From: Eubacteriales bacterium
GTDB taxonomy: Bacteria; Bacillota; Clostridia; Oscillospirales; Oscillospiraceae
Length of the DNA stretch: 62,954 nucleotides
Assembly: GCA_030539285.1 (NCBI GenBank)
Contig: JAUNSH010000009.1
Coordinates: 1-62,954 of the forward strand
Direction of reading: 5' to 3'
The notes below the pieces were generated by a model, which ran no database searches, had not been told where the DNA came from, and saw nothing but the letters and a program-made list of their open reading frames with translations. A program made the translations under genes and the position numbers. Below, piece after piece: positions 1 to 62,954 of the stretch (positions are counted from its first letter, which is position 1; every line of letters begins with the position of its first letter).

Positions 1-54
1 ACTCGCTACCTCCACCTTGGCAAGGTGGCGCTCTACCAGATGAGCTACACCCGC
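1..54 (-). tRNA. tRNA-Gly(GCC), 3' part cut by window edge
   Basis: Read on the minus strand, the sequence gives acceptor start GCGGGTG, a D arm with TGGTA, and an anticodon loop TTGCCAA closed by a CCACC/GGTGG stem. The anticodon GCC reads glycine codons GGC and GGT. The T arm and 3' acceptor lie outside the window. A consensus promoter sits just upstream. Confidence 0.95.
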
Positions 55-68
55 AACGGACATGGCTT

Positions 69-96
69 ATTATAACGATTTTTCGAGATTTGTCAA
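69..96 (-). promoter_or_regulatory. Promoter of the tRNA-Gly gene
   Basis: On the minus strand TTGACA (91-96) and TATAAT (69-74) are separated by 16 bp, and the tRNA begins 14 bp after the -10 box. Both hexamers are perfect. Confidence 0.85.
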
Positions 97-99
97 GCC

Positions 100-1224
100 C
101 TAATTTGAAATTTCTTCATTATTTTCTGTGGGCTGGGTTTCCGGCTCCGGAACCGGCTTTCCAGTACAGGCGGGGTAGTCGGAATAGTCCCAGACGTACC
201 CTTCCATTTCCTCATCCGTCCGCTCCCGGTACTTCCCGCTTTCGCTGCACCGAAGAAGATCGACGTGGTAGTATTCTTCCCCGTCCAGAACGATGTTCCA
301 GGTCCATGGCTCCCCATCCCGGGTGCCGGTGACGGTCATACAGGTCAGTCCCGCGTCCCGGCACATGGCGGCGTAGACCTGGGCAAAGGCCCTGCTGTCT
401 CCGGTGCCGTGGCGCAGCAGGCTGTAGGAGGGCGTTATGGAGGTTTCCAGCTTATAGTCAAAGCGCTCCATCAGGAACGCGTAGAGCTGGGAAAACTTCT
501 GGTAGTCGTCTCCGTCGCCGCTGACATAGAGCACCGCCGAGTCGAACACGGGCTTCACCTGGGTCTGCATCCGGCGCAGGGAGTCCCGGCTGGTCTGGTA
601 GGAGAAGATCAGCTCCACCACCCGGCTGTCTCCGGTGCCGTAGAGGGCCTGGGTCACCTGGGGGACCTCCATGATGGTTTCCGGGTGTTCGTTGGCATAG
701 TCCTGCGCAAACTGGGAAAAATCTGTATCCTCATACTGGCTCACCAGCAGCACAATGCCCGCCTCATAGCTTTCCAGCGCGTTGGCAGTGATGGTTCGGG
801 CCTGCTCGATTCCCACCGCGCTGCGGATGCGCTGCAGCTCCGTGGAGTTGTGACGGTAGGTGACCGTGATGGAGACCGCGGGCAGGCCGCTGCTGGAGCC
901 GATCTCATACTGGATATCTTCCACCGCATAGGCCCCGATGGGATCATTGTGCATCACGTTGTAGACCGCCCGCCGGACGCCCACTTCCAGCGCCTTCGCC
1001 GGGTACTCCGCCACATGGACAGCGGCTACCTCCGTCCCGGCGGAGACCAGCTGCTTCAGCGCGTCCAGAAATTCCTTATAGTTGCCGGCGGTGATGGTAT
1101 CCGTATGGGACACCTGCTTAGGGACCTCATGGGGCGTCACGGACACGTAGCTTCCGTTCAGCCAGCCGCAGCCACCCAGCAGCAGGCACAGCGCCAGGAA
1201 CAGGGGCAGCAGCGTTCGTCTCAT
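100..1224 (-). CDS. Transglutaminase-like secreted lipoprotein
   Basis: 374 aa. The N-terminus MRRTLLPLFLALCLLLGGCG is a lipoprotein signal with lipobox LGGC, so the protein is probably anchored outside the membrane. The C-terminal third resembles the transglutaminase-like fold: GTGDSRAFAQVYAAMCRDAG occupies the place of the catalytic Cys segment, but the nucleophile position holds Ser/Ala instead of Cys. It is followed by WNIVLDGEEYYHVD, which resembles the His/Asp strand. It may therefore be a non-enzymatic or serine variant. The start at 1224 has AAAGAGGTG upstream; an in-frame start at 1275 would overlap the preceding gene. It lies 13 bp after the YitT gene, probably in one transcript. 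The substrate is unknown. Confidence 0.75.
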   Translation of the reverse strand: MRRTLLPLFLALCLLLGGCGWLNGSYVSVTPHEVPKQVSHTDTITAGNYKEFLDALKQLVSAGTEVAAVHVAEYPAKALEVGVRRAVYNVMHNDPIGAYAVEDIQYEIGSSSGLPAVSITVTYRHNSTELQRIRSAVGIEQARTITANALESYEAGIVLLVSQYEDTDFSQFAQDYANEHPETIMEVPQVTQALYGTGDSRVVELIFSYQTSRDSLRRMQTQVKPVFDSAVLYVSGDGDDYQKFSQLYAFLMERFDYKLETSITPSYSLLRHGTGDSRAFAQVYAAMCRDAGLTCMTVTGTRDGEPWTWNIVLDGEEYYHVDLLRCSESGKYRERTDEEMEGYVWDYSDYPACTGKPVPEPETQPTENNEEISN

Positions 1225-1237
1225 ACATACACCTCTT

Positions 1238-2101
1238 TTACAATGCGTTTCGGTGATACCGGCTGAAGCCGTCACCCAGAACCTGATGGGCCTCCTGCAC
1301 GATCACAAAGGCGGCAGGGTCAATGTCCATGACCAGCTCCTTTAATTCCGCGATCTGCTGGCGCTTGACGGCGGTGAGCACCACCATCATCTCCTGATGG
1401 GTATAGCTGCCCTGGCCGCGGAGGAAGGTCGCCCCCCGGTCCAGGCGGTCATTGATGGCCTCTGCGATTTTCTGGTGCTCCTTCGTCATGATCAGCGCCA
1501 CCTTGGAATAGTCGAAGCGGTATACCACCGCGTCCATGACCTTGCCGCTGAGAAACACCGTCACGCCGGTGTACAGGGCCTTGTTCAGGTCCCGGAACAC
1601 GATGCCGGTGATCACGGCGACCATGGCGTCAAAGCACATGGAGATCTGTCCAATGGGCACATCCCGGTAGCGCAGCTTGAGGAGCCGCACCACGATGTCT
1701 GAGCCGCCCGTGGAGGCCCCGGCAGCAAACACCGCTCCCAGCCCCAGACCGCACAGCACGCCGCCGTACAGCGCCCCGATCAGGGGTTCCGTGGCGGGCA
1801 TGGGGATCAAGGCAAAGACATCGATCAGCACAGAACTGACCAGCATTCCCGTCAGGGAACCAAAAAAGAACCGCTTGCCGATTTTCAGGCCCCCAAGCAA
1901 AAACAGGGGCAGATTGATGAGGATGGACAGGCTGCCCACGCTGCCCGCTCCCAGCAGCTCCACCGCCACCAGCGCAAGGCCGGAGATGCCGCCGGTGCTG
2001 ATGTCGTTTGGCATCAGGAAGCAGGAAAAGCCAAAGGCAAACAGGGCGCTGCCCAGAATGGTCACGATGATCCAGCCGAATTTTTTACGGAAATCACTCA
2101 T
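1238..2101 (-). CDS. YitT family membrane protein
   Basis: 287 aa. Five to six hydrophobic helices in the first 200 residues, rich in Gly, carry the family signature STGGISGLA near residue 36 and a second repeat AGASTGGSDI. The last 80 residues form a soluble DUF2179 domain (YSKVALIMTKEHQKIAEAI). YitT proteins are widespread in Firmicutes; their transport substrate is not established. An alternative TTG at 2107 overlaps the parC stop, but the GAGG box fits the ATG at 2101 better. Position suggests co-transcription with parC upstream and the lipoprotein downstream. Confidence 0.88.
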   Translation of the reverse strand: MSDFRKKFGWIIVTILGSALFAFGFSCFLMPNDISTGGISGLALVAVELLGAGSVGSLSILINLPLFLLGGLKIGKRFFFGSLTGMLVSSVLIDVFALIPMPATEPLIGALYGGVLCGLGLGAVFAAGASTGGSDIVVRLLKLRYRDVPIGQISMCFDAMVAVITGIVFRDLNKALYTGVTVFLSGKVMDAVVYRFDYSKVALIMTKEHQKIAEAINDRLDRGATFLRGQGSYTHQEMMVVLTAVKRQQIAELKELVMDIDPAAFVIVQEAHQVLGDGFSRYHRNAL

Positions 2102-2103
2102 AC

Positions 2104-4347
2104 TCAAACCTCAAAGGACTGCTGCTTGTCGGCGGAATCTTCCTCCTTCAGCAGCATTCCGGCGGAGGGGATGGTCTTGGTGCGGTAGCGTCCGGGATTT
2201 ACGATGCCGCTGTTTTCCAGCAGCACCGCATTTTGCAATACCGCTTTCTTTTTGAGCGTCATCACCGCCACACCTATGGTATTGCGGGTGGTCTTGGGCA
2301 GCAGCTGGGCGGTGGAGAAAATGGCGGCCCGTCCGTCGGAGGAATACAGGGCGATCTGAGCATCCTCCTCAAAGGCCATGGCGGTCACCAGCGGGCTTTT
2401 ATCGGAGTAGGCGCCGGTGAGCTTTTTCCGGTTGGTTTTCGTCTCGTAGGCGGAAAGAGGCACCTTTGCGGCCTTGCCGTTTTCAAAGAAGAACAGCACG
2501 AAGCCCTTGTAGTCCCCGCAGAACTGTAGGGATACCATGTTCTCTCCCGGCTCGAAGCCCAGCTTTTGGGGCAGGTAATCGCCCAAAAGGGATGCCTTGC
2601 CGTCGTCAAAGTCGGAAAGCCGGGACTTATAGCACTGGAATTTATCGGTGAACACAAGGAACTCCGCACGGTTGGTGGTTTCCTTCGTAAAGGACAGGCT
2701 GTCGCCCTCCTTGAACTTCTGCTCGCCACTCATGCGCAGGGACTGGGCGGTGATTTTTTTCAGATAGCCCTCTTTGGAGACGAATACCGTCACGGGATAG
2801 TCGGGAATTTCCTCCCCCTCGTCCTCCGGGGCAGCTTCGGCGGCGTCGTAGATGATCTCGGTCTTTCTGGGCTGGCCGAATTTGTCGGAGACTGCCTGCA
2901 ATTCCTTGATGATAACGTTTTTCAGTTTCTTGGCGCTTTCCAGGGTGCCGCGCATATCGGCGATCTCCTGTTCCAGCTGGGAGATGGCCTTGGTCTGCTT
3001 GAGAATGTATTCCTTGTTGATGTTGCGCAGCTTGATCTCGGCCACGAAATTGGCCTGCACCTCGTCGATGCCGAACTCGATCATCAGATTGGGCACTACC
3101 TCGCTGTCCATCTCCGTCTCCCGGATGACCCGGATGGCTTTGTCAATGTCCAGCAAAATCCGCTCCAAGCCTTTCAGCAGATGCAGCTTTTCCTCTTTTT
3201 TGCCGATCTGGAAGAACAGCCGCCGCTTGATGCAGTCGGTGCGCCAGGCCGTCCACTCGTCGAGGATCTCCCCCACGCCCATGACCCGGGGCATTCCGGC
3301 GATCAAAATGTTAAAGTTGCAGGGGAAAGAATCCTGCAAGGTCGTCATGCGGAACAGCTTTTGCATGAGCTTGTCCGGGTCAACGCCGCGTTTCAGGTCG
3401 ATGGTCAGTTTCAGTCCGCCCAAGTCGGTCTCGTCCCGCATATCGGCGATCTCCTTGATCTTGCCTGCCTTAATGAGTTCCGCCACCTTGTCCATGATGA
3501 CCTCCGTGGCGGTGGTGTAGGGGATCTCGGTGATCTCAATGAGGTTGCCTTCCTTGACATAGCGCCACTTGGCCCGGAGCTTGAAGCTGCCCCGGCCGGT
3601 GGCATAAATTTCCCGGGTAGCCGCTTCATCGAACAGCAGCTCGCCGCCGGTGGAGAAGTCCGGACCGGGGAGGGTCTCCAGAATGTCGTGGTCGGGATTC
3701 TTCATCAGGGCGATGGCAGTGTCGCAGACCTCCTTCAGATTGAAGGAGCAGATATTGGAGGCCATGCCCACGGCGATGCCCTGATTGGCGGACACCAGAA
3801 CGTTAGGGAAGGTGGTGGGAAGCAGGGCCGGCTCCTTCATGGTGGCATCGTAGTTATCCACCATGTCCACGGTGTCGCTGTCAATGTCCTTGAACACCTC
3901 GGCGCAGATGGGGTCTAATTTTGCTTCCGTGTAACGGGAGGCGGCGTAGGCCATGTCCCGGGAATAGACCTTGCCGAAGTTGCCCTTGGAGTCCACAAAG
4001 GGGTGGAGCAGGGTCTCGTTGCCCCGGGCCAGACGCACCATAGTCTCGTAAATGGCTGCATCGCCGTGGGGATTCAGCCGCATGGTCTGGCCCACGATGT
4101 TGGCGGATTTCGTCCTGCCGCCGCTGAGCAAACCCATCTTGTACATGGTGTACAGGAGCTTACGGTGAGAGGGCTTGAAACCGTCGATCTCGGGAATGGC
4201 CCGTGAGACGATGACCGACATGGCGTAGGGCATATAGTTGATTTCCAAAGTCTCGGAAATGGCCTGCTCCGTGGTGGAGCCGTGCAGGCCCATGACGCCG
4301 TCGGTGTTTACTTTCTTTTTTTCAGGTTCCTTATTTTTTCGTGCCAT
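2104..4347 (-). CDS. parC: Type IIA topoisomerase subunit A (ParC/GyrA type)
   Basis: 747 aa. The breakage-reunion domain has the catalytic tyrosine in SRYTEAKLDP (around residue 120). A QTMRLNPHGDAAIYETMVRL segment corresponds to the quinolone-resistance region, and a coiled coil lies near residues 390-470. The C-terminal part is shorter than the six-blade GyrA propeller, which favours a topoisomerase IV-like assignment; gyrase paralogs cannot be excluded without the rest of the genome. The start at 4347 has AAGGAG upstream; a longer frame from 4482 runs through repeat DNA and is rejected. The partner subunit B gene lies upstream (4629-6608). Confidence 0.88.
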   Translation of the reverse strand: MARKNKEPEKKKVNTDGVMGLHGSTTEQAISETLEINYMPYAMSVIVSRAIPEIDGFKPSHRKLLYTMYKMGLLSGGRTKSANIVGQTMRLNPHGDAAIYETMVRLARGNETLLHPFVDSKGNFGKVYSRDMAYAASRYTEAKLDPICAEVFKDIDSDTVDMVDNYDATMKEPALLPTTFPNVLVSANQGIAVGMASNICSFNLKEVCDTAIALMKNPDHDILETLPGPDFSTGGELLFDEAATREIYATGRGSFKLRAKWRYVKEGNLIEITEIPYTTATEVIMDKVAELIKAGKIKEIADMRDETDLGGLKLTIDLKRGVDPDKLMQKLFRMTTLQDSFPCNFNILIAGMPRVMGVGEILDEWTAWRTDCIKRRLFFQIGKKEEKLHLLKGLERILLDIDKAIRVIRETEMDSEVVPNLMIEFGIDEVQANFVAEIKLRNINKEYILKQTKAISQLEQEIADMRGTLESAKKLKNVIIKELQAVSDKFGQPRKTEIIYDAAEAAPEDEGEEIPDYPVTVFVSKEGYLKKITAQSLRMSGEQKFKEGDSLSFTKETTNRAEFLVFTDKFQCYKSRLSDFDDGKASLLGDYLPQKLGFEPGENMVSLQFCGDYKGFVLFFFENGKAAKVPLSAYETKTNRKKLTGAYSDKSPLVTAMAFEEDAQIALYSSDGRAAIFSTAQLLPKTTRNTIGVAVMTLKKKAVLQNAVLLENSGIVNPGRYRTKTIPSAGMLLKEEDSADKQQSFEV

Positions 4348-4359
4348 ATTGCACTCCTT

Positions 4360-4462
4360 ACTGATAATGCGTTGGGTAGGGCGGGCTGCCCTCAGCCCGC
4401 CGCATTTTCCGTATCGGTGACCTGCGGCGGCTTGAGGGCAAGCCGCCCTACCATAAGCAGTC
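4360..4462. repeat. Short palindromic repeat rich in GGGCGGGCTGCC / GGCAAGCCGCCC
   Basis: The parE-parC gap (4348-4628) holds no gene. Its first part carries an inverted repeat, GTAGGGCGGGCTGCCCTCAG against TTGAGGGCAAGCCGCCCTAC. It resembles the other GTAGGG/CCCTAC-ended palindromes in this window. Its function is unknown. Confidence 0.55.
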
Positions 4463-4573
4463 CCGTAGGGGGCGATGCCCACATCGCCCCTTTGCAGATG
4501 TTACGTATTCGCCGAAAACGATCTATTGACGCTCGCTTTTTCCGCGGGCCGATGTGGGCATCGGCCCCTACGG
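4463..4573. repeat. About 110-bp inverted-repeat element, copy A
   Basis: The ends are inverted: CCGTAGGGGGCGATGCCCAC and the complement-type end GTGGGCATCGGCCCCTACGG. A variable centre contains ATTCGCCG and CGATCTAT. Further copies lie at 33903-34012, 50017-50104 and 53055-53165, with a half copy inside mutL near 59430. No coding capacity. It looks like a non-autonomous mobile repeat (MITE or REP type). Confidence 0.85.
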
Positions 4574-4628
4574 TGAGGAAACTATGGGTTCATGACACAC
4601 TTCAGCTTCCCCAAAGGGGAAGGCTTTT

Positions 4629-6608
4629 TTACGAAATGTCGGCCAATTCCAGATATTTCGCGCCGTTTTCGGCGATGAAGTTTTTCCGCTCCTGCAAGGC
4701 GTCCCCCAGCAGCACATCGAAATAGTGGGCAGTCCGCTCGGCTTCCTCGGGCATGACCTTGATGAGGCGGCGGGTCTCCGGGTTCATGGTGGTCATCCAC
4801 ATCATCTCCGGGTCGTTTTCGCCAAGACCCTTGGAGCGCTGGATGGTCACCTTTTTCCCCTCCAGATCCTTTAAAATCTTCACCTTTTCCTGCTCATTAT
4901 AGGCAAACCAGGTCTTGTCCTTGCAGGTGATCTCAAACAGGGGGGATTCCGCGATATACACATAGCCGTCCCGAATGAGGGTGGGGCACAGACGGTAGAG
5001 CATGGTGAGGATCAGGGTGCGGATCTGGAAGCCGTCCACGTCCGCATCGGTGCAGATGACCACCTTGTTCCAGCGCAGCTGGGATAGGTCAAAGCTAGAC
5101 AGCTCCTTGGCTTTCTTGCCCTGCACCTCCACGCCGCAGCCGAGAACTTTCATAAGGTCGGTAATGATGGGGCTGGCGAAAATTTTGCTGTAGTCGGCTT
5201 TCAGGCAGTTGAGGATTTTTCCCCGCACGGGCATGATGCCCTGAAATTCCGCGTCCCGGCTCATTTTGACGCTGCCCAAGGCGGAATCGCCCTCCACAAT
5301 ATACAGTTCCCGCTTATTCGCGTCCTTGCTGCGGCAGTCCACGAATTTCTGCACCCGGTTGGCAATGTCAATGGAGCCGGACAGCTTTTTCTTGACGCTG
5401 CTCTTGGTCTTTTCGGCGGATTCCCGGGCGCGCTTGTTCACCAGAATCTGCTCCGCCGCCTTCGCCGCCTCCTGGGCGTTCTCGATGAACCAGACCTGAA
5501 GCTGCTCCTTGAAGAAGGCCGTCATGGCATCCTGTGTGAACTTGGAATTGACGCTCTTTTTGGTCTGGTTTTCAAAACAGCCGATGGTGGAGAAGCAGTT
5601 CGTCACCAGCACCAGAGAGTCCTGAATGTCCTGAAAAATGATCTTATTCTCATTTTTCGTGTACTTATTGTTGTCTTTCAGATACTTATCGAAGGCCGCC
5701 GTGAAGCCCAGCCGCACTGCCCGGTCGGGGCTGCCGCCGTATTCCAGCCACGAAGAATTGTGGTAATACTCGATATGGCTGACCTGCTTACTAAAGCAGA
5801 AGGAAGCGGTGATTTTCAGCTTCATCTCCGGGCGGTTCTCCGCGTCCCGGCCCCGGCGCTCGGCTTCCCAGAAGGTGGGCATGGTGAAGGCGTTGTCTCC
5901 CACCAGCTCCTCGATATACTCCCGGATGCCGTCCGCATAGCAGTATTCCTCTTCCTCAAAGGTCTTGCCCACCTGATTGCGGAACTTGAAGCGCACGCCC
6001 TTGTTGACCACGGCCTGACGGCGCAGCACGTCCCGGTAGTATTCCACGGGGATGTTGATGTCCGTGAAGACCTCCTTGTCCGGCTTCCAGCGAAAGCACG
6101 AGCCGGTCTTCTTTCGGTCGGCTGGGGACTTTTTCAGACCGCCCACGTTTCTGCCCTTTTCAAAGTGCAGATCGTAGCGGAAGCCGTCCCGGCGGATGGT
6201 GGCATCAAAATATTCGGACGCGTACTGGGTGGCGCAGGAGCCAAGGCCGTTGAGGCCCAGAGAATATTCGTAGTTTTCCCCGTTTTCGCCGTACTTGCCG
6301 CCGGCGTACATTTCGCAGAACACCAGCTCCCAGTTATAGCGCTTTTCTTTTTCGTTATAGTCCACGGGACAGCCCCGTCCAAAGTCCTCCACCTCTACGC
6401 TCAGGTCTTCGTAGCGGGTGACGATGATGGTGTCACCGTGGCCCTCTCTGGCCTCGTCGATGGCGTTGGAGAGGATCTCAAACACCGCGTGCTTGCAGCC
6501 CTCCAGATCATCAGAGCCGAAAATGACCGCGGGACGCTTGCGCACCCGGTCCTCGCCCTTGAGCATGGAGATGCTGGAATTTCCGTATTGTTCTTGCTTT
6601 TTCGCCAT
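4629..6608 (-). CDS. parE: Type IIA topoisomerase subunit B (ParE/GyrB type), divergent
   Basis: 659 aa. The GHKL ATPase motifs are NAIDEAREGH (near residue 49), EDFGRGCPVD, and GLNGLGSCA in place of the usual GLHGVG. The transducer domain follows. The Toprim motifs are EGDSALGSVK, where the family norm is EGDSAGG, and TDADVDGFQIRTL, where the norm is TDADVDGAHIRTL. It acts with the subunit encoded next to it to relax or decatenate DNA using ATP. The start at 6608 follows a consensus promoter. The divergent motifs suggest a distinct lineage, not inactivation, since the acidic metal ligands are kept. Confidence 0.88.
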   Translation of the reverse strand: MAKKQEQYGNSSISMLKGEDRVRKRPAVIFGSDDLEGCKHAVFEILSNAIDEAREGHGDTIIVTRYEDLSVEVEDFGRGCPVDYNEKEKRYNWELVFCEMYAGGKYGENGENYEYSLGLNGLGSCATQYASEYFDATIRRDGFRYDLHFEKGRNVGGLKKSPADRKKTGSCFRWKPDKEVFTDINIPVEYYRDVLRRQAVVNKGVRFKFRNQVGKTFEEEEYCYADGIREYIEELVGDNAFTMPTFWEAERRGRDAENRPEMKLKITASFCFSKQVSHIEYYHNSSWLEYGGSPDRAVRLGFTAAFDKYLKDNNKYTKNENKIIFQDIQDSLVLVTNCFSTIGCFENQTKKSVNSKFTQDAMTAFFKEQLQVWFIENAQEAAKAAEQILVNKRARESAEKTKSSVKKKLSGSIDIANRVQKFVDCRSKDANKRELYIVEGDSALGSVKMSRDAEFQGIMPVRGKILNCLKADYSKIFASPIITDLMKVLGCGVEVQGKKAKELSSFDLSQLRWNKVVICTDADVDGFQIRTLILTMLYRLCPTLIRDGYVYIAESPLFEITCKDKTWFAYNEQEKVKILKDLEGKKVTIQRSKGLGENDPEMMWMTTMNPETRRLIKVMPEEAERTAHYFDVLLGDALQERKNFIAENGAKYLELADIS

Positions 6609-6650
6609 AATTTTTAAACCTACCTAAGCATTCCATAGTAAATCTAGTTT

Positions 6651-6679
6651 ATTATACGCAAAAAGCGCGGGAAAGTCAA
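6651..6679 (-). promoter_or_regulatory. Promoter of the parE-parC-yitT group
   Basis: On the minus strand TTGACT (6674-6679) and TATAAT (6651-6656) are 17 bp apart, 43 bp before the parE start. Confidence 0.85.
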
Positions 6680-6694
6680 GGAAGGAGCCTCATC

Positions 6695-6803
6695 TGTCAT
6701 CCTGAGCGAGCGCAGCGAGTCGAAGGATCTTCCCGCTCCTATCAACGGAAAGGAAAAGATCCTTCGACTACGCAGCCTTACGGCTGCTTCGCTCAGGATG
6801 ACA
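6695..6803. repeat. Palindromic repeat with TGTCATCCTGAGCG ends
   Basis: TGTCATCCTGAGCGAGCGCA at the left and CTGCTTCGCTCAGGATGACA at the right are inverted. Inner arms AAGGATCTT and AAGATCCTT also pair, so the 109 bp can fold into one long hairpin. This end sequence is a very common intergenic repeat in gut bacterial genomes. It fills the gap between two divergent transcription units. Confidence 0.8.
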
Positions 6804-6860
6804 ACGTGCGATAATAAACCATCCGTATTTAGCCCATACTATTAAAAAGGAGCTGATGTT

Positions 6861-8162
6861 ATGGAATCCATCTGGCACAAAACCGTCCAGCTGCCCCAGT
6901 TTCCCCGGCTGGACGGTGACGTATCCACGGACGTGCTGGTCATCGGCGGCGGTATGACAGGGCTTCTGTGCGCTTATCAATTAAAAAAAGCGGGGGTGGA
7001 CTGCATCGTTGTCGAAAGGAAGCGCATTGCTTCCGGCGTCACCGGGAATACCACCGCCAAGCTCACCAGCCAGCATGGCCTGATCTACAGCAAGCTTGCG
7101 AAGAAGGGCGGATCAGAAGCCGCCAAACTCTATTTGCAGGCCAACGAGGGTGCCCTGTCCGAGTATCGGGCGCTGTGTGCAGAAATTCCCTGCGATTTTG
7201 TAGAGCAAAGCCACACCGTTTACTCCCGTCAAGGGGTTCAGAATCTGGAAGAGGAACTTGCTGTCCTGTCCCGGCTGAACTTCCCGGCGGAGCTGGTGAG
7301 CGCGCTTCCCCTGCCCTTCCTCACGGCAGGCGGCATCCGCTTTTCCCATCAGGCCCAGTTCCATCCGCTAAAATTCCTGAGCGGAATCGTGAAGGATTTG
7401 ACCATTTTCGAAAATACCCCCATCCAGTCCCTGAGCAAAACGGAAGCCGTCACCGGGCACGGCAGAATTCACGCCAACTCCGTCATTGTCTGCACCCATT
7501 TTCCCTTCCTGAATAGGCACGGAAGCTACTTCCTCAAGCTCTACCAGCAGCGCTCCTATGTGCTGGCTCTGAAAAACGCCCCCATCCCTGAGGGGATGTA
7601 TCTGGACGCGAAGGAAAACGGCCTGTCCTTCCGAAGCTGGGGCGATACTCTTCTGCTGGGTGGCGGCGGGCACCGAACGGGCAAGTCCGGCGGCGGCTGG
7701 GCGGAGCTGGAAGCCTTTGCCCGGAAGCATTACCCCGACGCGAACATCGTCACCCGCTGGGCCACACAGGACTGCATGAGTCTGGACGGGATCCCCTATA
7801 TCGGGCAGTACAGCGCCTCCACTCCCAATCTCTACGTGGCCACGGGCTTCAACAAGTGGGGCATGACCACCTCCATGGCGGCGGCAAAACTCCTGACCGA
7901 CCAAATTTGCGGCAAAGACAACCCATATTCCGCCCTGTTCTCCCCCTCCCGGAGTATGTTTCACCGGCAATTGGGGATCAACGCGATGGCGGCCGCGGTG
8001 AATCTGCTGACTCCCTCCCGGAAACGCTGCCCCCACCTTGGCTGCGCTCTGAAATGGAACGCCCAGGAGCACAGCTGGGACTGCCCCTGCCACGGCTCCC
8101 GGTTTTCCGGGGACGGAAAGCTCCTTGACAACCCCGCAACCGGTGATTTACCAAAGAAATGA
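6861..8162 (+). CDS. FAD-dependent oxidoreductase with C-terminal Rieske domain
   Basis: 433 aa. The N-terminal dinucleotide fold VLVIGGGMTGLLCAYQLKKA ends in an acidic VERKRIASG segment that binds the ribose of FAD (DAO family). A second FAD contact is NLYVATGFNKWGMTTS near residue 325. The last 45 residues carry CPHLGC and CPCHGSRF, the Cys-x-His and Cys-x2-His ligand pairs of a Rieske [2Fe-2S] cluster. This fusion is known in Firmicutes (YhfW-like), but its substrate is not. AAAGGAG lies 10 bp before the ATG. It is divergent from parE and next to the redox-type DUF1858 protein. Confidence 0.88.
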   Translation: MESIWHKTVQLPQFPRLDGDVSTDVLVIGGGMTGLLCAYQLKKAGVDCIVVERKRIASGVTGNTTAKLTSQHGLIYSKLAKKGGSEAAKLYLQANEGALSEYRALCAEIPCDFVEQSHTVYSRQGVQNLEEELAVLSRLNFPAELVSALPLPFLTAGGIRFSHQAQFHPLKFLSGIVKDLTIFENTPIQSLSKTEAVTGHGRIHANSVIVCTHFPFLNRHGSYFLKLYQQRSYVLALKNAPIPEGMYLDAKENGLSFRSWGDTLLLGGGGHRTGKSGGGWAELEAFARKHYPDANIVTRWATQDCMSLDGIPYIGQYSASTPNLYVATGFNKWGMTTSMAAAKLLTDQICGKDNPYSALFSPSRSMFHRQLGINAMAAAVNLLTPSRKRCPHLGCALKWNAQEHSWDCPCHGSRFSGDGKLLDNPATGDLPKK

Positions 8163-8174
8163 TAGGATTCCCTC

Positions 8175-8203
8175 TTGTTTTTTTCAAACAGTGCGGTTAT
8201 AAT
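8175..8203 (+). promoter_or_regulatory. Promoter of the DUF1858 gene
   Basis: TTGTTT (8175-8180) and TATAAT (8198-8203) are 17 bp apart, 30 bp before the start codon. Confidence 0.75.
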
Positions 8204-8233
8204 AACCCCAGAAACAAATAGGAGGTCATTTTC

Positions 8234-8467
8234 ATGGCTGTTAAAATTGAAAAGAGCACCATCATTGGTGACATTCTGGACATCGCCCCTCAGGCCGCGC
8301 CCCTGTTCTTCGCCATCGGCATGCACTGCCTGGGCTGCCCCTCTTCCCGTGGAGAGACTGTGGAGGAGGCCTGCATGGTTCACGGTGTGGACTGCGATCC
8401 CTTCCTGGCTCAGTTGAACCACTTCCTGGAGGCTTACGAGGCTTCCGAGGCGGAGAAGAACGCTTAA
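8234..8467 (+). CDS. DUF1858 domain protein
   Basis: 77 aa. Opens with MAVKIEKSTIIGDILDIAP, the typical DUF1858 helix, followed by a CLGCPSSRGETVEEAC segment with two close cysteines and a third downstream. DUF1858 domains are found alone or attached to redox and hybrid-cluster proteins; the two-Cys motif suggests redox or metal binding, which is inference. The ribosome site GGAGG is 8 bp upstream. A strong terminator follows, so it forms its own short transcript. Confidence 0.88.
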   Translation: MAVKIEKSTIIGDILDIAPQAAPLFFAIGMHCLGCPSSRGETVEEACMVHGVDCDPFLAQLNHFLEAYEASEAEKNA

Positions 8468-8479
8468 CCAAAAAACGAT

Positions 8480-8510
8480 GCAGGAGCGGCGTGTCCGCTC
8501 CTGCTTTTTT
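8480..8510 (+). terminator. Intrinsic terminator after the DUF1858 gene
   Basis: GCAGGAGCGG / CCGCTCCTGC stem, then six T. It ends only 13 bp before trmK, so trmK expression may depend on read-through. Confidence 0.88.
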
Positions 8511-8522
8511 CGGAGGAATCAA

Positions 8523-9191
8523 ATGAAGCTCTCTCTTTCTGACCGGCTGCTAGCCTGCTGCGCCCTTGTCCATCCCGGTGACCGGGTGACGGACGTGGGC
8601 TGTGACCACGGCTATTTGAGCATCCACCTGCTGCAAAGCGGCATTGCCAGCCATGTCTACGCTTCTGATGTACGGGAAGGCCCGCTAAGCAGTGCAAAAC
8701 GCAACGCGGAAGCCTACGGCGTGACAGAGAAAATCGACTTTTTTCTCTCCGACGGCGTACAAAGCCTGCCGAGGGATTTTGACACGCTGGTCTGTGCCGG
8801 TATGGGCGCGGACACCATGGTGTCCATTCTCTCCGCCGCCCCCTGGCTGCAAGGCGGAAGCTATCGGCTGGTTTTGCAGTGTCAGAGCAAAACGCCCTTT
8901 CTGCGGCGGTACTTAAGCGAAACCGGCTGGGAAATTTCCATGGAAACCGTCCTCCGGGACGGGCGGTTCCTGTACACCATCATGGAGGTACTATGGAATC
9001 CCAACACGCCAAAGCTGACCGTGGGACAGTGGTACTTCCCCCCTGCCCTGCTGAAAAAGGAAACCCCGGAAACCGCCGAATACTACCGCTGGGTAGTGGA
9101 CGGCCTACGGCTTGCGGTGCAGCACCGCCCGGACGAAGAAAATCAACAGGCGCTCAAGGAACTAGAGGCAATGCAGGAGGAACTATCATGA
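8523..9191 (+). CDS. trmK: tRNA (adenine(22)-N1)-methyltransferase
   Basis: 222 aa. A Rossmann methyltransferase: SAM motif VTDVGCDHGYLSIHL near residue 22, acidic ASDVREGPL at strand 2, and CAGMGADTMVSIL in place of motif IV. This pattern is that of TrmK (YqfN, DUF633), which methylates A22 of tRNA. The ATG at 8523 follows GGAGG. Its stop overlaps the next ATG by 4 bp (ATGA), so it is translationally coupled to the Nif3-like gene, a neighbour pair conserved in Firmicutes. Confidence 0.92.
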   Translation: MKLSLSDRLLACCALVHPGDRVTDVGCDHGYLSIHLLQSGIASHVYASDVREGPLSSAKRNAEAYGVTEKIDFFLSDGVQSLPRDFDTLVCAGMGADTMVSILSAAPWLQGGSYRLVLQCQSKTPFLRRYLSETGWEISMETVLRDGRFLYTIMEVLWNPNTPKLTVGQWYFPPALLKKETPETAEYYRWVVDGLRLAVQHRPDEENQQALKELEAMQEELS

Positions 9192-9979
9192 CCACAGTCG
9201 GTGAAATTCTTACCTTTTTGGAAACCCTGGCCCCCCGCTCCATGAAAATGGACTGGGACAACGTGGGCCTGCTCTGCGGCGGCAGAAACCGCCCGGTGAC
9301 AAAGGTCTTAGTGGCCCTGGACCCCTTTGAGGGCGTGTGCCGGGAAGCCGCCCAGTGGTGTGCGGAGCTGATCGTCACCCACCACCCCCTGATTTTCAGT
9401 CCCCTGAAAACCGTCACGGACGAGACTTCCGTCGGGCGGGCGGTGCAGCTGCTGTGCGCAAACAACATCAGCGCCATCAACGCCCACACCAACTTAGACT
9501 GCGCCCCCGGCGGAGTCAATGACTGCCTTGCGAATACGCTGGTCCTGCGCGACGTTCAGGTCATCGCCCCCTCCGGGGTGGACGAATTGGGCCGGGAGTG
9601 GGGTCTGCTGCGGCAGGGCGTTGTGGAAAGTCAGCCCCTTTCCGAATTTCTTGCCCATGTGAAAGCCGCCCTGCACTGTGAGGGCCTGCGCTATGTGGAC
9701 AGTGGGAAACCCGTTCACCGGGTAGCTGTCGGCGGCGGGGCCTGTGCGTCCGAACTGATGGACGCGGTGAATGCCGGGTGCGATACCTTCGTCACAGCGG
9801 ATGTGAAATACAACCAGTTCTGGGACGCTCACGATCTGGGCTTGAATCTCATCGACGCCGGACATTTCCCAACGGAAAATCCTGTGGTGGGCCTGCTTGC
9901 GGCGAAATTGGCCACGAATTTTCCCGATGTAACCGTGAAAATCTCCGAAACCCACCGGGACTGCATGAAGTTTTTTTGA
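9188..9979 (+). CDS. Nif3-like dinuclear metal centre protein
   Basis: 263 aa. The N-terminal signature DWDNVGLLCGG is followed by metal ligands in VTHHPLIF and NAHTNLDCAPGGVND. The C-terminal ligands are in DVKYNQFWDAHDLGLNLIDAGHFPTE. Family proteins form toroidal hexamers; the reaction is unsettled (a GTP cyclohydrolase-like role was once proposed, also known as YqfO). The shorter form without the inserted PII-like domain is present here. Coupled to trmK by a 4-bp overlap. Confidence 0.92.
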   Translation: MTTVGEILTFLETLAPRSMKMDWDNVGLLCGGRNRPVTKVLVALDPFEGVCREAAQWCAELIVTHHPLIFSPLKTVTDETSVGRAVQLLCANNISAINAHTNLDCAPGGVNDCLANTLVLRDVQVIAPSGVDELGREWGLLRQGVVESQPLSEFLAHVKAALHCEGLRYVDSGKPVHRVAVGGGACASELMDAVNAGCDTFVTADVKYNQFWDAHDLGLNLIDAGHFPTENPVVGLLAAKLATNFPDVTVKISETHRDCMKFF

Positions 9980-9985
9980 AAAGTG

Positions 9986-10014
9986 TTGATTTTTTCAAAC
10001 CATTCTGCTAGAAT
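9986..10014 (+). promoter_or_regulatory. Promoter of yebC
   Basis: TTGATT (9986-9991) and TAGAAT (10009-10014), 17 bp apart, 46 bp before the ATG. Confidence 0.75.
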
Positions 10015-10059
10015 AGATACGCAATTTTTTATACTTTAACCAGAAAGGGTAGATATAGA

Positions 10060-10788
10060 ATGTCCGGACATTCCAAATGGCATAATATTCAGAAGACCAA
10101 GGGCGCGCAGGACGCCAAGCGCGCGGCTGCTTTCACCAAGATCGCCAAGGAGCTGATCGTCGCGGTGAAGGAGGGCGGCAGCGCCGATCCCGCCTACAAC
10201 TCCCGCCTAGCTACCGTGGTCACCAAGGCCAAGGCCGCCAATATGCCCAACGACAACATCAAGCGCTGCCTTGAAAAGGCTGCCGGCGCCGGCGGCGACA
10301 ACTACGAGTCCATCACCTACGAAGGCTACGGCCCCGGCGGCGTTGCCGTCATCGTGGAGACCATGACCGACAACCGCAACCGTACCGCCGGTTCCATGCG
10401 CCACCACTTCGACAAGTTCGGCGGCAATCTGGGCGCTTCCGGCTGCGTCAGCTGGTCCTTTGACAAGAAGGGCGTGCTGGTCATCGACAACTCCGAGGAG
10501 GAGCTGGAAGAGGACGCCGTCATGATGGACGCCATGGACTGCGGTGCGGATGATTTCGAGGCTGAGGACGACTGCTTCACCATCTATACCGATCCCGACG
10601 ACTTCAACGCCGTGGCCGACGCCCTGACCGCCAAGGGCTACAGCTTCGTCTCCGCCCAGATCGAGATGGTCCCCCAGAACTACCAGAAGCTGGAAAGTGA
10701 GGAGCAGATCTCCCTGATGGAAAAGCTGCTTGACATCATGGAGGATGACGACGACGTGCAGAACGTGTGGCACAACTGGGAAGAGTAA
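10060..10788 (+). CDS. yebC: YebC/PmpR family protein
   Basis: 242 aa, normal family length. Begins MSGHSKWHNIQKTKGAQDAK, the highly conserved YebC start, and continues with KAANMPNDNIKRCLEKA and the GPGGVAVIVE segment. The acidic C-terminal part is typical. YebC proteins bind DNA as regulators in some bacteria, and recent work links them to translation at proline-rich stretches. The start is set by AGAAAGGG 13 bp upstream. Monocistronic between its own promoter and terminator. Confidence 0.96.
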   Translation: MSGHSKWHNIQKTKGAQDAKRAAAFTKIAKELIVAVKEGGSADPAYNSRLATVVTKAKAANMPNDNIKRCLEKAAGAGGDNYESITYEGYGPGGVAVIVETMTDNRNRTAGSMRHHFDKFGGNLGASGCVSWSFDKKGVLVIDNSEEELEEDAVMMDAMDCGADDFEAEDDCFTIYTDPDDFNAVADALTAKGYSFVSAQIEMVPQNYQKLESEEQISLMEKLLDIMEDDDDVQNVWHNWEE

Positions 10789-10808
10789 TTCCAAATTCTG
10801 CTACACTG

Positions 10809-10850
10809 ATACCACTCCTTTGCCGCCAAATGGCAATGGAGTGGTATTTT
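10809..10850 (+). terminator. Intrinsic terminator after yebC
   Basis: ATACCACTCCTTTGCC pairs with GGCAATGGAGTGGTAT with one mismatch, then four T. Confidence 0.85.
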
Positions 10851-10888
10851 CTGCCTTTGAATGACCACCATAATCAAACAATCCAGCC

Positions 10889-10917
10889 TTGACCTTTCCC
10901 CGATTCCATGCTAAAGT
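10889..10917 (+). promoter_or_regulatory. Promoter of ridA
   Basis: TTGACC (10889-10894) and TAAAGT (10912-10917), spacing 17 bp, 30 bp before the start codon. Confidence 0.75.
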
Positions 10918-10946
10918 AATAGAAATTCATTAGGGAGGGTATTACC

Positions 10947-11315
10947 ATGAACATTATCCACACCGTCAACGCCCCCGCCGCCATCGGCCCCTACAGCCAG
11001 GGCTATGAGGTAAATGGGCTGGTCTTCACTTCCGGCCAGATCCCCATTGACCCCGCCACCGGCGAGATCCCCGAGGGCATCGCCGCCCAGTGCGAGCGCA
11101 GCTGCCGCAACGTCGCTGCCATTCTGGAAGCCGCCGGCACCGGCATGGACAAGGTATTCAAAACCACCTGTTTTTTGCAGAATATGGAGGATTTCGCCGC
11201 CTTTAATGAGGTCTACGCCAAATTCTTCACCTCCAAGCCTGCCCGCAGCTGTGTGGCTGTGAAGACCCTGCCCAAGGGTGTTCTGTGCGAGATCGAAGCC
11301 ATTGCCACGAAATAA
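10947..11315 (+). CDS. ridA: RidA family enamine/imine deaminase
   Basis: 122 aa, full family length. Recognised by AIGPYSQGYEVNGLVFTSGQ and the substrate-binding arginine in KPARSCVAV, followed by VLCEIEAIA. RidA hydrolyses reactive 2-aminoacrylate and related imines in the cytosol, protecting PLP enzymes. GGGAGGG lies 7 bp upstream of the ATG. It has its own promoter and terminator and is the last intact host gene before the integrated region. Confidence 0.96.
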   Translation: MNIIHTVNAPAAIGPYSQGYEVNGLVFTSGQIPIDPATGEIPEGIAAQCERSCRNVAAILEAAGTGMDKVFKTTCFLQNMEDFAAFNEVYAKFFTSKPARSCVAVKTLPKGVLCEIEAIATK

Positions 11316-11318
11316 CAA

Positions 11319-11353
11319 AATCCGCGCTTCCAACCGGAGGCGCGGATTTTTTA
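11319..11353 (+). terminator. Intrinsic terminator after ridA
   Basis: AAAATCCGCGC and GCGCGGATTTT arms with a T run. Confidence 0.88.
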
Positions 11354-11404
11354 TGCCTTATGCCAACACGTTTTCCCCGCGGCAGTGCGTGGGAGCGTTT
11401 CCCG

Positions 11405-11583
11405 TCAGCCGTTCAGCTGACCCATGATTTCCATGAACCTGGCAGGATCTGTCTGCCACAGCCTTTCCAGATCCCGACGGCATCCGTGGCATCCATAACA
11501 CCGCTGCCAACAACGGGAACAGCGACAAACAGGAATCCCAAAATCATTCCCACGGTTCCCGTAAAAACGCCGGGTATTCTCAT
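11405..11583 (-). pseudogene. Possible frameshifted small membrane protein
   Basis: From ATG 11583 the frame reads MRIPGVFTGTVGMILGFLFV, a membrane helix, and then VMDATDAV. The same frame stops at 11413 after an unlike tail. One base shifted, the sequence continues as RDLERLWQTDPARFMEIMG and stops at 11405, which looks more protein-like. I read this as a short membrane protein with a frameshift after residue 36. AAAGG lies 10 bp upstream. No family recognised, and it may belong to the host or to the integrated remnant. Confidence 0.35.
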
Positions 11584-11609
11584 TGTTTTTCAACCTTTCT
11601 GTCCTGTGT

Positions 11610-11813
11610 TTTGGCAAGAATGTGGTGCTGGTTCCAGAAGATGAAAAGCATTTCACCGCTACCCTGCCCGTGGAGTTGTCCCCGCCCTTCTTTGCGTGGA
11701 TTGCGACTTTTGGACGGGGTGCGAAGATACTTTCGCCTGCGACCGCAGTTGAAAAAATGCGGGATTTCATAAGTAGATGTGCCGATATGTATAAAGATGA
11801 TGGGCAGAAGTAA
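11610..11813 (+). pseudogene. C-terminal fragment of a WYL-domain regulator
   Basis: The reading frame from 11610 encodes FGKNVVLVPEDEKHFTATLP and then a segment matching the C-terminal WYL extension, with SPPFFAWIATFGRGAKILSP and AVEKMRDFISRCADMYKDDG, before a TAA stop. The DNA-binding and WYL core are absent and no start codon with a ribosome site is present, so it is a truncated relic. It lies tail to tail with the 11890-12825 integrase and belongs to the degraded sister element. Confidence 0.6.
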
Positions 11814-11835
11814 AGACTTCTCCCCATTTGATATA

Positions 11836-11888
11836 TAGTTGATGATAGATGATGCCAAGATGATGGTGAGTTGATGGAAGATGATGCC
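11836..11888. repeat. Short direct repeats AGTTGATGAT/AGATGATG downstream of integrase 2
   Basis: Five irregular copies of a motif around GATGATG, including AGTTGATGATAG and GAGTTGATGG, lie immediately after the integrase stop. A similar cluster follows the other integrase gene at 20329-20382. Possible integrase arm-type or excisionase sites, by analogy. Confidence 0.5.
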
Positions 11889-11889
11889 C

Positions 11890-12825
11890 TCATGCTTTCA
11901 TCCGCACCCGTTCCTGTTTCAAACTACGGATGATATTTACCTTCTCAATGTCTTTTTGTAAATCACTGGTCAGAATATTCAAGTAATTTTCGGTAATTGC
12001 CAAGGAACTATGTCCGAGTATCTTTTGGAGTGTCACCACAGAACCCCCCATCGTTGCCCATTTCTTTGCGAATGTGTGCCGGAAGCGGTGAACGCCAGTC
12101 TGTTCCACTCCCCGTTCGTGGCAGTAGTCCCAAATTGCGTGGTAACAACTGCTTCGGGTTAGTTGTTTCCCATAGACAGAGAAGAAAAGCCAATCGTCAA
12201 TGCCCCCACCACGGTATTGGAGATATTCTTGAAGAATTTTGATGATGTCCTCATTCAGGGGGATAATCAGGGGCTTGCGGTTCTTTGTAGTATTCACATA
12301 GACCACCGAATTATCAAAGTCAATGTCCCTGATTTTGATATTCACCAAACTGTTCTGACGGATTCCAGTAGAGAGAAGGAAATTGACAATGACCCAACTG
12401 CGGTAGGTGGAGAAGATACACTTGCGGACATCGGGCTTTTTCAGCAGTTTCCGCAATTCATCGTCCGTATAGGTCTGGATGGGAGCCTTGTCTGCTTTTG
12501 GAAGTTGGATTTCAAAGTGGGGAATGTATTGGCACTTCATAAAGAACCGCATCAGGGTTTTCAAATCCCGTGCGTAGGTTCCCATAGAAACCTCATTCAA
12601 ATTGGGGTCATCCCGCAGGGCAATGTAGAAGTCGGTCATGGTCTGCTTATTCAGGGAAGAAATGGGAGTATCGGGCGGGATTCTCTTGTAAATCTGCTTG
12701 ATGGATTCCTGATAATGGTGAATTGTTCCGTCCCGCAGGTTCCTTGCTTTACAGTCCAGAATGTATTCCCTGAAACCGTCCTCAAATGTCTTTTCTCTTG
12801 GGAAGCACATCCTCATTTTCTTCAT
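11890..12825 (-). CDS. Tyrosine recombinase (integrase) of the sister element
   Basis: 311 aa. A core-binding SAM-like domain (about 15-110) is followed by the catalytic domain. Catalytic residues are visible as Arg in STGIRQNSLVN, Lys in TTKNRKPLI, HRFRH, His in LGHSS, and the nucleophile Tyr in ITENYLN. There is no N-terminal arm-binding domain of the type seen in the larger integrase at 20412-21671. It starts 147 bp from the left att repeat, the same relative arrangement as integrase 1. It appears intact, although the element it served is reduced to fragments. Confidence 0.9.
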   Translation of the reverse strand: MKKMRMCFPREKTFEDGFREYILDCKARNLRDGTIHHYQESIKQIYKRIPPDTPISSLNKQTMTDFYIALRDDPNLNEVSMGTYARDLKTLMRFFMKCQYIPHFEIQLPKADKAPIQTYTDDELRKLLKKPDVRKCIFSTYRSWVIVNFLLSTGIRQNSLVNIKIRDIDFDNSVVYVNTTKNRKPLIIPLNEDIIKILQEYLQYRGGGIDDWLFFSVYGKQLTRSSCYHAIWDYCHERGVEQTGVHRFRHTFAKKWATMGGSVVTLQKILGHSSLAITENYLNILTSDLQKDIEKVNIIRSLKQERVRMKA

Positions 12826-12851
12826 AAAAACACCCCTAAAAACGCAAAAAT

Positions 12852-12896
12852 AGGAAGCACATCATTACTCTTTTGGGGAGTAGGATGTGCTTCCTT
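12852..12896. terminator. Hairpin between integrase 2 and the left att repeat
   Basis: AGGAAGCACATC and GATGTGCTTCCT arms with an A/T-rich flank on both sides. It could end transcripts from either direction. The interval 12826-12971 holds no gene. Confidence 0.6.
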
Positions 12897-12971
12897 GTTT
12901 CATTTTTGCGAAAATTGGGGTTTGAACTTTTTAGGTTCAAAAGTAAGGGTTTTACCCTCTTACTTCAAAGA

Positions 12972-13040
12972 TTCCTCAACAGCAACAGCCACAGAAACGG
13001 TCATACCGACCATGGGGTTGTTGCCCGCGCCCAGGAAGCC
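12972..13040. mobile_element. Left attachment repeat (attL): displaced 3' end of the GGGtGRT gene
   Basis: 69 bp match 21859-21927 with three mismatches. A 32-bp identical core lies at 12994-13025. Read on the minus strand it still encodes the end of the GGGtGRT protein, GMTVSVAVAVEESLK followed by TAA. The three differences keep the protein sequence. The repeat marks the outer boundary of the integrated element. Confidence 0.93.
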
Positions 13041-13139
13041 TCGGAAGCACGCTTCCGTGAGGGAAAAAGCCCTAAAAATACCATTTCTTCAAACATTTAG
13101 ACCGCTTTCTAAACAGCTATTTCTTTTATTCCACTTCCG

Positions 13140-13175
13140 TATGTGGACAAATGTGGACGAAAATTTTTTGTCCAC
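13140..13175. repeat. Integrase arm-type site candidate, left end
   Basis: Two direct TGTGGAC units 11 bp apart, followed by GAAAATTTTTTGTCCAC, which forms a short palindrome with the second unit. The same block occurs at 21709-21743 beside the right end, in the same orientation. Confidence 0.7.
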
Positions 13176-13255
13176 ACCGTATTCTTATTATATCAGGCAC
13201 TCAATTTTTTGCAAGTGTTTCTTTTGAATCAAAGCGGTTTCAATCACTCTAAACC

Positions 13256-13305
13256 ATCAACTTTTAACAACAATCCACCAGAATCATCAACTTTCTGGTG
13301 GATTG
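13256..13305. repeat. Terminator hairpin of the WYL gene with two AAAGTTGATGRT motifs
   Basis: CAATCCACCAGAA and the inverted arm TTCTGGTGGATTG form a stem immediately downstream of the WYL gene on the minus strand. Two minus-strand copies of AAAGTTGATG (near 13258 and in the hairpin loop) match the repeats at 20329-20382. The remainder of 13041-13314 shows no gene. Confidence 0.6.
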
Positions 13306-13314
13306 TATCATCTT

Positions 13315-14388
13315 TTATTCACTTTGGTATCTGCCCTGAATATCACCAAGGAACTTCTGGAAGTCCGCAACCACATCTGGCGGTGAAACAATCAATGCCT
13401 TTTTGCGAAAGCCGCAAATCCAGCCATAGAATTGGTCGCTGATTTCCACATCGGTAGTCACAATAAAATGGCGGTCATCGTCTGGCTTATAGTAAGTTTC
13501 CGCACCAGTGCCAAAACGTTCTACAACTGTGTCCAAAAGAGGATTGATAAAGCGGATGCCTACTTGTTTCCGTTCTCCACCGAACATAGAGAAAACTCGT
13601 TGGGTGTATGTTCCCAAATCAATTCTCTCGAAGACTTCTTTGCCCTCTCTTGGCTCGTCCAACATGGCAACCTCTTTCATTCTATCCAAACGGAAGGTTC
13701 TCATGTCATGTTTTTTGCTGTCATAGGCCAGAAGATAATAGTTGCCCTCGTTGATAATCAGCTTGAAGGGGCTGAAGATGTACGGTGCGCCTTTCCTACG
13801 CTCTACTTGCTGGGTGCGGTTTTGGAGGGTATACTTTTGATATTTGAAGGTGATTTTTCTGTTTTCCCGAATAGCCTGATTTATTGTCAGCATATAGCCC
13901 ATCAGGTAGCGGTTGGTGGTTTTCGTTCTGCCAACCAAGTAAACCTCATTTCTCAATTCCTGAATCTGAGGTTCGCTGCAAAGGCTTTCGATTGCTTCCA
14001 AAAGTCCCTGTTCCTGTTTCTTGGAAATGAATTTGGAAGCCCGAACACACTCGGCAAGAAGCCGAAGGTCATCGAACTCATAGGGGCGGCGGGCTATTTT
14101 GTAGCCATGAAGGGACGGGTCATATTCAATTTCATAATTCAGAAGGTCACGTTCCTGAATCGTCACTTCTTGGTCTCGTGCCAGAAGCTCCATAAGGTCT
14201 TTAATATCCCGTGAGACAGAGTGTCGTTCAGCGGAAATACCATACTCTTCCAGAATATCCTTGATTTCAGAGATTCCAAGAGCATGGGTTTCATCGGTGT
14301 GTTTCAGAAGCAGATTCCACACAATCAGAGATTTGTATTTCTGTCCCTTTGACTTACCCCCTGTCTTCTTGGCTTTTGATTCTTCCAT
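13315..14388 (-). CDS. WYL-domain transcriptional regulator
   Basis: 357 aa. After a basic N-terminal tail comes a winged-helix region with LLLKHTDETHALGISEIKDI and SRDIKDL, then the WYL domain (about 150-240, with LIINEGNYYLLAYDSKKHDM and FRLDRM) and the C-terminal extension ending YGWICGFRKKALIVSP. Such proteins are often repressors of mobile-element or defence genes and sense nucleic acid ligands; the role here is inference. AGGAGG 9 bp upstream supports the ATG at 14388. A 24-bp palindrome lies between its -10 box and ribosome site, suggesting autoregulation. Confidence 0.9.
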   Translation of the reverse strand: MEESKAKKTGGKSKGQKYKSLIVWNLLLKHTDETHALGISEIKDILEEYGISAERHSVSRDIKDLMELLARDQEVTIQERDLLNYEIEYDPSLHGYKIARRPYEFDDLRLLAECVRASKFISKKQEQGLLEAIESLCSEPQIQELRNEVYLVGRTKTTNRYLMGYMLTINQAIRENRKITFKYQKYTLQNRTQQVERRKGAPYIFSPFKLIINEGNYYLLAYDSKKHDMRTFRLDRMKEVAMLDEPREGKEVFERIDLGTYTQRVFSMFGGERKQVGIRFINPLLDTVVERFGTGAETYYKPDDDRHFIVTTDVEISDQFYGWICGFRKKALIVSPPDVVADFQKFLGDIQGRYQSE

Positions 14389-14402
14389 CTGCGGCAGCCT
14401 CC

Positions 14403-14426
14403 TATTTGAAAGTTCATTTTCAAATA
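14403..14426. promoter_or_regulatory. Palindromic operator in the WYL gene leader
   Basis: TATTTGAAA and TTTCAAATA flank GTTCAT. It follows the likely -10 TATACT of the WYL promoter (minus strand) and precedes AGGAGG. Its 18-bp core differs by one base from the sites at 15688-15705 and 17332-17349. Confidence 0.65.
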
Positions 14427-14475
14427 GTATAGCATACCAAAAGGAAAGAGAAAAGGTGATAATTCCCAAATTCTA

Positions 14476-14504
14476 TTGAATTTTTGGGACAGGTATGGTA
14501 TCAT
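14476..14504 (+). promoter_or_regulatory. Promoter of the candidate RNA
   Basis: TTGAAT (14476-14481) and TATCAT (14499-14504), spacing 17 bp, firing away from the WYL gene into the structured region that starts at 14511. Confidence 0.6.
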
Positions 14505-14510
14505 ACTTTT

Positions 14511-14668
14511 GCGACGCAATTCAATAGTGGAATTTCGTAGGGAATGTGTTTTTTGCTTTGGCAAAAACGCATTCTCCGCTTTGCGTTCCCTACGGGTTTC
14601 CAAAGAATTGCGTCGCAGCAATGGAGCTATGCGTTTTTCGGTGCGTAGCTTCGGCTACGCACTTTTTT
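14511..14668 (+). ncRNA. Candidate structured small RNA ending in an intrinsic terminator
   Basis: GCGACGCAATTC (14511-14522) pairs perfectly with GAATTGCGTCGC (14605-14616). Inside it CGTAGGGAA pairs with TTCCCTACG, and a G/TTTTTGC hairpin forms the core. A final GTGCGTAGC-TTCG-GCTACGCAC stem is followed by six T. With a promoter at its 5' side this has the layout of an independent RNA of about 155 nt. It could alternatively be a leader that attenuates the lipoprotein gene 24 bp downstream, or a mobile hairpin repeat. Confidence 0.55.
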
Positions 14669-14691
14669 ATTTCAGGGAGAGTTGGGTACTA

Positions 14692-15591
14692 ATGAAAAAG
14701 ATACTATCTTTGATTCTTGCGTCCACAATTTGTCTGACCTGTGTCGCCTGTGGGGGCTCAGGTATGAAAAACGAAATGGTAAAACAGGGGACAGTAGTCG
14801 AACCTGTAAAACAGTCATCTGTTTACGAATTGCCCAAAGATATTCAGATGTATGTTCCCGGAAGCTCCATCAAAACGGACTTTGGCAGCATTACGATTAT
14901 GGATGCTGCATTTTGCGAAAAAGCACAGCTTTATTTCACAAAGAACAGCCGTTCCAGCAAAACGACAATCAACGGGAAAACAACCGAAAGTTATGAGGAA
15001 TTTATCTATCCCGGATACATTTCCATGATGGACGGAAAACTGATTTTTGCCTTAAAAACTGTGCTGGTCAATAATAGCGGAAACGATATTGAGGTTTGGA
15101 ATCTGTCTGTGAAGGCTTTTTTCACAGAGGATGAGCCTGTCTATTTCAGCACGGGCGGAAACTATGAAATCTCTGATGAAGCGTACAGTTCTCTTCCGAA
15201 TGGAGCGAGTGGCGAGTATATTTTCGCTGCTTTGCTCCCTGTGGAACAATACCAGAATGCTTCAGGATGCCTGCTTGAAGTAGGCAGCGAACAGCTTGGA
15301 TTCCCCTATGATAGTATCAACATTTATAACGCACTTGGTTTCCAAACTGATGATAATACTGTGGTTACTATTGACAATCTGCTTAAGACCGCCGCAGACG
15401 CCGCCGCCCCCACCGATGCAAATACTGAAGGAAAATCCGAGACGCAACCCTCTGATGTGGATGTGAAATACTATTGCCTCGGCTGCAATCCTGAATGCCC
15501 ATCTGGTAGTTGTAGTAGTGAACCATCTCATGCAGAAGGGTTGCGGCAACCTCTTCAATGGGTCTGGACAGCGTTCCCGCTCCGATGTTGA
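14692..15591 (+). CDS. Lipoprotein of unknown function with a foreign 3' end
   Basis: 299 aa as read. Signal MKKILSLILASTICLTCVAC with a Cys at residue 20 marks a lipoprotein. The body contains ITIMDAAFCEKAQLYFTKNS and TVLVNNSGNDIEVWNLSVKA, a beta-rich pattern like extracellular DUF4352/DUF5067-type domains. From about residue 260 the frame runs antisense through the truncated SprT gene, so the last 40 or so residues are probably not native. Start chosen at ATG 14692 behind GGGAGAG. It is preceded by a terminator hairpin, so its expression may require read-through or a promoter I cannot see. Confidence 0.7.
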   Translation: MKKILSLILASTICLTCVACGGSGMKNEMVKQGTVVEPVKQSSVYELPKDIQMYVPGSSIKTDFGSITIMDAAFCEKAQLYFTKNSRSSKTTINGKTTESYEEFIYPGYISMMDGKLIFALKTVLVNNSGNDIEVWNLSVKAFFTEDEPVYFSTGGNYEISDEAYSSLPNGASGEYIFAALLPVEQYQNASGCLLEVGSEQLGFPYDSINIYNALGFQTDDNTVVTIDNLLKTAADAAAPTDANTEGKSETQPSDVDVKYYCLGCNPECPSGSCSSEPSHAEGLRQPLQWVWTAFPLRC

Positions 15592-15781
15592 TTTCATGGG
15601 TGCCGCCCAGCGTGGAAACCCAAGTGTCCTCCCGCAGAGAGAAATGACCATAGGCTTTTGGCGTGGACTGGATGGTGATGGTGGGTCTTGAAAGTTCACT
15701 TTCAAAGAACTCTGCGTTCAGAAGGTCGAAAACCTTGTTGAGATACCCTGCGACACGATTGTAACTGGTGAGCTGCTTCAT
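15383..15781 (-). pseudogene. SprT-like zinc protease, C-terminally truncated
   Basis: 132 aa as read. MKQLTSYNRVAGYLNKVFDL leads into FFESELSRPTITI and the zinc motif LLHEMVHYYN, then GIQDCSRGN. SprT-like proteins normally continue with a conserved His-containing segment and a C-terminal part. Here the frame changes to unrelated residues at about position 15475, where it overlaps the lipoprotein gene on the other strand. This looks like a recombination junction that cut off the 3' half. AAGGAGG 8 bp upstream of ATG 15781 is excellent. Activity is doubtful. Confidence 0.75.
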
Positions 15782-15863
15782 GGTGTTTTCCTCCTTGATT
15801 TTGGAGGGGCAGAGGCTTATAATAAGCATACCCCTGAATGACTGACACGTTTTTTCTTGGGCT

Positions 15864-15901
15864 GCCCTTGCCAGAGTTGCCGCTCTGACAAGGGCTTTTT
15901 T
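15864..15901 (+). terminator. Hairpin with T run between the SprT fragment and the 15903-16178 gene
   Basis: GCCCTTG...CAAGGGC with an inner CAGAG/CTCTG stem, then six T on the plus strand. The minus-strand side lacks a strong T run, so it is best placed to stop transcripts coming from the left. Confidence 0.65.
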
Positions 15902-15902
15902 A

Positions 15903-16178
15903 TCAGGCGATGGAGAAGCGGCGGCTGGCGGTCTGCTTGATGAAATCCTTGTAGACCTCGGGCATCACCTTTTTGAATGCGGTGCTGTCGAATCTCTGGC
16001 TCAGAACGGGCGTCCAGCGAACAATGTACTGTCCAGCCTCCATCTCTTCGGTGTTGCGGTTCAGCATCTCGGTTTTGATTTCATCCCGAAGGGCTTCAGC
16101 TTCTGCCTTGGCTTCTTCAATCAGGGCTTCCAGTTCCTTCAGGGCTTCGATCTTAGAGGTGATTTCGATGGTAGACAT
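15903..16178 (-). CDS. Small conserved mobile-element protein, coiled coil
   Basis: 91 aa. Residues 1-40 (MSTIEITSKIEALKELEALI and following) form a charged heptad helix. The C-terminal half has AGQYIVRWTPVLSQRFDSTA and ends KQTASRRFSIA, a pattern I know from many clostridial prophages and conjugative elements without assigned function. AAGGAG 10 bp upstream sets the start at 16178. Its promoter is the left arm of the three-operator switch, so it is probably repressed by the small Xre protein. Confidence 0.8.
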   Translation of the reverse strand: MSTIEITSKIEALKELEALIEEAKAEAEALRDEIKTEMLNRNTEEMEAGQYIVRWTPVLSQRFDSTAFKKVMPEVYKDFIKQTASRRFSIA

Positions 16179-16274
16179 AGTGGTTATCTCCTTTGTTGTT
16201 TTAATTTGTTCACCCATGTTGTAGCGTTTGAAAGGGGTCGCTTACCGGGTGGCCTCTGTTGTCCCCTCTGTTTG

Positions 16275-16386
16275 ATTATATTTTACACTAGAACTAGTAC
16301 ATAGTCAATATGGGATTGTGTACTAAATCTAGTGCTCTAATTTGTGTATTTTTGTACTAGATTTAGTGCCTATCTTGTGGTATAAT
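16275..16386. promoter_or_regulatory. Divergent promoter region with three palindromic operators
   Basis: Three copies of GTACTAGWTYTAGTGC lie at 16285-16300 (inverted, slightly degenerate), 16320-16335 and 16354-16369, with starts 35 and 34 bp apart. The left copy abuts a minus-strand TATAAT (16275-16280); the right copy lies where the -35 of the plus-strand extended -10 TGGTATAAT (TATAAT 16381-16386) should be. This is the layout of a phage-type repressor switch. Confidence 0.85.
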
Positions 16387-16408
16387 CAAGTGCAAGGATG
16401 GTGATAGT

Positions 16409-16636
16409 ATGCCTATTGTGTACAATAAACTCTTTAACCTGTTAAAAGAGAAAAACAAAACTATGTATGATTTGCGAAAAGATAAAGTTATCGGAACCGC
16501 AACGCTGGAAAAAATGCGAAAGGGAATGGGTCATGTTGATACCCGTTCCATTGAAAGCCTTTGTGAATACTTAGATTGTCAGCCCGGCGATTTAATGGAG
16601 TATGTAAAAGAGGCGGATGTTCAGGAAACGGTGTGA
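16409..16636 (+). CDS. Small Xre-family (Cro/C1) repressor
   Basis: 75 aa, a single helix-turn-helix domain: MPIVYNKLFNLLKEKNKTMY, then LRKDKVIGTATLEKMRKG as recognition region and SIESLCEYLDCQPGDLMEYV, the HTH_26 type. It probably binds the three operators just upstream and controls both itself and the divergent 15903-16178 gene. It is one of only two plus-strand genes in the element. Confidence 0.88.
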   Translation: MPIVYNKLFNLLKEKNKTMYDLRKDKVIGTATLEKMRKGMGHVDTRSIESLCEYLDCQPGDLMEYVKEADVQETV

Positions 16637-16895
16637 TTGCTTTCGTGAACAAAATCACCCTTTGATTGAACAAAAACTCCCCGCTTCTGGAAGCTCCAAA
16701 AGTGGGGAGGAAATGAATTGTTAAATTGGACAGGCAGTGGGGGTATATTTCGGGATAAAAAATTTGTCAATCCTCCAATAGGGGTATAGTGTGGCTCACA
16801 CTCCCACCAAGAGTGATTTTCATTTGGGGAAACGGTTTTTACGCCTGTTCCCGCAAACACGCACCCAAGGCCGGGAGGCGAACAGCAACGGAGAA
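16637..16895. other. Intergenic stretch without a gene
   Basis: Contains an imperfect hairpin with CTCCCC (16677) and GGGGAG (16704) that could slow transcripts leaving the Xre gene, but no T run. Nothing else recognised. Confidence 0.5.
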
Positions 16896-17318
16896 TCACA
16901 GGAACTGCTTCAGAACTTCTCTGGCATCCACCGCATTCACATCCCACTTGCGCCAATTTTCTGCTTTTGGAATCTGCGTATTCAGCACGGGGCGGTACTA
17001 TCGGATGTATTCGCCCTCTTTGCTGCCGATTTCTTCCTCGACTTCCGCATACCTTTTTCTTTTGGCATCGTAAAGCACATCAAAGTCAATGCGGTGTCCC
17101 TTGCGCTGGGCTTCTGCCAGAAGTCGGTATTTCTTTTCAGAGCCGGTGCGGATTCCCACATAATGCTACGCTACACGCACCAGCATATTTTCGCTCTTGC
17201 CTATGTATACAATCTACCCATCCAGCTTGATGCAGTAAATGCCCGGATGCTCGTACTTTGGGGCAAGTCCCCTGCGGCGCAGCATGGCGCAAGCATTTTC
17301 TTCATAGGTATTTGGCAT
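16896..17318 (-). pseudogene. GIY-YIG endonuclease interrupted by three in-frame TAG codons
   Basis: 140 codons plus TGA in one uninterrupted frame apart from amber codons at positions 35, 51 and 107 (17214-17216, 17166-17168, 16998-17000). Visible nuclease motifs: GIYCIKLDG, VYIGKS (the YIG), Arg 48, and Glu in KEGEYIR. Downstream NTQIPKAENWRKWDVNAVD is intact. GGGGGTG and an ATG at 17318 are good. No insertion or deletion is present. It is either recoded (amber read as an amino acid, likely Gln at 51) or a young pseudogene with three point mutations. An 18-bp palindrome and a TATAAT lie upstream. Confidence 0.75.
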
Positions 17319-17331
17319 TTCTTCACCCCCT

Positions 17332-17349
17332 TTGAAAGTGAACTTTCAA
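17332..17349. promoter_or_regulatory. Palindromic operator upstream of the GIY-YIG gene
   Basis: TTGAAAGTTCACTTTCAA on the minus strand, between a minus-strand TATAAT (17376-17381) and the ribosome site of the GIY-YIG gene. One base differs from the site in front of the WYL gene, which suggests the WYL protein controls both. Confidence 0.65.
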
Positions 17350-17458
17350 TTTGTTATCTCTTAATCCTTACATATATATTATACAATATTTTTTAATTAA
17401 AATCAAAATAGACCGTTTATCTGGCGTTTTCTGAACTTTTCCAGAAGAAAACAGAAAA

Positions 17459-17520
17459 AGCGGCAGCCCGCCTCACGATGCCCCTTGCTGGGTTACATAA
17501 TCGTGTAGCGGGCTGCCGCC
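17459..17520. terminator. Long bidirectional terminator hairpin
   Basis: GCGGCAGCCCGC pairs with GCGGGCTGCCGC, extended by CACGAT/ATCGTG. T-rich tails lie on both sides. It closes the minus-strand transcript of the 17525-20086 genes. Confidence 0.85.
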
Positions 17521-17524
17521 TCTT

Positions 17525-17731
17525 TTATTTCCAGTCCTTAAACAAATCCTTCATCGCCGCATCCAGTGCAACTTGAAGCTCTTTTTCCAATTTTTTATCT
17601 CCCCGCTTCTGGGAGTTATCGTATATCTGCCGGGAAGCTGCCCCCATTATCTCATAGGGTGTGTAGCCATCCAGATACATGGTGGGGTAGTAGTCTGGGA
17701 TATATCTTCCGAATTGTTCTAACATTGTCAT
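17525..17731 (-). CDS. Small protein of unknown function
   Basis: 68 aa: MTMLEQFGRYIPDYYPTMYL followed by a charged helical tail ending KDLFKDWK. The motif DGYTPYEIMGAASRQIYDN resembles short proteins next to replication genes in clostridial elements, but no function is known to me. AAGGAG 9 bp upstream supports ATG 17731. It is the last gene of the leftward transcript before the terminator and is separated from the winged-helix gene by a 66-bp dyad. Confidence 0.7.
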   Translation of the reverse strand: MTMLEQFGRYIPDYYPTMYLDGYTPYEIMGAASRQIYDNSQKRGDKKLEKELQVALDAAMKDLFKDWK

Positions 17732-17770
17732 CTTTTGGATTCTCCTTCGTCTGAATAATACAAATAAATT

Positions 17771-17836
17771 AGTCGTTTTTCCATGAGCATAGCCGACGAA
17801 GGAGGCGTATGCGGTTAATGGAAACAACGACTAATC
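17771..17836. repeat. 66-bp imperfect dyad between the winged-helix gene and the 68-aa gene
   Basis: ATTAGTCGTTTTTCCAT at the left is inverted as ATGGAAACAACGACTAAT at the right, with GCATA/GTATG inside. Position directly downstream of the replication-type gene makes a replication origin, a nick site or an RNA structure possible. No T run follows, so it is not a standard terminator. Confidence 0.6.
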
Positions 17837-17887
17837 ATCTGTTCATTATTACTTGAAGAAGATAGAGGGAAGACTGATTTGATTTGC

Positions 17888-18370
17888 TTAAAATATAAAC
17901 TCAGCACTATTTATATTTTTATCTATCAAATTATCTGTATTATTATATATTTCTTTACTGCCTTGCGAAGTTACCAGTCTGCCTCGCAAATCATCGTTTC
18001 CGTCCGGCAAACTGTTCAGTTCGCAAGGCGAAACCGCTTCCTTATCTTCTTTTCTCTTGGGGACTTCGTAGAAGTCATAAACATTGCTGTTCTCTTTGCG
18101 AGGAACAAGGTAGCCCTTCTCTATCATCAGGTTCACATACTTGTGATAGGAGGTTTTCTTTATCCCGGCCTCCCGTTCCGCTGCCTCTTGGGACAGAGCA
18201 AAATCAAAGCCATCCCTGTTTCCAGCGATGTAGAGATAGAGCTGTAACCCATACGGCCCCAAATCCTTATTGGCAGCATACCAATTATCTTTGCTGATTT
18301 GGAGGAAGTTTTTATCGCACTTCTGGCGATTCACATGAACCACTTTCTGGTTCGGCACGGTGTTCGGCAT
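17888..18370 (-). CDS. Winged-helix, replication-initiator-like protein
   Basis: 160 aa. MPNTVPNQKVVHVNRQKCDK is followed by FLQISKDNWYAANKDLGPYG and a winged-helix core (LSQEAAEREAGIKKTSYHKYVNLMIEKGYL, about residues 58-90), then a charged tail. Similar proteins are common in clostridial prophages and integrative elements and resemble DnaD/RepA N-domain folds; a role in element replication is inference. AGGAGGGGGAG upstream of ATG 18370. It lies 14 bp after the 155-aa paralog, in the same transcript. Confidence 0.75.
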   Translation of the reverse strand: MPNTVPNQKVVHVNRQKCDKNFLQISKDNWYAANKDLGPYGLQLYLYIAGNRDGFDFALSQEAAEREAGIKKTSYHKYVNLMIEKGYLVPRKENSNVYDFYEVPKRKEDKEAVSPCELNSLPDGNDDLRGRLVTSQGSKEIYNNTDNLIDKNINSAEFIF

Positions 18371-18384
18371 AGCTCCCCCTCCTG

Positions 18385-18852
18385 TTAGCCCACTTTGGGC
18401 ATCTTCTGCTTGTACTCTTGGATATCAGGAGCCTTTTTGGGAACTACAGTCAGCTTCCCATCATTGAGCATAACCGCTTTCTTATAGTCGGGGAACTGCG
18501 CTTTGAACCAGTCGCATACATACTTGTAAGGGCTTGCCAGAGCAACGGACGCAGCCTTGACAGTTTCAAACACTTCCAGCAGCTCTTCTGCGTTCTCGTA
18601 GACCCGAATGTGCTTTTCCATGTTCTCATAGGTCAAACGGTGGTTCGCCTTGGCGGTGGTCTGCACACGCCCGGAGACAACAACCTCCTTCATGCCGGGG
18701 AAGTCGCTGCGAATATTCTTCAGGAGGGTGTTTTCCTTTGTGCCATACTTGGCAGCGGCAGCCGCAAACTTGTAATTCATAATGACGGTGTTGGTGTCAA
18801 ACAGAATCTTGTAGCCCTCACGACCGGGCTTTACCATAGAAGTGTTAGCCAT
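18385..18852 (-). CDS. Paralog family member 1, function unknown
   Basis: 155 aa. It shares its plan with the proteins at 18879-19382 and 19739-20086: an N-terminal segment with Ala-rich helix and KYGTKENTLLKNIRSDFPGM, a central LTYENMEKHIRVYENAEELL helix pair, and a C-terminal SPYKYVCDWFKAQFPDYKKA block. No catalytic motif, signal or membrane segment. ATG 18852 has AAGGTG 6 bp upstream; a GTG at 18861 is less well placed. It follows member 2 by 26 bp, in the same transcript. Confidence 0.8.
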   Translation of the reverse strand: MANTSMVKPGREGYKILFDTNTVIMNYKFAAAAAKYGTKENTLLKNIRSDFPGMKEVVVSGRVQTTAKANHRLTYENMEKHIRVYENAEELLEVFETVKAASVALASPYKYVCDWFKAQFPDYKKAVMLNDGKLTVVPKKAPDIQEYKQKMPKVG

Positions 18853-18878
18853 TGTATTCACCTTTCCTTTCTTCTGGA

Positions 18879-19382
18879 TTACATTCCAGAGACAAAATCA
18901 TATTCAGCTTCCTCGGTGTCCTCTGCCTCAATGACGGCAGAGGACTTGACCACGGCGAAGATGTTCTGCTTCTGGGCTTCCTTCTGGGCTTCTGCCTCAA
19001 AGAACGCCTTGTAGCTGTCGTAGTTCTCAAAGGTCTTCCTGAACCATGCCAGAACGCAGCGGTAGGGGTTGGTCTGAACCTTGGACAGCGCAATCTGCTT
19101 CTTAAACTCTACCATCAGGGCAGCGGCATCGTCCTGTTCCCGGATGTAGATTGCCATGTTCTCATAGGTCATGTTCTTGGTGGAGGTCTTCTTGTCGGGG
19201 TTCTTCTTGATGGTCTTGGTCACCATCTCAGCGGCGGGACAGTCCAGACGGATTTCCTTCCACATCTTGTATTCGGGTGTGCCGAAGATACGGGCGTTCT
19301 TGGCGAACTCCTTAGTCACCAGAACATGGGTGTCATCAACGAAACGGGGGGCGTTCTTCTTAGCAGCAGTAGTGGTCTTCAT
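18879..19382 (-). CDS. Paralog family member 2, function unknown
   Basis: 167 aa. N-terminal basic tail (MKTTTAAKKNAPRF), then VLVTKEFAKNARIFGTPEYK and EIRLDCPAAEMVTKT, the central MTYENMAIYIREQDDAAALM block, TNPYRCVLAWFRKTFENYDS, and an acidic C-terminus. Aligns by eye with members 1 and 3 along their whole shared length. Its transcript starts at a promoter of the TGGTANRTTTNTGTTCC class and has a leader of about 55 nt. A cytosolic DNA- or protein-binding role is possible but unproven. Confidence 0.82.
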   Translation of the reverse strand: MKTTTAAKKNAPRFVDDTHVLVTKEFAKNARIFGTPEYKMWKEIRLDCPAAEMVTKTIKKNPDKKTSTKNMTYENMAIYIREQDDAAALMVEFKKQIALSKVQTNPYRCVLAWFRKTFENYDSYKAFFEAEAQKEAQKQNIFAVVKSSAVIEAEDTEEAEYDFVSGM

Positions 19383-19442
19383 AGTAATTTCTCCATTCTC
19401 ATTTTTTATTTGTGGGGGTATGTTCCCCTGTTTTCTGAGGCT

Positions 19443-19486
19443 ATTATATCATTCGTGTTCTTTTAACATGGAACATAAATGTACCA
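19443..19486 (-). promoter_or_regulatory. Element promoter P1 (activator-type)
   Basis: On the minus strand TGGTACATTTATGTTCC (19470-19486), 19 bp, GATATAAT (19443-19450). There is no TTGACA-like box at -35. From the -10 onward 31 bp (19422-19452) are identical to the P2 region at 20124-20154. It drives members 2 and 1 and the winged-helix gene. Confidence 0.82.
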
Positions 19487-19503
19487 TTTGAAAAAGAACC
19501 ATG

Positions 19504-19686
19504 TCAGATGATTGTTTCGTTGAAGGTGGGATAGCGGTTCTTATACTCGAAGTATATCTGCGCTTCGGGACTGGCAAGCTGATAGGATTTCTCCTTGATT
19601 GTTTTGGGAATAAACAATGTATTTCGGCTAATGTCAGCCAGAATAGCAAGTACTCGCATTTCATTCTTCTCAATAGGCATTTTCAT
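19504..19686 (-). CDS. Small protein of unknown function
   Basis: 60 aa: MKMPIEKNEMRVLAILADIS, then NTLFIPKTIKEKSYQLASPE and a tail with aromatic residues (AQIYFEYKNRYPTF). No family recognised. AAGGAG 9 bp before ATG 19686 and a dedicated promoter (P3) of the element class make it a real gene. The N-terminal helix resembles winged-helix starts, which is only a suggestion. Confidence 0.7.
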   Translation of the reverse strand: MKMPIEKNEMRVLAILADISRNTLFIPKTIKEKSYQLASPEAQIYFEYKNRYPTFNETII

Positions 19687-19732
19687 TTTGGTAATCTCCT
19701 TTGTGATTTAGGTTTCTGTTCTTTACATTGAT

Positions 19733-19776
19733 ATTTTATCAAGCGGCTTCGTTTAGGGTGGAACAAAAATCTACCA
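19733..19776 (-). promoter_or_regulatory. Element promoter P3 (activator-type)
   Basis: On the minus strand TGGTAGATTTTTGTTCC (19760-19776), 19 bp, GATAAAAT (19733-19740). It overlaps the last codons of paralog member 3 and precedes the 60-aa gene. The leader differs from those of P1 and P2. Confidence 0.75.
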
Positions 19777-20086
19777 CTCCACTATACTCGGCAAATTCGC
19801 CTCTGAACCACTTGCTGGCGGCAGGATAGCCGAACTGAGAGCGCACAGACAAGAATGCTTCCATTCTTTCGGGGGCGTGCTGGGCAATGTACTGCTCCAT
19901 ACTGGCATAGGACAGACCACGATTAGCGTTGTAGATAACATGGGGCTGCTTGACTGTAACCATAAATTCAGGGAGGTCACGCATGATACGGATAAGCTGC
20001 TCGTATTCTCTGGTGTTGGGACGACTTGCCAGCTTCATTTCCTTTGCTGTCAGAACAATGCGCTTGCTTACAAACTCGATTTTCAT
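19739..20086 (-). CDS. Paralog family member 3, function unknown
   Basis: 115 aa, the shortest member. MKIEFVSKRIVLTAKEMKLA, RPNTREYEQLIRIMRDLPEF, LSYASMEQYIAQHAPERMEA and YPAASKWFRGEFAEYSGVVD follow the same order as the blocks in members 1 and 2. It lacks their C-terminal tails. The start at 20086 is supported by GAGGTT upstream and by its position behind promoter P2. Its last codons contain the P3 motif. Confidence 0.8.
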   Translation of the reverse strand: MKIEFVSKRIVLTAKEMKLASRPNTREYEQLIRIMRDLPEFMVTVKQPHVIYNANRGLSYASMEQYIAQHAPERMEAFLSVRSQFGYPAASKWFRGEFAEYSGVVDFCSTLNEAA

Positions 20087-20145
20087 AATGTTAACCTCAT
20101 TTCGTTTTATTTTCGGGGTTTTGTGTTCCCCTGTTTTCTGAGGCT

Positions 20146-20189
20146 ATTATATCAAACGCCTTTGGTGGGTTAGGAACATAAACATACCA
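20146..20189 (-). promoter_or_regulatory. Element promoter P2 (activator-type)
   Basis: On the minus strand TGGTATGTTTATGTTCC (20173-20189), 19 bp, GATATAAT (20146-20153). Same architecture as P1 and P3. It lies just after the terminator of the integrase gene, so it starts a new unit. Confidence 0.82.
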
Positions 20190-20207
20190 TCAAAGAAAAC
20201 AGACAAA

Positions 20208-20241
20208 AGAAAAATGCAGCCCCGTGATGGAGCTGCATCAT
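20208..20241 (-). terminator. Terminator of the integrase transcript
   Basis: On the minus strand ATGCAGC...GCTGCAT with a T-rich tail (TTTTTCTTTT). Confidence 0.75.
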
Positions 20242-20328
20242 GCTCGGTGAAAGGAGCGGGTGGCGACTGGTATGAAGTGCTTCAGAGCGGCGTTCACGCA
20301 CGACTATCACTTAGCTCTTGAAGACTAT

Positions 20329-20382
20329 AAAGTTGATGATACTGACTGTAGAGTTCTTGAAAGTTGATGGTAGTTGATGATT
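20329..20382. repeat. AAAGTTGATGAT repeats downstream of integrase 1
   Basis: Three plus-strand copies (20329, 20359, 20371) of AAGTTGATGRT lie within 54 bp of the integrase stop. Two inverted copies sit near the left end (13256-13295). Candidate accessory-factor or integrase arm sites. Confidence 0.55.
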
Positions 20383-20411
20383 TAGAACGATTGAGTGGAG
20401 TTTACGTCATC

Positions 20412-21671
20412 TTAGTACATATTCTCAATGACGGCGTTGCCTTTCTCTCGCAGAGCATCTGTCAAGTGTTGATAGATATTCATGGTTACATCAATCTTTT
20501 TATGTCCCAGCCGCCGCTGTACATACTTCAAGGGCGCACCGTTTTCTACCAGCATGGTTGCGTGCGTATGTCTCAAACTATGGAAATCGAACTCTGGCAA
20601 GTGAAGCTGTTCATGGATAATCTGTGTTGTGTACTGCATCGTTCTCAAATTGATGTATTCCCCGTTCTCCCGTCTGCAAACAAAGTCCACCTCTTTGTCT
20701 ATTGGATTTTCTGTGATTCGCTTGCTGGAATCTTCATAATAATGCTTGTATCTCTCAGCAAAATACGCAGCCGCCCGCACTTGTCTGTCCCGTTCTCTCC
20801 ATAGCAAATCAGTCAATACACTATCCATATCGATTGTGCGGTTTGAATCACACTTTGGCGCAGAAAAATACCAAAAGCCGGATTCGGCGTATTTGCTGCC
20901 GTTGGTTCTTTGCTTTTCTTCCTTGCTTCTGGGAAACTGCTTCCACTGGATTTGCTTGGAGACAGTAAGCTTTTTGTTCTCCAAATCAATGTCATCCCAA
21001 GTCAATGCGTACACTTCGCCAATCCTCAGTCCGCAGCGATAACCAATCATCATGGGAATATAGGATGAACTACCTTCTGGAAATCTTTCAAAAATGCGGT
21101 TCATCGTATCTTTGGGAAGATAACTGTGGGGGTCTGACCTTGTTGGAACAGCATTCAGTTCGCACCGTGGAATCCTAAGATTATGGGCGGGAGATAGCTG
21201 AATCAAACCGCAATTCACCGCATAAGTCATGGATTTGGAAATGATACCCCGCAATGTGCTGAGGGTGTTTTTTGAATAACCATCATTGTATTTGTCCTGA
21301 AGGAATTTCTGAAGTCGTTCCCTGTTTAGCCGCCTTACCTGATAAGAACCAAGTTCAGGCTTGATGTGGATTCTGATTCTCTTCCTGTAATTCAGAAGGG
21401 TTGTTTCCTTCAGATTGTACTTGCATTCCTTTTCCATCCATTCGTCCAGAAAATCAGCATAACTGATATCGGACGGTCTTTCCGACAAACCGCACAGGCA
21501 ATATCGCTTCCATGCTTCAATACCAGCTTGTCTGGCTTCCTCTTCGGACAGGAATCCTCCTTTGCTGAGCCACTTACGTTCGCCTCCTACTGGTGCTGTT
21601 TCAAAGCGGTACTCGTAGGTTTTTCCATGCTTCACTGACTTGCGTTCCCTGATTCGTACTTCCTCAAACAT
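20412..21671 (-). CDS. Tyrosine integrase of the element
   Basis: 419 aa. N-terminal arm-binding domain (YEYRFETAPVGGERKWLSKG, about 15-60), core-binding domain (YADFLDEWMEKECKYNLKET), and catalytic domain with Arg in YRCGLRIGEVYAL, HSLRHTHATML, His in LGHKKID and nucleophile Tyr in MNIYQHLTD. This is the Tn916/phage Int class. GGAGG 6 bp before ATG 21671. It lies 188 bp from the right att repeat and presumably catalyses insertion into and excision from the GGGtGRT gene end. Confidence 0.94.
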   Translation of the reverse strand: MFEEVRIRERKSVKHGKTYEYRFETAPVGGERKWLSKGGFLSEEEARQAGIEAWKRYCLCGLSERPSDISYADFLDEWMEKECKYNLKETTLLNYRKRIRIHIKPELGSYQVRRLNRERLQKFLQDKYNDGYSKNTLSTLRGIISKSMTYAVNCGLIQLSPAHNLRIPRCELNAVPTRSDPHSYLPKDTMNRIFERFPEGSSSYIPMMIGYRCGLRIGEVYALTWDDIDLENKKLTVSKQIQWKQFPRSKEEKQRTNGSKYAESGFWYFSAPKCDSNRTIDMDSVLTDLLWRERDRQVRAAAYFAERYKHYYEDSSKRITENPIDKEVDFVCRRENGEYINLRTMQYTTQIIHEQLHLPEFDFHSLRHTHATMLVENGAPLKYVQRRLGHKKIDVTMNIYQHLTDALREKGNAVIENMY

Positions 21672-21708
21672 ACTAATCCTCCATCTGTCCCAGCCTTCCA
21701 CCTGCTAT

Positions 21709-21743
21709 GTGTGGACGATTGTGGACGAAAATTTTTTGTCCAC
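21709..21743. repeat. Integrase arm-type site candidate, right end
   Basis: TGTGGAC twice, then GAAAATTTTTTGTCCAC, nearly identical to the block at 13140-13175. Confidence 0.7.
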
Positions 21744-21783
21744 GGAAAAACGGTTGTTTGGGGAAATAGCAAGGCAATTAGAG

Positions 21784-21821
21784 CGCAAAAAAATGCTCCC
21801 AACCAAGCGGTCAGGAGCATT
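21784..21821 (-). terminator. Terminator after the GGGtGRT gene
   Basis: On the minus strand AATGCTCC...GGAGCATT followed by seven T. It is supplied by the element, because it lies inside the att repeats. Confidence 0.85.
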
Positions 21822-21843
21822 TTCATGCTATATTTTGAAGAAA

Positions 21844-22845
21844 TTAGCCCTTCAGGCTTTCCTCAACAGCGACAGCCACGGAAACGGTCATACCGACCAT
21901 GGGGTTGTTGCCGGCGCCCAGGAAGCCCATCATTTCCACGTGGGCGGGGACGGAGGAGGAACCGGCGAACTGGGCGTCGCTGTGCATACGGCCCATGGTG
22001 TCGGTCATGCCGTAGGAAGCGGGGCCGGCTGCCATGTTGTCGGGGTGCAGGGTACGGCCCGTGCCGCCGCCGGAGGCCACGGAGAAGTACTTCTTGCCCT
22101 GCTCGATGCACTCCTTCTTGTAGGTGCCGGCAACGGGGTGCTGGAAGCGGGTGGGGTTGGTAGAGTTGCCGGTGATGGAAACGTCCACGCCCTCGTGGTG
22201 CATGATGGCAACGCCCTCGCGGACATCGTCAGCACCGTAGCAGCGGACAGCGGCCCGCTCGCCGTCGGAGTACTTGTACTCCTTGACGATGGTCAGCTCG
22301 CTGGTGTAGTAGTCGAACTTGGTCTGCACATAGGTGAAGCCGTTGATCCGGGAGATGATCTGAGCGGCGTCCTTGCCCAGGCCGTTCAGGATGACCCGCA
22401 GGGGCTCCTTACGGGCCTTGTTGGCGGAGCGGGCGATGCCGATAGCGCCCTCGGCGGCGGCGAAGGACTCGTGGCCGGCCAGGAAGGCGAAGCACTTGGT
22501 CTCGTCCCGCAGCAGCATAGCGCCCAGGTTGCCGTGGCCTAGGCCAACCTTGCGGTCCTCAGCGACGGAGCCGGGGATGCAGAAGGCCTGCAGGCCGATG
22601 CCGATGGCCTCAGCGGCCTCAGCGGCGGTCTTGACACCCTTCTTCAGAGCGATGGCGGCGCCCATGCAGTAGGCCCAAGCCACGTCCTCGAAGCAGATGG
22701 GCTGAATGCCCTTGACGATCTCGTAGGGATCGAAGCCCTTGGCCTGGCAGATCTCGCGGCACTCCTCAACGGAAGCAAGGCCATACTGAGCCAGAACGCC
22801 GTTGATCTTGTCGATTTTTCTTTCGTAACCTTCAAACAAAGCCAT
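21844..22845 (-). CDS. GGGtGRT protein
   Basis: 333 aa. Contains the family-naming motif SGGGTGRTLHPDNMAAGPAS near residue 264, with GHGNLGAMLLRDETKCFAFL and GNSTNPTRFQHPVAGTYKKE. The family is found in anaerobes next to NifU-like scaffold proteins, as here, and its function is not established; a role in Fe-S or sulfur handling is inferred from context. The last codons come from the integrated element. ATG 22845 follows GAGGAGG. It is 15 bp downstream of its partner gene in one transcript. Confidence 0.93.
   Translation of the reverse strand: MALFEGYERKIDKINGVLAQYGLASVEECREICQAKGFDPYEIVKGIQPICFEDVAWAYCMGAAIALKKGVKTAAEAAEAIGIGLQAFCIPGSVAEDRKVGLGHGNLGAMLLRDETKCFAFLAGHESFAAAEGAIGIARSANKARKEPLRVILNGLGKDAAQIISRINGFTYVQTKFDYYTSELTIVKEYKYSDGERAAVRCYGADDVREGVAIMHHEGVDVSITGNSTNPTRFQHPVAGTYKKECIEQGKKYFSVASGGGTGRTLHPDNMAAGPASYGMTDTMGRMHSDAQFAGSSSVPAHVEMMGFLGAGNNPMVGMTVSVAVAVEESLKG
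21859..21927. mobile_element. Right attachment repeat (attR) inside the GGGtGRT gene
   Basis: Matches 12972-13040 with three mismatches, all leaving the encoded protein unchanged. The identical 32-bp core (21881-21912) is where strand exchange most likely occurs. Confidence 0.93.
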
Positions 22846-22860
22846 CTTAGCGTCCTCCTC

Positions 22861-23553
22861 TTATTCGTGACGGGGGTCGATGTACTTCGCGGCACCGGCG
22901 AAGCGGCCGTAGGAACCCTTGGCCTTCTCCAGAGCGGTGTTCGCGTCGTCGCCCTTCTTGATGAAGTCCATCATCTTGCCCAGATTGATGAACTCGTAAC
23001 CGATGATCAGGTTGTCCTCGTCCAGAGCGCAGCGGGTGACATAGCCCTCTGCCATCTCCAGGTAACGGGGGCCCTTGGCCTTGGTGGCAAACATGGTGCC
23101 CACCTGGCTGCGCAGGCCCTTACCCAGATCCTCCAGAGAAGCGCCAACGGCGAGGCCGTCCTCAGAGAAAGCGGACTGGCTGCGGCCATAGACGATCTGC
23201 AGGAACAGCTCCCGCATGGCGGTGTTGATGGCGTCGCACACCAGGTCGGTGTTCAGAGCCTCCAGCAGAGTCTTGCCGATGAGGATCTCGGAAGCCATAG
23301 CGGCGGAGTGGGTCATGCCGGAGCAGCCCAGAGTCTCGACCAGAGCCTCCTCGATGATGCCTTCCTTCACATTCAGGGTCAGCTTGCAGGCACCCTGCTG
23401 GGGAGCGCACCAGCCCACACCGTGGGTGAAACCGCTGATGTCCTTGATTTCCTTAACCTGGACCCACTTGCCCTCTTCGGGAATGGGAGCGGGGCCGTGA
23501 TAGGCGCCCTTGGCCACGGAGCACATATTCTGTACTTCTGCACTATAAATCAT
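22861..23553 (-). CDS. NifU/IscU-like Fe-S scaffold protein
   Basis: 230 aa. MIYSAEVQNMCSVAKGAYHG leads; the conserved cysteines appear in VGWCAPQQGACKL, LGCSGMTHSAAMASE and TRCALDEDN. These match the IscU-type ligand pattern within a larger variant typical of GGGtGRT neighbours. ATG 23553 has AAGGA upstream; a longer frame from 23574 is less likely. Strong promoter upstream; first gene of the two-gene unit. Confidence 0.88.
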   Translation of the reverse strand: MIYSAEVQNMCSVAKGAYHGPAPIPEEGKWVQVKEIKDISGFTHGVGWCAPQQGACKLTLNVKEGIIEEALVETLGCSGMTHSAAMASEILIGKTLLEALNTDLVCDAINTAMRELFLQIVYGRSQSAFSEDGLAVGASLEDLGKGLRSQVGTMFATKAKGPRYLEMAEGYVTRCALDEDNLIIGYEFINLGKMMDFIKKGDDANTALEKAKGSYGRFAGAAKYIDPRHE

Positions 23554-23630
23554 GGCAATTTTCCTTTCTTTCAAAAGACGTTATTTCGCCTTTGGATTTA
23601 CTCTTTGGAATACCGAGGTTTTCCGCAGAT

Positions 23631-23659
23631 ATTATACAGTCTGCGGCAGGAAATGTCAA
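23631..23659 (-). promoter_or_regulatory. Consensus promoter of the scaffold-GGGtGRT operon
   Basis: TTGACA (23654-23659), 17 bp, TATAAT (23631-23636) on the minus strand: perfect hexamers and spacing. This predicts high expression. Confidence 0.92.
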
Positions 23660-23708
23660 TTCCCCATGTGATAAATTCGGTATAAATATATCAGTTGTGT
23701 CCCATATA

Positions 23709-23737
23709 ATAACGGGCGGGTTATTGCCCCGCCCGCC
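23709..23737 (-). terminator. Terminator after rpe
   Basis: CGGGCGGG and CCCGCCCG arms with loop GCAATAA, just after the rpe stop. Confidence 0.75.
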
Positions 23738-23742
23738 TGTCG

Positions 23743-24393
23743 TCATTCCTGAATGGTCTTCACAAAGGCCGCCCGGTCCGGGGCCTTGAAGTAAGCGGAG
23801 CCGGTGACCATGACGTCCACCCCATTCTGCTTGCACAGGATCTGGGTCACTGTGTCGATGCCGCCGTCCACCTCGATGAGGCACTCCGGGTTCACTTCGT
23901 CCAGCGCAGCGCGCAGGCGGCGGGTCTTTTCCAGCATATCCGTCATGAAGGACTGGCCGCCGAAGCCCGGCTCCACTGTCATCACCAGGATCAGGTCACA
24001 TTTAGTTAGGTACGGCAGCGCCATCTCCACCGGGGTGCCCGGCTTCAGGGACAGACCCGCCTTGCAGCCCATGGCCCGGATCATCTCCAAACACGCCATG
24101 ATATTCTCCGGGGTGTCCGCCTCCAGGTGAACGGTCAGCCAGTCCGCTCCCGCCTTGACGAACCGCCCGACATAGCGGATGGGCCGATCGATCATCAGGT
24201 GCACGTCCAGCGGCAGCTTCGTTACCCGGCGGATGTCCCGCAGAACAGGCAGGCCAATGGTGATATTGGGCACAAAGGTGCCGTCCATCACATCCACATG
24301 GACCCAATCGCCGCCGTTTTCCTCAATATTATGAATATCCCGCTCCAGATTGACAAAATCCGCAGACAGGATGGAAGGCGCAATTTTTGCCAT
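23743..24393 (-). CDS. rpe: Ribulose-phosphate 3-epimerase
   Basis: 216 aa, family length. A TIM barrel with MAKIAPSILSADFVNLERDI, the metal and catalytic segments VHVDVMDGTFVPNI and LDVHLMI, MTVEPGFGGQSF, and ECLIEVDGGID. It interconverts ribulose 5-phosphate and xylulose 5-phosphate in the pentose phosphate pathway. AGGAG 8 bp upstream of the ATG. It stands alone with its own terminator. Confidence 0.97.
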   Translation of the reverse strand: MAKIAPSILSADFVNLERDIHNIEENGGDWVHVDVMDGTFVPNITIGLPVLRDIRRVTKLPLDVHLMIDRPIRYVGRFVKAGADWLTVHLEADTPENIMACLEMIRAMGCKAGLSLKPGTPVEMALPYLTKCDLILVMTVEPGFGGQSFMTDMLEKTRRLRAALDEVNPECLIEVDGGIDTVTQILCKQNGVDVMVTGSAYFKAPDRAAFVKTIQE

Positions 24394-24423
24394 AAACGAT
24401 TCTCCTCTTCATGATCACATCAT

Positions 24424-24485
24424 AATGCAAAATGATGAATGCAGAATGCAGAATTTTAATGATTTCCGAAGGAAATACCTTAATT
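24424..24485. repeat. Short repeats of ATGCAGAATGCAGAAT type
   Basis: 24394-24666 holds no gene. A tract of imperfect AATGCAGAATGCAGAATTTT units is followed by TTCGCGTTTCGCATTCCGCG, which pairs partly with it. Function unknown. Confidence 0.45.
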
Positions 24486-24666
24486 TCGCGTTTCGCATTC
24501 CGCGTTCAAATTCCCGCTTTACCGCACTCGTCAGAAGCACCGATTTCACTTCACGCTAAAAATACCACATCCCCCGCCAAAAAGCAAGGTTGGAAACCTT
24601 TTCCTGAATACGATTTTCCCGGCAAGCCATACTAAACGCGAATCCAATCAAAAGGAGGAAGAAGCG

Positions 24667-24831
24667 ATGGATCATCATGCCAACAAGTGCATCGAGTGCA
24701 CCGTGCACCAGTGCGCGCACCACTGTGAAAACGAGAACTACTGCTCTCTGGACCGGATTCTGGTGGGCACCCATGAAGTAAACCCCACCGTAGACCAGTG
24801 CACAGACTGCAAGTCCTTCCGCAAGCGCTGA
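24667..24831 (+). CDS. DUF1540 cysteine-rich small protein
   Basis: 54 aa. Eight cysteines, in CIECTVHQCAHHC, YCSLDRI and QCTDCKSF. This spacing is that of DUF1540 proteins, which are frequent in clostridia and likely bind a metal; several are linked to sporulation, but the role here is unknown. AAGGAGG 9 bp upstream of ATG 24667. Ends at a TGA just before a strong terminator. Confidence 0.88.
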   Translation: MDHHANKCIECTVHQCAHHCENENYCSLDRILVGTHEVNPTVDQCTDCKSFRKR

Positions 24832-24842
24832 TCACCCTTCAC

Positions 24843-24873
24843 GAGGCTCCCGGAACGGCGGGAGCCTCCTTTT
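24843..24873 (+). terminator. Terminator after the DUF1540 gene
   Basis: GAGGCTCCCG/CGGGAGCCTC stem followed by a T run. Confidence 0.88.
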
Positions 24874-24885
24874 CTGTGGCGCTCC

Positions 24886-24914
24886 TTGACATCAGGCGGA
24901 AAAGCCGATATGAT
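24886..24914 (+). promoter_or_regulatory. Promoter of the HtrA gene
   Basis: TTGACA (24886-24891), 17 bp, TATGAT (24909-24914). Confidence 0.82.
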
Positions 24915-25013
24915 GAGTCTGGAAGTTTATATATTTTTCCTTGCGAATACACAAATTCTTCATAAGTGGGCAGTATTCTCTATGCAAGGAAAACAGATAA
25001 GGAGGCAGCCATT

Positions 25014-26480
25014 ATGGAATCCTTTGAAAACAACGAATTTGAAAACGAGCCGGAGGTCTCTCCGGAAGTCCCCGCCGAGCCTGTGCGGGATACCACCGAT
25101 GACGGTGCGTATCATGCCGCAGGTACCGGCCGCCGGGAATCCCCCTACGCCGACTCCCCCTACGAAATGAACCATCAGGCCCGGAGCAATTATTCGGCGC
25201 AGACCCCGCTCACCCACAAGCCCCACAAGCAGAAGAAATCCCACAAGCCCGTCTGGAAAGGCGTCCTCGCTGTTGTGCTGGCGGTGGCGCTGGTCGCCGG
25301 CGGCTGCGGCATCACCGCCGCTTTGGTGAACAAACGCTGGGAGACCCGGGAGCAGGCCCTGACAGAAAAGATCGACGTCCTGCAAAAGCAGATCACCGCC
25401 GCTTCCTCCTCCGGCAAGGCCACCCTGGTGCCCACCGACGGCAGCGCCATGACCCCCAGCCAGCTCTACGCCTCCTGCGTAGACAGCGTGGTGGCCATTA
25501 CCTCCACGGTGACCTCCACCGGTATTTACGGAAACACCTCCACCGGCACGTCCTCCGGCTCCGGCTTTATCCTGACCGATGACGGCTACATTGTCACCAA
25601 TTACCACGTGGTGGAAGGCTCCACCGCTATGACCGTCACCACCTACGACGGCACGGAGTATGAGGCCACGCTGGTGGGCAAGGACTCCACCAACGATGTT
25701 GCTGTTCTGAAGGTCGAAGGTGAAAATATGCCCGCCGTAACTCTGGGCAACAGCCATGATCTGGCCATCGGCGATATGGTCGCCGCCATCGGCAATCCCC
25801 TTGGCAAGCTGGCAGCCACCCAGACCATCGGCTATGTCAGCGGCATCAACCGTGAGGTCGCCACCGGCGGCGTCACCACCATCAGCATGATCCAGACCGA
25901 CGCCGCCATCAACCCCGGCAACTCCGGCGGTCCCCTCTTCAATATGTACGGCCAGGTCATCGGCATCACCACCGCCAAGTATTCCGGCACCACGGGTTCC
26001 GGCGCATCCATCGAGGGCATCGGCTTTGCCATTCCCATCGACGATGTATCCGCCATGTTTGATGATCTCATTGACTACGGCTATGTCACCGGCGCGTATA
26101 TGGGCGTCAGCGTGGAGAACGTGGACGAGGAATCCGCTTCCCGGTACGGCCTGCCCACCGGCGCCTACGTTGTCAGTGTGGAACCGGACAGCGCCGCCGA
26201 AAAGGCCGGCATTGAGGTCAAGGACATCATCACCGACGTGGGCGGCTACAGCGTCAGCAACATCACTGACCTGACCCGCGCCATGCGGAACTTCAAGGCC
26301 GGCGACACCACAACTGTCACCGTCACCCGCAGCGGCAAGCAGGTCACATTGCAGATCACACTGGATGAGCGTCCTCAGGACACGGAAGACCAGGCCCAGC
26401 AGGATGCCGCGAAGAATATGCCTGACAGCGGAAGCTTTGACGAGTGGTACGATTATTTCCGCCGTTATTTCGGCGGCTGA
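25014..26480 (+). CDS. HtrA/DegP-type membrane serine protease
   Basis: 488 aa. Acidic cytosolic tail (1-75), one membrane helix (VLAVVLAVALVAGGCGITAA, about 82-104), then a trypsin fold with the triad His in TNYHVVEGS, Asp in STNDVAVLKV and Ser in NPGNSGGPLFN, and one PDZ domain (about 375-455). It should degrade misfolded proteins outside the membrane. GGAGG precedes ATG 25014; an upstream frame start is rejected. Monocistronic with its own promoter. Confidence 0.94.
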   Translation: MESFENNEFENEPEVSPEVPAEPVRDTTDDGAYHAAGTGRRESPYADSPYEMNHQARSNYSAQTPLTHKPHKQKKSHKPVWKGVLAVVLAVALVAGGCGITAALVNKRWETREQALTEKIDVLQKQITAASSSGKATLVPTDGSAMTPSQLYASCVDSVVAITSTVTSTGIYGNTSTGTSSGSGFILTDDGYIVTNYHVVEGSTAMTVTTYDGTEYEATLVGKDSTNDVAVLKVEGENMPAVTLGNSHDLAIGDMVAAIGNPLGKLAATQTIGYVSGINREVATGGVTTISMIQTDAAINPGNSGGPLFNMYGQVIGITTAKYSGTTGSGASIEGIGFAIPIDDVSAMFDDLIDYGYVTGAYMGVSVENVDEESASRYGLPTGAYVVSVEPDSAAEKAGIEVKDIITDVGGYSVSNITDLTRAMRNFKAGDTTTVTVTRSGKQVTLQITLDERPQDTEDQAQQDAAKNMPDSGSFDEWYDYFRRYFGG

Positions 26481-26528
26481 GCCTCACAGCGAACCGCTTT
26501 GGGCGTGCCGCGTTACGCGGTGCGCCCA

Positions 26529-26596
26529 TTTGTCGATAATTGTCGAAAACCATCCCCTCCGTTTTTATTGAAAAAAGGCCGAAATTATGGTATTGT
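26529..26596 (+). promoter_or_regulatory. Two 0A-box-like sites and promoter of the Spo0A-like gene
   Basis: TTTGTCGAT and ATTGTCGAAAA (26529-26548) resemble the Spo0A box TTTGTCGAA, one helical turn apart. They lie 20 bp upstream of TTGAAA (26568-26573) and a weak TATTGT (26591-26596) spaced by 17 bp. Confidence 0.6.
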
Positions 26597-26629
26597 ATAT
26601 CCTGAATTCGTAGGGACGGGGGGCAGAAT

Positions 26630-27328
26630 ATGCAGACACTGCTGATCGCGGACAGTAACGATGCCTTCCGGCAGCAGCTGGCGGAGGCGTTCCAGCCCTA
26701 TTACCGCACCTTGACCTGCGGCAATGGGCAGGAGGCACTGGAGATCCTGTGTCAGGAGCATTGCGACTGCCTGGTACTGGATCTGATGCTGCCGGAGCTG
26801 GACGGTATCTCCATGCTGGAGATGGCTGTGGCCCGGGATGCCCGGCCCATTGTCATCGCCATCAGTCCCCTGTTTACCCAGTACACCTTTGACGTCGCGG
26901 AGGCGCTTGGCATCGGCTATATGATCCGAAGACCCTGCCCTGTGCAGACCATCGTCGCCCGGATGCTGGACCTGAAGCAGCGGGTCAATCCCATCTGGGC
27001 CTCCCGGGAGCAGCTGGGCCGGTTCCTGTTCTGGTTGGGCGTGCCTTCTGGCTACAATGGGTATTCCTCCCTGGTTGAGGCGCTGACGCTGCTGGCGGAG
27101 GACCCTTCCCAATCCATCACCAAGGTGCTGTATCCCGAGGTCGCCAAGCGGATCGGCAGCGGGCCCAAGGCCGTGGAGCGCAATATCCGCAGCATCATCG
27201 AGCAGGCCTGGAAAATCAGGAACGCAGAGCGCTGGGCGCTGCTCTTCCCGGAACTGGAAGAGCGCCCCTCCAACAGCCTGTTTTTCAGCCGGGTGCTGGA
27301 GACCCTTCGCAGCGGACACTGGGAATAA
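26630..27328 (+). CDS. Spo0A-like response regulator
   Basis: 232 aa, slightly shorter than Spo0A (about 260-270). Receiver domain MQTLLIADSNDAFRQQLAEA with the probable phospho-Asp in LVLDLMLPELDGISM; the usual KP switch lysine is replaced (MIRRPCPV). The C-terminal domain carries LGVPSGYNGYSSLVEALTLL and SITKVLYPEVAKRIG...VERNIRSIIEQAWK, the Spo0A DNA-binding pattern. It is either this lineage's divergent Spo0A or a paralog. No Lys at the switch position suggests altered phosphorylation. Upstream 0A-like boxes suggest autoregulation. Confidence 0.85.
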   Translation: MQTLLIADSNDAFRQQLAEAFQPYYRTLTCGNGQEALEILCQEHCDCLVLDLMLPELDGISMLEMAVARDARPIVIAISPLFTQYTFDVAEALGIGYMIRRPCPVQTIVARMLDLKQRVNPIWASREQLGRFLFWLGVPSGYNGYSSLVEALTLLAEDPSQSITKVLYPEVAKRIGSGPKAVERNIRSIIEQAWKIRNAERWALLFPELEERPSNSLFFSRVLETLRSGHWE

Positions 27329-27385
27329 CCAAAAGACAGCGTGCATATTCTGTTTCATCCATCTTCCCCATCAGGAGGAACCCAT

Positions 27386-28366
27386 ATGAAGCGAAAACAG
27401 CACGATACCTTTGCGCGCTCTGTCATGAAGCTTGTGTGCTTCCTGCTTGCGCTGATCCTTACTCTTCTTCTGGGCGCTACCGCCCTGTTCCAGCAGGTGC
27501 TGGGAAAGATCCACTATACCCAGCCGGCTGCCGATTTTGGCACCCGGCTCAGCGCTTTTATATCAGATGCCGTCTCGGAAGGGCAGTCCGGCCTCATTGG
27601 CGGCACCGGCAGCGGCATCGTCAACATCCTGCTGGTCGGACAGGACCGCCGGGAGGGTGAGCAGACCGCCCGCTCGGATTCCATGATCCTGTGCACCTAT
27701 CACAGAAAGACCGGAAACGTGACCATGACCTCCTTCCTCCGGGACCTGTATGTGCCCATCCCCGGGCATCACAGCAACCGCATCAACGCCGCCTATTCCG
27801 AAGGGGGCGTCGAGCTGCTGGACGACACCCTGCGGGAAAATTTTGACCTGCACATTGACGGCAACATCGAGGTGGACTTTTCCCAGTTCGCCCAGATCAT
27901 CGACCTGCTTGGCGGTGTGGAGCTGGAGCTGCGGGAGGATGAGGCCGCCGAGATCAACAAGGAAACCGGCAGCAGTCTCACCGCCGGCACCCAGACGCTG
28001 AACGGCGAGCAGGCCCTCACCTACTCCCGCATCCGAAAGCTGGATGCCGACGGCGATTTCAGCCGCACCGACCGGCAGCGCAAGGTCATGAGCGCCCTGC
28101 TGAGCAGCTATCGGAACATCAAATGGACGGATCTTCTGCCGCTGATGGATCAGCTGCTGCCGCTGATCAGCACGGACATGAATTACGGCAAGCTGGTGCT
28201 GCTGGCAATGGAGATCCTGCCGAAGCTTTCCGATGCCCAGATCACCAACCATCGGATCCCGGCAGACGGGACCTTTACCGACGAGAAGATCGATGGCATG
28301 GCGGTGCTGTCCGCCGATTTGGAAGCCAACCGGCAGCTGCTGCGGGATACGCTGCTGAATGGATAA
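27386..28366 (+). CDS. LytR-CpsA-Psr (LCP) family ligase
   Basis: 326 aa. One N-terminal membrane helix (VMKLVCFLLALILTLLLGAT) and an extracellular LCP domain: NILLVGQDRREGEQTARSDS, the Arg-rich SFLRDLYVPIP, NRINAAYSEGG and YSRIRKLDADGDFSRTDRQ. LCP enzymes attach anionic polymers to peptidoglycan or protein. AGGAGG 7 bp before ATG 27386. It follows the Spo0A-like gene by 57 bp and may share its transcript. Confidence 0.94.
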   Translation: MKRKQHDTFARSVMKLVCFLLALILTLLLGATALFQQVLGKIHYTQPAADFGTRLSAFISDAVSEGQSGLIGGTGSGIVNILLVGQDRREGEQTARSDSMILCTYHRKTGNVTMTSFLRDLYVPIPGHHSNRINAAYSEGGVELLDDTLRENFDLHIDGNIEVDFSQFAQIIDLLGGVELELREDEAAEINKETGSSLTAGTQTLNGEQALTYSRIRKLDADGDFSRTDRQRKVMSALLSSYRNIKWTDLLPLMDQLLPLISTDMNYGKLVLLAMEILPKLSDAQITNHRIPADGTFTDEKIDGMAVLSADLEANRQLLRDTLLNG

Positions 28367-28370
28367 GATG

Positions 28371-28406
28371 TACACGGCGAAAACGTTTTCGTTTTCGCCG
28401 TGTACT
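28371..28406 (+). terminator. Strong hairpin after the LCP gene
   Basis: GTACACGGCGAAAACG and CGTTTTCGCCGTGTAC pair over 16 bp. The T run afterwards is weak, so termination is probable rather than certain. The remaining bases to 28612 show no gene. Confidence 0.6.
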
Positions 28407-28612
28407 GTATGCTGCGTACATTCTGTTGCTGTTTCCGACCGCCGGCCTGTGGAATTCCCCAAAATAGCAGTCGGCACACTTTGGAAGCTTTTGTGCCGCA
28501 TCCATAAAAACGCGGTCCCATATTTTGCGCAAAAATACGAATTCTATCCCTACGAGCTTCTATTTTATAGCAAAATAGGTGATAAAAAATTCCATTTTTC
28601 ACACTAATTGCA

Positions 28613-28641
28613 TTGACAAAATATTGTTGTGTGTCTATAAT
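28613..28641 (+). promoter_or_regulatory. Promoter of the BlaI-type gene
   Basis: TTGACA (28613-28618), 17 bp, TATAAT (28636-28641). The spacer contains ACAAAATATTGT, a dyad that may be the operator of the gene product. Confidence 0.88.
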
Positions 28642-28671
28642 GGTATGGAGTTCAGGCGAGGAGGTGTGTGG

Positions 28672-29040
28672 ATGGAACTCACAAAAAGTGAAATGGAAAT
28701 TATGGATGTTCTTTGGGAAAGCGGCCAGCCCCTGTCCCGCTCTGATCTGCTGGAGCGCTCCGAGGAAAAGACCTGGAAGGACAGCTCCGTGCACATTCTG
28801 CTGAACGGTCTGCTTCAGAAGGGCGCGATCCGGGAAGCCGGTCTTGTCAAGCGCAGCAAAACCTATGGCAGAGTCTTCTCCCCCACCATGAGCCGGGAGG
28901 AATATTTCGCCACCACCATCTTCAGCCACCGCCACAAACCGGAGATCGTAGGCCTGTTTGACGCGCTGCTTCGCCGGGAGGATATCTCTCAGGAAGACCT
29001 TCAGAAAATTGCCGGTCTTGTCAGCCAACGAACTGTGTAA
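28672..29040 (+). CDS. BlaI/MecI/CopY family repressor
   Basis: 122 aa. MELTKSEMEIMDVLWESGQP is the typical winged-helix start; VHILLNGLLQKGAIREAGLV is the wing region, and SREEYFATTIFS leads into the dimer helix. Such repressors control beta-lactamase, copper or stress genes and are released by a membrane protease. No BlaR1-like gene is nearby, so its target and signal are unknown. GAGGAGG upstream of ATG 28672. Its own terminator follows. Confidence 0.9.
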   Translation: MELTKSEMEIMDVLWESGQPLSRSDLLERSEEKTWKDSSVHILLNGLLQKGAIREAGLVKRSKTYGRVFSPTMSREEYFATTIFSHRHKPEIVGLFDALLRREDISQEDLQKIAGLVSQRTV

Positions 29041-29047
29041 CGCCATT

Positions 29048-29072
29048 GGAGCCGCCCTGCGGCTCCTTTTTC
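29048..29072 (+). terminator. Terminator after the BlaI-type gene
   Basis: GGAGCC/GGCTCC stem and five T. Confidence 0.8.
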
Positions 29073-29136
29073 ATTCTCTTATGAATCAAAAATGCAAAAC
29101 TTTCAGTCGGATTGTATACATTTTTTGCCATAACCG

Positions 29137-29165
29137 TTGACAAACGCCCTCATGCGGTGTATAGT
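29137..29165 (+). promoter_or_regulatory. Promoter of the hexapeptide transferase gene
   Basis: TTGACA (29137-29142), 17 bp, TATAGT (29160-29165). Confidence 0.85.
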
Positions 29166-29213
29166 AATTCCGTTCATTCTGCCGTCGGCATCATGCCGAA
29201 GGAGGTATTCTTT

Positions 29214-29870
29214 ATGTTAAAAGTAAACCAGCTGTACGATCTGACCCACTCCCTTGCCGGGGAATATCTGTCCGGATTTGAATATCCATGGCAGGCGCTG
29301 GGCGGCATCAAGGCTCTGATCCTCTCCCTTGGCCCACAGCTGGGCGAGGGCTACAAGGAAGTATCCCCCACCGTCTGGGTCCACGAGACCGCCACGGTAG
29401 CGCCCACGGCATTTCTGGGCGCGCCCTGCATCATCGGCCCCGGTACCGAGGTTCGCCACTGTGCCTTTATCCGCGGCAGCGCGCTGGTGGGCGCGAACTG
29501 CGTGGTGGGTAACTCCGTGGAATTAAAAAATGTCATTCTCTTCGACAATGTGCAGGTGCCCCACTATAATTACGTAGGCGACAGTATCTTAGGCTATAAG
29601 TCCCACATGGGCGCAGGTTCCCTGACCTCCAACGTCAAGTCCGACAAGACGCTGGTAGTGGTGAAAAACGGCGATGAAACAATCGAAACGGGACTGAAAA
29701 AATTCGGCGCTATGCTGGGCGACTACGTGGAAGTGGGCTGCAACAGCGTCCTGAACCCCGGCACCGTCATTGGCCGCCACACCAACATCTACCCCACCTC
29801 CTGTGTCCGGGGCATGGTGCCGGAGAACAGCATCTGGAAGACCGGCGGCATCGTCGTGCAGAAGGTCTGA
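29214..29870 (+). CDS. Left-handed beta-helix (hexapeptide) transferase, GlmU C-domain-like
   Basis: 218 aa. Hexapeptide repeats from about residue 60 (VAPTAFLGAPCIIGPGTEVR) to 205 (GTVIGRHTNIYPTSCVRGMV). GYKSHMGAGSLTSNVKSDKT resembles the acetyl-CoA-side loop of GlmU, but the uridylyltransferase domain is missing. Proteins of this type are often labelled UDP-GlcNAc pyrophosphorylase in error; acyl- or acetyltransferase on a sugar is more likely. It precedes glmM, which supports a role in amino-sugar metabolism. GGAGG 8 bp before ATG 29214. Confidence 0.82.
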   Translation: MLKVNQLYDLTHSLAGEYLSGFEYPWQALGGIKALILSLGPQLGEGYKEVSPTVWVHETATVAPTAFLGAPCIIGPGTEVRHCAFIRGSALVGANCVVGNSVELKNVILFDNVQVPHYNYVGDSILGYKSHMGAGSLTSNVKSDKTLVVVKNGDETIETGLKKFGAMLGDYVEVGCNSVLNPGTVIGRHTNIYPTSCVRGMVPENSIWKTGGIVVQKV

Positions 29871-29889
29871 AAACCGCCATACTGGCTTA

Positions 29890-29985
29890 AGATACAAGAT
29901 ATAAGATACCAGATACAAGATATTTTTATTCCGAACCTGCTGCGTCCTGTTTTATCTTGTATCTTGTATCGCGTATCTTGTATCT
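29890..29985. repeat. Inverted GATACAA-rich repeat, copy 1
   Basis: AGATACAAGATATAAGATAC units at the left are inverted at the right as TATCTTGTATCTTGTATC. A second copy lies at 45886-45976. It ends just before the glmM ribosome site. Confidence 0.8.
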
Positions 29986-30006
29986 CTACAGAAAGGAGTC
30001 TTTATT

Positions 30007-31392
30007 TTGGGCAAATACTTTGGAACTGACGGCTTCCGTGGGGAAGCCAACTGCAATCTGACCGCTGACCACGCCTACAAGGTAGGCCGCTTTCTGGGCT
30101 GGTACTACACCCAGCTGAAACGCCGCAGCGGCAGCGACGGCCCTGCCCGCATCGTCATCGGCAAGGATACCCGCCGTTCCAGCTATATGTTCGAATACTC
30201 TCTGGTAGGCGGTCTGGTGGCCTCCGGCGCCGACGCTTACCTGCTTCACGTCACTACCACCCCCTCTGTCGCCTACGTGGCCCGGACGGAGAGCTTTGAC
30301 TGCGGCATCATGATCTCCGCCAGCCATAACCCCTACTACGACAACGGCATCAAGCTCATCAACAGCTTCGGCGAGAAGATGGACGAGAGCGTCATTGAGT
30401 TGGTGGAAAGCTATCTCGACGGCCATCTGGAAGCCTTCGGAAAAAAATGGGACGAACTGCCCCTTGCCAAGCGGGACCAGATCGGCCGCACCGTGGACCA
30501 CGTGGCAGGCCGTAACCGCTACATCGGCTACCTGATTTCCTTAGGCATCTATTCCTTCAAGGGAATGAAGGTGGGTCTTGACTGCGCCAACGGCTCCTCC
30601 TGGAACATCGCCAAGTCCGTCTTTGACGCCCTGGGCGCCAAGACCTACGTCATCAACGCGGAGCCTGACGGCTACAACATCAACATGAACGCCGGTTCCA
30701 CTCACATCGAGGGTCTGCAAAAGTTTGTGGTGGATAACGGTTTGGATGTGGGCTTTGCCTACGACGGAGACGCCGACCGCTGCCTGTGCGTGGACGAAAA
30801 GGGCAATGTGGTCACCGGCGATCACATTCTGTACATCTACGGCAAGTATCTGAAGGAGCGGGGCAAGCTTCTCATGAACACCGTGGTCACCACGGTCATG
30901 AGTAACTTCGGCCTGTACAAGGCCTTCGACGAACTGGGCATCGACTACGCCAAAACCAAGGTGGGCGACAAGTATGTCTATGAGTACATGATGGCCAACG
31001 GCTGCCGCATCGGCGGTGAGCAGAGCGGCCACATCATCTTCTCCAAATATGCCTCCACCGGTGACGGCATCCTCACAAGCCTCAAGATCATGGAGGTCAT
31101 GCTGGCCAAGAAGAAGTCCCTGAGCCAGCTGTGCGAGGGCTTTACCTTCTACCCCCAGGTGCTGAAAAACGTCCGGGTCGCCGACAAGGCCGCGGCCCAG
31201 GCCGACCCCGACGTGCAGGCCGCCGTATCCGAGGTCGCCGCCAAGCTGGGCGACACCGGCCGCATTCTGGTCCGAGAATCCGGCACCGAGCCGGTGATCC
31301 GGGTCATGGTGGAGGCCGAGAGTAAGGATATCTGCGAACAGTACGTGGATTCCGTTGTCGATGTCATCCGCCGCAAGGGACATACCGTGTAA
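30007..31392 (+). CDS. glmM: Phosphoglucosamine mutase
   Basis: 461 aa, family length. KYFGTDGFRGEAN start; the catalytic phosphoserine loop ISASHNPYYDNGIK near residue 101; the metal loop YDGDADRC; and the sugar loop GGEQSGHIIF; RESGTEPVIRVM binds phosphate near the end. It converts glucosamine 6-phosphate to glucosamine 1-phosphate for UDP-GlcNAc. Start is TTG at 30007 behind AAAGGAG. Likely works next to the upstream hexapeptide transferase. Confidence 0.96.
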   Translation: MGKYFGTDGFRGEANCNLTADHAYKVGRFLGWYYTQLKRRSGSDGPARIVIGKDTRRSSYMFEYSLVGGLVASGADAYLLHVTTTPSVAYVARTESFDCGIMISASHNPYYDNGIKLINSFGEKMDESVIELVESYLDGHLEAFGKKWDELPLAKRDQIGRTVDHVAGRNRYIGYLISLGIYSFKGMKVGLDCANGSSWNIAKSVFDALGAKTYVINAEPDGYNINMNAGSTHIEGLQKFVVDNGLDVGFAYDGDADRCLCVDEKGNVVTGDHILYIYGKYLKERGKLLMNTVVTTVMSNFGLYKAFDELGIDYAKTKVGDKYVYEYMMANGCRIGGEQSGHIIFSKYASTGDGILTSLKIMEVMLAKKKSLSQLCEGFTFYPQVLKNVRVADKAAAQADPDVQAAVSEVAAKLGDTGRILVRESGTEPVIRVMVEAESKDICEQYVDSVVDVIRRKGHTV

Positions 31393-31400
31393 AAATCTCG

Positions 31401-31434
31401 AAAGCGCTGTGCCACCCGGCACAGCGCTTTTTTA
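31401..31434 (+). terminator. Terminator after glmM
   Basis: AAAGCGCTGTGCC and GGCACAGCGCTTT arms with six T. Confidence 0.9.
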
Positions 31435-31493
31435 AGTTGCAATGCCCTCCGATTTGTGGTAAACTATATGTAATTATGACTTGGAGGGACACC

Positions 31494-32156
31494 ATGGACG
31501 ACGAGAAGCTGAAATACCAGATCGGCGCGAATATCGCCGCCTATCGCAAGCAGGCGGGCCTGACCCAGGCCGGTCTGGCGGAAAAACTGAATTATTCCGA
31601 CAAGGCTGTTTCCAAGTGGGAACGGGGCGAGTCCGTGCCCGACGTGCTGACGCTCATGCAACTGGCTGCCCAGTTTGAGATCACCGTGAATGACCTTTTG
31701 GTAGACCCGGAGGCCCTGCCCGGCAACCCGGGCACCCTGGAAAAGGCCATGACCCAGGTGTCTGAGAAGGCCCTCAAGCGCAAGGCCAACAAAAATGTGA
31801 TCCTCGCCCTGTCCTCCACCCTGGTGTGGTTCGTGGCGCTGTTTGCCTTTGTGGTGCTGTCCTCCTTTGACTTTCTGGAACGGTACAGCTGCCTGCTGTT
31901 CTTCTACGCCATCCCCGCCAACGCCATCGTTCTGCTGAGCCTGCGCTCAGCCTGGCACGACTTCCGCTGGAACAAGGTTCTGATCAGCACCATCGTCTGG
32001 GGAAGCCTTCTGAGCATCTATGTGACCCTCCGGGTCGTCATGGAGGTCCATTTCTGGAAGATCTTCCTGCTGGGCATCCCGGGACAGATCGCCATTTTCC
32101 TATGGTTCCGGATGTTCCGGGCCAGCGACACAAAAAAGGAGAATACCAATGGATAA
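31494..32156 (+). CDS. HTH regulator with C-terminal membrane segments
   Basis: 220 aa. Xre domain: IGANIAAYRKQAGLTQAGLA and YSDKAVSKWERGESVPDVLT (residues 5-60), then a linker and four hydrophobic helices (from about 102 to 210), the last ones FWKIFLLGIPGQIAIFLWF. Membrane-tethered Xre proteins of this layout are common in clostridia and probably sense envelope state. GGAGG before ATG 31494. It overlaps the next gene by 8 bp, so they are coupled. Confidence 0.88.
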   Translation: MDDEKLKYQIGANIAAYRKQAGLTQAGLAEKLNYSDKAVSKWERGESVPDVLTLMQLAAQFEITVNDLLVDPEALPGNPGTLEKAMTQVSEKALKRKANKNVILALSSTLVWFVALFAFVVLSSFDFLERYSCLLFFYAIPANAIVLLSLRSAWHDFRWNKVLISTIVWGSLLSIYVTLRVVMEVHFWKIFLLGIPGQIAIFLWFRMFRASDTKKENTNG

Positions 32157-32682
32157 GAAAGAATTGCGGCGTACCATCCGGGAACGCAAGCGGGCCATGA
32201 CCGAGGAGGAGATCGTCAGCCGCAGCGAGAAGCTGGGGGTGCTGTTCGCCCAGAGTGAGGCCTACAAAAACGCCAGGACCATTTATGGGTATCTGCCCTA
32301 CAATCAGGAGGTCCGCACGGTGCCCATGCTGGAACAGGCTTTGCGGGACGCCAAGCGGGTGGCTGTGCCCAAGGTCTACGGGGACGAGATGAAATTTCTC
32401 TATCTGGATGACCTGAGTAAGGTTTCCAAGGGCTACGCCGGGATCCCCGAGCCAATTGCCGACGGGCCTGTTGCAAACGATACCACCGCGCTGGTGCTGA
32501 TGCCCGGCCTGGCCTTTGACCCGGCGGGACACCGCATCGGCTACGGCGGCGGCTTTTACGACAAATTTCTCGCCGCAGAGCCGAACCACCCTACATTAGC
32601 CCTGTGTTATGAATTTCAGATGCTGCCCAAACTGGAAACGGAGGAACACGACATCCCCGTGGATACAGTGCTGTGGGCATAA
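32149..32682 (+). CDS. 5-formyltetrahydrofolate cyclo-ligase
   Basis: 177 aa. N-terminal MDKKELRRTIRERKRAMTEE; the signature LVLMPGLAFDPAGHRIGYGGGFYDKFL near residue 118 binds ATP and folate. It converts 5-formyl-THF to 5,10-methenyl-THF, returning stored folate to the active pool. Overlaps the upstream regulator by 8 bp; the following membrane protein starts 11 bp later, so 31494-33884 reads as one operon. Confidence 0.95.
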   Translation: MDKKELRRTIRERKRAMTEEEIVSRSEKLGVLFAQSEAYKNARTIYGYLPYNQEVRTVPMLEQALRDAKRVAVPKVYGDEMKFLYLDDLSKVSKGYAGIPEPIADGPVANDTTALVLMPGLAFDPAGHRIGYGGGFYDKFLAAEPNHPTLALCYEFQMLPKLETEEHDIPVDTVLWA

Positions 32683-32693
32683 AAGGAGCGACT

Positions 32694-33269
32694 ATGACTT
32701 TTATCCTGGTTATATTGATTGCCGCCGCAGTCTTCGGCCTGTGCTTCGCGGTGGACAAGGCTTTCGCCAAGCTGTTCCGCAGCAAGGCCCAGCACCGCAG
32801 CGGCAAGGCCGTCCGGGCCAATAAGCGCTACGGCATGTTCGGTGTCATTCTGTCCGTATTGGGCATTATGGCAATTTGCGTGGGCATTTCCGACGGTTCT
32901 GTACTGCTGTGGGGCGGTGTCATCGTGCTGCTCATGGGCGTATGTCTCGCGGTGTACTACCTGAGCTTCGGTGTGTTCTACGACGGTGAGACCTTCCTGC
33001 TGTCCCGGTTCGGGAAGAAGGAGGTTACATACCGGTTTGACCAGATCAAGGGCCAGAAGCTCTATTTGGTGCAGGGCGGCAACATCATCATCGAGCTGCA
33101 CATGGCAGACGGCGGCACCGTCAGTCTGCAATCCACCATGGACGGGGTCTATCCCTTCCTGGACACCGCCTTCGCGGCCTGGTGCCTGCAAACCGGCCGG
33201 GACCCCCAGAGCTGTGACTTCCACGACCCCAGCCAGAGCCTGTGGTTCCCCACGGTGGAGGATGTGTAA
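32694..33269 (+). CDS. Membrane protein of unknown function (PH-like domain)
   Basis: 191 aa. Helix at 1-20 (MTFILVILIAAAVFGLCFAV), two more at about 50-90, then a soluble part GVFYDGETFLLSRFGKKEVT that looks like a bacterial PH/DUF-type domain sensing lipid or membrane state. No enzyme motif. AGGAG before ATG 32694. The stop is directly followed by the DUF1643 start. Confidence 0.72.
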   Translation: MTFILVILIAAAVFGLCFAVDKAFAKLFRSKAQHRSGKAVRANKRYGMFGVILSVLGIMAICVGISDGSVLLWGGVIVLLMGVCLAVYYLSFGVFYDGETFLLSRFGKKEVTYRFDQIKGQKLYLVQGGNIIIELHMADGGTVSLQSTMDGVYPFLDTAFAAWCLQTGRDPQSCDFHDPSQSLWFPTVEDV

Positions 33270-33884
33270 ATGGCCCACGTCCCCACTGTTGCCACCACAG
33301 AACTGGAGCTACTGACCTTCCAGGATGCTTTGGAGGCCGCCAACACCCCTTCGCCGGACTATGACATCCAGAAATGGCTCTATGCTCCCAATTTTTACTC
33401 GGAATACCGGTATCTGCTGGGTACCAGAGGAAATGATCCTCTGATCTGCATCGGCATCAACCCCTCTACCGCAAAGCCCGATGCGCTGGACAACACGCTG
33501 AAATCCGTGGAGCGCATTGCCTTGGGCAACGGCTACGACAGCTTTCTCATGTTCAACGTCTACGCCCAGCGGGCCACCTCCCCGGACGATATGGAGAAGG
33601 TATACAACCCAGCCCTGCACCGGGAGAACCTGGAAGCTTTCCGCTATATTCTCTCCATTTCTGGGCATCCCGCGGTCTGGGCGGCCTGGGGAGCTATCAT
33701 CGAAAAGCGGCCTTACTTACCCGAATGCGTTCGGGATCTGGTTTCCGCCGGCGAGGAATTTGGCGCCAGCTGGTACTGCGCCGGGGCCATCACCAAAAAG
33801 GGGCACCCCCATCATCCGCTGTACCTGCGCAAGGACGAAAAGCTGAAACCCTTTGACGTCAAAACCTATTTAGAACAGCTGTAA
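33270..33884 (+). CDS. DUF1643 domain protein
   Basis: 204 aa. LICIGINPSTAKPDALDNTL and SFLMFNVYAQRATSP are the DUF1643 signature; ending GHPHHPLYLRKDEKLKPFDV. The family is widespread in bacteria and phages and resembles uracil-DNA-glycosylase-like folds, but no activity is established. The ATG follows the preceding stop without a gap, so it is coupled to the membrane-protein gene. Last gene of the 31494-33884 operon. Confidence 0.88.
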   Translation: MAHVPTVATTELELLTFQDALEAANTPSPDYDIQKWLYAPNFYSEYRYLLGTRGNDPLICIGINPSTAKPDALDNTLKSVERIALGNGYDSFLMFNVYAQRATSPDDMEKVYNPALHRENLEAFRYILSISGHPAVWAAWGAIIEKRPYLPECVRDLVSAGEEFGASWYCAGAITKKGHPHHPLYLRKDEKLKPFDVKTYLEQL

Positions 33885-33902
33885 CTTTCCCAAAATTTGT
33901 TT

Positions 33903-34012
33903 CGTAGGGGGCGATGCCCACATCGCCCCTTCTCAGATCTTCCGAATTCGCCGTAAGCGATCTATGATCGCTCATCTTTACTGCGGGCCGATGTAGGCAT
34001 CGGCCCCTACGG
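33903..34012. repeat. About 110-bp inverted-repeat element, copy B
   Basis: Same ends and centre as 4463-4573, with one difference (GATGTAGGCATC) in the right arm. It follows the DUF1643 stop by 18 bp. Confidence 0.85.
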
Positions 34013-34075
34013 CTGGAAAACACAATTTTTGATACACAAGCGGGGCACTGCCCCGCTGTTTTTGGAGGTATTACC

Positions 34076-34591
34076 ATGAAACTCATTATCGCATCCGATA
34101 TTCACGGCTCCGCATTCTGGTGCGGAAAGCTGATGGAGCTTGTAGACCGGGAGCAGCCGGATAAGGTGATCCTGCTGGGCGACCTGCTGTACCACGGCCC
34201 CCGGAACGATCTGCCCTGGGACTACGCCCCCAAGCAGGTCATCCCCATGCTGTCCGATCTCAAGGACATGATCATCGCCGTCCGGGGCAACTGCGAAGCA
34301 GAAGTCGATCAGATGGTACTCCCCTTCCCCTGCATGGCGGAATTTTCCGAACTGCTGCTGGACGGCAGAACCTTCTACCTGACCCATGGACATCACGCGA
34401 GCCCCGACAACCTGCCGCCCCTGCCGGAAGGTTCTGTTTTTCTGTCCGGTCACACCCATGTGAAAACGGACGAGATCCGGGGCGGCATCCGCTGCCTGAA
34501 TCCCGGCAGCGTGTCCATCCCCAAGGACGGCAGCCATAGCTGCCTGATTTACGAAAACGGCGAATTTTCCGTAAAAATTTTGGAGGACTGA
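34076..34591 (+). CDS. YfcE-type metallophosphoesterase
   Basis: 171 aa. MKLIIASDIHGSAFWCGKLM (D-x-H), LLGDLLYHGPRN (GD), RGNCEAEVD (GNC in place of GNH/GNCD), THGHH and SGHTHVKT give the two-metal site. Acts on phosphodiesters; the physiological substrate is unknown for YfcE. GGAGG before ATG 34076. The DUF6472 gene begins 1 bp after the stop. Confidence 0.93.
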   Translation: MKLIIASDIHGSAFWCGKLMELVDREQPDKVILLGDLLYHGPRNDLPWDYAPKQVIPMLSDLKDMIIAVRGNCEAEVDQMVLPFPCMAEFSELLLDGRTFYLTHGHHASPDNLPPLPEGSVFLSGHTHVKTDEIRGGIRCLNPGSVSIPKDGSHSCLIYENGEFSVKILED

Positions 34592-34592
34592 C

Positions 34593-34769
34593 ATGGATTC
34601 GACGGAATGCGACAGCTGCTGGTATTATGATTATGATGAGGAATACGAGGAGTATTACTGCATGATGGACCTGGACGAGGACGAGGTCTACCGCATTATG
34701 ACCTCCCGAAACCGGCACTGCCCCTACTACCGGCAGGGCGACGACTACACCCTCGCAAGGAGACAATAA
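34593..34769 (+). CDS. DUF6472 family small protein
   Basis: 58 aa. CDSCWYYDYDEEYEEYYCMM and HCPYYRQGDDYTLARRQ give four cysteines in a pattern typical of this clostridial family, likely metal-binding. Begins 1 bp after the YfcE stop and ends 2 bp before the lipoprotein gene, so it is the middle gene of a tight operon. Confidence 0.82.
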   Translation: MDSTECDSCWYYDYDEEYEEYYCMMDLDEDEVYRIMTSRNRHCPYYRQGDDYTLARRQ

Positions 34770-34771
34770 CC

Positions 34772-36610
34772 ATGAAAAAAGCCCTCTGCCTGATCCTGAC
34801 CTGCCTGTTGCTGGTTGGCTGCGCCGCCCAGCCCGATGTGGATGTGACCGCCCCCACTGCTGTGCAGACGGTTCCCTCCGAAACAGAACCTATGCGGTTG
34901 TACGTGCCGGAACATCCGTTGGAGCAATCCGCTCCCGGCGCTCTGCGGGTCTACCCCCTGCGCCAGCAGGCCGGGGGGATCCTGGCAATGGGCAGCGACC
35001 TGATCGTCTTATGCGGCAGCGACACCACGGTGCTGACGCTGTTGACCGGCGAAGACCTGGTGGTCGGCGCCACGGCAGAGCTTTCCTTCCGACTGGACGA
35101 AAATGACCCCTCCCTGCGGGTGGGGAGGGATGCCCTGTCCTACTTTGACCCGGTGCGTCGGGAAACCGTCATTCTCAGCGATACGCTTAAAGATGTGAGC
35201 CGCATCGCCGCCCCGGAGGGGATGGTCGGCTCCCCTATCCTCTCTGCCGACCGTTCCACCCTGTACTACTGCACCCCTACCGCCATCCGGGCCTGGGATC
35301 TGGAAACCGGCATCCGGCGGTGCGTCAAGGAACTGTCCTACGAAAGTCAGGAGTTGACGGGGCTGCATCAGGAAGACACCATTCTGCAGTGCCTTATCAC
35401 CCAGGACGGTGAGGAGCGGACCCTCTTTCTAGCAGCGGACACCGGGCGGCTGCTTTGGGAGGTTCCAGGCGACGTGACATTGAAGACCCAAGGCAGCGGC
35501 TATTACGCTTCCGTACCCGAAGGCCCCGTCCGGCTCCAACTCTTCGGCCAGTCCGGGGATGCCCAGCTTCTGACCCCCGGCGATATTTACGCAGACTGCT
35601 ATTATTTGGAAAACCAACGACGTGTTGTCGCTGTGTCCGGGCAGGAAATACCCGTACTGAACTGCTACGAGCTGGACACGGGACTGCGGTGCGCCAGTCT
35701 GACACTGGACGGCAATTATGAATTTGTGTCCATCACCGCCTGTGAAGCCGATGCCGTGTACCTGCTGCTGAAGGACCGGGATGGCGACGGTCTGATCTGC
35801 CGGTGGGACCTGTACGCCGAGGCCAGCCGCACCGCTGACACCCGCAGCTATGCGGGTCCGCGGTACACGGAAGGTGCCCCGGATTCCGCCGCACTGGCCC
35901 AGTGCCAGGAAGATGCTGCCCAGCTGGGCGAAAAATACGGGATCCAGGTGCTGGTCTGGCAGGATCCGCTGACCGTCATGCCTTGGGACTATGAGTTTGA
36001 ACCGGAATATCTGGCCCCGGTGCTGAGCAGGGAGCTTTCTGAACTGGATCAGCGGCTCTCCTACTACCCACCGGAAATACTGGCGGGCATCAAAGAGCAT
36101 TTTTCCGATTTGACCATCTGTCTGGTGCGCGATATCCAAGGCTCCCCCGAATCCGGCAGTCTGGCAAAAGCCACAGGTATCCAGTTCTATCAGGGAAGCC
36201 ATGCCTACATAGCCATCGCCGTGGGGCAATATGCCGAACGGGCGCTGTACCATGAGCTGTACCACGTAATGGAGACCCGGCTGCTCACCGACAGCACTGC
36301 TCTCGACCGATGGGACGCCATGAACCCTGCCGGCTTTGCTTACGATCTGGATTACGCCGCCAACCAAAGCCGCAAGGCGGATGAATACCTTCAGCCGGAC
36401 ACCCGCTCCTTTATCGACACCTATTCCATGAGCTTTCCCAAGGAGGACCGGGCACGGATCATGGAATGCGCCATGAGCGCCGGCAACGAGGCTCTGTTCC
36501 GTTCCCCCGTGATGCAGGCAAAGCTGGGGTGTCTCGCCACTGCCATCCGGGAAGCCTACGGGCTGAAAAAGTCCACGGAGAACTTCCGCTGGGAACAGTA
36601 TTTGAAGTAA
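34772..36610 (+). CDS. Lipoprotein with propeller-like region and HExxH metalloprotease-like domain
   Basis: 612 aa. Signal MKKALCLILTCLLLVGCAAQ with lipobox LVGC. Residues 50-350 have repeating beta-blade segments (LAMGSDLIVLCGSDTTVLTL, SADRSTLYYCTPTAIRAWDL). The C-terminal part has YHELYHVMETRLL near residue 490, an HExxH zinc motif, followed by a conserved FAYDLDYAA segment and DEYLQPD that could supply the third ligand. It may be a surface protease-like sensor. Function not known; I recognise the layout from clostridial hypothetical proteins. AAGGAGA upstream. Confidence 0.78.
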   Translation: MKKALCLILTCLLLVGCAAQPDVDVTAPTAVQTVPSETEPMRLYVPEHPLEQSAPGALRVYPLRQQAGGILAMGSDLIVLCGSDTTVLTLLTGEDLVVGATAELSFRLDENDPSLRVGRDALSYFDPVRRETVILSDTLKDVSRIAAPEGMVGSPILSADRSTLYYCTPTAIRAWDLETGIRRCVKELSYESQELTGLHQEDTILQCLITQDGEERTLFLAADTGRLLWEVPGDVTLKTQGSGYYASVPEGPVRLQLFGQSGDAQLLTPGDIYADCYYLENQRRVVAVSGQEIPVLNCYELDTGLRCASLTLDGNYEFVSITACEADAVYLLLKDRDGDGLICRWDLYAEASRTADTRSYAGPRYTEGAPDSAALAQCQEDAAQLGEKYGIQVLVWQDPLTVMPWDYEFEPEYLAPVLSRELSELDQRLSYYPPEILAGIKEHFSDLTICLVRDIQGSPESGSLAKATGIQFYQGSHAYIAIAVGQYAERALYHELYHVMETRLLTDSTALDRWDAMNPAGFAYDLDYAANQSRKADEYLQPDTRSFIDTYSMSFPKEDRARIMECAMSAGNEALFRSPVMQAKLGCLATAIREAYGLKKSTENFRWEQYLK

Positions 36611-36709
36611 ACCTCTTCCGGCCTCGCTTATGCTCGGCCACCTTCCCCACAGGGGAAGGCTAAAAATCTCCCGCCTTCCTGATACGGAAAGCGGGAGTTT
36701 TCTATGTAG
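36611..36709. terminator. Palindromic repeat and terminator between convergent genes
   Basis: CTTCCCCACAGGGGAAGG is one short hairpin repeat; CTCCCGC...GCGGGAG followed by a T run ends the plus-strand transcript. Confidence 0.7.
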
Positions 36710-36710
36710 T

Positions 36711-37124
36711 TTAGTCTTCGGTAAACAGCTGGTCCCGGCAATACTGGATAATGGCCTTGCGGGTGATCAGACCGATGAACGCGCCGTAGTCATCCACCAC
36801 GGGGACAAAATTCTGGTTGGACGCCCGGTCGATCAGGTCGTGCATGGATGCGGTGATGCGGACGGGAACATTGTCCTTCCGGCGGGAGATCTCCATGATC
36901 CGCCGGGCCTCTGCCTGCCGCATGTCCATATAGCACATATTCTTCAGCGCCCACAGCAGATCGCCCTCAGTCAGGGTCCCCCGGTATTCGCCCCGGCGGT
37001 TCAGGATAGGAAGCGCCGCGTAGCCGGAGGCCTCCATTTTTTCCAGTGCCTGTCGAATGGTAAAATCGTCGTGCAGGTAAGCGCACATCGCTTTCGGTGT
37101 CAGAAAAAATAAGATACTGTTCAT
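36711..37124 (-). CDS. CBS-domain pair protein
   Basis: 137 aa. Two CBS motifs: FTIRQALEKMEASGYAALPI with GTLTEGDLLWAL, and ITASMHDLIDRASNQNFVPV with GAFIGLITRKAIIQY. Stand-alone CBS pairs usually bind adenosine nucleotides such as c-di-AMP or AMP as sensors. AAAGGAG 9 bp upstream of the ATG. GdpP in this window hydrolyses c-di-AMP, so a link is possible but not shown. Confidence 0.9.
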   Translation of the reverse strand: MNSILFFLTPKAMCAYLHDDFTIRQALEKMEASGYAALPILNRRGEYRGTLTEGDLLWALKNMCYMDMRQAEARRIMEISRRKDNVPVRITASMHDLIDRASNQNFVPVVDDYGAFIGLITRKAIIQYCRDQLFTED

Positions 37125-37277
37125 CGCTTACTCCTTTACGGTCCCAGTGGAGGGGCCTTCGTGCCTCTCCCGTTATGAATATTATAGCACATACCGCAGG
37201 GAAAAGCATGAATTTTTATCGTTATTTTGTCTGCCGAACGTCAAATATTTTATGGCATCATTGTGCAATTTGCATAA

Positions 37278-38546
37278 TCATTCTGTGAAAGTGAACTCTG
37301 TACAGTCAAAAGTAGCAAAATAATCCTGAACCGTCTCCGCACGGCGGATCAGCTGAAAGCTTCCGTCGGATTTTAGGAGCACCTCGGCGGAACGAAGCTT
37401 GCCGTTATAGTTGTAGCCCATGGAGAAGCCGTGAGCGCCGGTGTCATGAATACACAGAATATCCCCGACTTCAATTTCTGGCAGGCTGCGCTCAATGGCG
37501 AACTTGTCGTTGTTCTCGCACAGGCCGCCGGTCACATCATACACATGATCCAGAATTGCGTCCTCCTTGCCCAGCACGGTGATGTGGTGGTAAGCGCCGT
37601 ACATGGCAGGGCGCATCAGGTTGGCAGCGCAGGCATCCAGACCGATGTACTCCCGGTAGATGTGCTTCTGGTGGAGGACCGTGGAGATCAGATGCCCGTA
37701 GGGCGCCAGCATGAACCGCCCCAGCTCGGTAAAGATGGCGATGTCGTCCATGCCCTGGGGAGTCAGGATCTCCTCGTACTGCTGCCGGACACCCTCGCCG
37801 ATAAAGGTGATGTCGCTGGCGGGCTGCTCGGGACGGTAGTCCACGCCCACGCCGCCGGAGAGGTTGATAAAGGAGAAGTGGCAGCCCGTGGCGTTGCGCA
37901 GCCGCACCGCCAGACGGAACAGCTGGCTGGCAAGCTCGGGATAGTAGCCATTCTGGGTGGTGTTGGAGGCCAGGAAAGCATGGATGCCGAAATGCTTGGT
38001 GCCCAGCTTCATCAGCCGCTGAATGGCTCCCGCCATCTGGTCTTCCGTCATACCGTACTTGGCATCCCGGGGCATATCCATGATAGTGTTGCCCAGGGAG
38101 AAGGAGCCGCCGGGGTTATACCGCAGGCACACCGTCTCCGGCGCCTTTCCGTCCGCGATCTTCGCCAGGAACTCCACATGGGTAGCGTCATCCAAATTGA
38201 TATAGGCCCCCATCTCGTATGCCTTGCGCATATCCTTTTCCGGGGTCACATTGGAGGAGAACATCACGTCGTGGCCCGTGCAGCCCACAGCCTGGGCCAG
38301 CAGAAGCTCTGCGTAGGAGGCACAGTCACAGCCGCAGCCCTCCTCCTTGAGGATCTGAATGATGTAAGGATTGGGGGTGGCCTTCACGGCAAAATACTCC
38401 CGGTAGCCCTTGTTCCAGGAAAAGGCCTTTTTCAGTGCCCGGGCGTTGGCCCGGATACCGGCCTCGTCGTAAATATGGAAGGGTGTGGGGATCTCCGCAA
38501 TGATCTCCTTCGCCTTGTCCAGTGTCAGAAACGGTGTCTTTTTCAT
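37278..38546 (-). CDS. lysA: Diaminopimelate decarboxylase (PLP)
   Basis: 422 aa. Fold type III PLP enzyme: FAVKATPNP holds the Schiff-base lysine near residue 55; FINLSGGVGVDYRP is the phosphate glycine loop; EVGDILCIHDTGAHGFSMGY is the C-terminal barrel with the active-site residues. It makes lysine from meso-diaminopimelate. ATG 38546 behind GAAAGAGGT. A lysine riboswitch upstream gives independent support. A longer frame to 38603 runs into the riboswitch terminator and is rejected. Confidence 0.93.
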   Translation of the reverse strand: MKKTPFLTLDKAKEIIAEIPTPFHIYDEAGIRANARALKKAFSWNKGYREYFAVKATPNPYIIQILKEEGCGCDCASYAELLLAQAVGCTGHDVMFSSNVTPEKDMRKAYEMGAYINLDDATHVEFLAKIADGKAPETVCLRYNPGGSFSLGNTIMDMPRDAKYGMTEDQMAGAIQRLMKLGTKHFGIHAFLASNTTQNGYYPELASQLFRLAVRLRNATGCHFSFINLSGGVGVDYRPEQPASDITFIGEGVRQQYEEILTPQGMDDIAIFTELGRFMLAPYGHLISTVLHQKHIYREYIGLDACAANLMRPAMYGAYHHITVLGKEDAILDHVYDVTGGLCENNDKFAIERSLPEIEVGDILCIHDTGAHGFSMGYNYNGKLRSAEVLLKSDGSFQLIRRAETVQDYFATFDCTEFTFTE

Positions 38547-38570
38547 GGTTCTACCTCTTTCCAAACAATT

Positions 38571-38779
38571 AAAAACCCTGTGCGCCGGGCACAGGGAAAA
38601 CACATGTGTTTATCCCGGCAGCGCAACATCCAGTGGATGACAGTTCCGCGCATATTCTGCGCGGCCCCAGGAAGCGCCCGCTTGGCGGAAGGCACATCCT
38701 TCGGCGAAAGTCCCTTTCCCTGATTCGGCAATTGCCAAACCGAACCGGTACTGATGGCTTCCGCAACCTCAGCCGTAAC
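38571..38779 (-). promoter_or_regulatory. Lysine riboswitch with terminator
   Basis: Leader between the promoter and lysA. Conserved core pieces of the L box are visible on the minus strand: GAGGTTGCGGAAGCCATCAG, AGTACCGG, GGAAAGGG, CGCCGAAGG, GGGGCC and ACTGTCATCCACTGGATG. It ends in a CCCTGTGC/GCACAGGG hairpin with five T (38571-38596), 25 bp before the start codon. Lysine should terminate transcription. Confidence 0.88.
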
Positions 38780-38785
38780 AGGCTC

Positions 38786-38814
38786 ATTGTACGCTATGCG
38801 CAAACATTTGTCAA
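38786..38814 (-). promoter_or_regulatory. Promoter of lysA
   Basis: TTGACA (38809-38814), 17 bp, TACAAT (38786-38791). Confidence 0.9.
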
Positions 38815-38942
38815 CCCCAAATCCGACTCTACCAGCGGTAGAATTGCCGTCTCTCCCGGGGATAGAGGGTAGAATTGCATCGGTAGGTAGCATTTTTCAC
38901 TGTATGTGGTATGGTAACAGCACTTGAAAGTGAGGAATTGCA

Positions 38943-39614
38943 ATGAAACGAACGAAACTGTCTGACCGTCAGCTGCCGGACTACTCCCGGGGCGAGGAAC
39001 TGATGAACATGATCACCCACATTGTCGGCGGCGCTCTGGGCGTCATCGTGCTGCTGACATGCGTGGTGCGCTCCGCCCTCAACCAGAACTATTACGGTAT
39101 TGTCAGCTGCACCATCTATGGCACCACCTTTATTACCATGTTCACCATTTCCAGCGTCTACCACGGCCTGAAGCCCAGCATGAGCAAAAAGGTGATGCAG
39201 GTCATCGACCACTGTACCATCTATTTCCTGATCTGCGGCACCTACACCCCTGTGGTGCTGGCCGCCATCCGGCCTCTGCATCCTGCGCTGGGCTGGGGAC
39301 TGCTGATCTTTGAATGGATGCTGGCTATTATCGCCTGCACCCTGACCGCCATTGACCTTAAAAAATACAATGTCTTTTCCATGATCTGCTACATCGGCAT
39401 GGGCTGGGCCGTGATCCCCTTTGCAAAGCAGACGCTGGAGGCCATGGGCCTTGGCGGATTTCTGCTGCTGCTCCTGGGTGGCATTGCCTACACCGTCGGC
39501 TCCGTCCTCTATGGGCTGGGCAAGACCAAAAAGTGGATGCACTCGGTATTCCACATCTTCGTGGTTCTGGGCGCGGTCCTGCAATACTTCGCAGTACTGC
39601 TGTACGCGATCTGA
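38943..39614 (+). CDS. Hemolysin III family (PAQR) membrane protein
   Basis: 223 aa. Seven membrane helices with the family signatures EELMNMITHIVGGALG, SSVYHGL...QVIDHCTIYFLICGTY, and the C-terminal MHSVFHIFVVLGAVLQY. Conserved Ser/His/Asp residues bind zinc in PAQR proteins. Function in bacteria is uncertain (lipid remodelling proposed); the haemolysin name is historical. The start at 38943 has GAGG 8 bp upstream. Confidence 0.93.
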   Translation: MKRTKLSDRQLPDYSRGEELMNMITHIVGGALGVIVLLTCVVRSALNQNYYGIVSCTIYGTTFITMFTISSVYHGLKPSMSKKVMQVIDHCTIYFLICGTYTPVVLAAIRPLHPALGWGLLIFEWMLAIIACTLTAIDLKKYNVFSMICYIGMGWAVIPFAKQTLEAMGLGGFLLLLLGGIAYTVGSVLYGLGKTKKWMHSVFHIFVVLGAVLQYFAVLLYAI

Positions 39615-39632
39615 GGTTTTGAGGAACGCCCC

Positions 39633-40249
39633 ATGGAACACATCTTCCTGCATGGTCTTGGGCAGACTCCCAAAAGCTGGGAGGCCGTCACAAAAAAGCT
39701 GGGCAACAAAGCCAATTGTCCAGACCTTTCCGCGTTGCCCTCTGAGAAGCCCCTGACCTACGCCGGGCTGTACCGGGCTTTTGCGGAGAATGTGATGCCG
39801 CAAAGGAGAAAATCCATCTGTGCGGGCTGTCTCTCGGCGGTGTGCTGGCGCTGAATTACGCGATGGAACACCCAGAAAGCGTTCAGTCTCTCGTCCTGAT
39901 TGCCGCCCAGTACCGTATGCCAAAGCGCACCCTGCGTCTGCAAAACATTCTGTTCCGCCTGATGCCGAAAGGAATGTTTTCCCAGACCGGATTTTCCAAG
40001 GAGGACATGATCTCCCTGTGCGCCAGCATGACAGATCTGGATTTCAGCGGCTCTCTTTCCAAAATCCGCTGCCCAGTGCTGGTGGTCTGCGGGGAAAAGG
40101 ATGCCGCCAACTTACGAGCCTCCAAAGAACTGGCTGCGCTCATTCCTTCTGCCCGGCTGGAAATCATCCCCGGTTCCGGGCACGAAATCAACCTGGACGC
40201 CCCGGAAAAGCTGTCCGAACTACTTCGAGACTTCTATCAAACCGCTTAA
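39633..40249 (+). pseudogene. Alpha/beta hydrolase with a frameshift
   Basis: The first frame (39633) gives MEHIFLHGLGQTPKSWEAVT, the oxyanion HG motif, to AFAEN near 39791. The next frame continues DAAKEKIHLCGLSLGGVLAL, with the nucleophile motif GLSLGG, through VLVVCGEKDAANL (acid) and PGSGHEIN (His) to 40249. The join needs one base missing around 39792. All catalytic parts are present, so this is a recent mutation, an assembly error, or programmed frameshifting. No slippery heptamer is evident. It follows the HlyIII gene by 18 bp. Confidence 0.85.
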
Positions 40250-40288
40250 TGAACGAACGCCCCTGCCGAATCTGGCAGGGGCATATCC

Positions 40289-42178
40289 TTATTCTGCTTC
40301 TTCCGTCTTCTCCGGCTCCTCAAAGCCGTCGAACATGGCTGTGGTGGAAGCGTCTCCCACAGCTCTGCCTTCCATGATGGCTTCAAACTGCTCGCCGGTC
40401 ATGGATTCGTGCTCCATCAGGAAATCCACCACGGCATTCAGCTTGTCGGCGTTTTCCGTCAGGATGTTCTTGCAGTGGGCATAGGCCCGGTCGATCAGGG
40501 CCTTGACCTCGTCGTCGATGGTGCCCGCCACCTTCTCGGAGTAGCTCTTGGTGGTCTGGTAGTCCCGGCCGATGAACACCTCGCCGCCATCCAGGTAGGA
40601 AACGGTGCCCAGCTTCTCGCACATACCGTAGCGGGCCACCATGTCACGGGCCAGCTTGGTGGCACGGTCAATGTCGTTGGACGCGCCCACGGAAATGTCG
40701 CCGATGAACAGAGCCTCCGCCACCCGTCCGCCCAGCAGAGAGATGATCTGCTCGTACATTTCGTTCCGGGTCAGGTTGGAGGAATCATCCTTGGGAAGGG
40801 ACCAGGTGGAGCCAAGGGACTGACCCCGGGGGACGATGGTGATATGCCGCACCGGGTCATGGGTAGGCAGGTGGTACATGGCCACGGCATGGCCCGCCTC
40901 GTGGATGGCCGTCTCCTTCAGATCCTTCCGGGTCTGGACACGGCTCTTTTTCGCGGGACCGGCGGTGATCTTCATCAGTGCCTCGTTCAGATCTTCCATG
41001 TTCAGCGCCGGACGGTTCTCGCGGGCGGCAAGAATGGCAGCTTCATTCAAAAGGTTACTCAAGTCAGCGCCGGTAAAGCCGGCGGTGGAGCGGGCCACGG
41101 TCTTGAGGTTTACGGAAGCATCCAGCTTTTTGTCCCGGGCGTGAACCTTCAGGATGTCCTCCCGGCCCTTTACATCCGGGCGGCCCACCTGGATCTGCCG
41201 GCCAAACCGGCCGGGCCGCAGCAGCGCCGGGTCAAGGATGTCCGGGCGGTTGGTAGCTGCCAGCACGATGACGCCCTCCGTGCGGGAGAAGCCGTCCATT
41301 TCCACCAGCAGCTGGTTCAGGGTCTGCTCCTTTTCGTCGTGTCCGCCGCCCAGGCCGGAACCGCGCTTGCGGCCCACCGCGTCGATCTCGTCGATGAACA
41401 CGATGGCGGGGGCGATCTTCTTCGCCTGCTCGAACAGGTCCCGGACACGGCTAGCGCCGACACCCACGTACATTTCCACAAAGTCAGATCCGGAAATGGA
41501 CAGAAACTGTACCCCGGCCTCGCCGGCCACCGCTCGGGCAAGCAGGGTCTTGCCCGTGCCGGGAGGGCCCACCAGCAGCAGGCCGTGGGGGATCCGGGCG
41601 CCGATCTCGGTGAACTTCTCGGGATTTCTCAGGAAGTCCACCACCTCCTGCAATTCTTCCTTCTCCTCGTCGGCACCTGCCACGTCGACAAAGGTAACCT
41701 TCTTCCCATCGGGCACGCCCAGAACGGTGCGGGCTTTACCGAAATTGTTCAGGGGGTTAGAGTTGTTGGCCCGGCCCGCCATGAAGCCCCAGACAAACAG
41801 CAACACCAGCCCCACGATCAGCAGGGGCAGGATCAGGTCATAGGCGGACATTTCCTTTTCCGGGCGGAAGTGGTAATATTCCAGAATGCCTTCCTCCGAC
41901 TGGGCCTCCAGGGTTTCTTCCATTTCAGAGCGGAACCGGTCGGTATCCGCCAGCGTCGCCGTCAACGTGGTCTGCCCGGCGTATGGCTCGTACAGGTTCA
42001 TACTAATGACATTGCCGTCAACCTCGAAGGACTTGACCTGCTGACTGCGGAACAGCTTCAGCACTTCGGAATAGGGTATCTGATCCTGGCTCTGGGTGAA
42101 CAGGCCGCTGGCCCAGGAAAACACCGCGATCAGCAGCACCAGATACACGATCATCGGGATAATTCTACGATTTTTCAA
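40289..42178 (-). CDS. ftsH: ATP-dependent zinc metalloprotease FtsH
   Basis: 629 aa. Two membrane helices (about 9-25 and 105-127) flank an extracellular part. AAA module: Walker A GPPGTGKT, Walker [12 protein letters not shown] and the SRH segment [20 protein letters not shown]. The zinc site is HEAGH near residue 424. It degrades unneeded membrane and soluble proteins. It starts with TTG at 42178 behind AAGGAG. The order tilS-hpt-ftsH is conserved in Firmicutes and supports all three calls. Confidence 0.97.
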
Positions 42179-42189
42179 TTGGGTTCTCC

Positions 42190-42732
42190 TTATTTTGTAT
42201 ATACTTCCGGCTTTAAAATGCCCACATAGGGCAGATTCCGGTATTTTTCGTTGTAGTCCAGGCCGTAGCCCACCACAAAGGCATTGGGGATGGTGAAGCC
42301 CACATAGTCCGCCTGTAAAGTGACACCGGGGCGGCGGCGCTCGGGCTTATCCAGCAAAGTGCAAATCTTGATGGAGGCAGGATTCTTCTCTTTCAAGTGG
42401 TTCACCGTGAATTCCAAAGAGTTGCCGGTGTCGAAAATATCCTCCAAAATCAGCACATGCCGCCCCGCAATATCCGCGGTCACGTCCTGCCGCACCAGCA
42501 TCTTACCGGTGGAATTGGCACCGGAGTAGGAGGACAGCCACATGAAGTCCATCTGGCAGGGCACCTTGATTCTCCGCACCATGTCGGCGTAGAACACCAC
42601 CACGCCCTTGAGGACGCCCACGATCACCGGGTTTTTGTCCGCGTATTCGGCGGTCAGCACCTCACCCAGCTCTCGGATCCGGTTCTGGATCTGTTCTTCG
42701 GTCAGAAGAATTTGCTCAATATCCTTATCCAT
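42190..42732 (-). CDS. hpt: Hypoxanthine phosphoribosyltransferase
   Basis: 180 aa. PRPP motif HVLILEDIFDTGNSLEFTV near residue 96, and VGVLKGVVVFYADM near 40; C-terminal VGYGLDYNEKYRNLPYVGIL. It salvages hypoxanthine and guanine. ATG 42732 overlaps the end of tilS by 8 bp, and GGGGGAG sits upstream, so it is translationally coupled. Confidence 0.96.
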   Translation of the reverse strand: MDKDIEQILLTEEQIQNRIRELGEVLTAEYADKNPVIVGVLKGVVVFYADMVRRIKVPCQMDFMWLSSYSGANSTGKMLVRQDVTADIAGRHVLILEDIFDTGNSLEFTVNHLKEKNPASIKICTLLDKPERRRPGVTLQADYVGFTIPNAFVVGYGLDYNEKYRNLPYVGILKPEVYTK

Positions 42733-44008
42733 TCTGTTTCTCCCCCTGAATTTTTTCAAAACGAACCGTTACGGCGGGAAGCGAATCCGCCGCCCGGTCC
42801 AAATTTACGCCAATGGAATGAACACCTAAAATGCCAATATCATCGCACAGCACCGGGATCTCTTCCCGCTGGGACGCCGGGATCTTTCGGTCGATGAACA
42901 GCTTTTTGAGACTCTTGCTGCCGCCGGGAAGCCGCATGGCGTCCCCGGTCTGCCGGGAACGCAGCCGCATCGGTCCCATCGGGCGCACGGTAAGGGTGTC
43001 TGTCGAATTCTCAATTCCCTTTGCCGGCTCACAGATCACACGGAAGCTGCCAAACACCGTCTGACCGGGACAAGGCAAGGGAATTTCGCCAAACGTTCCC
43101 TGCTCCGCAAGGACTGTCAGCCGGTCATAGCTGCGGGAAATCGTAACACCGCCGGGAAATGCTGCCTTTGCGGACGGATTGTCAGAAAAAACCAAGGCCT
43201 CCGCCTGGGAAATATGAGCATCCTCCGGTTCCAAAACGCCGTTTTGCTTCAAAAACCGCTCCAACACCCGGCTGCGGATCGGCTTTGGAAGTGTCCGCAA
43301 TGCAGAAACATCCGGCAAGGTTTCAAAAGTGCTTTGCTGCAACAAATATTCTTCATCCACCCGCAGGCGCAGGGCCATTTTTGACAGATTCTCCCCGATT
43401 TTTGGGTTTTCCTCCCACAAAATCGGCATCACATGATGGCGGATACGGTTGCGAAGAAATGCGTCGGAAGCATTGGAGCTATCCTCCACATGCGGAAGGC
43501 TCCATTCGTTCAGGAAATCTTCCACCTCCTGCCGGGTGATGCAGAGCATGGGGCGGATGAGGTTTCCCCTCTTTGGAGAAATGCCCCCTAAACCTTTCAG
43601 CCCGGTGCCCCGAATGAGGTGCAGCAGCACCGTCTCGGCGTTGTCATCGGCAGTGTGGGCTGTGGCGATCTTGCCGTCCAGGGATTGAAGAAATTCATAT
43701 CTCGCGTCCCGGGCGGCGGCTTCCAGCCCCTTCTTGCCAGTCTGCACCTGTCCCCCGCCCACATGGAGCGGGATATCATACCGGACGCAGAACTCCCGGA
43801 CGAAATCCTCGTCCCGCTGGGATTCTTCCCCACGAAGATGGTGGTTAAAATGGGCGGCTTCCAATTGAATATTCATTTTATCCTTCAAAAGATACAGGGC
43901 AAAGAGCATTGCCACGGAATCCGCCCCGCCAGAAACGGCGCAGATGACCCGGTCTCCCGGTTTGATCAGCCCTTGCTCCCGGATAAATCTCAGCAGCTTA
44001 TTCTGCAT
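42725..44008 (-). CDS. tilS: tRNA(Ile)-lysidine synthetase
   Basis: 427 aa. PP-loop ICAVSGGADSVAMLFAL near residue 24, FNHHLRGEESQRDEDFVREF and TAHTADDNAETVLLHLIRGT are TilS motifs; the C-terminal substrate domain has LPGGSKSLKKLFIDRKIPAS. It modifies C34 of tRNA-Ile(CAU) so that AUA is read as Ile. The start at 44008 overlaps the dnaB stop by 11 bp. Confidence 0.95.
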   Translation of the reverse strand: MQNKLLRFIREQGLIKPGDRVICAVSGGADSVAMLFALYLLKDKMNIQLEAAHFNHHLRGEESQRDEDFVREFCVRYDIPLHVGGGQVQTGKKGLEAAARDARYEFLQSLDGKIATAHTADDNAETVLLHLIRGTGLKGLGGISPKRGNLIRPMLCITRQEVEDFLNEWSLPHVEDSSNASDAFLRNRIRHHVMPILWEENPKIGENLSKMALRLRVDEEYLLQQSTFETLPDVSALRTLPKPIRSRVLERFLKQNGVLEPEDAHISQAEALVFSDNPSAKAAFPGGVTISRSYDRLTVLAEQGTFGEIPLPCPGQTVFGSFRVICEPAKGIENSTDTLTVRPMGPMRLRSRQTGDAMRLPGGSKSLKKLFIDRKIPASQREEIPVLCDDIGILGVHSIGVNLDRAADSLPAVTVRFEKIQGEKQNG

Positions 44009-45335
44009 GCTTCCACTCCCGGTCCGCAAAGGTCTGGTACTGGCCGATCCATTGCAGCTTTACCGCGCCGGTCTCACCGTGACGGTTCTTCGCCACGATG
44101 CACTCAGCCACGCCCTTTTCCTCTGTATTTTCGTGATAATATTCGTCCCGGTACAGGAACATGACGGAGTCCGCGTCCTGCTCGATGGCGCCGGATTCCC
44201 GGAGGTCAGAGAGGATGGGCCGCTTGTCGGTGCGGCTCTCCACCGCACGGGACAGCTGGCTCAGACAGATGACGGGCACGTTCAACTCCTTCGCCATAAT
44301 TTTCAGGCTTCGGGATATCTCGCCAACCACGACCACACGGTTTTCGTTGTTCTTGCCGTAGCCGGAGCCTTGCATCAGCTGCAAATAGTCGATGATGACA
44401 AGACCCAAATTGTCCAGACGGCGGCATTTGGCGCTGATGTCCGCTACGGTGACGGAGGGGTTGTCGTCAATGCGGATGTCCGTCTGGCTCAGAGCGGCAG
44501 AAGCCATGCACAGCTTGGTCCACTCCTCCTCGCTGAGCTTGCCGGTGGCCAGCTTTTGCAGCTCCACAAAGCTCTCGTTGGCGAGTAAACGCATGGCAAG
44601 CTGCTCCCGGGACATTTCCAGGTTGAAGATCGCCACGGTTTTTTTGTATTTTTTTGCCACATTCACCCCGATATTCAGAGCAAAGGCCGACTTACCCATG
44701 GCAGGACGGGCAGCCACCAGAAGAAGGTCGGACTTATTAAGACCATTGATCTTGGTGTCCAGGTCCCGCAGGCCCGTACTCAGGCCGGGGATCAGGGAAT
44801 CGGACTGGGCAAGCTCTGTCAACCGGTCAAAGACCTTGTGCAGGGTGGTGCCGATGTGCTCCAGGCTGTCCCCCCGCTCGCCCTTTCGCAGGGCGTAGAT
44901 CTTCTTTTCCGCCGATTCCAGCATCTCCGCCGGGGTGCCCACCTCGTCGGACACCATCTCGTGGATGTCTGTGGCCGCCTGATTCAGCCCGCGCAGCATG
45001 GCCTTGTCCCGGACGATATTTGCGTAGCGTACAACATTGGCAGCGGTGGGAGTGATCTCCATGAGCTGCAGAATGTAGTCCCGGGAATTGTCGTGGTAAT
45101 AGCCCAGCTCCTTCAGCTTATCCAGCACCGTCACCGGGTCGATGGTCTGGGAGAAGTTGAACATGGTGTAGATGGTCTCATAGATCTCCCGATTCTGCTG
45201 GAGGTAGAAGTCCTCCGGCTTCACCAGCCCCACCACTTCCGTAAGACAGCGGCTGTCGAGCAGAATGGAACCCAGTACCGCCTGCTCCGCTTCCAGAGAC
45301 TGGGGCGGCTGACGGGTCAACAGTTCTTCATCCAT
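43998..45335 (-). CDS. dnaB: Replicative DNA helicase DnaB
   Basis: 445 aa. N-terminal domain with PQSLEAEQAVLGSILLDSRC; RecA-type ATPase with Walker A AARPAMGKSAF, Walker B LVIIDYLQLM and LSQLSRAVESRTDKRPILSD. It unwinds DNA at the replication fork. AAAGGAG precedes ATG 45335. It is the start of the dnaB-tilS-hpt-ftsH string, which has overlapping ends. Confidence 0.97.
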   Translation of the reverse strand: MDEELLTRQPPQSLEAEQAVLGSILLDSRCLTEVVGLVKPEDFYLQQNREIYETIYTMFNFSQTIDPVTVLDKLKELGYYHDNSRDYILQLMEITPTAANVVRYANIVRDKAMLRGLNQAATDIHEMVSDEVGTPAEMLESAEKKIYALRKGERGDSLEHIGTTLHKVFDRLTELAQSDSLIPGLSTGLRDLDTKINGLNKSDLLLVAARPAMGKSAFALNIGVNVAKKYKKTVAIFNLEMSREQLAMRLLANESFVELQKLATGKLSEEEWTKLCMASAALSQTDIRIDDNPSVTVADISAKCRRLDNLGLVIIDYLQLMQGSGYGKNNENRVVVVGEISRSLKIMAKELNVPVICLSQLSRAVESRTDKRPILSDLRESGAIEQDADSVMFLYRDEYYHENTEEKGVAECIVAKNRHGETGAVKLQWIGQYQTFADREWKHAE

Positions 45336-45376
45336 GTCAGTTTCTCCTTTCCTCAATGATGCTTCTGCTTCGCAGA

Positions 45377-45404
45377 CGGGCGGGTCAGTGACCCGCCCCT
45401 ACGG
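45377..45404. repeat. Palindrome CGGGCGGGTCA-TGACCCGCCC
   Basis: Short palindrome with a CCCCTACGG end between rplI and dnaB. A close relative lies at 51321-51353 and a longer one at 60426-60517. Confidence 0.7.
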
Positions 45405-45416
45405 AAACGATTGAAA

Positions 45417-45863
45417 TCAGGCTTCCTCGATCTTGACGGTCAAGGGCGCGGTGATCTCGTAGCCCAGCTTGCAGGTCACGGTATAGGTACCCACGTTCTT
45501 GATGGTTTCATTCAGCACGATCTTCCGCTTGTCCAGCTTGATGCCGGTCTTCTTTTCCAGGGCTTCCGCGATCTCCGCATTGGTGATGGAACCGAACAGC
45601 CGTCCGTTGCCGCCGCCCTTGGCAGTCACCGTCACGGTCAGCTCCCGCAGCTGCTTGGAAATGGCCAGAGCTTCCGCCTTTTCCTTGGCGATGCGCTCCT
45701 GGGTGGCCTTATCGTTCATGCGCATGGTGTTGATGGCGTCGGGGGTAGCCTCAATGGCCATCTTCTTGGGCAGCATGAAGTTCCGGGCGTAGCCGTCGGA
45801 AACCTCAATCATCTGGCCCTTCTTGCCCTTGCCCTTAACGTCCTGCAACAAAATAACCTTCAT
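45417..45863 (-). CDS. rplI: 50S ribosomal protein L9
   Basis: 148 aa, typical length. MKVILLQDVKGKGKKGQMIE and VSDGYARNFMLPKKMAIEAT are the invariant N-terminal domain, followed by the long connecting helix and the C-terminal domain. It binds 23S rRNA in the large subunit. AAGGAG upstream of ATG 45863. Confidence 0.97.
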   Translation of the reverse strand: MKVILLQDVKGKGKKGQMIEVSDGYARNFMLPKKMAIEATPDAINTMRMNDKATQERIAKEKAEALAISKQLRELTVTVTAKGGGNGRLFGSITNAEIAEALEKKTGIKLDKRKIVLNETIKNVGTYTVTCKLGYEITAPLTVKIEEA

Positions 45864-45885
45864 AATAAAAATCTCCTTATTTTTT

Positions 45886-45976
45886 AGATACAAGATACAA
45901 GATATAAGATACCAGATACAAGATAAGGTGAAGTCGAAAGATATCTAGTATCTTGTATCTTTCGTATCTTGTATCT
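45886..45976. repeat. Inverted GATACAA-rich repeat, copy 2
   Basis: TAGATACAAGATACAAGATA at the left is inverted at the right as TCTTGTATCTTTCGTATC. Same family as 29890-29985. Occupies the gdpP-rplI gap. Confidence 0.8.
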
Positions 45977-45986
45977 AACCGGCTGT

Positions 45987-47963
45987 TCATTCTTCGTAGA
46001 ACCGATCGATGGATTCCACCAGTCTGTCCAGCGTGTCTTTAACGGTGGCGTTCTTTACCTGCGCGCCCGCGGTAGCGGTGTTACCGCCGCCGCCGAGAGG
46101 TTCCAGAATCATCTGCACGTTGGCAGAGCCGATGCTCCGGGCGGAGATGATCACCTGATCTCCATCCGGGTACAGCACGAAGGATGCGGTGATACCGGAA
46201 ATGTTCAGCAGCTCATCCGCCGCCTGGGCCGCAAGGATGCGGCTGGTGGGGTTATTCAGGGCGGCAATGGCGATCTCCTGCCGGTAAAGCCGGGAGGACT
46301 TGATGATCTGGTACTTGGTCATAGTGTCCTGGAAATCGTTTTGCAGCAGGAGCTTCACCTCCGTGGTGTCCGCTCCCAGCCGCCGCAGGGATGCCGCGGC
46401 TTCGAAGGTGCGCTCACCGGTGCGCACGTTGAAGAACTTGGTATCCAGACAGATGCCCGCCATCAGGGATTTGGCCTCGATGGGCAGCACGTCGTTCTTC
46501 TCCACCGCGTATTGCAGCAGCTCTGTCACCAGCTCCGCTGTAGAGGAAGCATACGGCTCGTGGAAATTCACCACCACGGGGTTGATATAATCCGCCGCCC
46601 GGCGGTGATGGTCGATGACGCAGACCTTGGTGATGGCTTCCAGCAATGGCTTACACTCCACCTGATCCGGGCGGTTGGTATCCACCACGATCAGAATACT
46701 GCGGTTATCCGCCATCAAAAGGGCGTCCTGCCCGGAAATGAAGCAGTCCCGGTACTGGGGCTCCGCCTGAATTTGGGAGATCAGCTTGGGGGCAGCGTTC
46801 TTTTCCAGATCAATGACGATGCTGAACTTTTTGCCTTTCTTTCTGCACAGGCAGCACACGCCCATGGCGGCGCCCACGGCATCCAGATCGGCATTCTTAT
46901 GGCCCATGACGAAAACGTGGCCGCTCTGACCGATCAGCTCCATCAGGGAGTTGGCGGTGACACGGGAACGCACCTTGCTTCGGTAATCCGCTTCCCGGTT
47001 CCGTCCGCCGTAGAAGCTGAAATTGAAGCGGTCCTTGACTACCGCCTGATCGCCGCCCCGGCTCAGGGCCATTTCAATGCTTAGGGCCGCGAAGTCGTAG
47101 CCCTCCTCAAAGTTCCCGCCGTCTACGCCAAGGCCAATAGAAATGGACGCGGGCAGGCCGGAGGGGTTGGTGATCTCGTGGATGCTTTCAAGCAACGAGA
47201 ATTTGTCGTCCACCGCCCGCTGCAAGTCCCGTTTCTCAAAAATGAACAGGAAACGGTTGCGTTCCAGCTTCCGAAGCAGACCGTGATACCCATCCGTCCA
47301 CTGGGTGATGGTGTCGTTAAGTCTGGCGTTCATATTGGAAATGGCGCTTTCCGTCAGGTTTTTGGTCAGTTCCTCATAGTTGTCAATGAGAATAATGGAG
47401 ATCACCGGGCGGGAGCGGATATATTCGTCCCGGATCTGGTACAGCTCCGTCAGATCACTGAAATACAGCACACCCAGCATGGTACCACGGCTGTCCTCCG
47501 CCCGGACGGTGGTGCCGTAGACCCGGTAGCGCCGGGCGCCCAAGGTGGCATCCTGGGGGCTTTCGGTCTTGCCGGATTCCAGCCAGTCCAGAGCAAAGTC
47601 CGGCAGGACCTCTTCCAGCTGCTGCTCCATCATGGTGTCGGCATAGCCTGTCAGCTCGCTGAAGCGGTGGTTGGCCCAGATGATGACCCCGTCACCCAAA
47701 CGAATGAGCACAGCCGGCAGGGGGCTGTCCCCCTGAGAAGTAGCCTCCAACGTGTTGGACACCGATTGGATATAGCGCTGCAACTGTCTGCCCCGGCGGT
47801 TCCGGTTCATGATATACAGCATGAACACCACCAGCGTCACGGTAGTCTCCACCGCCGCCAGCCAGTAGCACCCTTCCAGCAGCGCTGCCGCGCAGAAGGC
47901 CGCCATCACGAAAAAGTATACGCCCATACCGGGCTTTAAGAGCCTGTCCAGCTTTCTGTTCAC
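45987..47963 (-). CDS. gdpP: Cyclic di-AMP phosphodiesterase GdpP
   Basis: 658 aa. Two membrane helices near the N-terminus, a PAS-like domain (about 75-170), a degenerate GGDEF domain (GLGVDGGNFEEG, ALSRGGDQAVV), then DHH/DHHA1 with MGHKNADLDAVGAAMG and VIDHHRRA. It hydrolyses c-di-AMP to pApA and so controls potassium and cell-wall stress. Start is GTG at 47963 behind GGAGG. The gdpP-rplI-dnaB order is conserved in Firmicutes. Confidence 0.96.
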   Translation of the reverse strand: MNRKLDRLLKPGMGVYFFVMAAFCAAALLEGCYWLAAVETTVTLVVFMLYIMNRNRRGRQLQRYIQSVSNTLEATSQGDSPLPAVLIRLGDGVIIWANHRFSELTGYADTMMEQQLEEVLPDFALDWLESGKTESPQDATLGARRYRVYGTTVRAEDSRGTMLGVLYFSDLTELYQIRDEYIRSRPVISIILIDNYEELTKNLTESAISNMNARLNDTITQWTDGYHGLLRKLERNRFLFIFEKRDLQRAVDDKFSLLESIHEITNPSGLPASISIGLGVDGGNFEEGYDFAALSIEMALSRGGDQAVVKDRFNFSFYGGRNREADYRSKVRSRVTANSLMELIGQSGHVFVMGHKNADLDAVGAAMGVCCLCRKKGKKFSIVIDLEKNAAPKLISQIQAEPQYRDCFISGQDALLMADNRSILIVVDTNRPDQVECKPLLEAITKVCVIDHHRRAADYINPVVVNFHEPYASSTAELVTELLQYAVEKNDVLPIEAKSLMAGICLDTKFFNVRTGERTFEAAASLRRLGADTTEVKLLLQNDFQDTMTKYQIIKSSRLYRQEIAIAALNNPTSRILAAQAADELLNISGITASFVLYPDGDQVIISARSIGSANVQMILEPLGGGGNTATAGAQVKNATVKDTLDRLVESIDRFYEE

Positions 47964-48006
47964 CTGACCGCCGCCTCCTTAAAGCATAGCAATCCATAGT
48001 AGAGTC

Positions 48007-48324
48007 TCTATTATAGCAAATCCCACCAAATCCCGCAACCACTTTTCCGAGATTTCGTAAAAAAGGCTTTATAAATTCCTGTATACTTTTGCGTCATTTT
48101 GTGTTATACTACCGTAGACGTTTTCCGGGTCGGGCTTTTACCGGAAGCAAACACCGCGCGTTTTGCGCATCTTTTTAGAGAAAGAAATAGATTGCAGGCG
48201 TTTTTTCAGGGCGAAGGCGATTCAGGGCCTTAAGCCTTCGGGAAATGGCTGCCTGCTTGTGTTGTCTGATTTTAACACAAAGGCTGCAAAGAACCCCTTT
48301 GCAGATATCGAAAGGAGTATTGTT
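48007..48324 (+). other. Long leader region of the RNase J gene
   Basis: About 300 bp without a convincing gene. A TTATACT -10-like box near 48105 would give a leader of about 210 nt, with GC-rich stretches that can pair. Self-control of RNase J through its leader is conceivable. A frame open from 48163 has no ribosome site and is not accepted. Confidence 0.45.
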
Positions 48325-49980
48325 TTGGCTGAAAAACTGAAAATTATCCCTCTTGGCGGTCTGGACGAGATCGGCAAGAATATCACCGTGCTGGAATACG
48401 GCAAGGACATGATCGTGGTGGACTGCGGCGTGGGCTTCCCGGAGGAAGATATGTACGGCGTGGATCTGGTGATCCCGGACTTTTCCTATCTTGTGGCCAA
48501 TCAAAAGAAGCTGCGGGGCTTCTTCATCACCCACGGCCACGAAGACCACATCGGTTCCATCCCCTACGCCATGCGGGATGTAAACTGCCCTATCCACGGC
48601 ACCGCTATGACCAACGGCCTGATCAAGCTGAAGCTGGAAGAGCACAATCTGGCAGACAAGGTCAAGCTCATCACCCACAAGCCCGGCGACGTGGTGAAGG
48701 CCGGGTGCTTCCAGGTGGAGTTTATCCATGTGAACCACTCCATCGCCGACGCCGTGGCCTTCGCCATCCACACCCCCGTGGGCACCGTGGTCATGACCGG
48801 CGACTTTAAGATCGATCCCACCGCCAAGGACGGCATGATGGACCTGGCCCGTCTGGGTGAGCTGGGAAAGCAGGGCGTGCTGGCTATGCTGTCCGACTCC
48901 ACCAACGTGGAGCGCAGCGGCTACACCCCCAGCGAAAATATGGTGGCAGAGAGTCTGGACCGTCAGTTCCGCAACTGTGACCAGCGGATCATCGTCACCA
49001 CCTTCGCTTCCAATATGCACCGCATCCAGTCCATCGTCGCCACGGCCCAGCGCCACGGGCGCAAGGTGGCCGTCACCGGCCGGAGCATGGAGAATATGCT
49101 GAAGGTGGCTCAGGAGCTGGGCTATCTGAAGGTCAAGCAGGGCACCATTGTTGACCTGGCTTCCATCAAGAGCCTGCCTAAGAATAAGATCGTCATTGTC
49201 TCCACCGGCTCTCAGGGGGAAAATATGTCCGCCCTGTACCGCATGGCCTTCAACACCCACAAGCAGGTGGAGATCACCGCCGGTGACCGCATCATCATTT
49301 CCGCCTCCGCCATCCCCGGCAACGAAAAGGCCGTGTCCAAGATCATCAACGAGCTGTACCGCAAGGGTGCCGACGTGATCTATGAAAAGAGCGAGGGCCT
49401 GCACGTATCCGGCCACGCCTGTCAGGAAGAGCTGAAGATCATTCACGGTCTGGTAAAGCCCCGGTTCTTCATCCCCATTCACGGCGAGCAGCGGCACCTG
49501 CAGATCCATTCCAAGCTGGCCCAGACCATGGGCATGAACCCCAAGAACATTTTCATCGGGGAGATCGGCTCTGTGTTTGAGCTGACCGCCAAGAGCTGCA
49601 AGCTCAAGGACACCGTCACCGCCGGAAAGGTCTTCGTGGACGGCACCGGCGTAGGTGACGTGGGCAGCGTGGTGCTGCGGGACCGAAAGCACCTGGCTGA
49701 GGACGGCATGATCGTGGTCTGCGTGAACCTCAGCGCCGAGGACGGCAGCATCATCACCGGTCCGGACATCATCACCCGTGGCTTCATCTATGTCAAGGAG
49801 TCCGAGCAGCTGATGGAGGCTTTGCAGGATGTGGCGACGGAGGCCATCGAGCGCTGCCAGCGCAAGGGCATCCGGGACTGGTCCGCCATCAAATCCACCA
49901 TCAAGAACGACCTGAGCGGCTATCTGTACAAGTCTACCAAGCGCAATCCCATGATTTTGCCCGTGATTTCCGAGATTTAA
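48325..49980 (+). CDS. rnj: Ribonuclease J
   Basis: 551 aa. LKIIPLGGLDEIGKNITVLE begins the metallo-beta-lactamase fold; zinc ligands lie in FFITHGHEDHIGSIPYAM and MTGDFKIDPT; the beta-CASP part has SDSTNVERSGYTPSE and TTFASNMHRIQ; HVSGHACQEELK and PIHGEQRHL complete the site. It is a 5'-to-3' exo- and endoribonuclease for mRNA decay. Start is TTG at 48325 behind AAAGGAG. Monocistronic. Confidence 0.95.
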   Translation: MAEKLKIIPLGGLDEIGKNITVLEYGKDMIVVDCGVGFPEEDMYGVDLVIPDFSYLVANQKKLRGFFITHGHEDHIGSIPYAMRDVNCPIHGTAMTNGLIKLKLEEHNLADKVKLITHKPGDVVKAGCFQVEFIHVNHSIADAVAFAIHTPVGTVVMTGDFKIDPTAKDGMMDLARLGELGKQGVLAMLSDSTNVERSGYTPSENMVAESLDRQFRNCDQRIIVTTFASNMHRIQSIVATAQRHGRKVAVTGRSMENMLKVAQELGYLKVKQGTIVDLASIKSLPKNKIVIVSTGSQGENMSALYRMAFNTHKQVEITAGDRIIISASAIPGNEKAVSKIINELYRKGADVIYEKSEGLHVSGHACQEELKIIHGLVKPRFFIPIHGEQRHLQIHSKLAQTMGMNPKNIFIGEIGSVFELTAKSCKLKDTVTAGKVFVDGTGVGDVGSVVLRDRKHLAEDGMIVVCVNLSAEDGSIITGPDIITRGFIYVKESEQLMEALQDVATEAIERCQRKGIRDWSAIKSTIKNDLSGYLYKSTKRNPMILPVISEI

Positions 49981-49986
49981 TGAGAA

Positions 49987-50014
49987 GTGGGCGTGCCGCC
50001 GGCGCGCCCACTTT
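49987..50014 (+). terminator. Terminator after the RNase J gene
   Basis: GTGGGCG and CGCCCAC arms with four T. Confidence 0.75.
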
Positions 50015-50016
50015 TA

Positions 50017-50104
50017 CGTAGGGGCCGATGCCCACATCGGCCCTTTTTGCGGCATTGTGAAACCTTTCGATGTTGAGGGGCGATGTGGGCATCGCCCCCT
50101 ACGG
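50017..50104. repeat. Inverted-repeat element, copy C (opposite orientation, shorter centre)
   Basis: CGTAGGGGCCGATGCCCACA and GATGTGGGCATCGCCCCCTA ends around a different centre. The right end lies 6 bp before the dus start codon. Confidence 0.85.
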
Positions 50105-50110
50105 GATTAT

Positions 50111-51049
50111 ATGAACTACTATTTTGCCCCCATGGAGGGGCTGACGGACAGCATTTACAGGCGGGCGCACCACCGGTTCTTCGGCGGCGTGGACCGCTAT
50201 TATATGCCCTTCTTCTCCCCCACCGTTCACCGTGCGCTGACTTCCAGAGAGATCCGGGAGCTTCCCAAAGCGGACAGCGTTTCCTTCACCGCCGTGCCCC
50301 AGGTGCTGACCAAGTGCGCAGAGGATTTTCTCTGGGCGGCGGAGGTCGTCCGGGATCTGGGGTATGAGGAGATCAATCTGAATATCGGCTGCCCCTCCGG
50401 CACGGTGGTGGCCAAGGGCAAGGGCAGCGGAATGCTGCGGGATCTAGATGGGCTGGCTCAGTTTTTCGACCATATTTTTGCTGCTGCTCCCCTGCCTGTT
50501 TCCGTGAAGACCCGGATCGCTCTGGAAAACCCTGGGGAATTTCCGGCGATCTTGGAACTATATAACCGCTACCCTATTCAGGAACTGACCATACATCCAA
50601 GAGTGAGAAAGCAATTCTATGACGGGCAGGTGCACCGCGAGTGGTTCACCTATGCCGTGGAGCACAGCAAAAATCCCCTGTGCTTCAACGGGGATATCCG
50701 CACGATTGCGGATATCGACGCTTTGCAGGCCCAGTACCCCGGCCTGAATGCCGTAATGATCGGGCGGGGACTGATCGCCGACCCCGGAATGCTCGTGGGC
50801 GGAACGGACATCCATACATTGGAAGCTTTCCTGAATGCCCTGATGGATGACTATGAAGTGGAATTTGCCAGCTGCCGCAACGCCCTGTTCCGTATGAAGG
50901 AAAATTGGGCACATCTGCACGACCGCTTTGGCGGCAGCGACAGACTGTGGAAGAAAATGCGCAAAACCACCGATGCTGCCGAATTTCGGCGGCTGAGTGC
51001 GGAGCTGCTCCATACCTGCCCCATGGTGTCCCCCAAGTTTTTTTCATAA
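50111..51049 (+). CDS. dus: tRNA-dihydrouridine synthase
   Basis: 312 aa. FMN barrel with MNYYFAPMEGLTDSIYRRAH, INLNIGCPSGTVVAKGKGSG (catalytic Cys in place), VSVKTRIAL, and FNGDIRT with VMIGRGLIADP. It reduces uridine in tRNA D loops. The start at 50111 sits next to a palindromic repeat end, whose CTACGGGAT gives the only ribosome-like site. A frame open upstream to 50057 runs through the repeat and is not accepted. Confidence 0.93.
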   Translation: MNYYFAPMEGLTDSIYRRAHHRFFGGVDRYYMPFFSPTVHRALTSREIRELPKADSVSFTAVPQVLTKCAEDFLWAAEVVRDLGYEEINLNIGCPSGTVVAKGKGSGMLRDLDGLAQFFDHIFAAAPLPVSVKTRIALENPGEFPAILELYNRYPIQELTIHPRVRKQFYDGQVHREWFTYAVEHSKNPLCFNGDIRTIADIDALQAQYPGLNAVMIGRGLIADPGMLVGGTDIHTLEAFLNALMDDYEVEFASCRNALFRMKENWAHLHDRFGGSDRLWKKMRKTTDAAEFRRLSAELLHTCPMVSPKFFS

Positions 51050-51055
51050 CAAAAC

Positions 51056-51087
51056 CCTCTCCCGGTTCCGTTTGGGAGAGGGTAAAC
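51056..51087 (+). terminator. Hairpin after dus
   Basis: ACCCTCTCCC and GGGAGAGGGT arms. Only a weak T tract follows. Confidence 0.6.
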
Positions 51088-51096
51088 TTACGTTTT

Positions 51097-51265
51097 ATAC
51101 TGATATTCAATAGAAAACTTTAATTTGGAACAAATTGAAGTTTTCTATATGAAGATCATAATGAGACGGGTATTCATGATTTTCTATTTCGAAAATCATG
51201 AATACGGCAACGCCAAAGGCGGTGTCTACCTGATAAAACCAAATGGTTTTATCAGGTAATAGTAT
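51097..51265. mobile_element. 169-bp four-hairpin repeat, copy 1
   Basis: Ends ATACTGATA and TAGTAT are inverted. It contains hairpins TAGAAAACTT/AAGTTTTCTA, GTATTCATGATTTTC/GAAAATCATGAATAC, a short GCC/GGC one, and TACCTGATAAAACCA/TGGTTTTATCAGGTA. A copy with about 97 percent identity lies inverted at 61852-62020. No coding sequence; probably a non-autonomous transposable element. Confidence 0.88.
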
Positions 51266-51320
51266 TAAATACTATTAGCCAATAAAATACCATAAATTAC
51301 TATAATATATGGGTATGCAG

Positions 51321-51353
51321 CTGTAGGGGCGGGTCAATGACCCGCCCCTACAG
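51321..51353. repeat. Palindrome CTGTAGGGGCGGGTCA-TGACCCGCCCCTACAG
   Basis: A nearly perfect 33-bp palindrome just after the PPIase stop on its downstream side. Could act as a terminator hairpin, but belongs to the GTAGGG/CCCTAC repeat group. Confidence 0.75.
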
Positions 51354-51398
51354 TCACTCATCTGAAATAAAGTGAAAGATTTTTGCCAGATGCCAGTA

Positions 51399-52928
51399 TT
51401 AGATTGCTTCTTCTTTTCTGTAGAACACGAAGGCGGCGGCAGCCAGCAGGGCCGCGGATACGCCGGCAACGATCCAGACGTAGGAATCTCCTTCAACAGG
51501 CTCTGCAGCGGGCTGCGCCTGTGCCTGAACCTCCGTTTCCGCTTCTTCTTCCGCTTCCCCGTTCAGGTCCACAAAGCCCAGCAGGATCTTGTCAAAATCC
51601 GCCTCCACGGGATACTGTTCCAGAATGCCGTTCAGCGTCTCGTTGGCCCGGGCGCTGATCAGGTCGCTTCTGGCGGATTCCATCCAGATGGGCTGGCTGT
51701 CCACGAAGAACATCAGGTGGTATCCGAACTCGGTCTTCACCAGGCCATAGTCACCGGGCTGGCGGATATCGTCAAAGCACCAGTCGTTGAAGGCTTCCAC
51801 CATCTGCCCCTCCTGCACGCCGGTGTACAGGCCGCCGTCGGAAGCGGAGCCGTCCTGAGAGTGCTCCATGGCAAGCTCAGCAAAGCTCTCCTCGCTCTTG
51901 TCGCCCTGCTCCCACTGGGCCAGCAGCTCCTCGGCTTTCACACGGCTGCTCTCCCAGGCGGCGTCCTCGAAGGTGTCGGTACGGATATTCTCGCTGGTGG
52001 CCCCCTCGGGCATGATCAGCACATGGCGCACATCCACGGTCTTATCCTCCCGGGTCAGGCCACTGGACGCGTAGGCTTCCTCGTTGGCGGTGAAGTAATC
52101 CTCCACCTCCTGGTCGGTGGGCGTATTTTTCTCGCACAGGTCGGAGAAATACATGCTGCCGGTGTAGTATAGGTTCAGGAAGTGCTGGTAATCCTCCACC
52201 CCAGCGCCAGGGCCCACATCGCTCCGAAGCAGCGCTTCCGCGCTCTCAAAGCCGTACATCTGGGCGGTCATTTCCAGATTCTCCACGGCAGAATCCAGCT
52301 GGGCCTGCATCTCGGCATCCATCAGGTAGCCGGTTCTCTCCGCCTCGGCGGCAGTGGCCTGATAGTTGCGCCAGCTGTTCAGGGCGCTGGCCAGGAAGAA
52401 CTGCTGCCAGGTACAGGCGGTGTCCGCCAGAGCGCAGGTCTGCACATCCAGGGGCTTGGTGGTGTCAAATCCCAGATAGGAAGCGTAAGCACCGTAGCTG
52501 GACAGGAAGTTCCGGACCTCCGTCCAGTAGAACATCTGAAGCTGGCCATTGGTCAGGGTCTTGTCCCCCACCCGGGCAACAACGGTGTCCCTGGCGGCGA
52601 TGACATCGGCATCGGAGGCGGTGTAGGTGCCCTTGGCCGTCTCGTCGTCGGGGTTGCCGTCAGCGGGAACGGTTGCCGCTTCTGTTTCAGCCACGGTCTC
52701 GGCCACGGTCTCCACCGCCGCTTCCACCTGCTCCTCAGAGGTCACAACCACGTTCATCCCGGCGTATACCAGCGCCACAACCAGCGCCGCCAGCACCACC
52801 ACAGCAGCAACCACCAGTGCGGTCTTTCCGGGGGTCATTTTCTTTTCATCCCTGTTAACCTCGCCGCACTGAGGGCACAGGGTTGTCCCTTCCGGCAGCT
52901 CGGCCTGACAGAATTTACATTTTGCCAT
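51399..52928 (-). CDS. Membrane-anchored peptidyl-prolyl isomerase with zinc ribbon
   Basis: 509 aa. N-terminal zinc ribbon CKFCQAELPEGTTLCPQCGE, a membrane helix (about 36-58), an acidic VETVAETVAETEA linker, a SurA-like N-domain, a parvulin rotamase domain with VRHVLIMPEG, DGGLYTGV and GYHLMFFVD, a Glu/Ala-rich stalk, and a second membrane helix at the very end (YVWIVAGVSAALLAAAAFVF). The rotamase domain thus hangs between two anchors outside the cell, unlike lipid-anchored PrsA. GAGG before ATG 52928. Confidence 0.88.
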   Translation of the reverse strand: MAKCKFCQAELPEGTTLCPQCGEVNRDEKKMTPGKTALVVAAVVVLAALVVALVYAGMNVVVTSEEQVEAAVETVAETVAETEAATVPADGNPDDETAKGTYTASDADVIAARDTVVARVGDKTLTNGQLQMFYWTEVRNFLSSYGAYASYLGFDTTKPLDVQTCALADTACTWQQFFLASALNSWRNYQATAAEAERTGYLMDAEMQAQLDSAVENLEMTAQMYGFESAEALLRSDVGPGAGVEDYQHFLNLYYTGSMYFSDLCEKNTPTDQEVEDYFTANEEAYASSGLTREDKTVDVRHVLIMPEGATSENIRTDTFEDAAWESSRVKAEELLAQWEQGDKSEESFAELAMEHSQDGSASDGGLYTGVQEGQMVEAFNDWCFDDIRQPGDYGLVKTEFGYHLMFFVDSQPIWMESARSDLISARANETLNGILEQYPVEADFDKILLGFVDLNGEAEEEAETEVQAQAQPAAEPVEGDSYVWIVAGVSAALLAAAAFVFYRKEEAI

Positions 52929-53054
52929 GAAAAAATCCTCATTTCTCCTTAGAGTCAACGGCCCAAGTTTACCACGTTTTCCACACGATTGCAACGGTTG
53001 ACACAGAATATTTACATTTGAGCCTTCCTCAAAGAGCGTGTCAAAAAAGCATCT

Positions 53055-53165
53055 CGTAGGGGGCGATGCCCACATCGCCCCTTTCGTAGATGTCCGAATT
53101 CGCCGGAAACTTTGAAATAATCGTGCGATTTTACTGCGGGCCGATGTGGGCATCGGCCCCTACGG
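53055..53165. repeat. About 110-bp inverted-repeat element, copy D
   Basis: Ends and centre as in copies A and B (AGATGTCCGAATTCGCCG inside). Lies between divergent promoters of the PPIase and miaB. Confidence 0.85.
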
Positions 53166-53199
53166 TGAGGAAAATGCAGGTTTTTCTTCATTTCCGCAC

Positions 53200-53228
53200 T
53201 TGCAAAGCTTCCACAAAAATGATATTAT
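53200..53228 (+). promoter_or_regulatory. Promoter of the miaB-mutS-mutL group
   Basis: TTGCAA (53200-53205), 17 bp, TATTAT (53223-53228), 35 bp before the start codon. Confidence 0.7.
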
Positions 53229-53263
53229 TTATAGTTGAGATATTATCCGCAAAGGAGCAGCCT

Positions 53264-55096
53264 ATGAATACCAAAACCACCGTCATTTCTCAGGAACAAC
53301 TGGATATCCAGTTTGCCTGCTGTGATAAAATCGCCGCCTATTGGCAGGAAAAGGGTATCACCCCCGTGGCCTACGTGGAGACCTACGGCTGTCAGCAGAA
53401 CGAGGCCGACTCCGAAAAGCTCCGGGGCTATCTTGCCCAGAGTGGATACGCCATTGGGACAGAAGCTGAGGGGGCGGACGTGGTCATTATGAACACCTGC
53501 GCCATCCGGGAGCACGCGGAACAGCGGGTCTTCGGCAACTTAGGCGCCCTGACCCACACCAAGCGCCGCCACCCGGAGCAGAAAATTTTCCTGTGCGGCT
53601 GCATGGCGGGAGAAACCAAGGTCTCCGACCGCATCAGAAAGAGCTACCCCCATGTGGACGGGGTCTTCTCCACCCACCACCTGTGGCAGTTCCCGGAGAT
53701 CCTGTGGAATGTGCTCAGCGGCAGAAAGCGGCAGTTCTTCATCACCGACGAGCCGGGTTCCATTGCCGAGGGCATCCCCCAGGTGCGGGACTCCAAGCTG
53801 AAAGCATGGGTGTCCATCATGTACGGCTGCAACAATTTCTGCACCTACTGCATCGTGCCCTATGTCCGGGGCCGGGAGCGCAGCCGGAAATTTGAGGACA
53901 TTCTGGCGGAGTGCCGCTGTCTCATTGAGGGTGGCGCAAAAGAAATCACCCTGCTGGGCCAGAACGTCAACTCCTACGGTAAAGATCTGCCGGAAGGAAA
54001 GGATTTTGCCGATCTTCTCGCCGCCATTGCGGAGATCCCCGGGGACTTCCTGATCCGCTTCATGACCAGTCATCCCAGAGACGCTTCCGAGAAGCTCTTT
54101 GACACCATGGCGAAGTATCCCAAAATTGCCAAGCAGCTCCACCTGCCCTTCCAGTCCGGCTCCAGCCGGGTGCTGAAAGCCATGAACCGCCACTATGACC
54201 GGGAGACCTACTTAAATAAGGTAACTTACGCAAAAAAGGTCATGCCCGATCTGGTGCTGACCTCTGACGTCATCGTGGGCTTCCCCGGCGAGACGGAGGA
54301 AGAATTCGAGGAGACCATTTCCCTGATTTCGCAGGTGCACTATGACAGCCTGTTCACCTTCATCTTCTCCCCCCGCCCCGGCACCCCTGCCGCTTCTATG
54401 GAAGATTCCACTCCCAAGGAGGAGAAAAACCGCCGGTTTGATAAGCTCTGCGCAGTGCAGAATGCCATTTCCGAGGAAATCCACAACAATTATATTGGAA
54501 AAACCATGCGCTGTCTGGTGGACGGCCGGGACAAGGATATGCTGACCGCCCGGACGGAGGGCGGACGGCTGGTGCGCTTTGCGGGTGATGACAGCCTGAT
54601 TGGCACCTACCGCAATCTTACCATCACCGGAGCCACCACATGGAGCTTGACGGCGGAAGACCCCATTGCCCAATTTGTCCGGGAATCCTGGTTGGATATT
54701 CCCGAGTATGACGCTTATTATTACGGCTACCCGGAACAGGCAGACGAGATTCTTTCCTCCCTGCTGCGGGGCGACAAGCGTGCCACCACGGGGTTAAAAT
54801 GCCTGTACGAAATTGAAAACGAGCCGCTGCCTCAGGTAGGGCAATGCTCCGTGATTCTGGACAGCCATGGCCTTCCCCACTGCATTACCAGAATTACCAA
54901 AGTTGAAATTACCAAATTCCGGGAGATTTCCGAGGAATACGCGTTTATTGAGGGCGAGGGCGACAAGTCCCTTGCTTATTGGAAGGATGCCCACCGGGAG
55001 GTCTTCAGCCGGGAATGCCGGGAAGACGCAGGCATCGAATTCAGCGAAGATATGGAATGTGTCTGTGAGTATTTTGAAGTAGTATATCAGAAGTAA
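53264..55096 (+). CDS. miaB: MiaB tRNA methylthiotransferase fused to an ASCH domain
   Basis: 610 aa, about 150 longer than ordinary MiaB. N-terminal UPF0004 cluster (YGCQQNEADSE, NTCAIREHA, LCGCMA), radical SAM cluster CNNFCTYC, and a TRAM domain near 400-465. Together they add the 2-methylthio group to i6A37 of tRNA. From about residue 475, WLDIPEYDAYYYGYPEQADE through LLRGDKRATTGLKCLYEIEN and EGEGDKSLAYWKDAHREVFS matches YhfF-type ASCH proteins. The fusion is in one frame without repeat DNA at the joint. AAAGGAG precedes ATG 53264. Confidence 0.93.
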   Translation: MNTKTTVISQEQLDIQFACCDKIAAYWQEKGITPVAYVETYGCQQNEADSEKLRGYLAQSGYAIGTEAEGADVVIMNTCAIREHAEQRVFGNLGALTHTKRRHPEQKIFLCGCMAGETKVSDRIRKSYPHVDGVFSTHHLWQFPEILWNVLSGRKRQFFITDEPGSIAEGIPQVRDSKLKAWVSIMYGCNNFCTYCIVPYVRGRERSRKFEDILAECRCLIEGGAKEITLLGQNVNSYGKDLPEGKDFADLLAAIAEIPGDFLIRFMTSHPRDASEKLFDTMAKYPKIAKQLHLPFQSGSSRVLKAMNRHYDRETYLNKVTYAKKVMPDLVLTSDVIVGFPGETEEEFEETISLISQVHYDSLFTFIFSPRPGTPAASMEDSTPKEEKNRRFDKLCAVQNAISEEIHNNYIGKTMRCLVDGRDKDMLTARTEGGRLVRFAGDDSLIGTYRNLTITGATTWSLTAEDPIAQFVRESWLDIPEYDAYYYGYPEQADEILSSLLRGDKRATTGLKCLYEIENEPLPQVGQCSVILDSHGLPHCITRITKVEITKFREISEEYAFIEGEGDKSLAYWKDAHREVFSRECREDAGIEFSEDMECVCEYFEVVYQK

Positions 55097-55108
55097 AGGA
55101 AACGAATT

Positions 55109-57712
55109 ATGGCAAAGCCCGAAAAGGAACTGACGCCCATGCAGCGGCAGTATCAGCAAATCAAAGAACAGAATCAGGACTGCATCCTGTTTTTCCGTCT
55201 GGGCGACTTCTATGAGATGTTCAACGAGGACGCCAAGCTGGCCGCGAGAGAACTGGATCTGACGCTGACCAGCCGGGACCGCAGCAAGCCCAAGGAGGAG
55301 CAGACCCCCATGTGCGGCGTGCCCTATCACAGCGTGGACTCCTACATCGCCCGGTTGGTGCAGAAGGGCTACAAGGTTGCCATCTGTGAGCAGATGGAGG
55401 ATCCGGCGCTGGCAAAGGGTCTGGTGGAGCGGGACATTACCCGCATCGTCACCCCCGGCACCGTGACGGAAAGCTGCATGCTGGACGAAAGCAAGAATAA
55501 CTACATGGGCTGCGTCTACGGCGAGGGCGGCAAGTTCGGTCTTGCCTTCTGCGACGTGTCCACCGGCGCGTTTTTTGCCACGGTCTGCGGTGACGCCCAG
55601 AATGTAGCCTCGGAACTGGGCCGTTTCTCCCCCAGTGAGGTCATGCGTTACGGCACAGGTGTGGACTGCGAGCCCATTGAGGACGCTCTGTTCCGCCGGT
55701 TAAACTGCTGCGTGGACGAGGGAAAAAGCGAGCTTTTTGGTCTTGAAAAAAGCGAAGAATTGCTTCAGCGGCATTTTGGGCAGAACCTTGCCCAGCTGGG
55801 TCTTGCGGGTATGCCCGCCGCCATTATCGCCAGCGGTGCCCTGCTGCAAACCCTGCTGACCCTGCAAAAAAACGACCTGGCCCATATCCGCCAGCTGCAA
55901 TACTACGCAACGGGCCGTTTCATGGAACTGGATTTGGACGCCCGGCGGAATCTGGAACTGACGGAGACCATGCGCTCCAAGGAGAAAAAAGGGACGCTCC
56001 TGTGGGTGCTGGACAAAACCCACACCGCCATGGGCGGACGGTTACTGCGCTCCTGGCTGGAAAAACCGCTCCTTGACCCTGTTGAAATCACCCGCCGCCA
56101 CGCCGCCGTTGAAGACCTGGTGGACAATGTGATCCTCCGGGGCGAACTGGAAGAAGCCCTGCGGGACGTGACCGACTTGGAGCGTGTGATGACCCGGATC
56201 GTCACCGGCACCGTCAACTGCCGGGATCTTCTTGGCCTTGCCCGGGGCTTCCGGGCGTTGCCGGAGGTCAAGCGGCAGCTTCAGGGCTGCGGTGCGCCCA
56301 TGCTTCAGAAATTAGAACAGGCCATCGATCCCCTGACGGACTGCGCCGATCTGATTGAAAGCACCATCGTGGACGAGCCGCCCCTGACCGTCCGGGAGGG
56401 CGGCATCATCCGCAGGGGTGCGGACGCCGAAGCCGACCGGCTCCGGGATATTATGGAGGGCGGCAGCGGCACCATCGCCGCCATTGAGGCTTCCGAGCGG
56501 GAGAAGACCGGCATCCGCACCTTAAAAGTGGGCTTTAACCGGGTATTCGGCTATTATATTGAAGTATCCAAGTCCTTTATGGATCAGGTGCCGGAAACCT
56601 ACATCCGCAAGCAGACCCTGGCCAACTGCGAACGCTACATCACCCAGGAATTAAAGGAACTGGAAAATCATGTGCTCACCGCGAAAGACCGGCTGACGGC
56701 ACTGGAATACCAGATTTTCACCCGGCTTCGGGAACACCTTGCCCAGCAGGCAGCCCGGGTGCAGCTCACCGCCCAGGCGGTAGCCGCCGCCGACGTGCTG
56801 TGCTCCCTGGCCGCCGTGGCGGTGCAGCGGGGCTACTGCCGCCCGGAAATTACTCTCGGGCGGGAAATTTCAATCACCGACGGACGGCACCCGGTGGTGG
56901 AGGCGGTGCTCAAAGACACCCTGTTCGTGCCCAACGACACGAATCTGGGTAGCGACGACAATCAGGTGGCCATCATCACCGGCCCCAATATGGCTGGTAA
57001 ATCCACCTATATGCGGCAGGTGGCCCTGATTGTGCTCATGGCCCAGATGGGTTCCTTTGTACCCGCCCGGGCCGCGAAGATCGGTCTGGTGGACCGGGTA
57101 TTCACCCGCATCGGCGCCAGTGACGACTTGGCTTCCGGCCAGTCCACCTTCATGGTGGAGATGGCGGAGGTCGCCACAATTCTGAAATACGCCACCTCCA
57201 GGAGCTTGCTGATTCTGGACGAAATCGGCCGGGGCACCTCCACCTACGACGGCATGGCCATTGCACGGGCGGTGCTGGAATACGCCGCCAACCCCCGGCG
57301 GCTGGGGGCAAAGACTCTGTTTGCCACCCACTACCACGAGCTGTCTACTATGGAAGAAAAGCTTCCCAATGTAAAAAACTACAACATTGCCGTAAAAAAG
57401 CGGGGTGAACAGATGATTTTCCTGCGGAAAATCGTCCCCGGCGCGGCAGACGACAGCTACGGTATTGAAGTTGCCAAGCTGGCGGGCATCCCCAATGTAG
57501 TCATCTCCCGGGCCCGGGAAATTCTCGCGGAACTGGAAGCCGAGGGCGTCGCCCCCGCGCCCGCCTCCATAAAAGAGCCGGAGGATCAGGTGAGTATGCT
57601 GGACTTGACAGGCCAGCAGGTGATTGCCGCCCTGTCTTCCATCACCGTAGAGACTCTGACTCCCATTGAAGCCATGAACGAACTGTACAAGCTGAAAAAG
57701 CTGCTGGATTAA
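55109..57712 (+). CDS. mutS: DNA mismatch repair protein MutS
   Basis: 867 aa, full length. Mismatch-reading motif FRLGDFYEMF near residue 31, lever and clamp domains, Walker A GPNMAGKSTYMRQ near 628, Walker B LLILDEIGRGTSTYDG and the conserved FATHYHEL. It recognises mispairs and recruits MutL. It starts 12 bp after miaB, behind AAAGGAAACG. Confidence 0.97.
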   Translation: MAKPEKELTPMQRQYQQIKEQNQDCILFFRLGDFYEMFNEDAKLAARELDLTLTSRDRSKPKEEQTPMCGVPYHSVDSYIARLVQKGYKVAICEQMEDPALAKGLVERDITRIVTPGTVTESCMLDESKNNYMGCVYGEGGKFGLAFCDVSTGAFFATVCGDAQNVASELGRFSPSEVMRYGTGVDCEPIEDALFRRLNCCVDEGKSELFGLEKSEELLQRHFGQNLAQLGLAGMPAAIIASGALLQTLLTLQKNDLAHIRQLQYYATGRFMELDLDARRNLELTETMRSKEKKGTLLWVLDKTHTAMGGRLLRSWLEKPLLDPVEITRRHAAVEDLVDNVILRGELEEALRDVTDLERVMTRIVTGTVNCRDLLGLARGFRALPEVKRQLQGCGAPMLQKLEQAIDPLTDCADLIESTIVDEPPLTVREGGIIRRGADAEADRLRDIMEGGSGTIAAIEASEREKTGIRTLKVGFNRVFGYYIEVSKSFMDQVPETYIRKQTLANCERYITQELKELENHVLTAKDRLTALEYQIFTRLREHLAQQAARVQLTAQAVAAADVLCSLAAVAVQRGYCRPEITLGREISITDGRHPVVEAVLKDTLFVPNDTNLGSDDNQVAIITGPNMAGKSTYMRQVALIVLMAQMGSFVPARAAKIGLVDRVFTRIGASDDLASGQSTFMVEMAEVATILKYATSRSLLILDEIGRGTSTYDGMAIARAVLEYAANPRRLGAKTLFATHYHELSTMEEKLPNVKNYNIAVKKRGEQMIFLRKIVPGAADDSYGIEVAKLAGIPNVVISRAREILAELEAEGVAPAPASIKEPEDQVSMLDLTGQQVIAALSSITVETLTPIEAMNELYKLKKLLD

Positions 57713-57714
57713 CT

Positions 57715-58413
57715 ATGAGAAAGTCTATTTCTGCCCGTTCCTGCCCCAATTCTCAGGAGACGGTAGGCGGGTTCTGCTACCTTGCCTTTCAGCTTCTGCT
57801 GCTGCCGACGCTGCTGACCATGCTGAACGGCCATCTTTCCACGCCGCTACGGGAAGCGGAACTGAATTTCGTATTTTACCTCATCAATTTTATTGCGGTG
57901 CTACTGATTTTCCACGATTTTCTTGCCGGTGCTGCCAATCAAGCTGTCCGCCACCCCGCCTACCTGTGTCAGGCGGTGATTCTGGGCCTTGCGGCCTACT
58001 ATGCCTGCCTGCTGGTGACCAACCGGGTCATTGGCCTGTTGGTGCCCGGATTCTCCAATTACAACGATTCCGCCATCGCCCTTATGGGGCAGGACAGCCG
58101 GCTTCTCGTCATCATCGGCACGGTGCTGCTGGTGCCCCCGGTGGAGGAGTGCTTTTTCCGGGGCCTGATTTTCCGGAATCTCTACGGGAAATCCCACTGG
58201 GCGGCCTACCTCGTGTCCATGCTCGCCTTTGCCTTTATACACATTCTGGGCTACGCCGGACGCTACACCCCTCTGGAAATTCTCATGGCGGTTCTGCAAT
58301 ACCTGCCCGCCGGACTGTGCCTGGCCTGGAGCTACACCAAGGCCGACACGATTTTCGCCCCCATTATCATTCACGCCATCGTCAATTTTATCACCCTCAC
58401 CTCATGGAGGTAG
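57715..58413 (+). CDS. CPBP family intramembrane protease (CAAX protease-like)
   Basis: 232 aa. Six to seven membrane helices; catalytic motifs PPVEECFFRGLIF (EExxxR), FAFIHILGY and IIIHAIVNF. The family cleaves membrane substrates or peptide precursors. It begins 2 bp after the mutS stop and ends 4 bp before mutL, an unusual position inside the mismatch-repair pair; co-expression is likely, a functional link is not shown. Confidence 0.9.
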   Translation: MRKSISARSCPNSQETVGGFCYLAFQLLLLPTLLTMLNGHLSTPLREAELNFVFYLINFIAVLLIFHDFLAGAANQAVRHPAYLCQAVILGLAAYYACLLVTNRVIGLLVPGFSNYNDSAIALMGQDSRLLVIIGTVLLVPPVEECFFRGLIFRNLYGKSHWAAYLVSMLAFAFIHILGYAGRYTPLEILMAVLQYLPAGLCLAWSYTKADTIFAPIIIHAIVNFITLTSWR

Positions 58414-58417
58414 TTCC

Positions 58418-60415
58418 ATGCCCAAAATTCAACAATTATCCCCCCACGTTGCCAACCTGATCGCCGCCGGCGAGGTGGTGGAGCGGCCTGCCAGCGCCGT
58501 CAAGGAGCTGCTGGAAAACGCCGTGGATGCGGGGGCTTCCAAAGTCACCATTGAAATTCGGGACGGCGGCATGACCTTTCTGCGAGTCACGGACAACGGC
58601 TGCGGTATGTCCCCGGAAGACGCACGGACAGCTTTCCTGCGCCATGCCACCTCCAAGCTGCGTACCGAGGAGGATTTAGCAGCAATCGGGACTATGGGCT
58701 TCCGTGGTGAAGCCCTTGCCGCCATCGCCTCTGTCAGCCGCATCGACCTGATGACCAAGACTGCCGGAAGTCTCAGCGGTGTCAAGCTCCATCTGGAAGC
58801 AGGGCAGGTCACCGAGGAAGCGGAAGCTGGCTGTCCCGACGGCACCACCATTCTGGTGCGGGACCTGTTCTTCAACACCCCCGCCCGGATGAAATTCATG
58901 AAGTCCGACACCGTGGAAGGAAGCCGTGTTGCCGCCGCCGTGCAGATGCAGGCTCTGGCCCACCCGGAGGTTGCTTTCCAGTTCCTCCGGGACGGCAAGC
59001 AGGTTCTGTCCACCCCTGGCACGGGCGGTTTGCAGGCCGCCATGTACTGCGTCTACGGCCGGGACTGCGCCAAAATGGTCAGCGTGGAAAGCCGTTGGGA
59101 GGGCTATACCCTGACGGGCTACGTTTCCCTGCCCACCGACGCCCGGCCCAGCCGGAGCTTGCAGACCTTTTTCGTCAATGACCGCCCGGTAAAGTCCAAG
59201 CTGCTGATCGCGGCTTTGGAGGAAGCCTACCGCAATCAGATCATGGTGGGCAAATTTCCAGCCTGTGTCCTTCACCTGCGGCTGCCTGCCAGCGCCGTGG
59301 ACGTGAACGTCCACCCGGCAAAGACAGAGGTAAAATTCCTGTCGGAAAAGGCCGTATTCGACTGCGTGCACTACGGTGTGCTTGGCGCACTGAATAAAAA
59401 GCCCGACCGGCCTGCCGTGCAATTCAAGTCCGTAGGGGGCGATGCCCACATCGCCCCTGCCACCCCTCAGCCGCCTGCGGCGGCAGCTCCCCTGCAAGGG
59501 GAGCCAAAAAAGCCCCCCGTCATCCCTCAGTCTGCTTCGCAGACAGCGCCCCTGAAAGGGGAGCCAAGGAAGGAGCCTTTCTTCCGTACCATGACGGCAG
59601 AGGAATACAAGACCTTCTCTGCCGCCTTGCAAGACGCTCCCCAGCCCAAGCAGCCCGCGGCGGCAGCGGCGGCTCAGAAGATACCAAAGCCCGACAATAT
59701 GCCCCTGCGGGAATTCGTCATGCTCCCTCAGCTGCATGAGAACAAGCCAGAACCGAAGGCCGCGGAACCCCCTCAGTCTGCCGCGCAGACCGCTCCCCCG
59801 GAGGAGGAGCCTCTAATGGAGCAGACTGCGCTGGAAATGCCCCCGGTAACCCCCTGGCGCATGGTGGGCGAGCTGTACAATACCTACATCCTCGTGGAGC
59901 AGGGGGAGGATGCTTTCCTCATCGACAAGCACGCCGCCCACGAGCGGATCCTCTTTGAAAAGCTGAAAGCCAATCCCGAATCCATTTCTGCCCAGAGCCT
60001 GCTCCAGCCCATCCCCGTGCGGCTGAATCCCGCCGCCGCTGGTGAACTGCTGAACAACACCAAACTACTGGAAGAGCTGGGCTTCGAGGTGGAGGAATTC
60101 GGAGAAAACACCCTGCTTCTGCGGCAGATCCCCATGGATCTAAGCTCGGAAGCGGCGGCGGAAGCCTTGGAGACTCTTGCCGACGACATGCTGAACGGAC
60201 GCCGGGAGAGCAAGGACACCGTGCGGGACACCCTGCTGCACACAGTAGCCTGCAAGGCCGCCATCAAGGCAGGCTGGAAAAATGACGAAAAAGAGCTTCT
60301 GGCTGTTGTCAAAGCCGTTATGGACCGGGATGATTTGAAATACTGCCCCCATGGGCGGCCCATCTGCGTTTCCCTGAGCAAAAAGCAGCTGGAAAAGCAG
60401 TTTAAGAGAAGCTAA
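58418..60415 (+). CDS. mutL: DNA mismatch repair protein MutL, endonuclease type
   Basis: 665 aa. GHKL ATPase motifs ELLENAVDAGA, VTDNGCGM and GTMGFRGEALAAI. The C-terminal domain has IDKHAAHERILFE (a variant of the DQHAxxERxxYE nuclease motif), ACKAAIKAG and CPHGRP, as in MutL proteins that nick DNA. The Pro/Ala/Gln-rich linker (about 330-460) contains stretches encoded by genomic repeats (59430-59815). TGGAGG before ATG 58418. Confidence 0.95.
   Translation: MPKIQQLSPHVANLIAAGEVVERPASAVKELLENAVDAGASKVTIEIRDGGMTFLRVTDNGCGMSPEDARTAFLRHATSKLRTEEDLAAIGTMGFRGEALAAIASVSRIDLMTKTAGSLSGVKLHLEAGQVTEEAEAGCPDGTTILVRDLFFNTPARMKFMKSDTVEGSRVAAAVQMQALAHPEVAFQFLRDGKQVLSTPGTGGLQAAMYCVYGRDCAKMVSVESRWEGYTLTGYVSLPTDARPSRSLQTFFVNDRPVKSKLLIAALEEAYRNQIMVGKFPACVLHLRLPASAVDVNVHPAKTEVKFLSEKAVFDCVHYGVLGALNKKPDRPAVQFKSVGGDAHIAPATPQPPAAAAPLQGEPKKPPVIPQSASQTAPLKGEPRKEPFFRTMTAEEYKTFSAALQDAPQPKQPAAAAAAQKIPKPDNMPLREFVMLPQLHENKPEPKAAEPPQSAAQTAPPEEEPLMEQTALEMPPVTPWRMVGELYNTYILVEQGEDAFLIDKHAAHERILFEKLKANPESISAQSLLQPIPVRLNPAAAGELLNNTKLLEELGFEVEEFGENTLLLRQIPMDLSSEAAAEALETLADDMLNGRRESKDTVRDTLLHTVACKAAIKAGWKNDEKELLAVVKAVMDRDDLKYCPHGRPICVSLSKKQLEKQFKRS
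59430..59815. repeat. Repeat-derived tracts inside the mutL linker
   Basis: 59430-59457 equals the left end of the 110-bp element (CGTAGGGGGCGATGCCCACA and TCGCCCCT). Three units of a second family follow, each of the form CCTCAG...CTGC(x)GCAG...GCTCCCCTG(x)AGGGGAGCC, at about 59465-59512, 59521-59577 and, more degenerate, 59768-59815. All keep the reading frame open. Confidence 0.85.
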
Positions 60416-60425
60416 CCACCCTAAT

Positions 60426-60517
60426 CTGTAGGGGAGGGGCATTGACCCTCCCGTCGGCGTAAAGCGCCGGAAAAAGCCGCTGATGCGGTCGGTCGGGTCG
60501 ATGCCCCGCCCCTACAG
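60426..60517. repeat. Palindromic repeat with CTGTAGGGG / CCCCTACAG ends
   Basis: Outer arms CTGTAGGGG and CCCCTACAG with inner GGCATTGACCC/GGGTCGATGCC and a GGCG/CGCC centre. Fills the mutL-miaA gap. Confidence 0.75.
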
Positions 60518-60560
60518 CGCGAAAAATAATGGAATCACCGCATCACAGGAGGTCTGACCC

Positions 60561-61496
60561 ATGAACAACATCATCTGCATCGCCGGGCCGACGGCCTCCG
60601 GGAAGACCGCTCTGGCGGTGGAGCTTGCCAGGGAACTGAACGGAGAGGTGGTGTCCTGCGACTCCATGCAGGTCTACCGCCGCATGGACATCGGCACTGC
60701 CAAGCCCACAAAGGAAGAAATGCAGGGCATTGTCCACCACATGATCGACGTGGCGGAGCCTGACGAGGACTTTTCCGTCAGCCGCTACTGCGCCATGGCC
60801 TCCCCCATTGTGGACGATATCGTGGCCCGGGGGAAGACCGCCATCATCGCCGGGGGAACCGGACTTTACATGGATTCCCTCATTCGCGGCAACGCCTTCG
60901 CCCCCTTCCCCGCCACCGGGGTGCGGGAAAGGCTGGAAGCCCAGGCCGATGCCGAGGGCATGGAGTTTATGTTGAATTGGTTGGCTTCCGTTGACCCGGA
61001 CTCCGCCGCAAGGCTCCACCTGTCTGACAGGAAACGCGTCATCCGGGCGCTGGAGGTCTATCTGGAAACGGGAGAAACCATCACGGAACACAACCGGAGA
61101 ACCCAGGAAATTCCGCCAAAATACACGCCATTGTGGCTGGGGCTGGACTTTACCGACCGGGCGGAGCTGTACCGCCGCATTGATCTGCGGGTGGATATCA
61201 TGCTGGAAATGGGGCTGATTCGAGAGATTCAAGACCTCCTTGCCAGCGGCATCCCTGCCAAATGCACCGCCATGCAGGCCATCGGCTACAAGGAGTTCGT
61301 AAACGCCCTGAACGGGGAGGAATCTATAGAACAGGCGGCGGAGGAAGTGAAAAAATCCAGCCGCCACTATGCCAAGCGTCAGCTGACCTGGTTCCGCCGG
61401 AATCCCTCCATGCACTGGCTGCCCCGGCAAACCGGGCAGAAAAATGAAGAAATTCTGCCAATGGCTCGACAAATTATTTACGATTTTGACAACTGA
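60561..61496 (+). CDS. miaA: tRNA dimethylallyltransferase
   Basis: 311 aa, family length. P-loop CIAGPTASGKTALAVEL, VSCDSMQVYRRMDIGTAKPT, and IAGGTGLYMDSL; C-terminal AIGYKEF and RHYAKRQLTWFRR. It adds the dimethylallyl group to A37, the substrate that MiaB then thiomethylates. AGGAGG precedes ATG 60561. Confidence 0.97.
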   Translation: MNNIICIAGPTASGKTALAVELARELNGEVVSCDSMQVYRRMDIGTAKPTKEEMQGIVHHMIDVAEPDEDFSVSRYCAMASPIVDDIVARGKTAIIAGGTGLYMDSLIRGNAFAPFPATGVRERLEAQADAEGMEFMLNWLASVDPDSAARLHLSDRKRVIRALEVYLETGETITEHNRRTQEIPPKYTPLWLGLDFTDRAELYRRIDLRVDIMLEMGLIREIQDLLASGIPAKCTAMQAIGYKEFVNALNGEESIEQAAEEVKKSSRHYAKRQLTWFRRNPSMHWLPRQTGQKNEEILPMARQIIYDFDN

Positions 61497-61578
61497 AATC
61501 TGGTAGGATGTGTATACCCAATCGGGAGGCGTCCATGGGGAGTATCGAGACGCCAATTACAAGAAAGAAGGTATACAT

Positions 61579-61809
61579 ATGAATGAAACGATCAATTTAC
61601 AGGATGCCATTTTGAAGGAGGTGCGCCGGGACCGGGTTCCCGTGACGCTGTTCCTGATGAACGGCTTCCAGCTCCGGGGCGTGATTACCGGCTACGACAG
61701 CTTTGTGGTGGTTCTTGTGACGGATGGCAGACAGCAGATGATCTACAAACACGCCATCTCCACTCTGGCCCCCATGAAGCCGCTGAAAGCAGCCGCAGTT
61801 CCTGCGTAA
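61579..61809 (+). CDS. hfq: RNA chaperone Hfq
   Basis: 76 aa. LQDAILKEVRRDRVPVTLFL with LMNGFQLRGVITGYDSFVVV forms the Sm1 motif and YKHAISTLAP the Sm2 motif. It forms a hexamer binding small RNAs and mRNA. AAGAAGG 7 bp upstream of ATG 61579. miaA-hfq adjacency is conserved. Confidence 0.96.
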   Translation: MNETINLQDAILKEVRRDRVPVTLFLMNGFQLRGVITGYDSFVVVLVTDGRQQMIYKHAISTLAPMKPLKAAAVPA

Positions 61810-61812
61810 CGC

Positions 61813-61846
61813 AAAAGGCGACGGAGCATTCCGCCGCCTTTTCTTC
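61813..61846 (+). terminator. Terminator after hfq
   Basis: AAAAGGCG and CGCCTTTT arms with a T-rich tail. Confidence 0.75.
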
Positions 61847-61851
61847 TTCTC

Positions 61852-62020
61852 ATACTAATACCTGATAAAACCATCTGGTTTTATCAGGTAGACACCGCCT
61901 TTGGCGTTGTCGTATTCATGATTTTCGAAATAGAAAATCATGAATACCCGTCTCATTATAATCTTCATATAGAAAACTTCAATTTGTTCCAAATTAAAGT
62001 TTTCTATTAAATATCAGTAT
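61852..62020. mobile_element. 169-bp four-hairpin repeat, copy 2 (inverted)
   Basis: Reverse complement of 51097-51265 with a handful of changes, mostly compensated or in loops. It directly follows the hfq terminator, as copy 1 follows the dus hairpin. Confidence 0.88.
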
Positions 62021-62136
62021 CAGGCCTACCGTAGGGCTTATGGCATGCCCCCGCCGATCACGTAACAAATTCACGGAGTTTTCGTCGAATGGTAATTGGC
62101 CGATTTTCATTCCCTTCAAGCCTCATATCATCGAGA

Positions 62137-62168
62137 CCGGGTCGGCGGAGTCATGACTCCGCCCTACG
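62137..62168. repeat. Short palindrome GGCGGAGTCATGACTCCGCC
   Basis: A small member of the CCCTAC-ended palindromes just before yggS. The remainder of 62021-62199 holds no recognised feature. Confidence 0.6.
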
Positions 62169-62199
62169 AAATAAAAAAATACAGAAAGAAGCGATTTCT

Positions 62200-62910
62200 A
62201 TGTCCATTGCTGAAAATGTTGCCCGTATCCGTGCCGAAATGGCCGCTGCCGCCGCCCGCTGCGGCCGTGACCCCAAGGAGATAAAGCTCTGTGCCGCCAC
62301 CAAAATGAATGACGCCGATGCCGTCCGGCAGGCCATTGCCGCCGGGGTGGACTGCTGCGGCGAAAACCGGGTGCAGGAGCTGACCCAGAAGCTTTCCCAG
62401 AACGCCTACGAAGGCGCGCCGGTGCACTTTATCGGGCACTTGCAGACCAACAAGGTAAAGCAGGTGGTGGGAAAGGTCGACCTCATCCAGAGCGTGGATT
62501 CCGAGCGGCTGCTGCGGGCCATCAACGCCGAGGCCGCCCGGCAGGGCATCCGGCAGGATATTCTGCTGGAAGTGAACATCGGAAACGAGGAAAGCAAGTC
62601 CGGTTTTCAGCTGGAGGAGGTCCTTCCAACTCTGGAAAAAATGGGCGTATTTTCAAACGTTTGTATGAAAGGACTCATGGCAATCCCCCCAATTTCGTCT
62701 TTTCCCGGAGAAAATCTGCAATATTTTCAAAAAATGTTCCAATTAAGTGTTGACATCAGGGAGAAAATCAACGATAATGTCACAGTGGACTGTTTATCGA
62801 TGGGTATGTCCGATGACTACGCAGACGCGATCTGCTGCGGCAGTACCATGATTCGAGTCGGCACCGCTATTTTCGGCGCCCGTGACTATACCAAGCTATC
62901 ATCAAACTGA
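62200..62910 (+). CDS. yggS: YggS family PLP-binding protein (PLPBP)
   Basis: 236 aa. LCAATKMNDADAVRQAIAAG (usual VSKT replaced by ATKM; the PLP lysine is present), GENRVQEL, HFIGHLQTNKVKQVVGKVDL, IQSVDS and MGMSDDYADAICCGSTMIRVG with FGARDY. It handles pyridoxal 5'-phosphate balance. ATG 62200 has only an AGAAAGAAG box. Upstream of sepF as in most Firmicutes. Confidence 0.95.
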   Translation: MSIAENVARIRAEMAAAAARCGRDPKEIKLCAATKMNDADAVRQAIAAGVDCCGENRVQELTQKLSQNAYEGAPVHFIGHLQTNKVKQVVGKVDLIQSVDSERLLRAINAEAARQGIRQDILLEVNIGNEESKSGFQLEEVLPTLEKMGVFSNVCMKGLMAIPPISSFPGENLQYFQKMFQLSVDIREKINDNVTVDCLSMGMSDDYADAICCGSTMIRVGTAIFGARDYTKLSSN

Positions 62911-62938
62911 TGCGCATATACTTAGGAGGATACATAGA

Positions 62939-62954
62939 ATGAGCTTATGGGATA
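62939..62954 (+). CDS. Start of a gene cut by the window edge, probably sepF
   Basis: ATG AGC TTA TGG GAT behind a perfect AGGAGG (62924-62929). Only MSLWD is visible. Position after yggS suggests the cell-division protein SepF; the sequence alone cannot show it. Confidence 0.5.

Follow-up and report, generated by a model that had tools for sequence, protein, structure and literature searches.

A pair of diverged paralogous genes, FAM-A (P0002) followed by FAM-B (P0001), belongs, as judged from gene content and sequence comparison, to the core of a small integrative element that recurs in Clostridia. Elements of this kind are known as such; the protein family is undescribed within the libraries searched. 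The window, i.e. the whole stretch of 62,954 nucleotides analysed, carries the following members of the family.

18385..18861, minus strand: P0001, FAM-B, second gene of the pair (158 aa, pI 9.4, CAI 0.50)
18879..19382, minus strand: P0002, FAM-A, first gene of the pair (167 aa, pI 8.4, CAI 0.67)
19504..19686, minus strand: P0004, truncated fourth copy, a 60-aa ORF matching the family profile (CAI 0.30)
19739..20086, minus strand: P0003, extra diverged copy (115 aa, CAI 0.44)

By their sequences, P0001, P0002 and P0003 are paralogues of one family. In single BLASTP comparisons, identity was 32% over 106 aa between P0001 and P0002 (E 6e-14), 27% between P0001 and P0003 (E 2e-9) and 29% between P0002 and P0003 (E 4e-4). 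The family profile, in which all three are included, recovered them from the source genome at 7.3e-45, 4.0e-43 and 4.0e-28. In the family alignment, 91-96% of the rows retain each of the residues P49, M76, Y107, W113 and F114 (numbered as in P0002). The sequence-only reading had described strongly diverged paralogues with shared blocks, and both points are confirmed by the identities of 27-32% and the conserved residues; the homology contradicts the outcome in which the three folds would be unrelated. It had given lengths of 155, 167 and 115 aa, of which the last two stand; P0001 has 158 aa from a GTG start and 155 aa from an ATG three codons downstream. P0001 follows P0002 after 17 nt (26 nt to its ATG). 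P0004 lies between P0003 and P0002, matches the family profile at E 9.5e-10 and holds the N-terminal domain only. In a tree of 88 members P0003 sits on a long branch and has no relative above 33% identity. P0003 is thus read from sequence as an extra, fast-diverging copy and the 60-aa ORF as a remnant, and the P0002-P0001 pair is likely the working unit of the window. From a weak match of 17 residues it was considered that the remnant may be fused with an HTHb start.

A profile search of 53 fetched loci, some of which overlap, found 101 family ORFs in 52 loci. By reading of the locus map, at least two copies are present in 39 of the 43 distinct long loci, L132 being counted among them with a 49-aa piece; single copies are found in L130, L131, L133 and L134, and L047 has four. 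At least two other core genes stand beside the family in 36 of the 43, again by reading; the loci lacking two such genes are L046, L054, L058, L131, L132, L133 and L140, some of which are cut by contig ends. On the tree, P0002 falls in a clade of first genes (100/100) and P0001 in a clade of second genes (100/98). Label changes numbered 13 for first genes against 27.3 when shuffled, and 11 against 28.6 for second genes (0 of 500 shuffles as low), a clustering to which near-copies in the tree add. In 35 loci the distances among first genes were correlated with those among second genes (rho 0.55, 0 of 2000 permutations), which linkage alone could also cause. All three kinds of adjoining HTH gene occur within the clades of the window's pair, and the pair is therefore held together more tightly than its HTH neighbour. 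L036, whose element is the closest relative (integrase 99% identical, at the same gene), has neither P0003 nor the remnant. These sequence comparisons define the recurring unit as an ordered, co-diverging pair, FAM-A then FAM-B, and not a trio. Of the earlier proposal that three paralogs form the core module, the core position is upheld by the pair standing with at least two other core genes in the 36 loci, while the constant unit elsewhere is the pair. Separate jobs for three proteins, or a three-subunit complex, had also been suggested; this is not supported, since the constant unit has two genes and P0003 and the remnant are missing from L036.

Searches with P0001, P0002 and P0003 against Pfam, PHROGs, NCBIfam and PADLOC gave scattered weak rows to which no family could be assigned. 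With 43 relatives against Pfam and PHROGs and 66 against PADLOC and NCBIfam, no family appeared in more than three members among the matches listed (best E 0.00087). Against the sequences of solved structures the family stayed at chance level. The best match there was a homeodomain (E 0.05; the NANOG rows are at E 0.075 and 0.051), and no homeodomain was present among the listed fold matches. AlphaFold models were obtained for P0002 with 43 sequences (pLDDT 83.4, pTM 0.56) and for P0001 residues 14-130 with 66 sequences (pLDDT 90.2, pTM 0.55), the latter being locally confident. The P0001 core is predicted to consist of two strands, two helices and a strand, then a loose linker and three helices. 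Neither model had a significant match in the PDB, nor had the P0002 model in BFVD; such empty searches, with models covering P0002 and the P0001 core, are no proof of a new fold. Profile search and structure prediction, proposed by the sequence-only reading as a check, thus led to no confident assignment of P0002 or the P0001 core, and its statement that none of the proteins matches a known family holds in Pfam, PHROGs, NCBIfam, PADLOC and solved folds. Full-text literature searches returned nothing on the family or the element among the matches listed, which does not by itself show absence from print.

Type II KH domains, as in ribosomal protein uS3 and NusA, share the predicted N-terminal order strand-strand-helix-helix-strand. 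Chains of S3 and NusA turn up repeatedly in the weak Foldseek hits, none of which is significant (E 0.48 or worse), several of the chain labels being ones that we take to be NusA or ribosomal S3. However, the GXXG between the two helices of KH domains has no counterpart among the conserved columns of the family, whose loop at this place is xGTxEY in most rows, and comparison of the family profile with the ribosomal S3 profile gave nothing. For want of a conserved GXXG and an S3 profile match, the family was not filed as KH, and the fold rows were non-significant.

The other parts of the element in the window are as follows.

12963..13040, no strand: distal copy of a 78-bp direct repeat, attachment-site-like
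13315..14469, minus strand: WYL regulator (E 1.5e-16)
15383..15829, minus strand: SprT-like metalloprotease gene (148 aa, against 215-217 aa in most relatives)
15903..16217, minus strand: c16, like the tail of RecE-like recombination exonucleases (PHROG 6244, 1.8e-17; PHROG 434, 5.9e-14)
16409..16636, plus strand: XRE-type regulator (HTH_26, E 1.4e-15)
17525..17827, minus strand: c8, small core protein, in 16 of 53 loci scanned
17888..18370, minus strand: P0005, HTH protein adjoining the pair, family HTHa
20412..21701, minus strand: tyrosine recombinase (integrase 429), 99% identical in L036
21850..21927, no strand: proximal copy of the 78-bp repeat, in the 3' end of the gene at 21844-22845

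The two 78-bp repeats are 91% identical at a spacing of 8887, and the gene holding the proximal copy is presumably sdaAA. G+C is 0.42-0.49 in 12001-22000 and mostly 0.52-0.62 around it. A second partial repeat is seen beside the sdaAA-like gene in six of 29 loci of relatives (L169, L170, L187, L188, L189 and L193), so that this gene looks like an integration hotspot. The gene to the left of the element, which we take to be RidA-like, was not found near sdaAA in any of seven relatives checked, and no empty site was found among them. Outside the distal repeat lie integrase 311 (11890-12825), with relatives beside sdaAA in L043 and L044, and a WYL piece (11583-11813); judged by these relatives, the two (11583-12825) appear to be left over from a second element, akin to those in L043 and L044. 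A 34-bp repeat (TGTGGAC..GTCCAC, 94% identical) is located just inside both ends of the element, at 13142-13175 and 21710-21743; these are perhaps recombinase arm sites.

In the usual order, FAM-A and FAM-B are followed by the HTH protein, c8, the XRE regulator on the other strand, c16, SprT and/or DUF6809, a resolvase or short recombinase, the cargo slot, the WYL regulator and the integrase. In the window, as in L036, L041, L127, L128, L136, L139 and L143, the integrase is instead at the end where the family lies. Other exceptions are a reversed HTH gene (L045, L130, L142), a resolvase before the HTH gene (L137), and reversal of c16 and SprT (L134). The HTH protein belongs to one of three families, unrelated by hhalign (probability 3-4%); a relative of P0005 in L037 matches PHROG 270, replication initiation protein, at E 3e-7. 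The cargo slot contains ORFs named by eye as lipoprotein-like, zinc-ribbon, methyltransferase or ATPase-like. In L128 (12310-17093) it has apparent DNA methyltransferases and an ATPase, by eye possibly restriction or defence genes. The SprT-like gene of the window diverges from that of L036 (217 aa) after residue 120 and is probably a decayed copy. c16 is a free-standing small protein matching the last part of RecE-like profiles; it, too, is codon-adapted (0.51). The stretch 16791-17396, located between c8 and the XRE gene, reads as a conserved plus-strand ORF (c7) in seven loci and is perhaps antisense to a gene or conserved non-coding DNA.

Codon usage was compared with weights from Oscillibacter An860, because ribosomal L2 and S13 were not found in the source genome and EF-Tu was present there only as domain 3 on a contig-end piece. 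Median CAI in An860 is 0.74 for 27 minus-strand ORFs of the ribosomal region, some of them not ribosomal, against 0.40 for 13 background ORFs; its own pair has 0.72 and 0.60. Apart from the family, the genes of the window's element have 0.22-0.36, with c16 at 0.51. As the weights come from one genome, values are more safely compared within each locus. The highest CAI among the annotated genes belonged to a family gene in 28 of 32 loci, to c16 in two and to a resolvase in two, and mean CAI was 0.44 for the family against 0.27 (66 against 180 genes, Mann-Whitney p 3e-12; paired p 5e-10). For this test six ORFs were removed from the reference, including one spurious ORF, one end fragment and those that we take to be adk, map, secY and infA; L040 (on the same contig as L036) and loci with fewer than three other annotated genes were left out of the 43, as were ORFs under about 77 codons. 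High expression is inferred from the resemblance to the codon usage of very highly expressed genes, and the family thus seems to be made in large amounts. Recurrent as a pair in such elements and seemingly abundant, it is probably needed by them. Median pI is 8.9 for 34 first genes and 9.0 for 37 second genes. Between the window and L036, dN/dS is 0.30 for P0002, 0.14 for P0001 and 0.06 for the integrase, values that indicate purifying selection on the pair.

These properties bear on two alternative explanations. The pair could be a strongly expressed exclusion, anti-phage or counter-defence module, its products being abundant small blockers of a related element, a phage or a host defence, with divergence driven by their targets. 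The strong divergence of the paralogues, the copy expansion in the window and in L047 with its four copies, the high codon adaptation and the WYL regulator in the element are all in keeping with such a module. On the other side, PADLOC gave no family beyond weak scattered rows, the pair is constant with the core genes and lies outside the variable cargo slot, and the dN/dS values indicate purifying selection; this explanation is possible, on the unlikely side. Superinfection exclusion and host takeover, both suggested by the sequence-only reading, stay candidate jobs. An addiction pair, a toxin and an antitoxin keeping the element, would likewise be expected as two short neighbouring genes of constant order on mobile DNA. 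However, both genes are homologous, basic and codon-adapted, and no toxin family was matched, which makes an addiction pair, as far as sequence can tell, scarcely probable.

The promoters of the family were located by pattern, and three such sites are present in the window.

19443..19487, minus strand: promoter of P0002-P0001, TGaTATAAT at 19443-19451 and upstream element ATGGTACATTTATGTTCC at 19470-19487
19733..19777, minus strand: promoter-like site 5' of the 60-aa remnant, TGaTAAAAT and upstream element at 19760-19777
20146..20190, minus strand: promoter of P0003, TGaTATAAT and upstream element at 20173-20190

The same upstream element thus occurs three times in the window, 19 nt before the -10. 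The shared promoter type noted earlier is therefore present before P0003, the 60-aa remnant and P0002; none was seen before P0001, 17 nt after P0002. Among 38 family promoters, some of them related to each other and a few perhaps wrongly picked, an extended -10 is found in 24, a -35-like hexamer in two and a strong upstream palindrome in 13, against 2.6 expected from shuffles. The three promoters of the window are not among the 13 (p 0.37-0.82 each), and the case for a palindrome there rests on the threefold upstream element and on its counterpart in L036, whose two arms have changed in concert (p 0.02). A hairpin, GGGT-NGCG-ACCT, is seen by pattern in first-gene leaders of 17 of 52 loci, e.g. 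L011, L041, L057 and L135; base pairing between its loop and a CGC(A) further downstream may form a pseudoknot. Runs of at least three loop pairs are found in 10 of 11 leaders (of 12 aligned rows, L091 left out) against 4.9 in shuffles (4 of 2000 as high). Loop and partner have changed together in L041 and L135; the pairing run is located elsewhere in L129 and L140, and L048 has none. The window does not have this hairpin. With Rfam, window positions 11000-24000 showed four sub-threshold rows, and six loci together showed six tRNAs and one Gut-1 RNA.

Such promoters and leaders raise the question whether FAM-A and FAM-B are two paralogous DNA- or RNA-binding regulators of their own operon, acting on the promoter palindrome or the leader RNA. 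The pair constitutes the first genes of the operon, its proteins are basic, the promoters almost always lack a -35, 13 of 38 bear a strong palindrome, and some loci have the possible pseudoknot. Nevertheless, the XRE, HTH and WYL proteins, with their low CAI, are likelier regulators, the window has no such leader, and regulators are seldom so codon-adapted. We consider this role clearly unlikely.

Searches of genomes with the family alignment (E up to 1e-4 in the phylum sample), the source genome being counted, matched 24 of 136 genomes of the genus of the source genome, 16 of 295 in the order sample, five of 391 in the class sample and one of 398 in the phylum sample, the last being the source genome itself. 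P0002 as lone query matched 23 of 199 relatives, and the source genome has a second pair on contig C66. No member was found with P0002 in viral contigs, plasmids or phages, with P0001 or a seven-member alignment in viral contigs, or with two further members in phages and plasmids. Gene order, which the sequence-only reading had proposed to follow in other integrative elements and prophages, is mostly kept in the former, as a pair, and the phages, plasmids and viral contigs searched yielded no member. The pair might also encode structural components of a satellite-like particle, by which the element would be moved. Abundance by codon usage would suit such proteins, as would a small element having an integrase, with no relaxase family or conjugation gene recognised among the element proteins scanned. 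Yet no capsid, terminase or packaging PHROG was matched in these proteins, including packaging or capsid-remodelling PHROGs of the PICI/P4 kind, and the queries used found no member in viral contigs or phages; a particle is very unlikely.

We tentatively favour, as a possibility short of an even chance, that FAM-A and FAM-B are an abundant nucleic-acid-binding heteromer serving the genome or transcripts of the element. It is preferred because of the pairing, the separate co-diverging clades, the codon adaptation, the basic pI and the replication-initiator-related neighbour in L037. In this scheme the two proteins would associate and be made in large amounts, and the heteromer would bind RNA or DNA through the basic N-terminal beta-beta-alpha-alpha-beta domain; the helical domain with its invariant Trp-Phe would perhaps also bind nucleic acid. 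While the element is active, the complex would coat, protect or organise the DNA or transcripts of the element itself; alternatively, it would support replication of the element together with the adjoining HTH protein. A bolder version is a long way from probable: FAM-A/FAM-B would have a new fold and represent a new kind of abundant paired nucleoprotein that protects, packages or copies the genome of an unrecognised Clostridial element lineage having no recognisable phage or conjugation genes, with diverged pairs and operators providing lineage specificity. Whichever role applies, no other unnamed part recurs as often as the pair in this small element, which is present in 24 of 136 genomes of one genus and occurs sporadically in other Clostridia. 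The pair can serve to recognise elements of this type, none of which came up in the phage, plasmid and viral-contig searches made, and the two proteins, predicted to be abundant, are directly testable for nucleic-acid binding, exclusion and particle formation.

The favoured heteromer may be likened to a phage single-strand-binding protein, that of T4 gene 32, which reportedly has a leader pseudoknot. The likeness would be in abundance, here by codon usage, and in the possible leader pseudoknot of some loci; no sequence or fold relation to the family was seen, the leader feature is absent in the window, and the comparison is an analogy only. The element itself has the integrase and flanking repeats by which integrative mobilizable elements (IMEs) are recognised. 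It resembles IMEs and phage-satellite islands in its size of about 9 kb, its integrase, the repeats at the 3' end of a gene, its regulators and its cargo slot. It differs from them in that no relaxase, terminase or capsid gene is recognised among the proteins scanned and in that its core is an unnamed pair.
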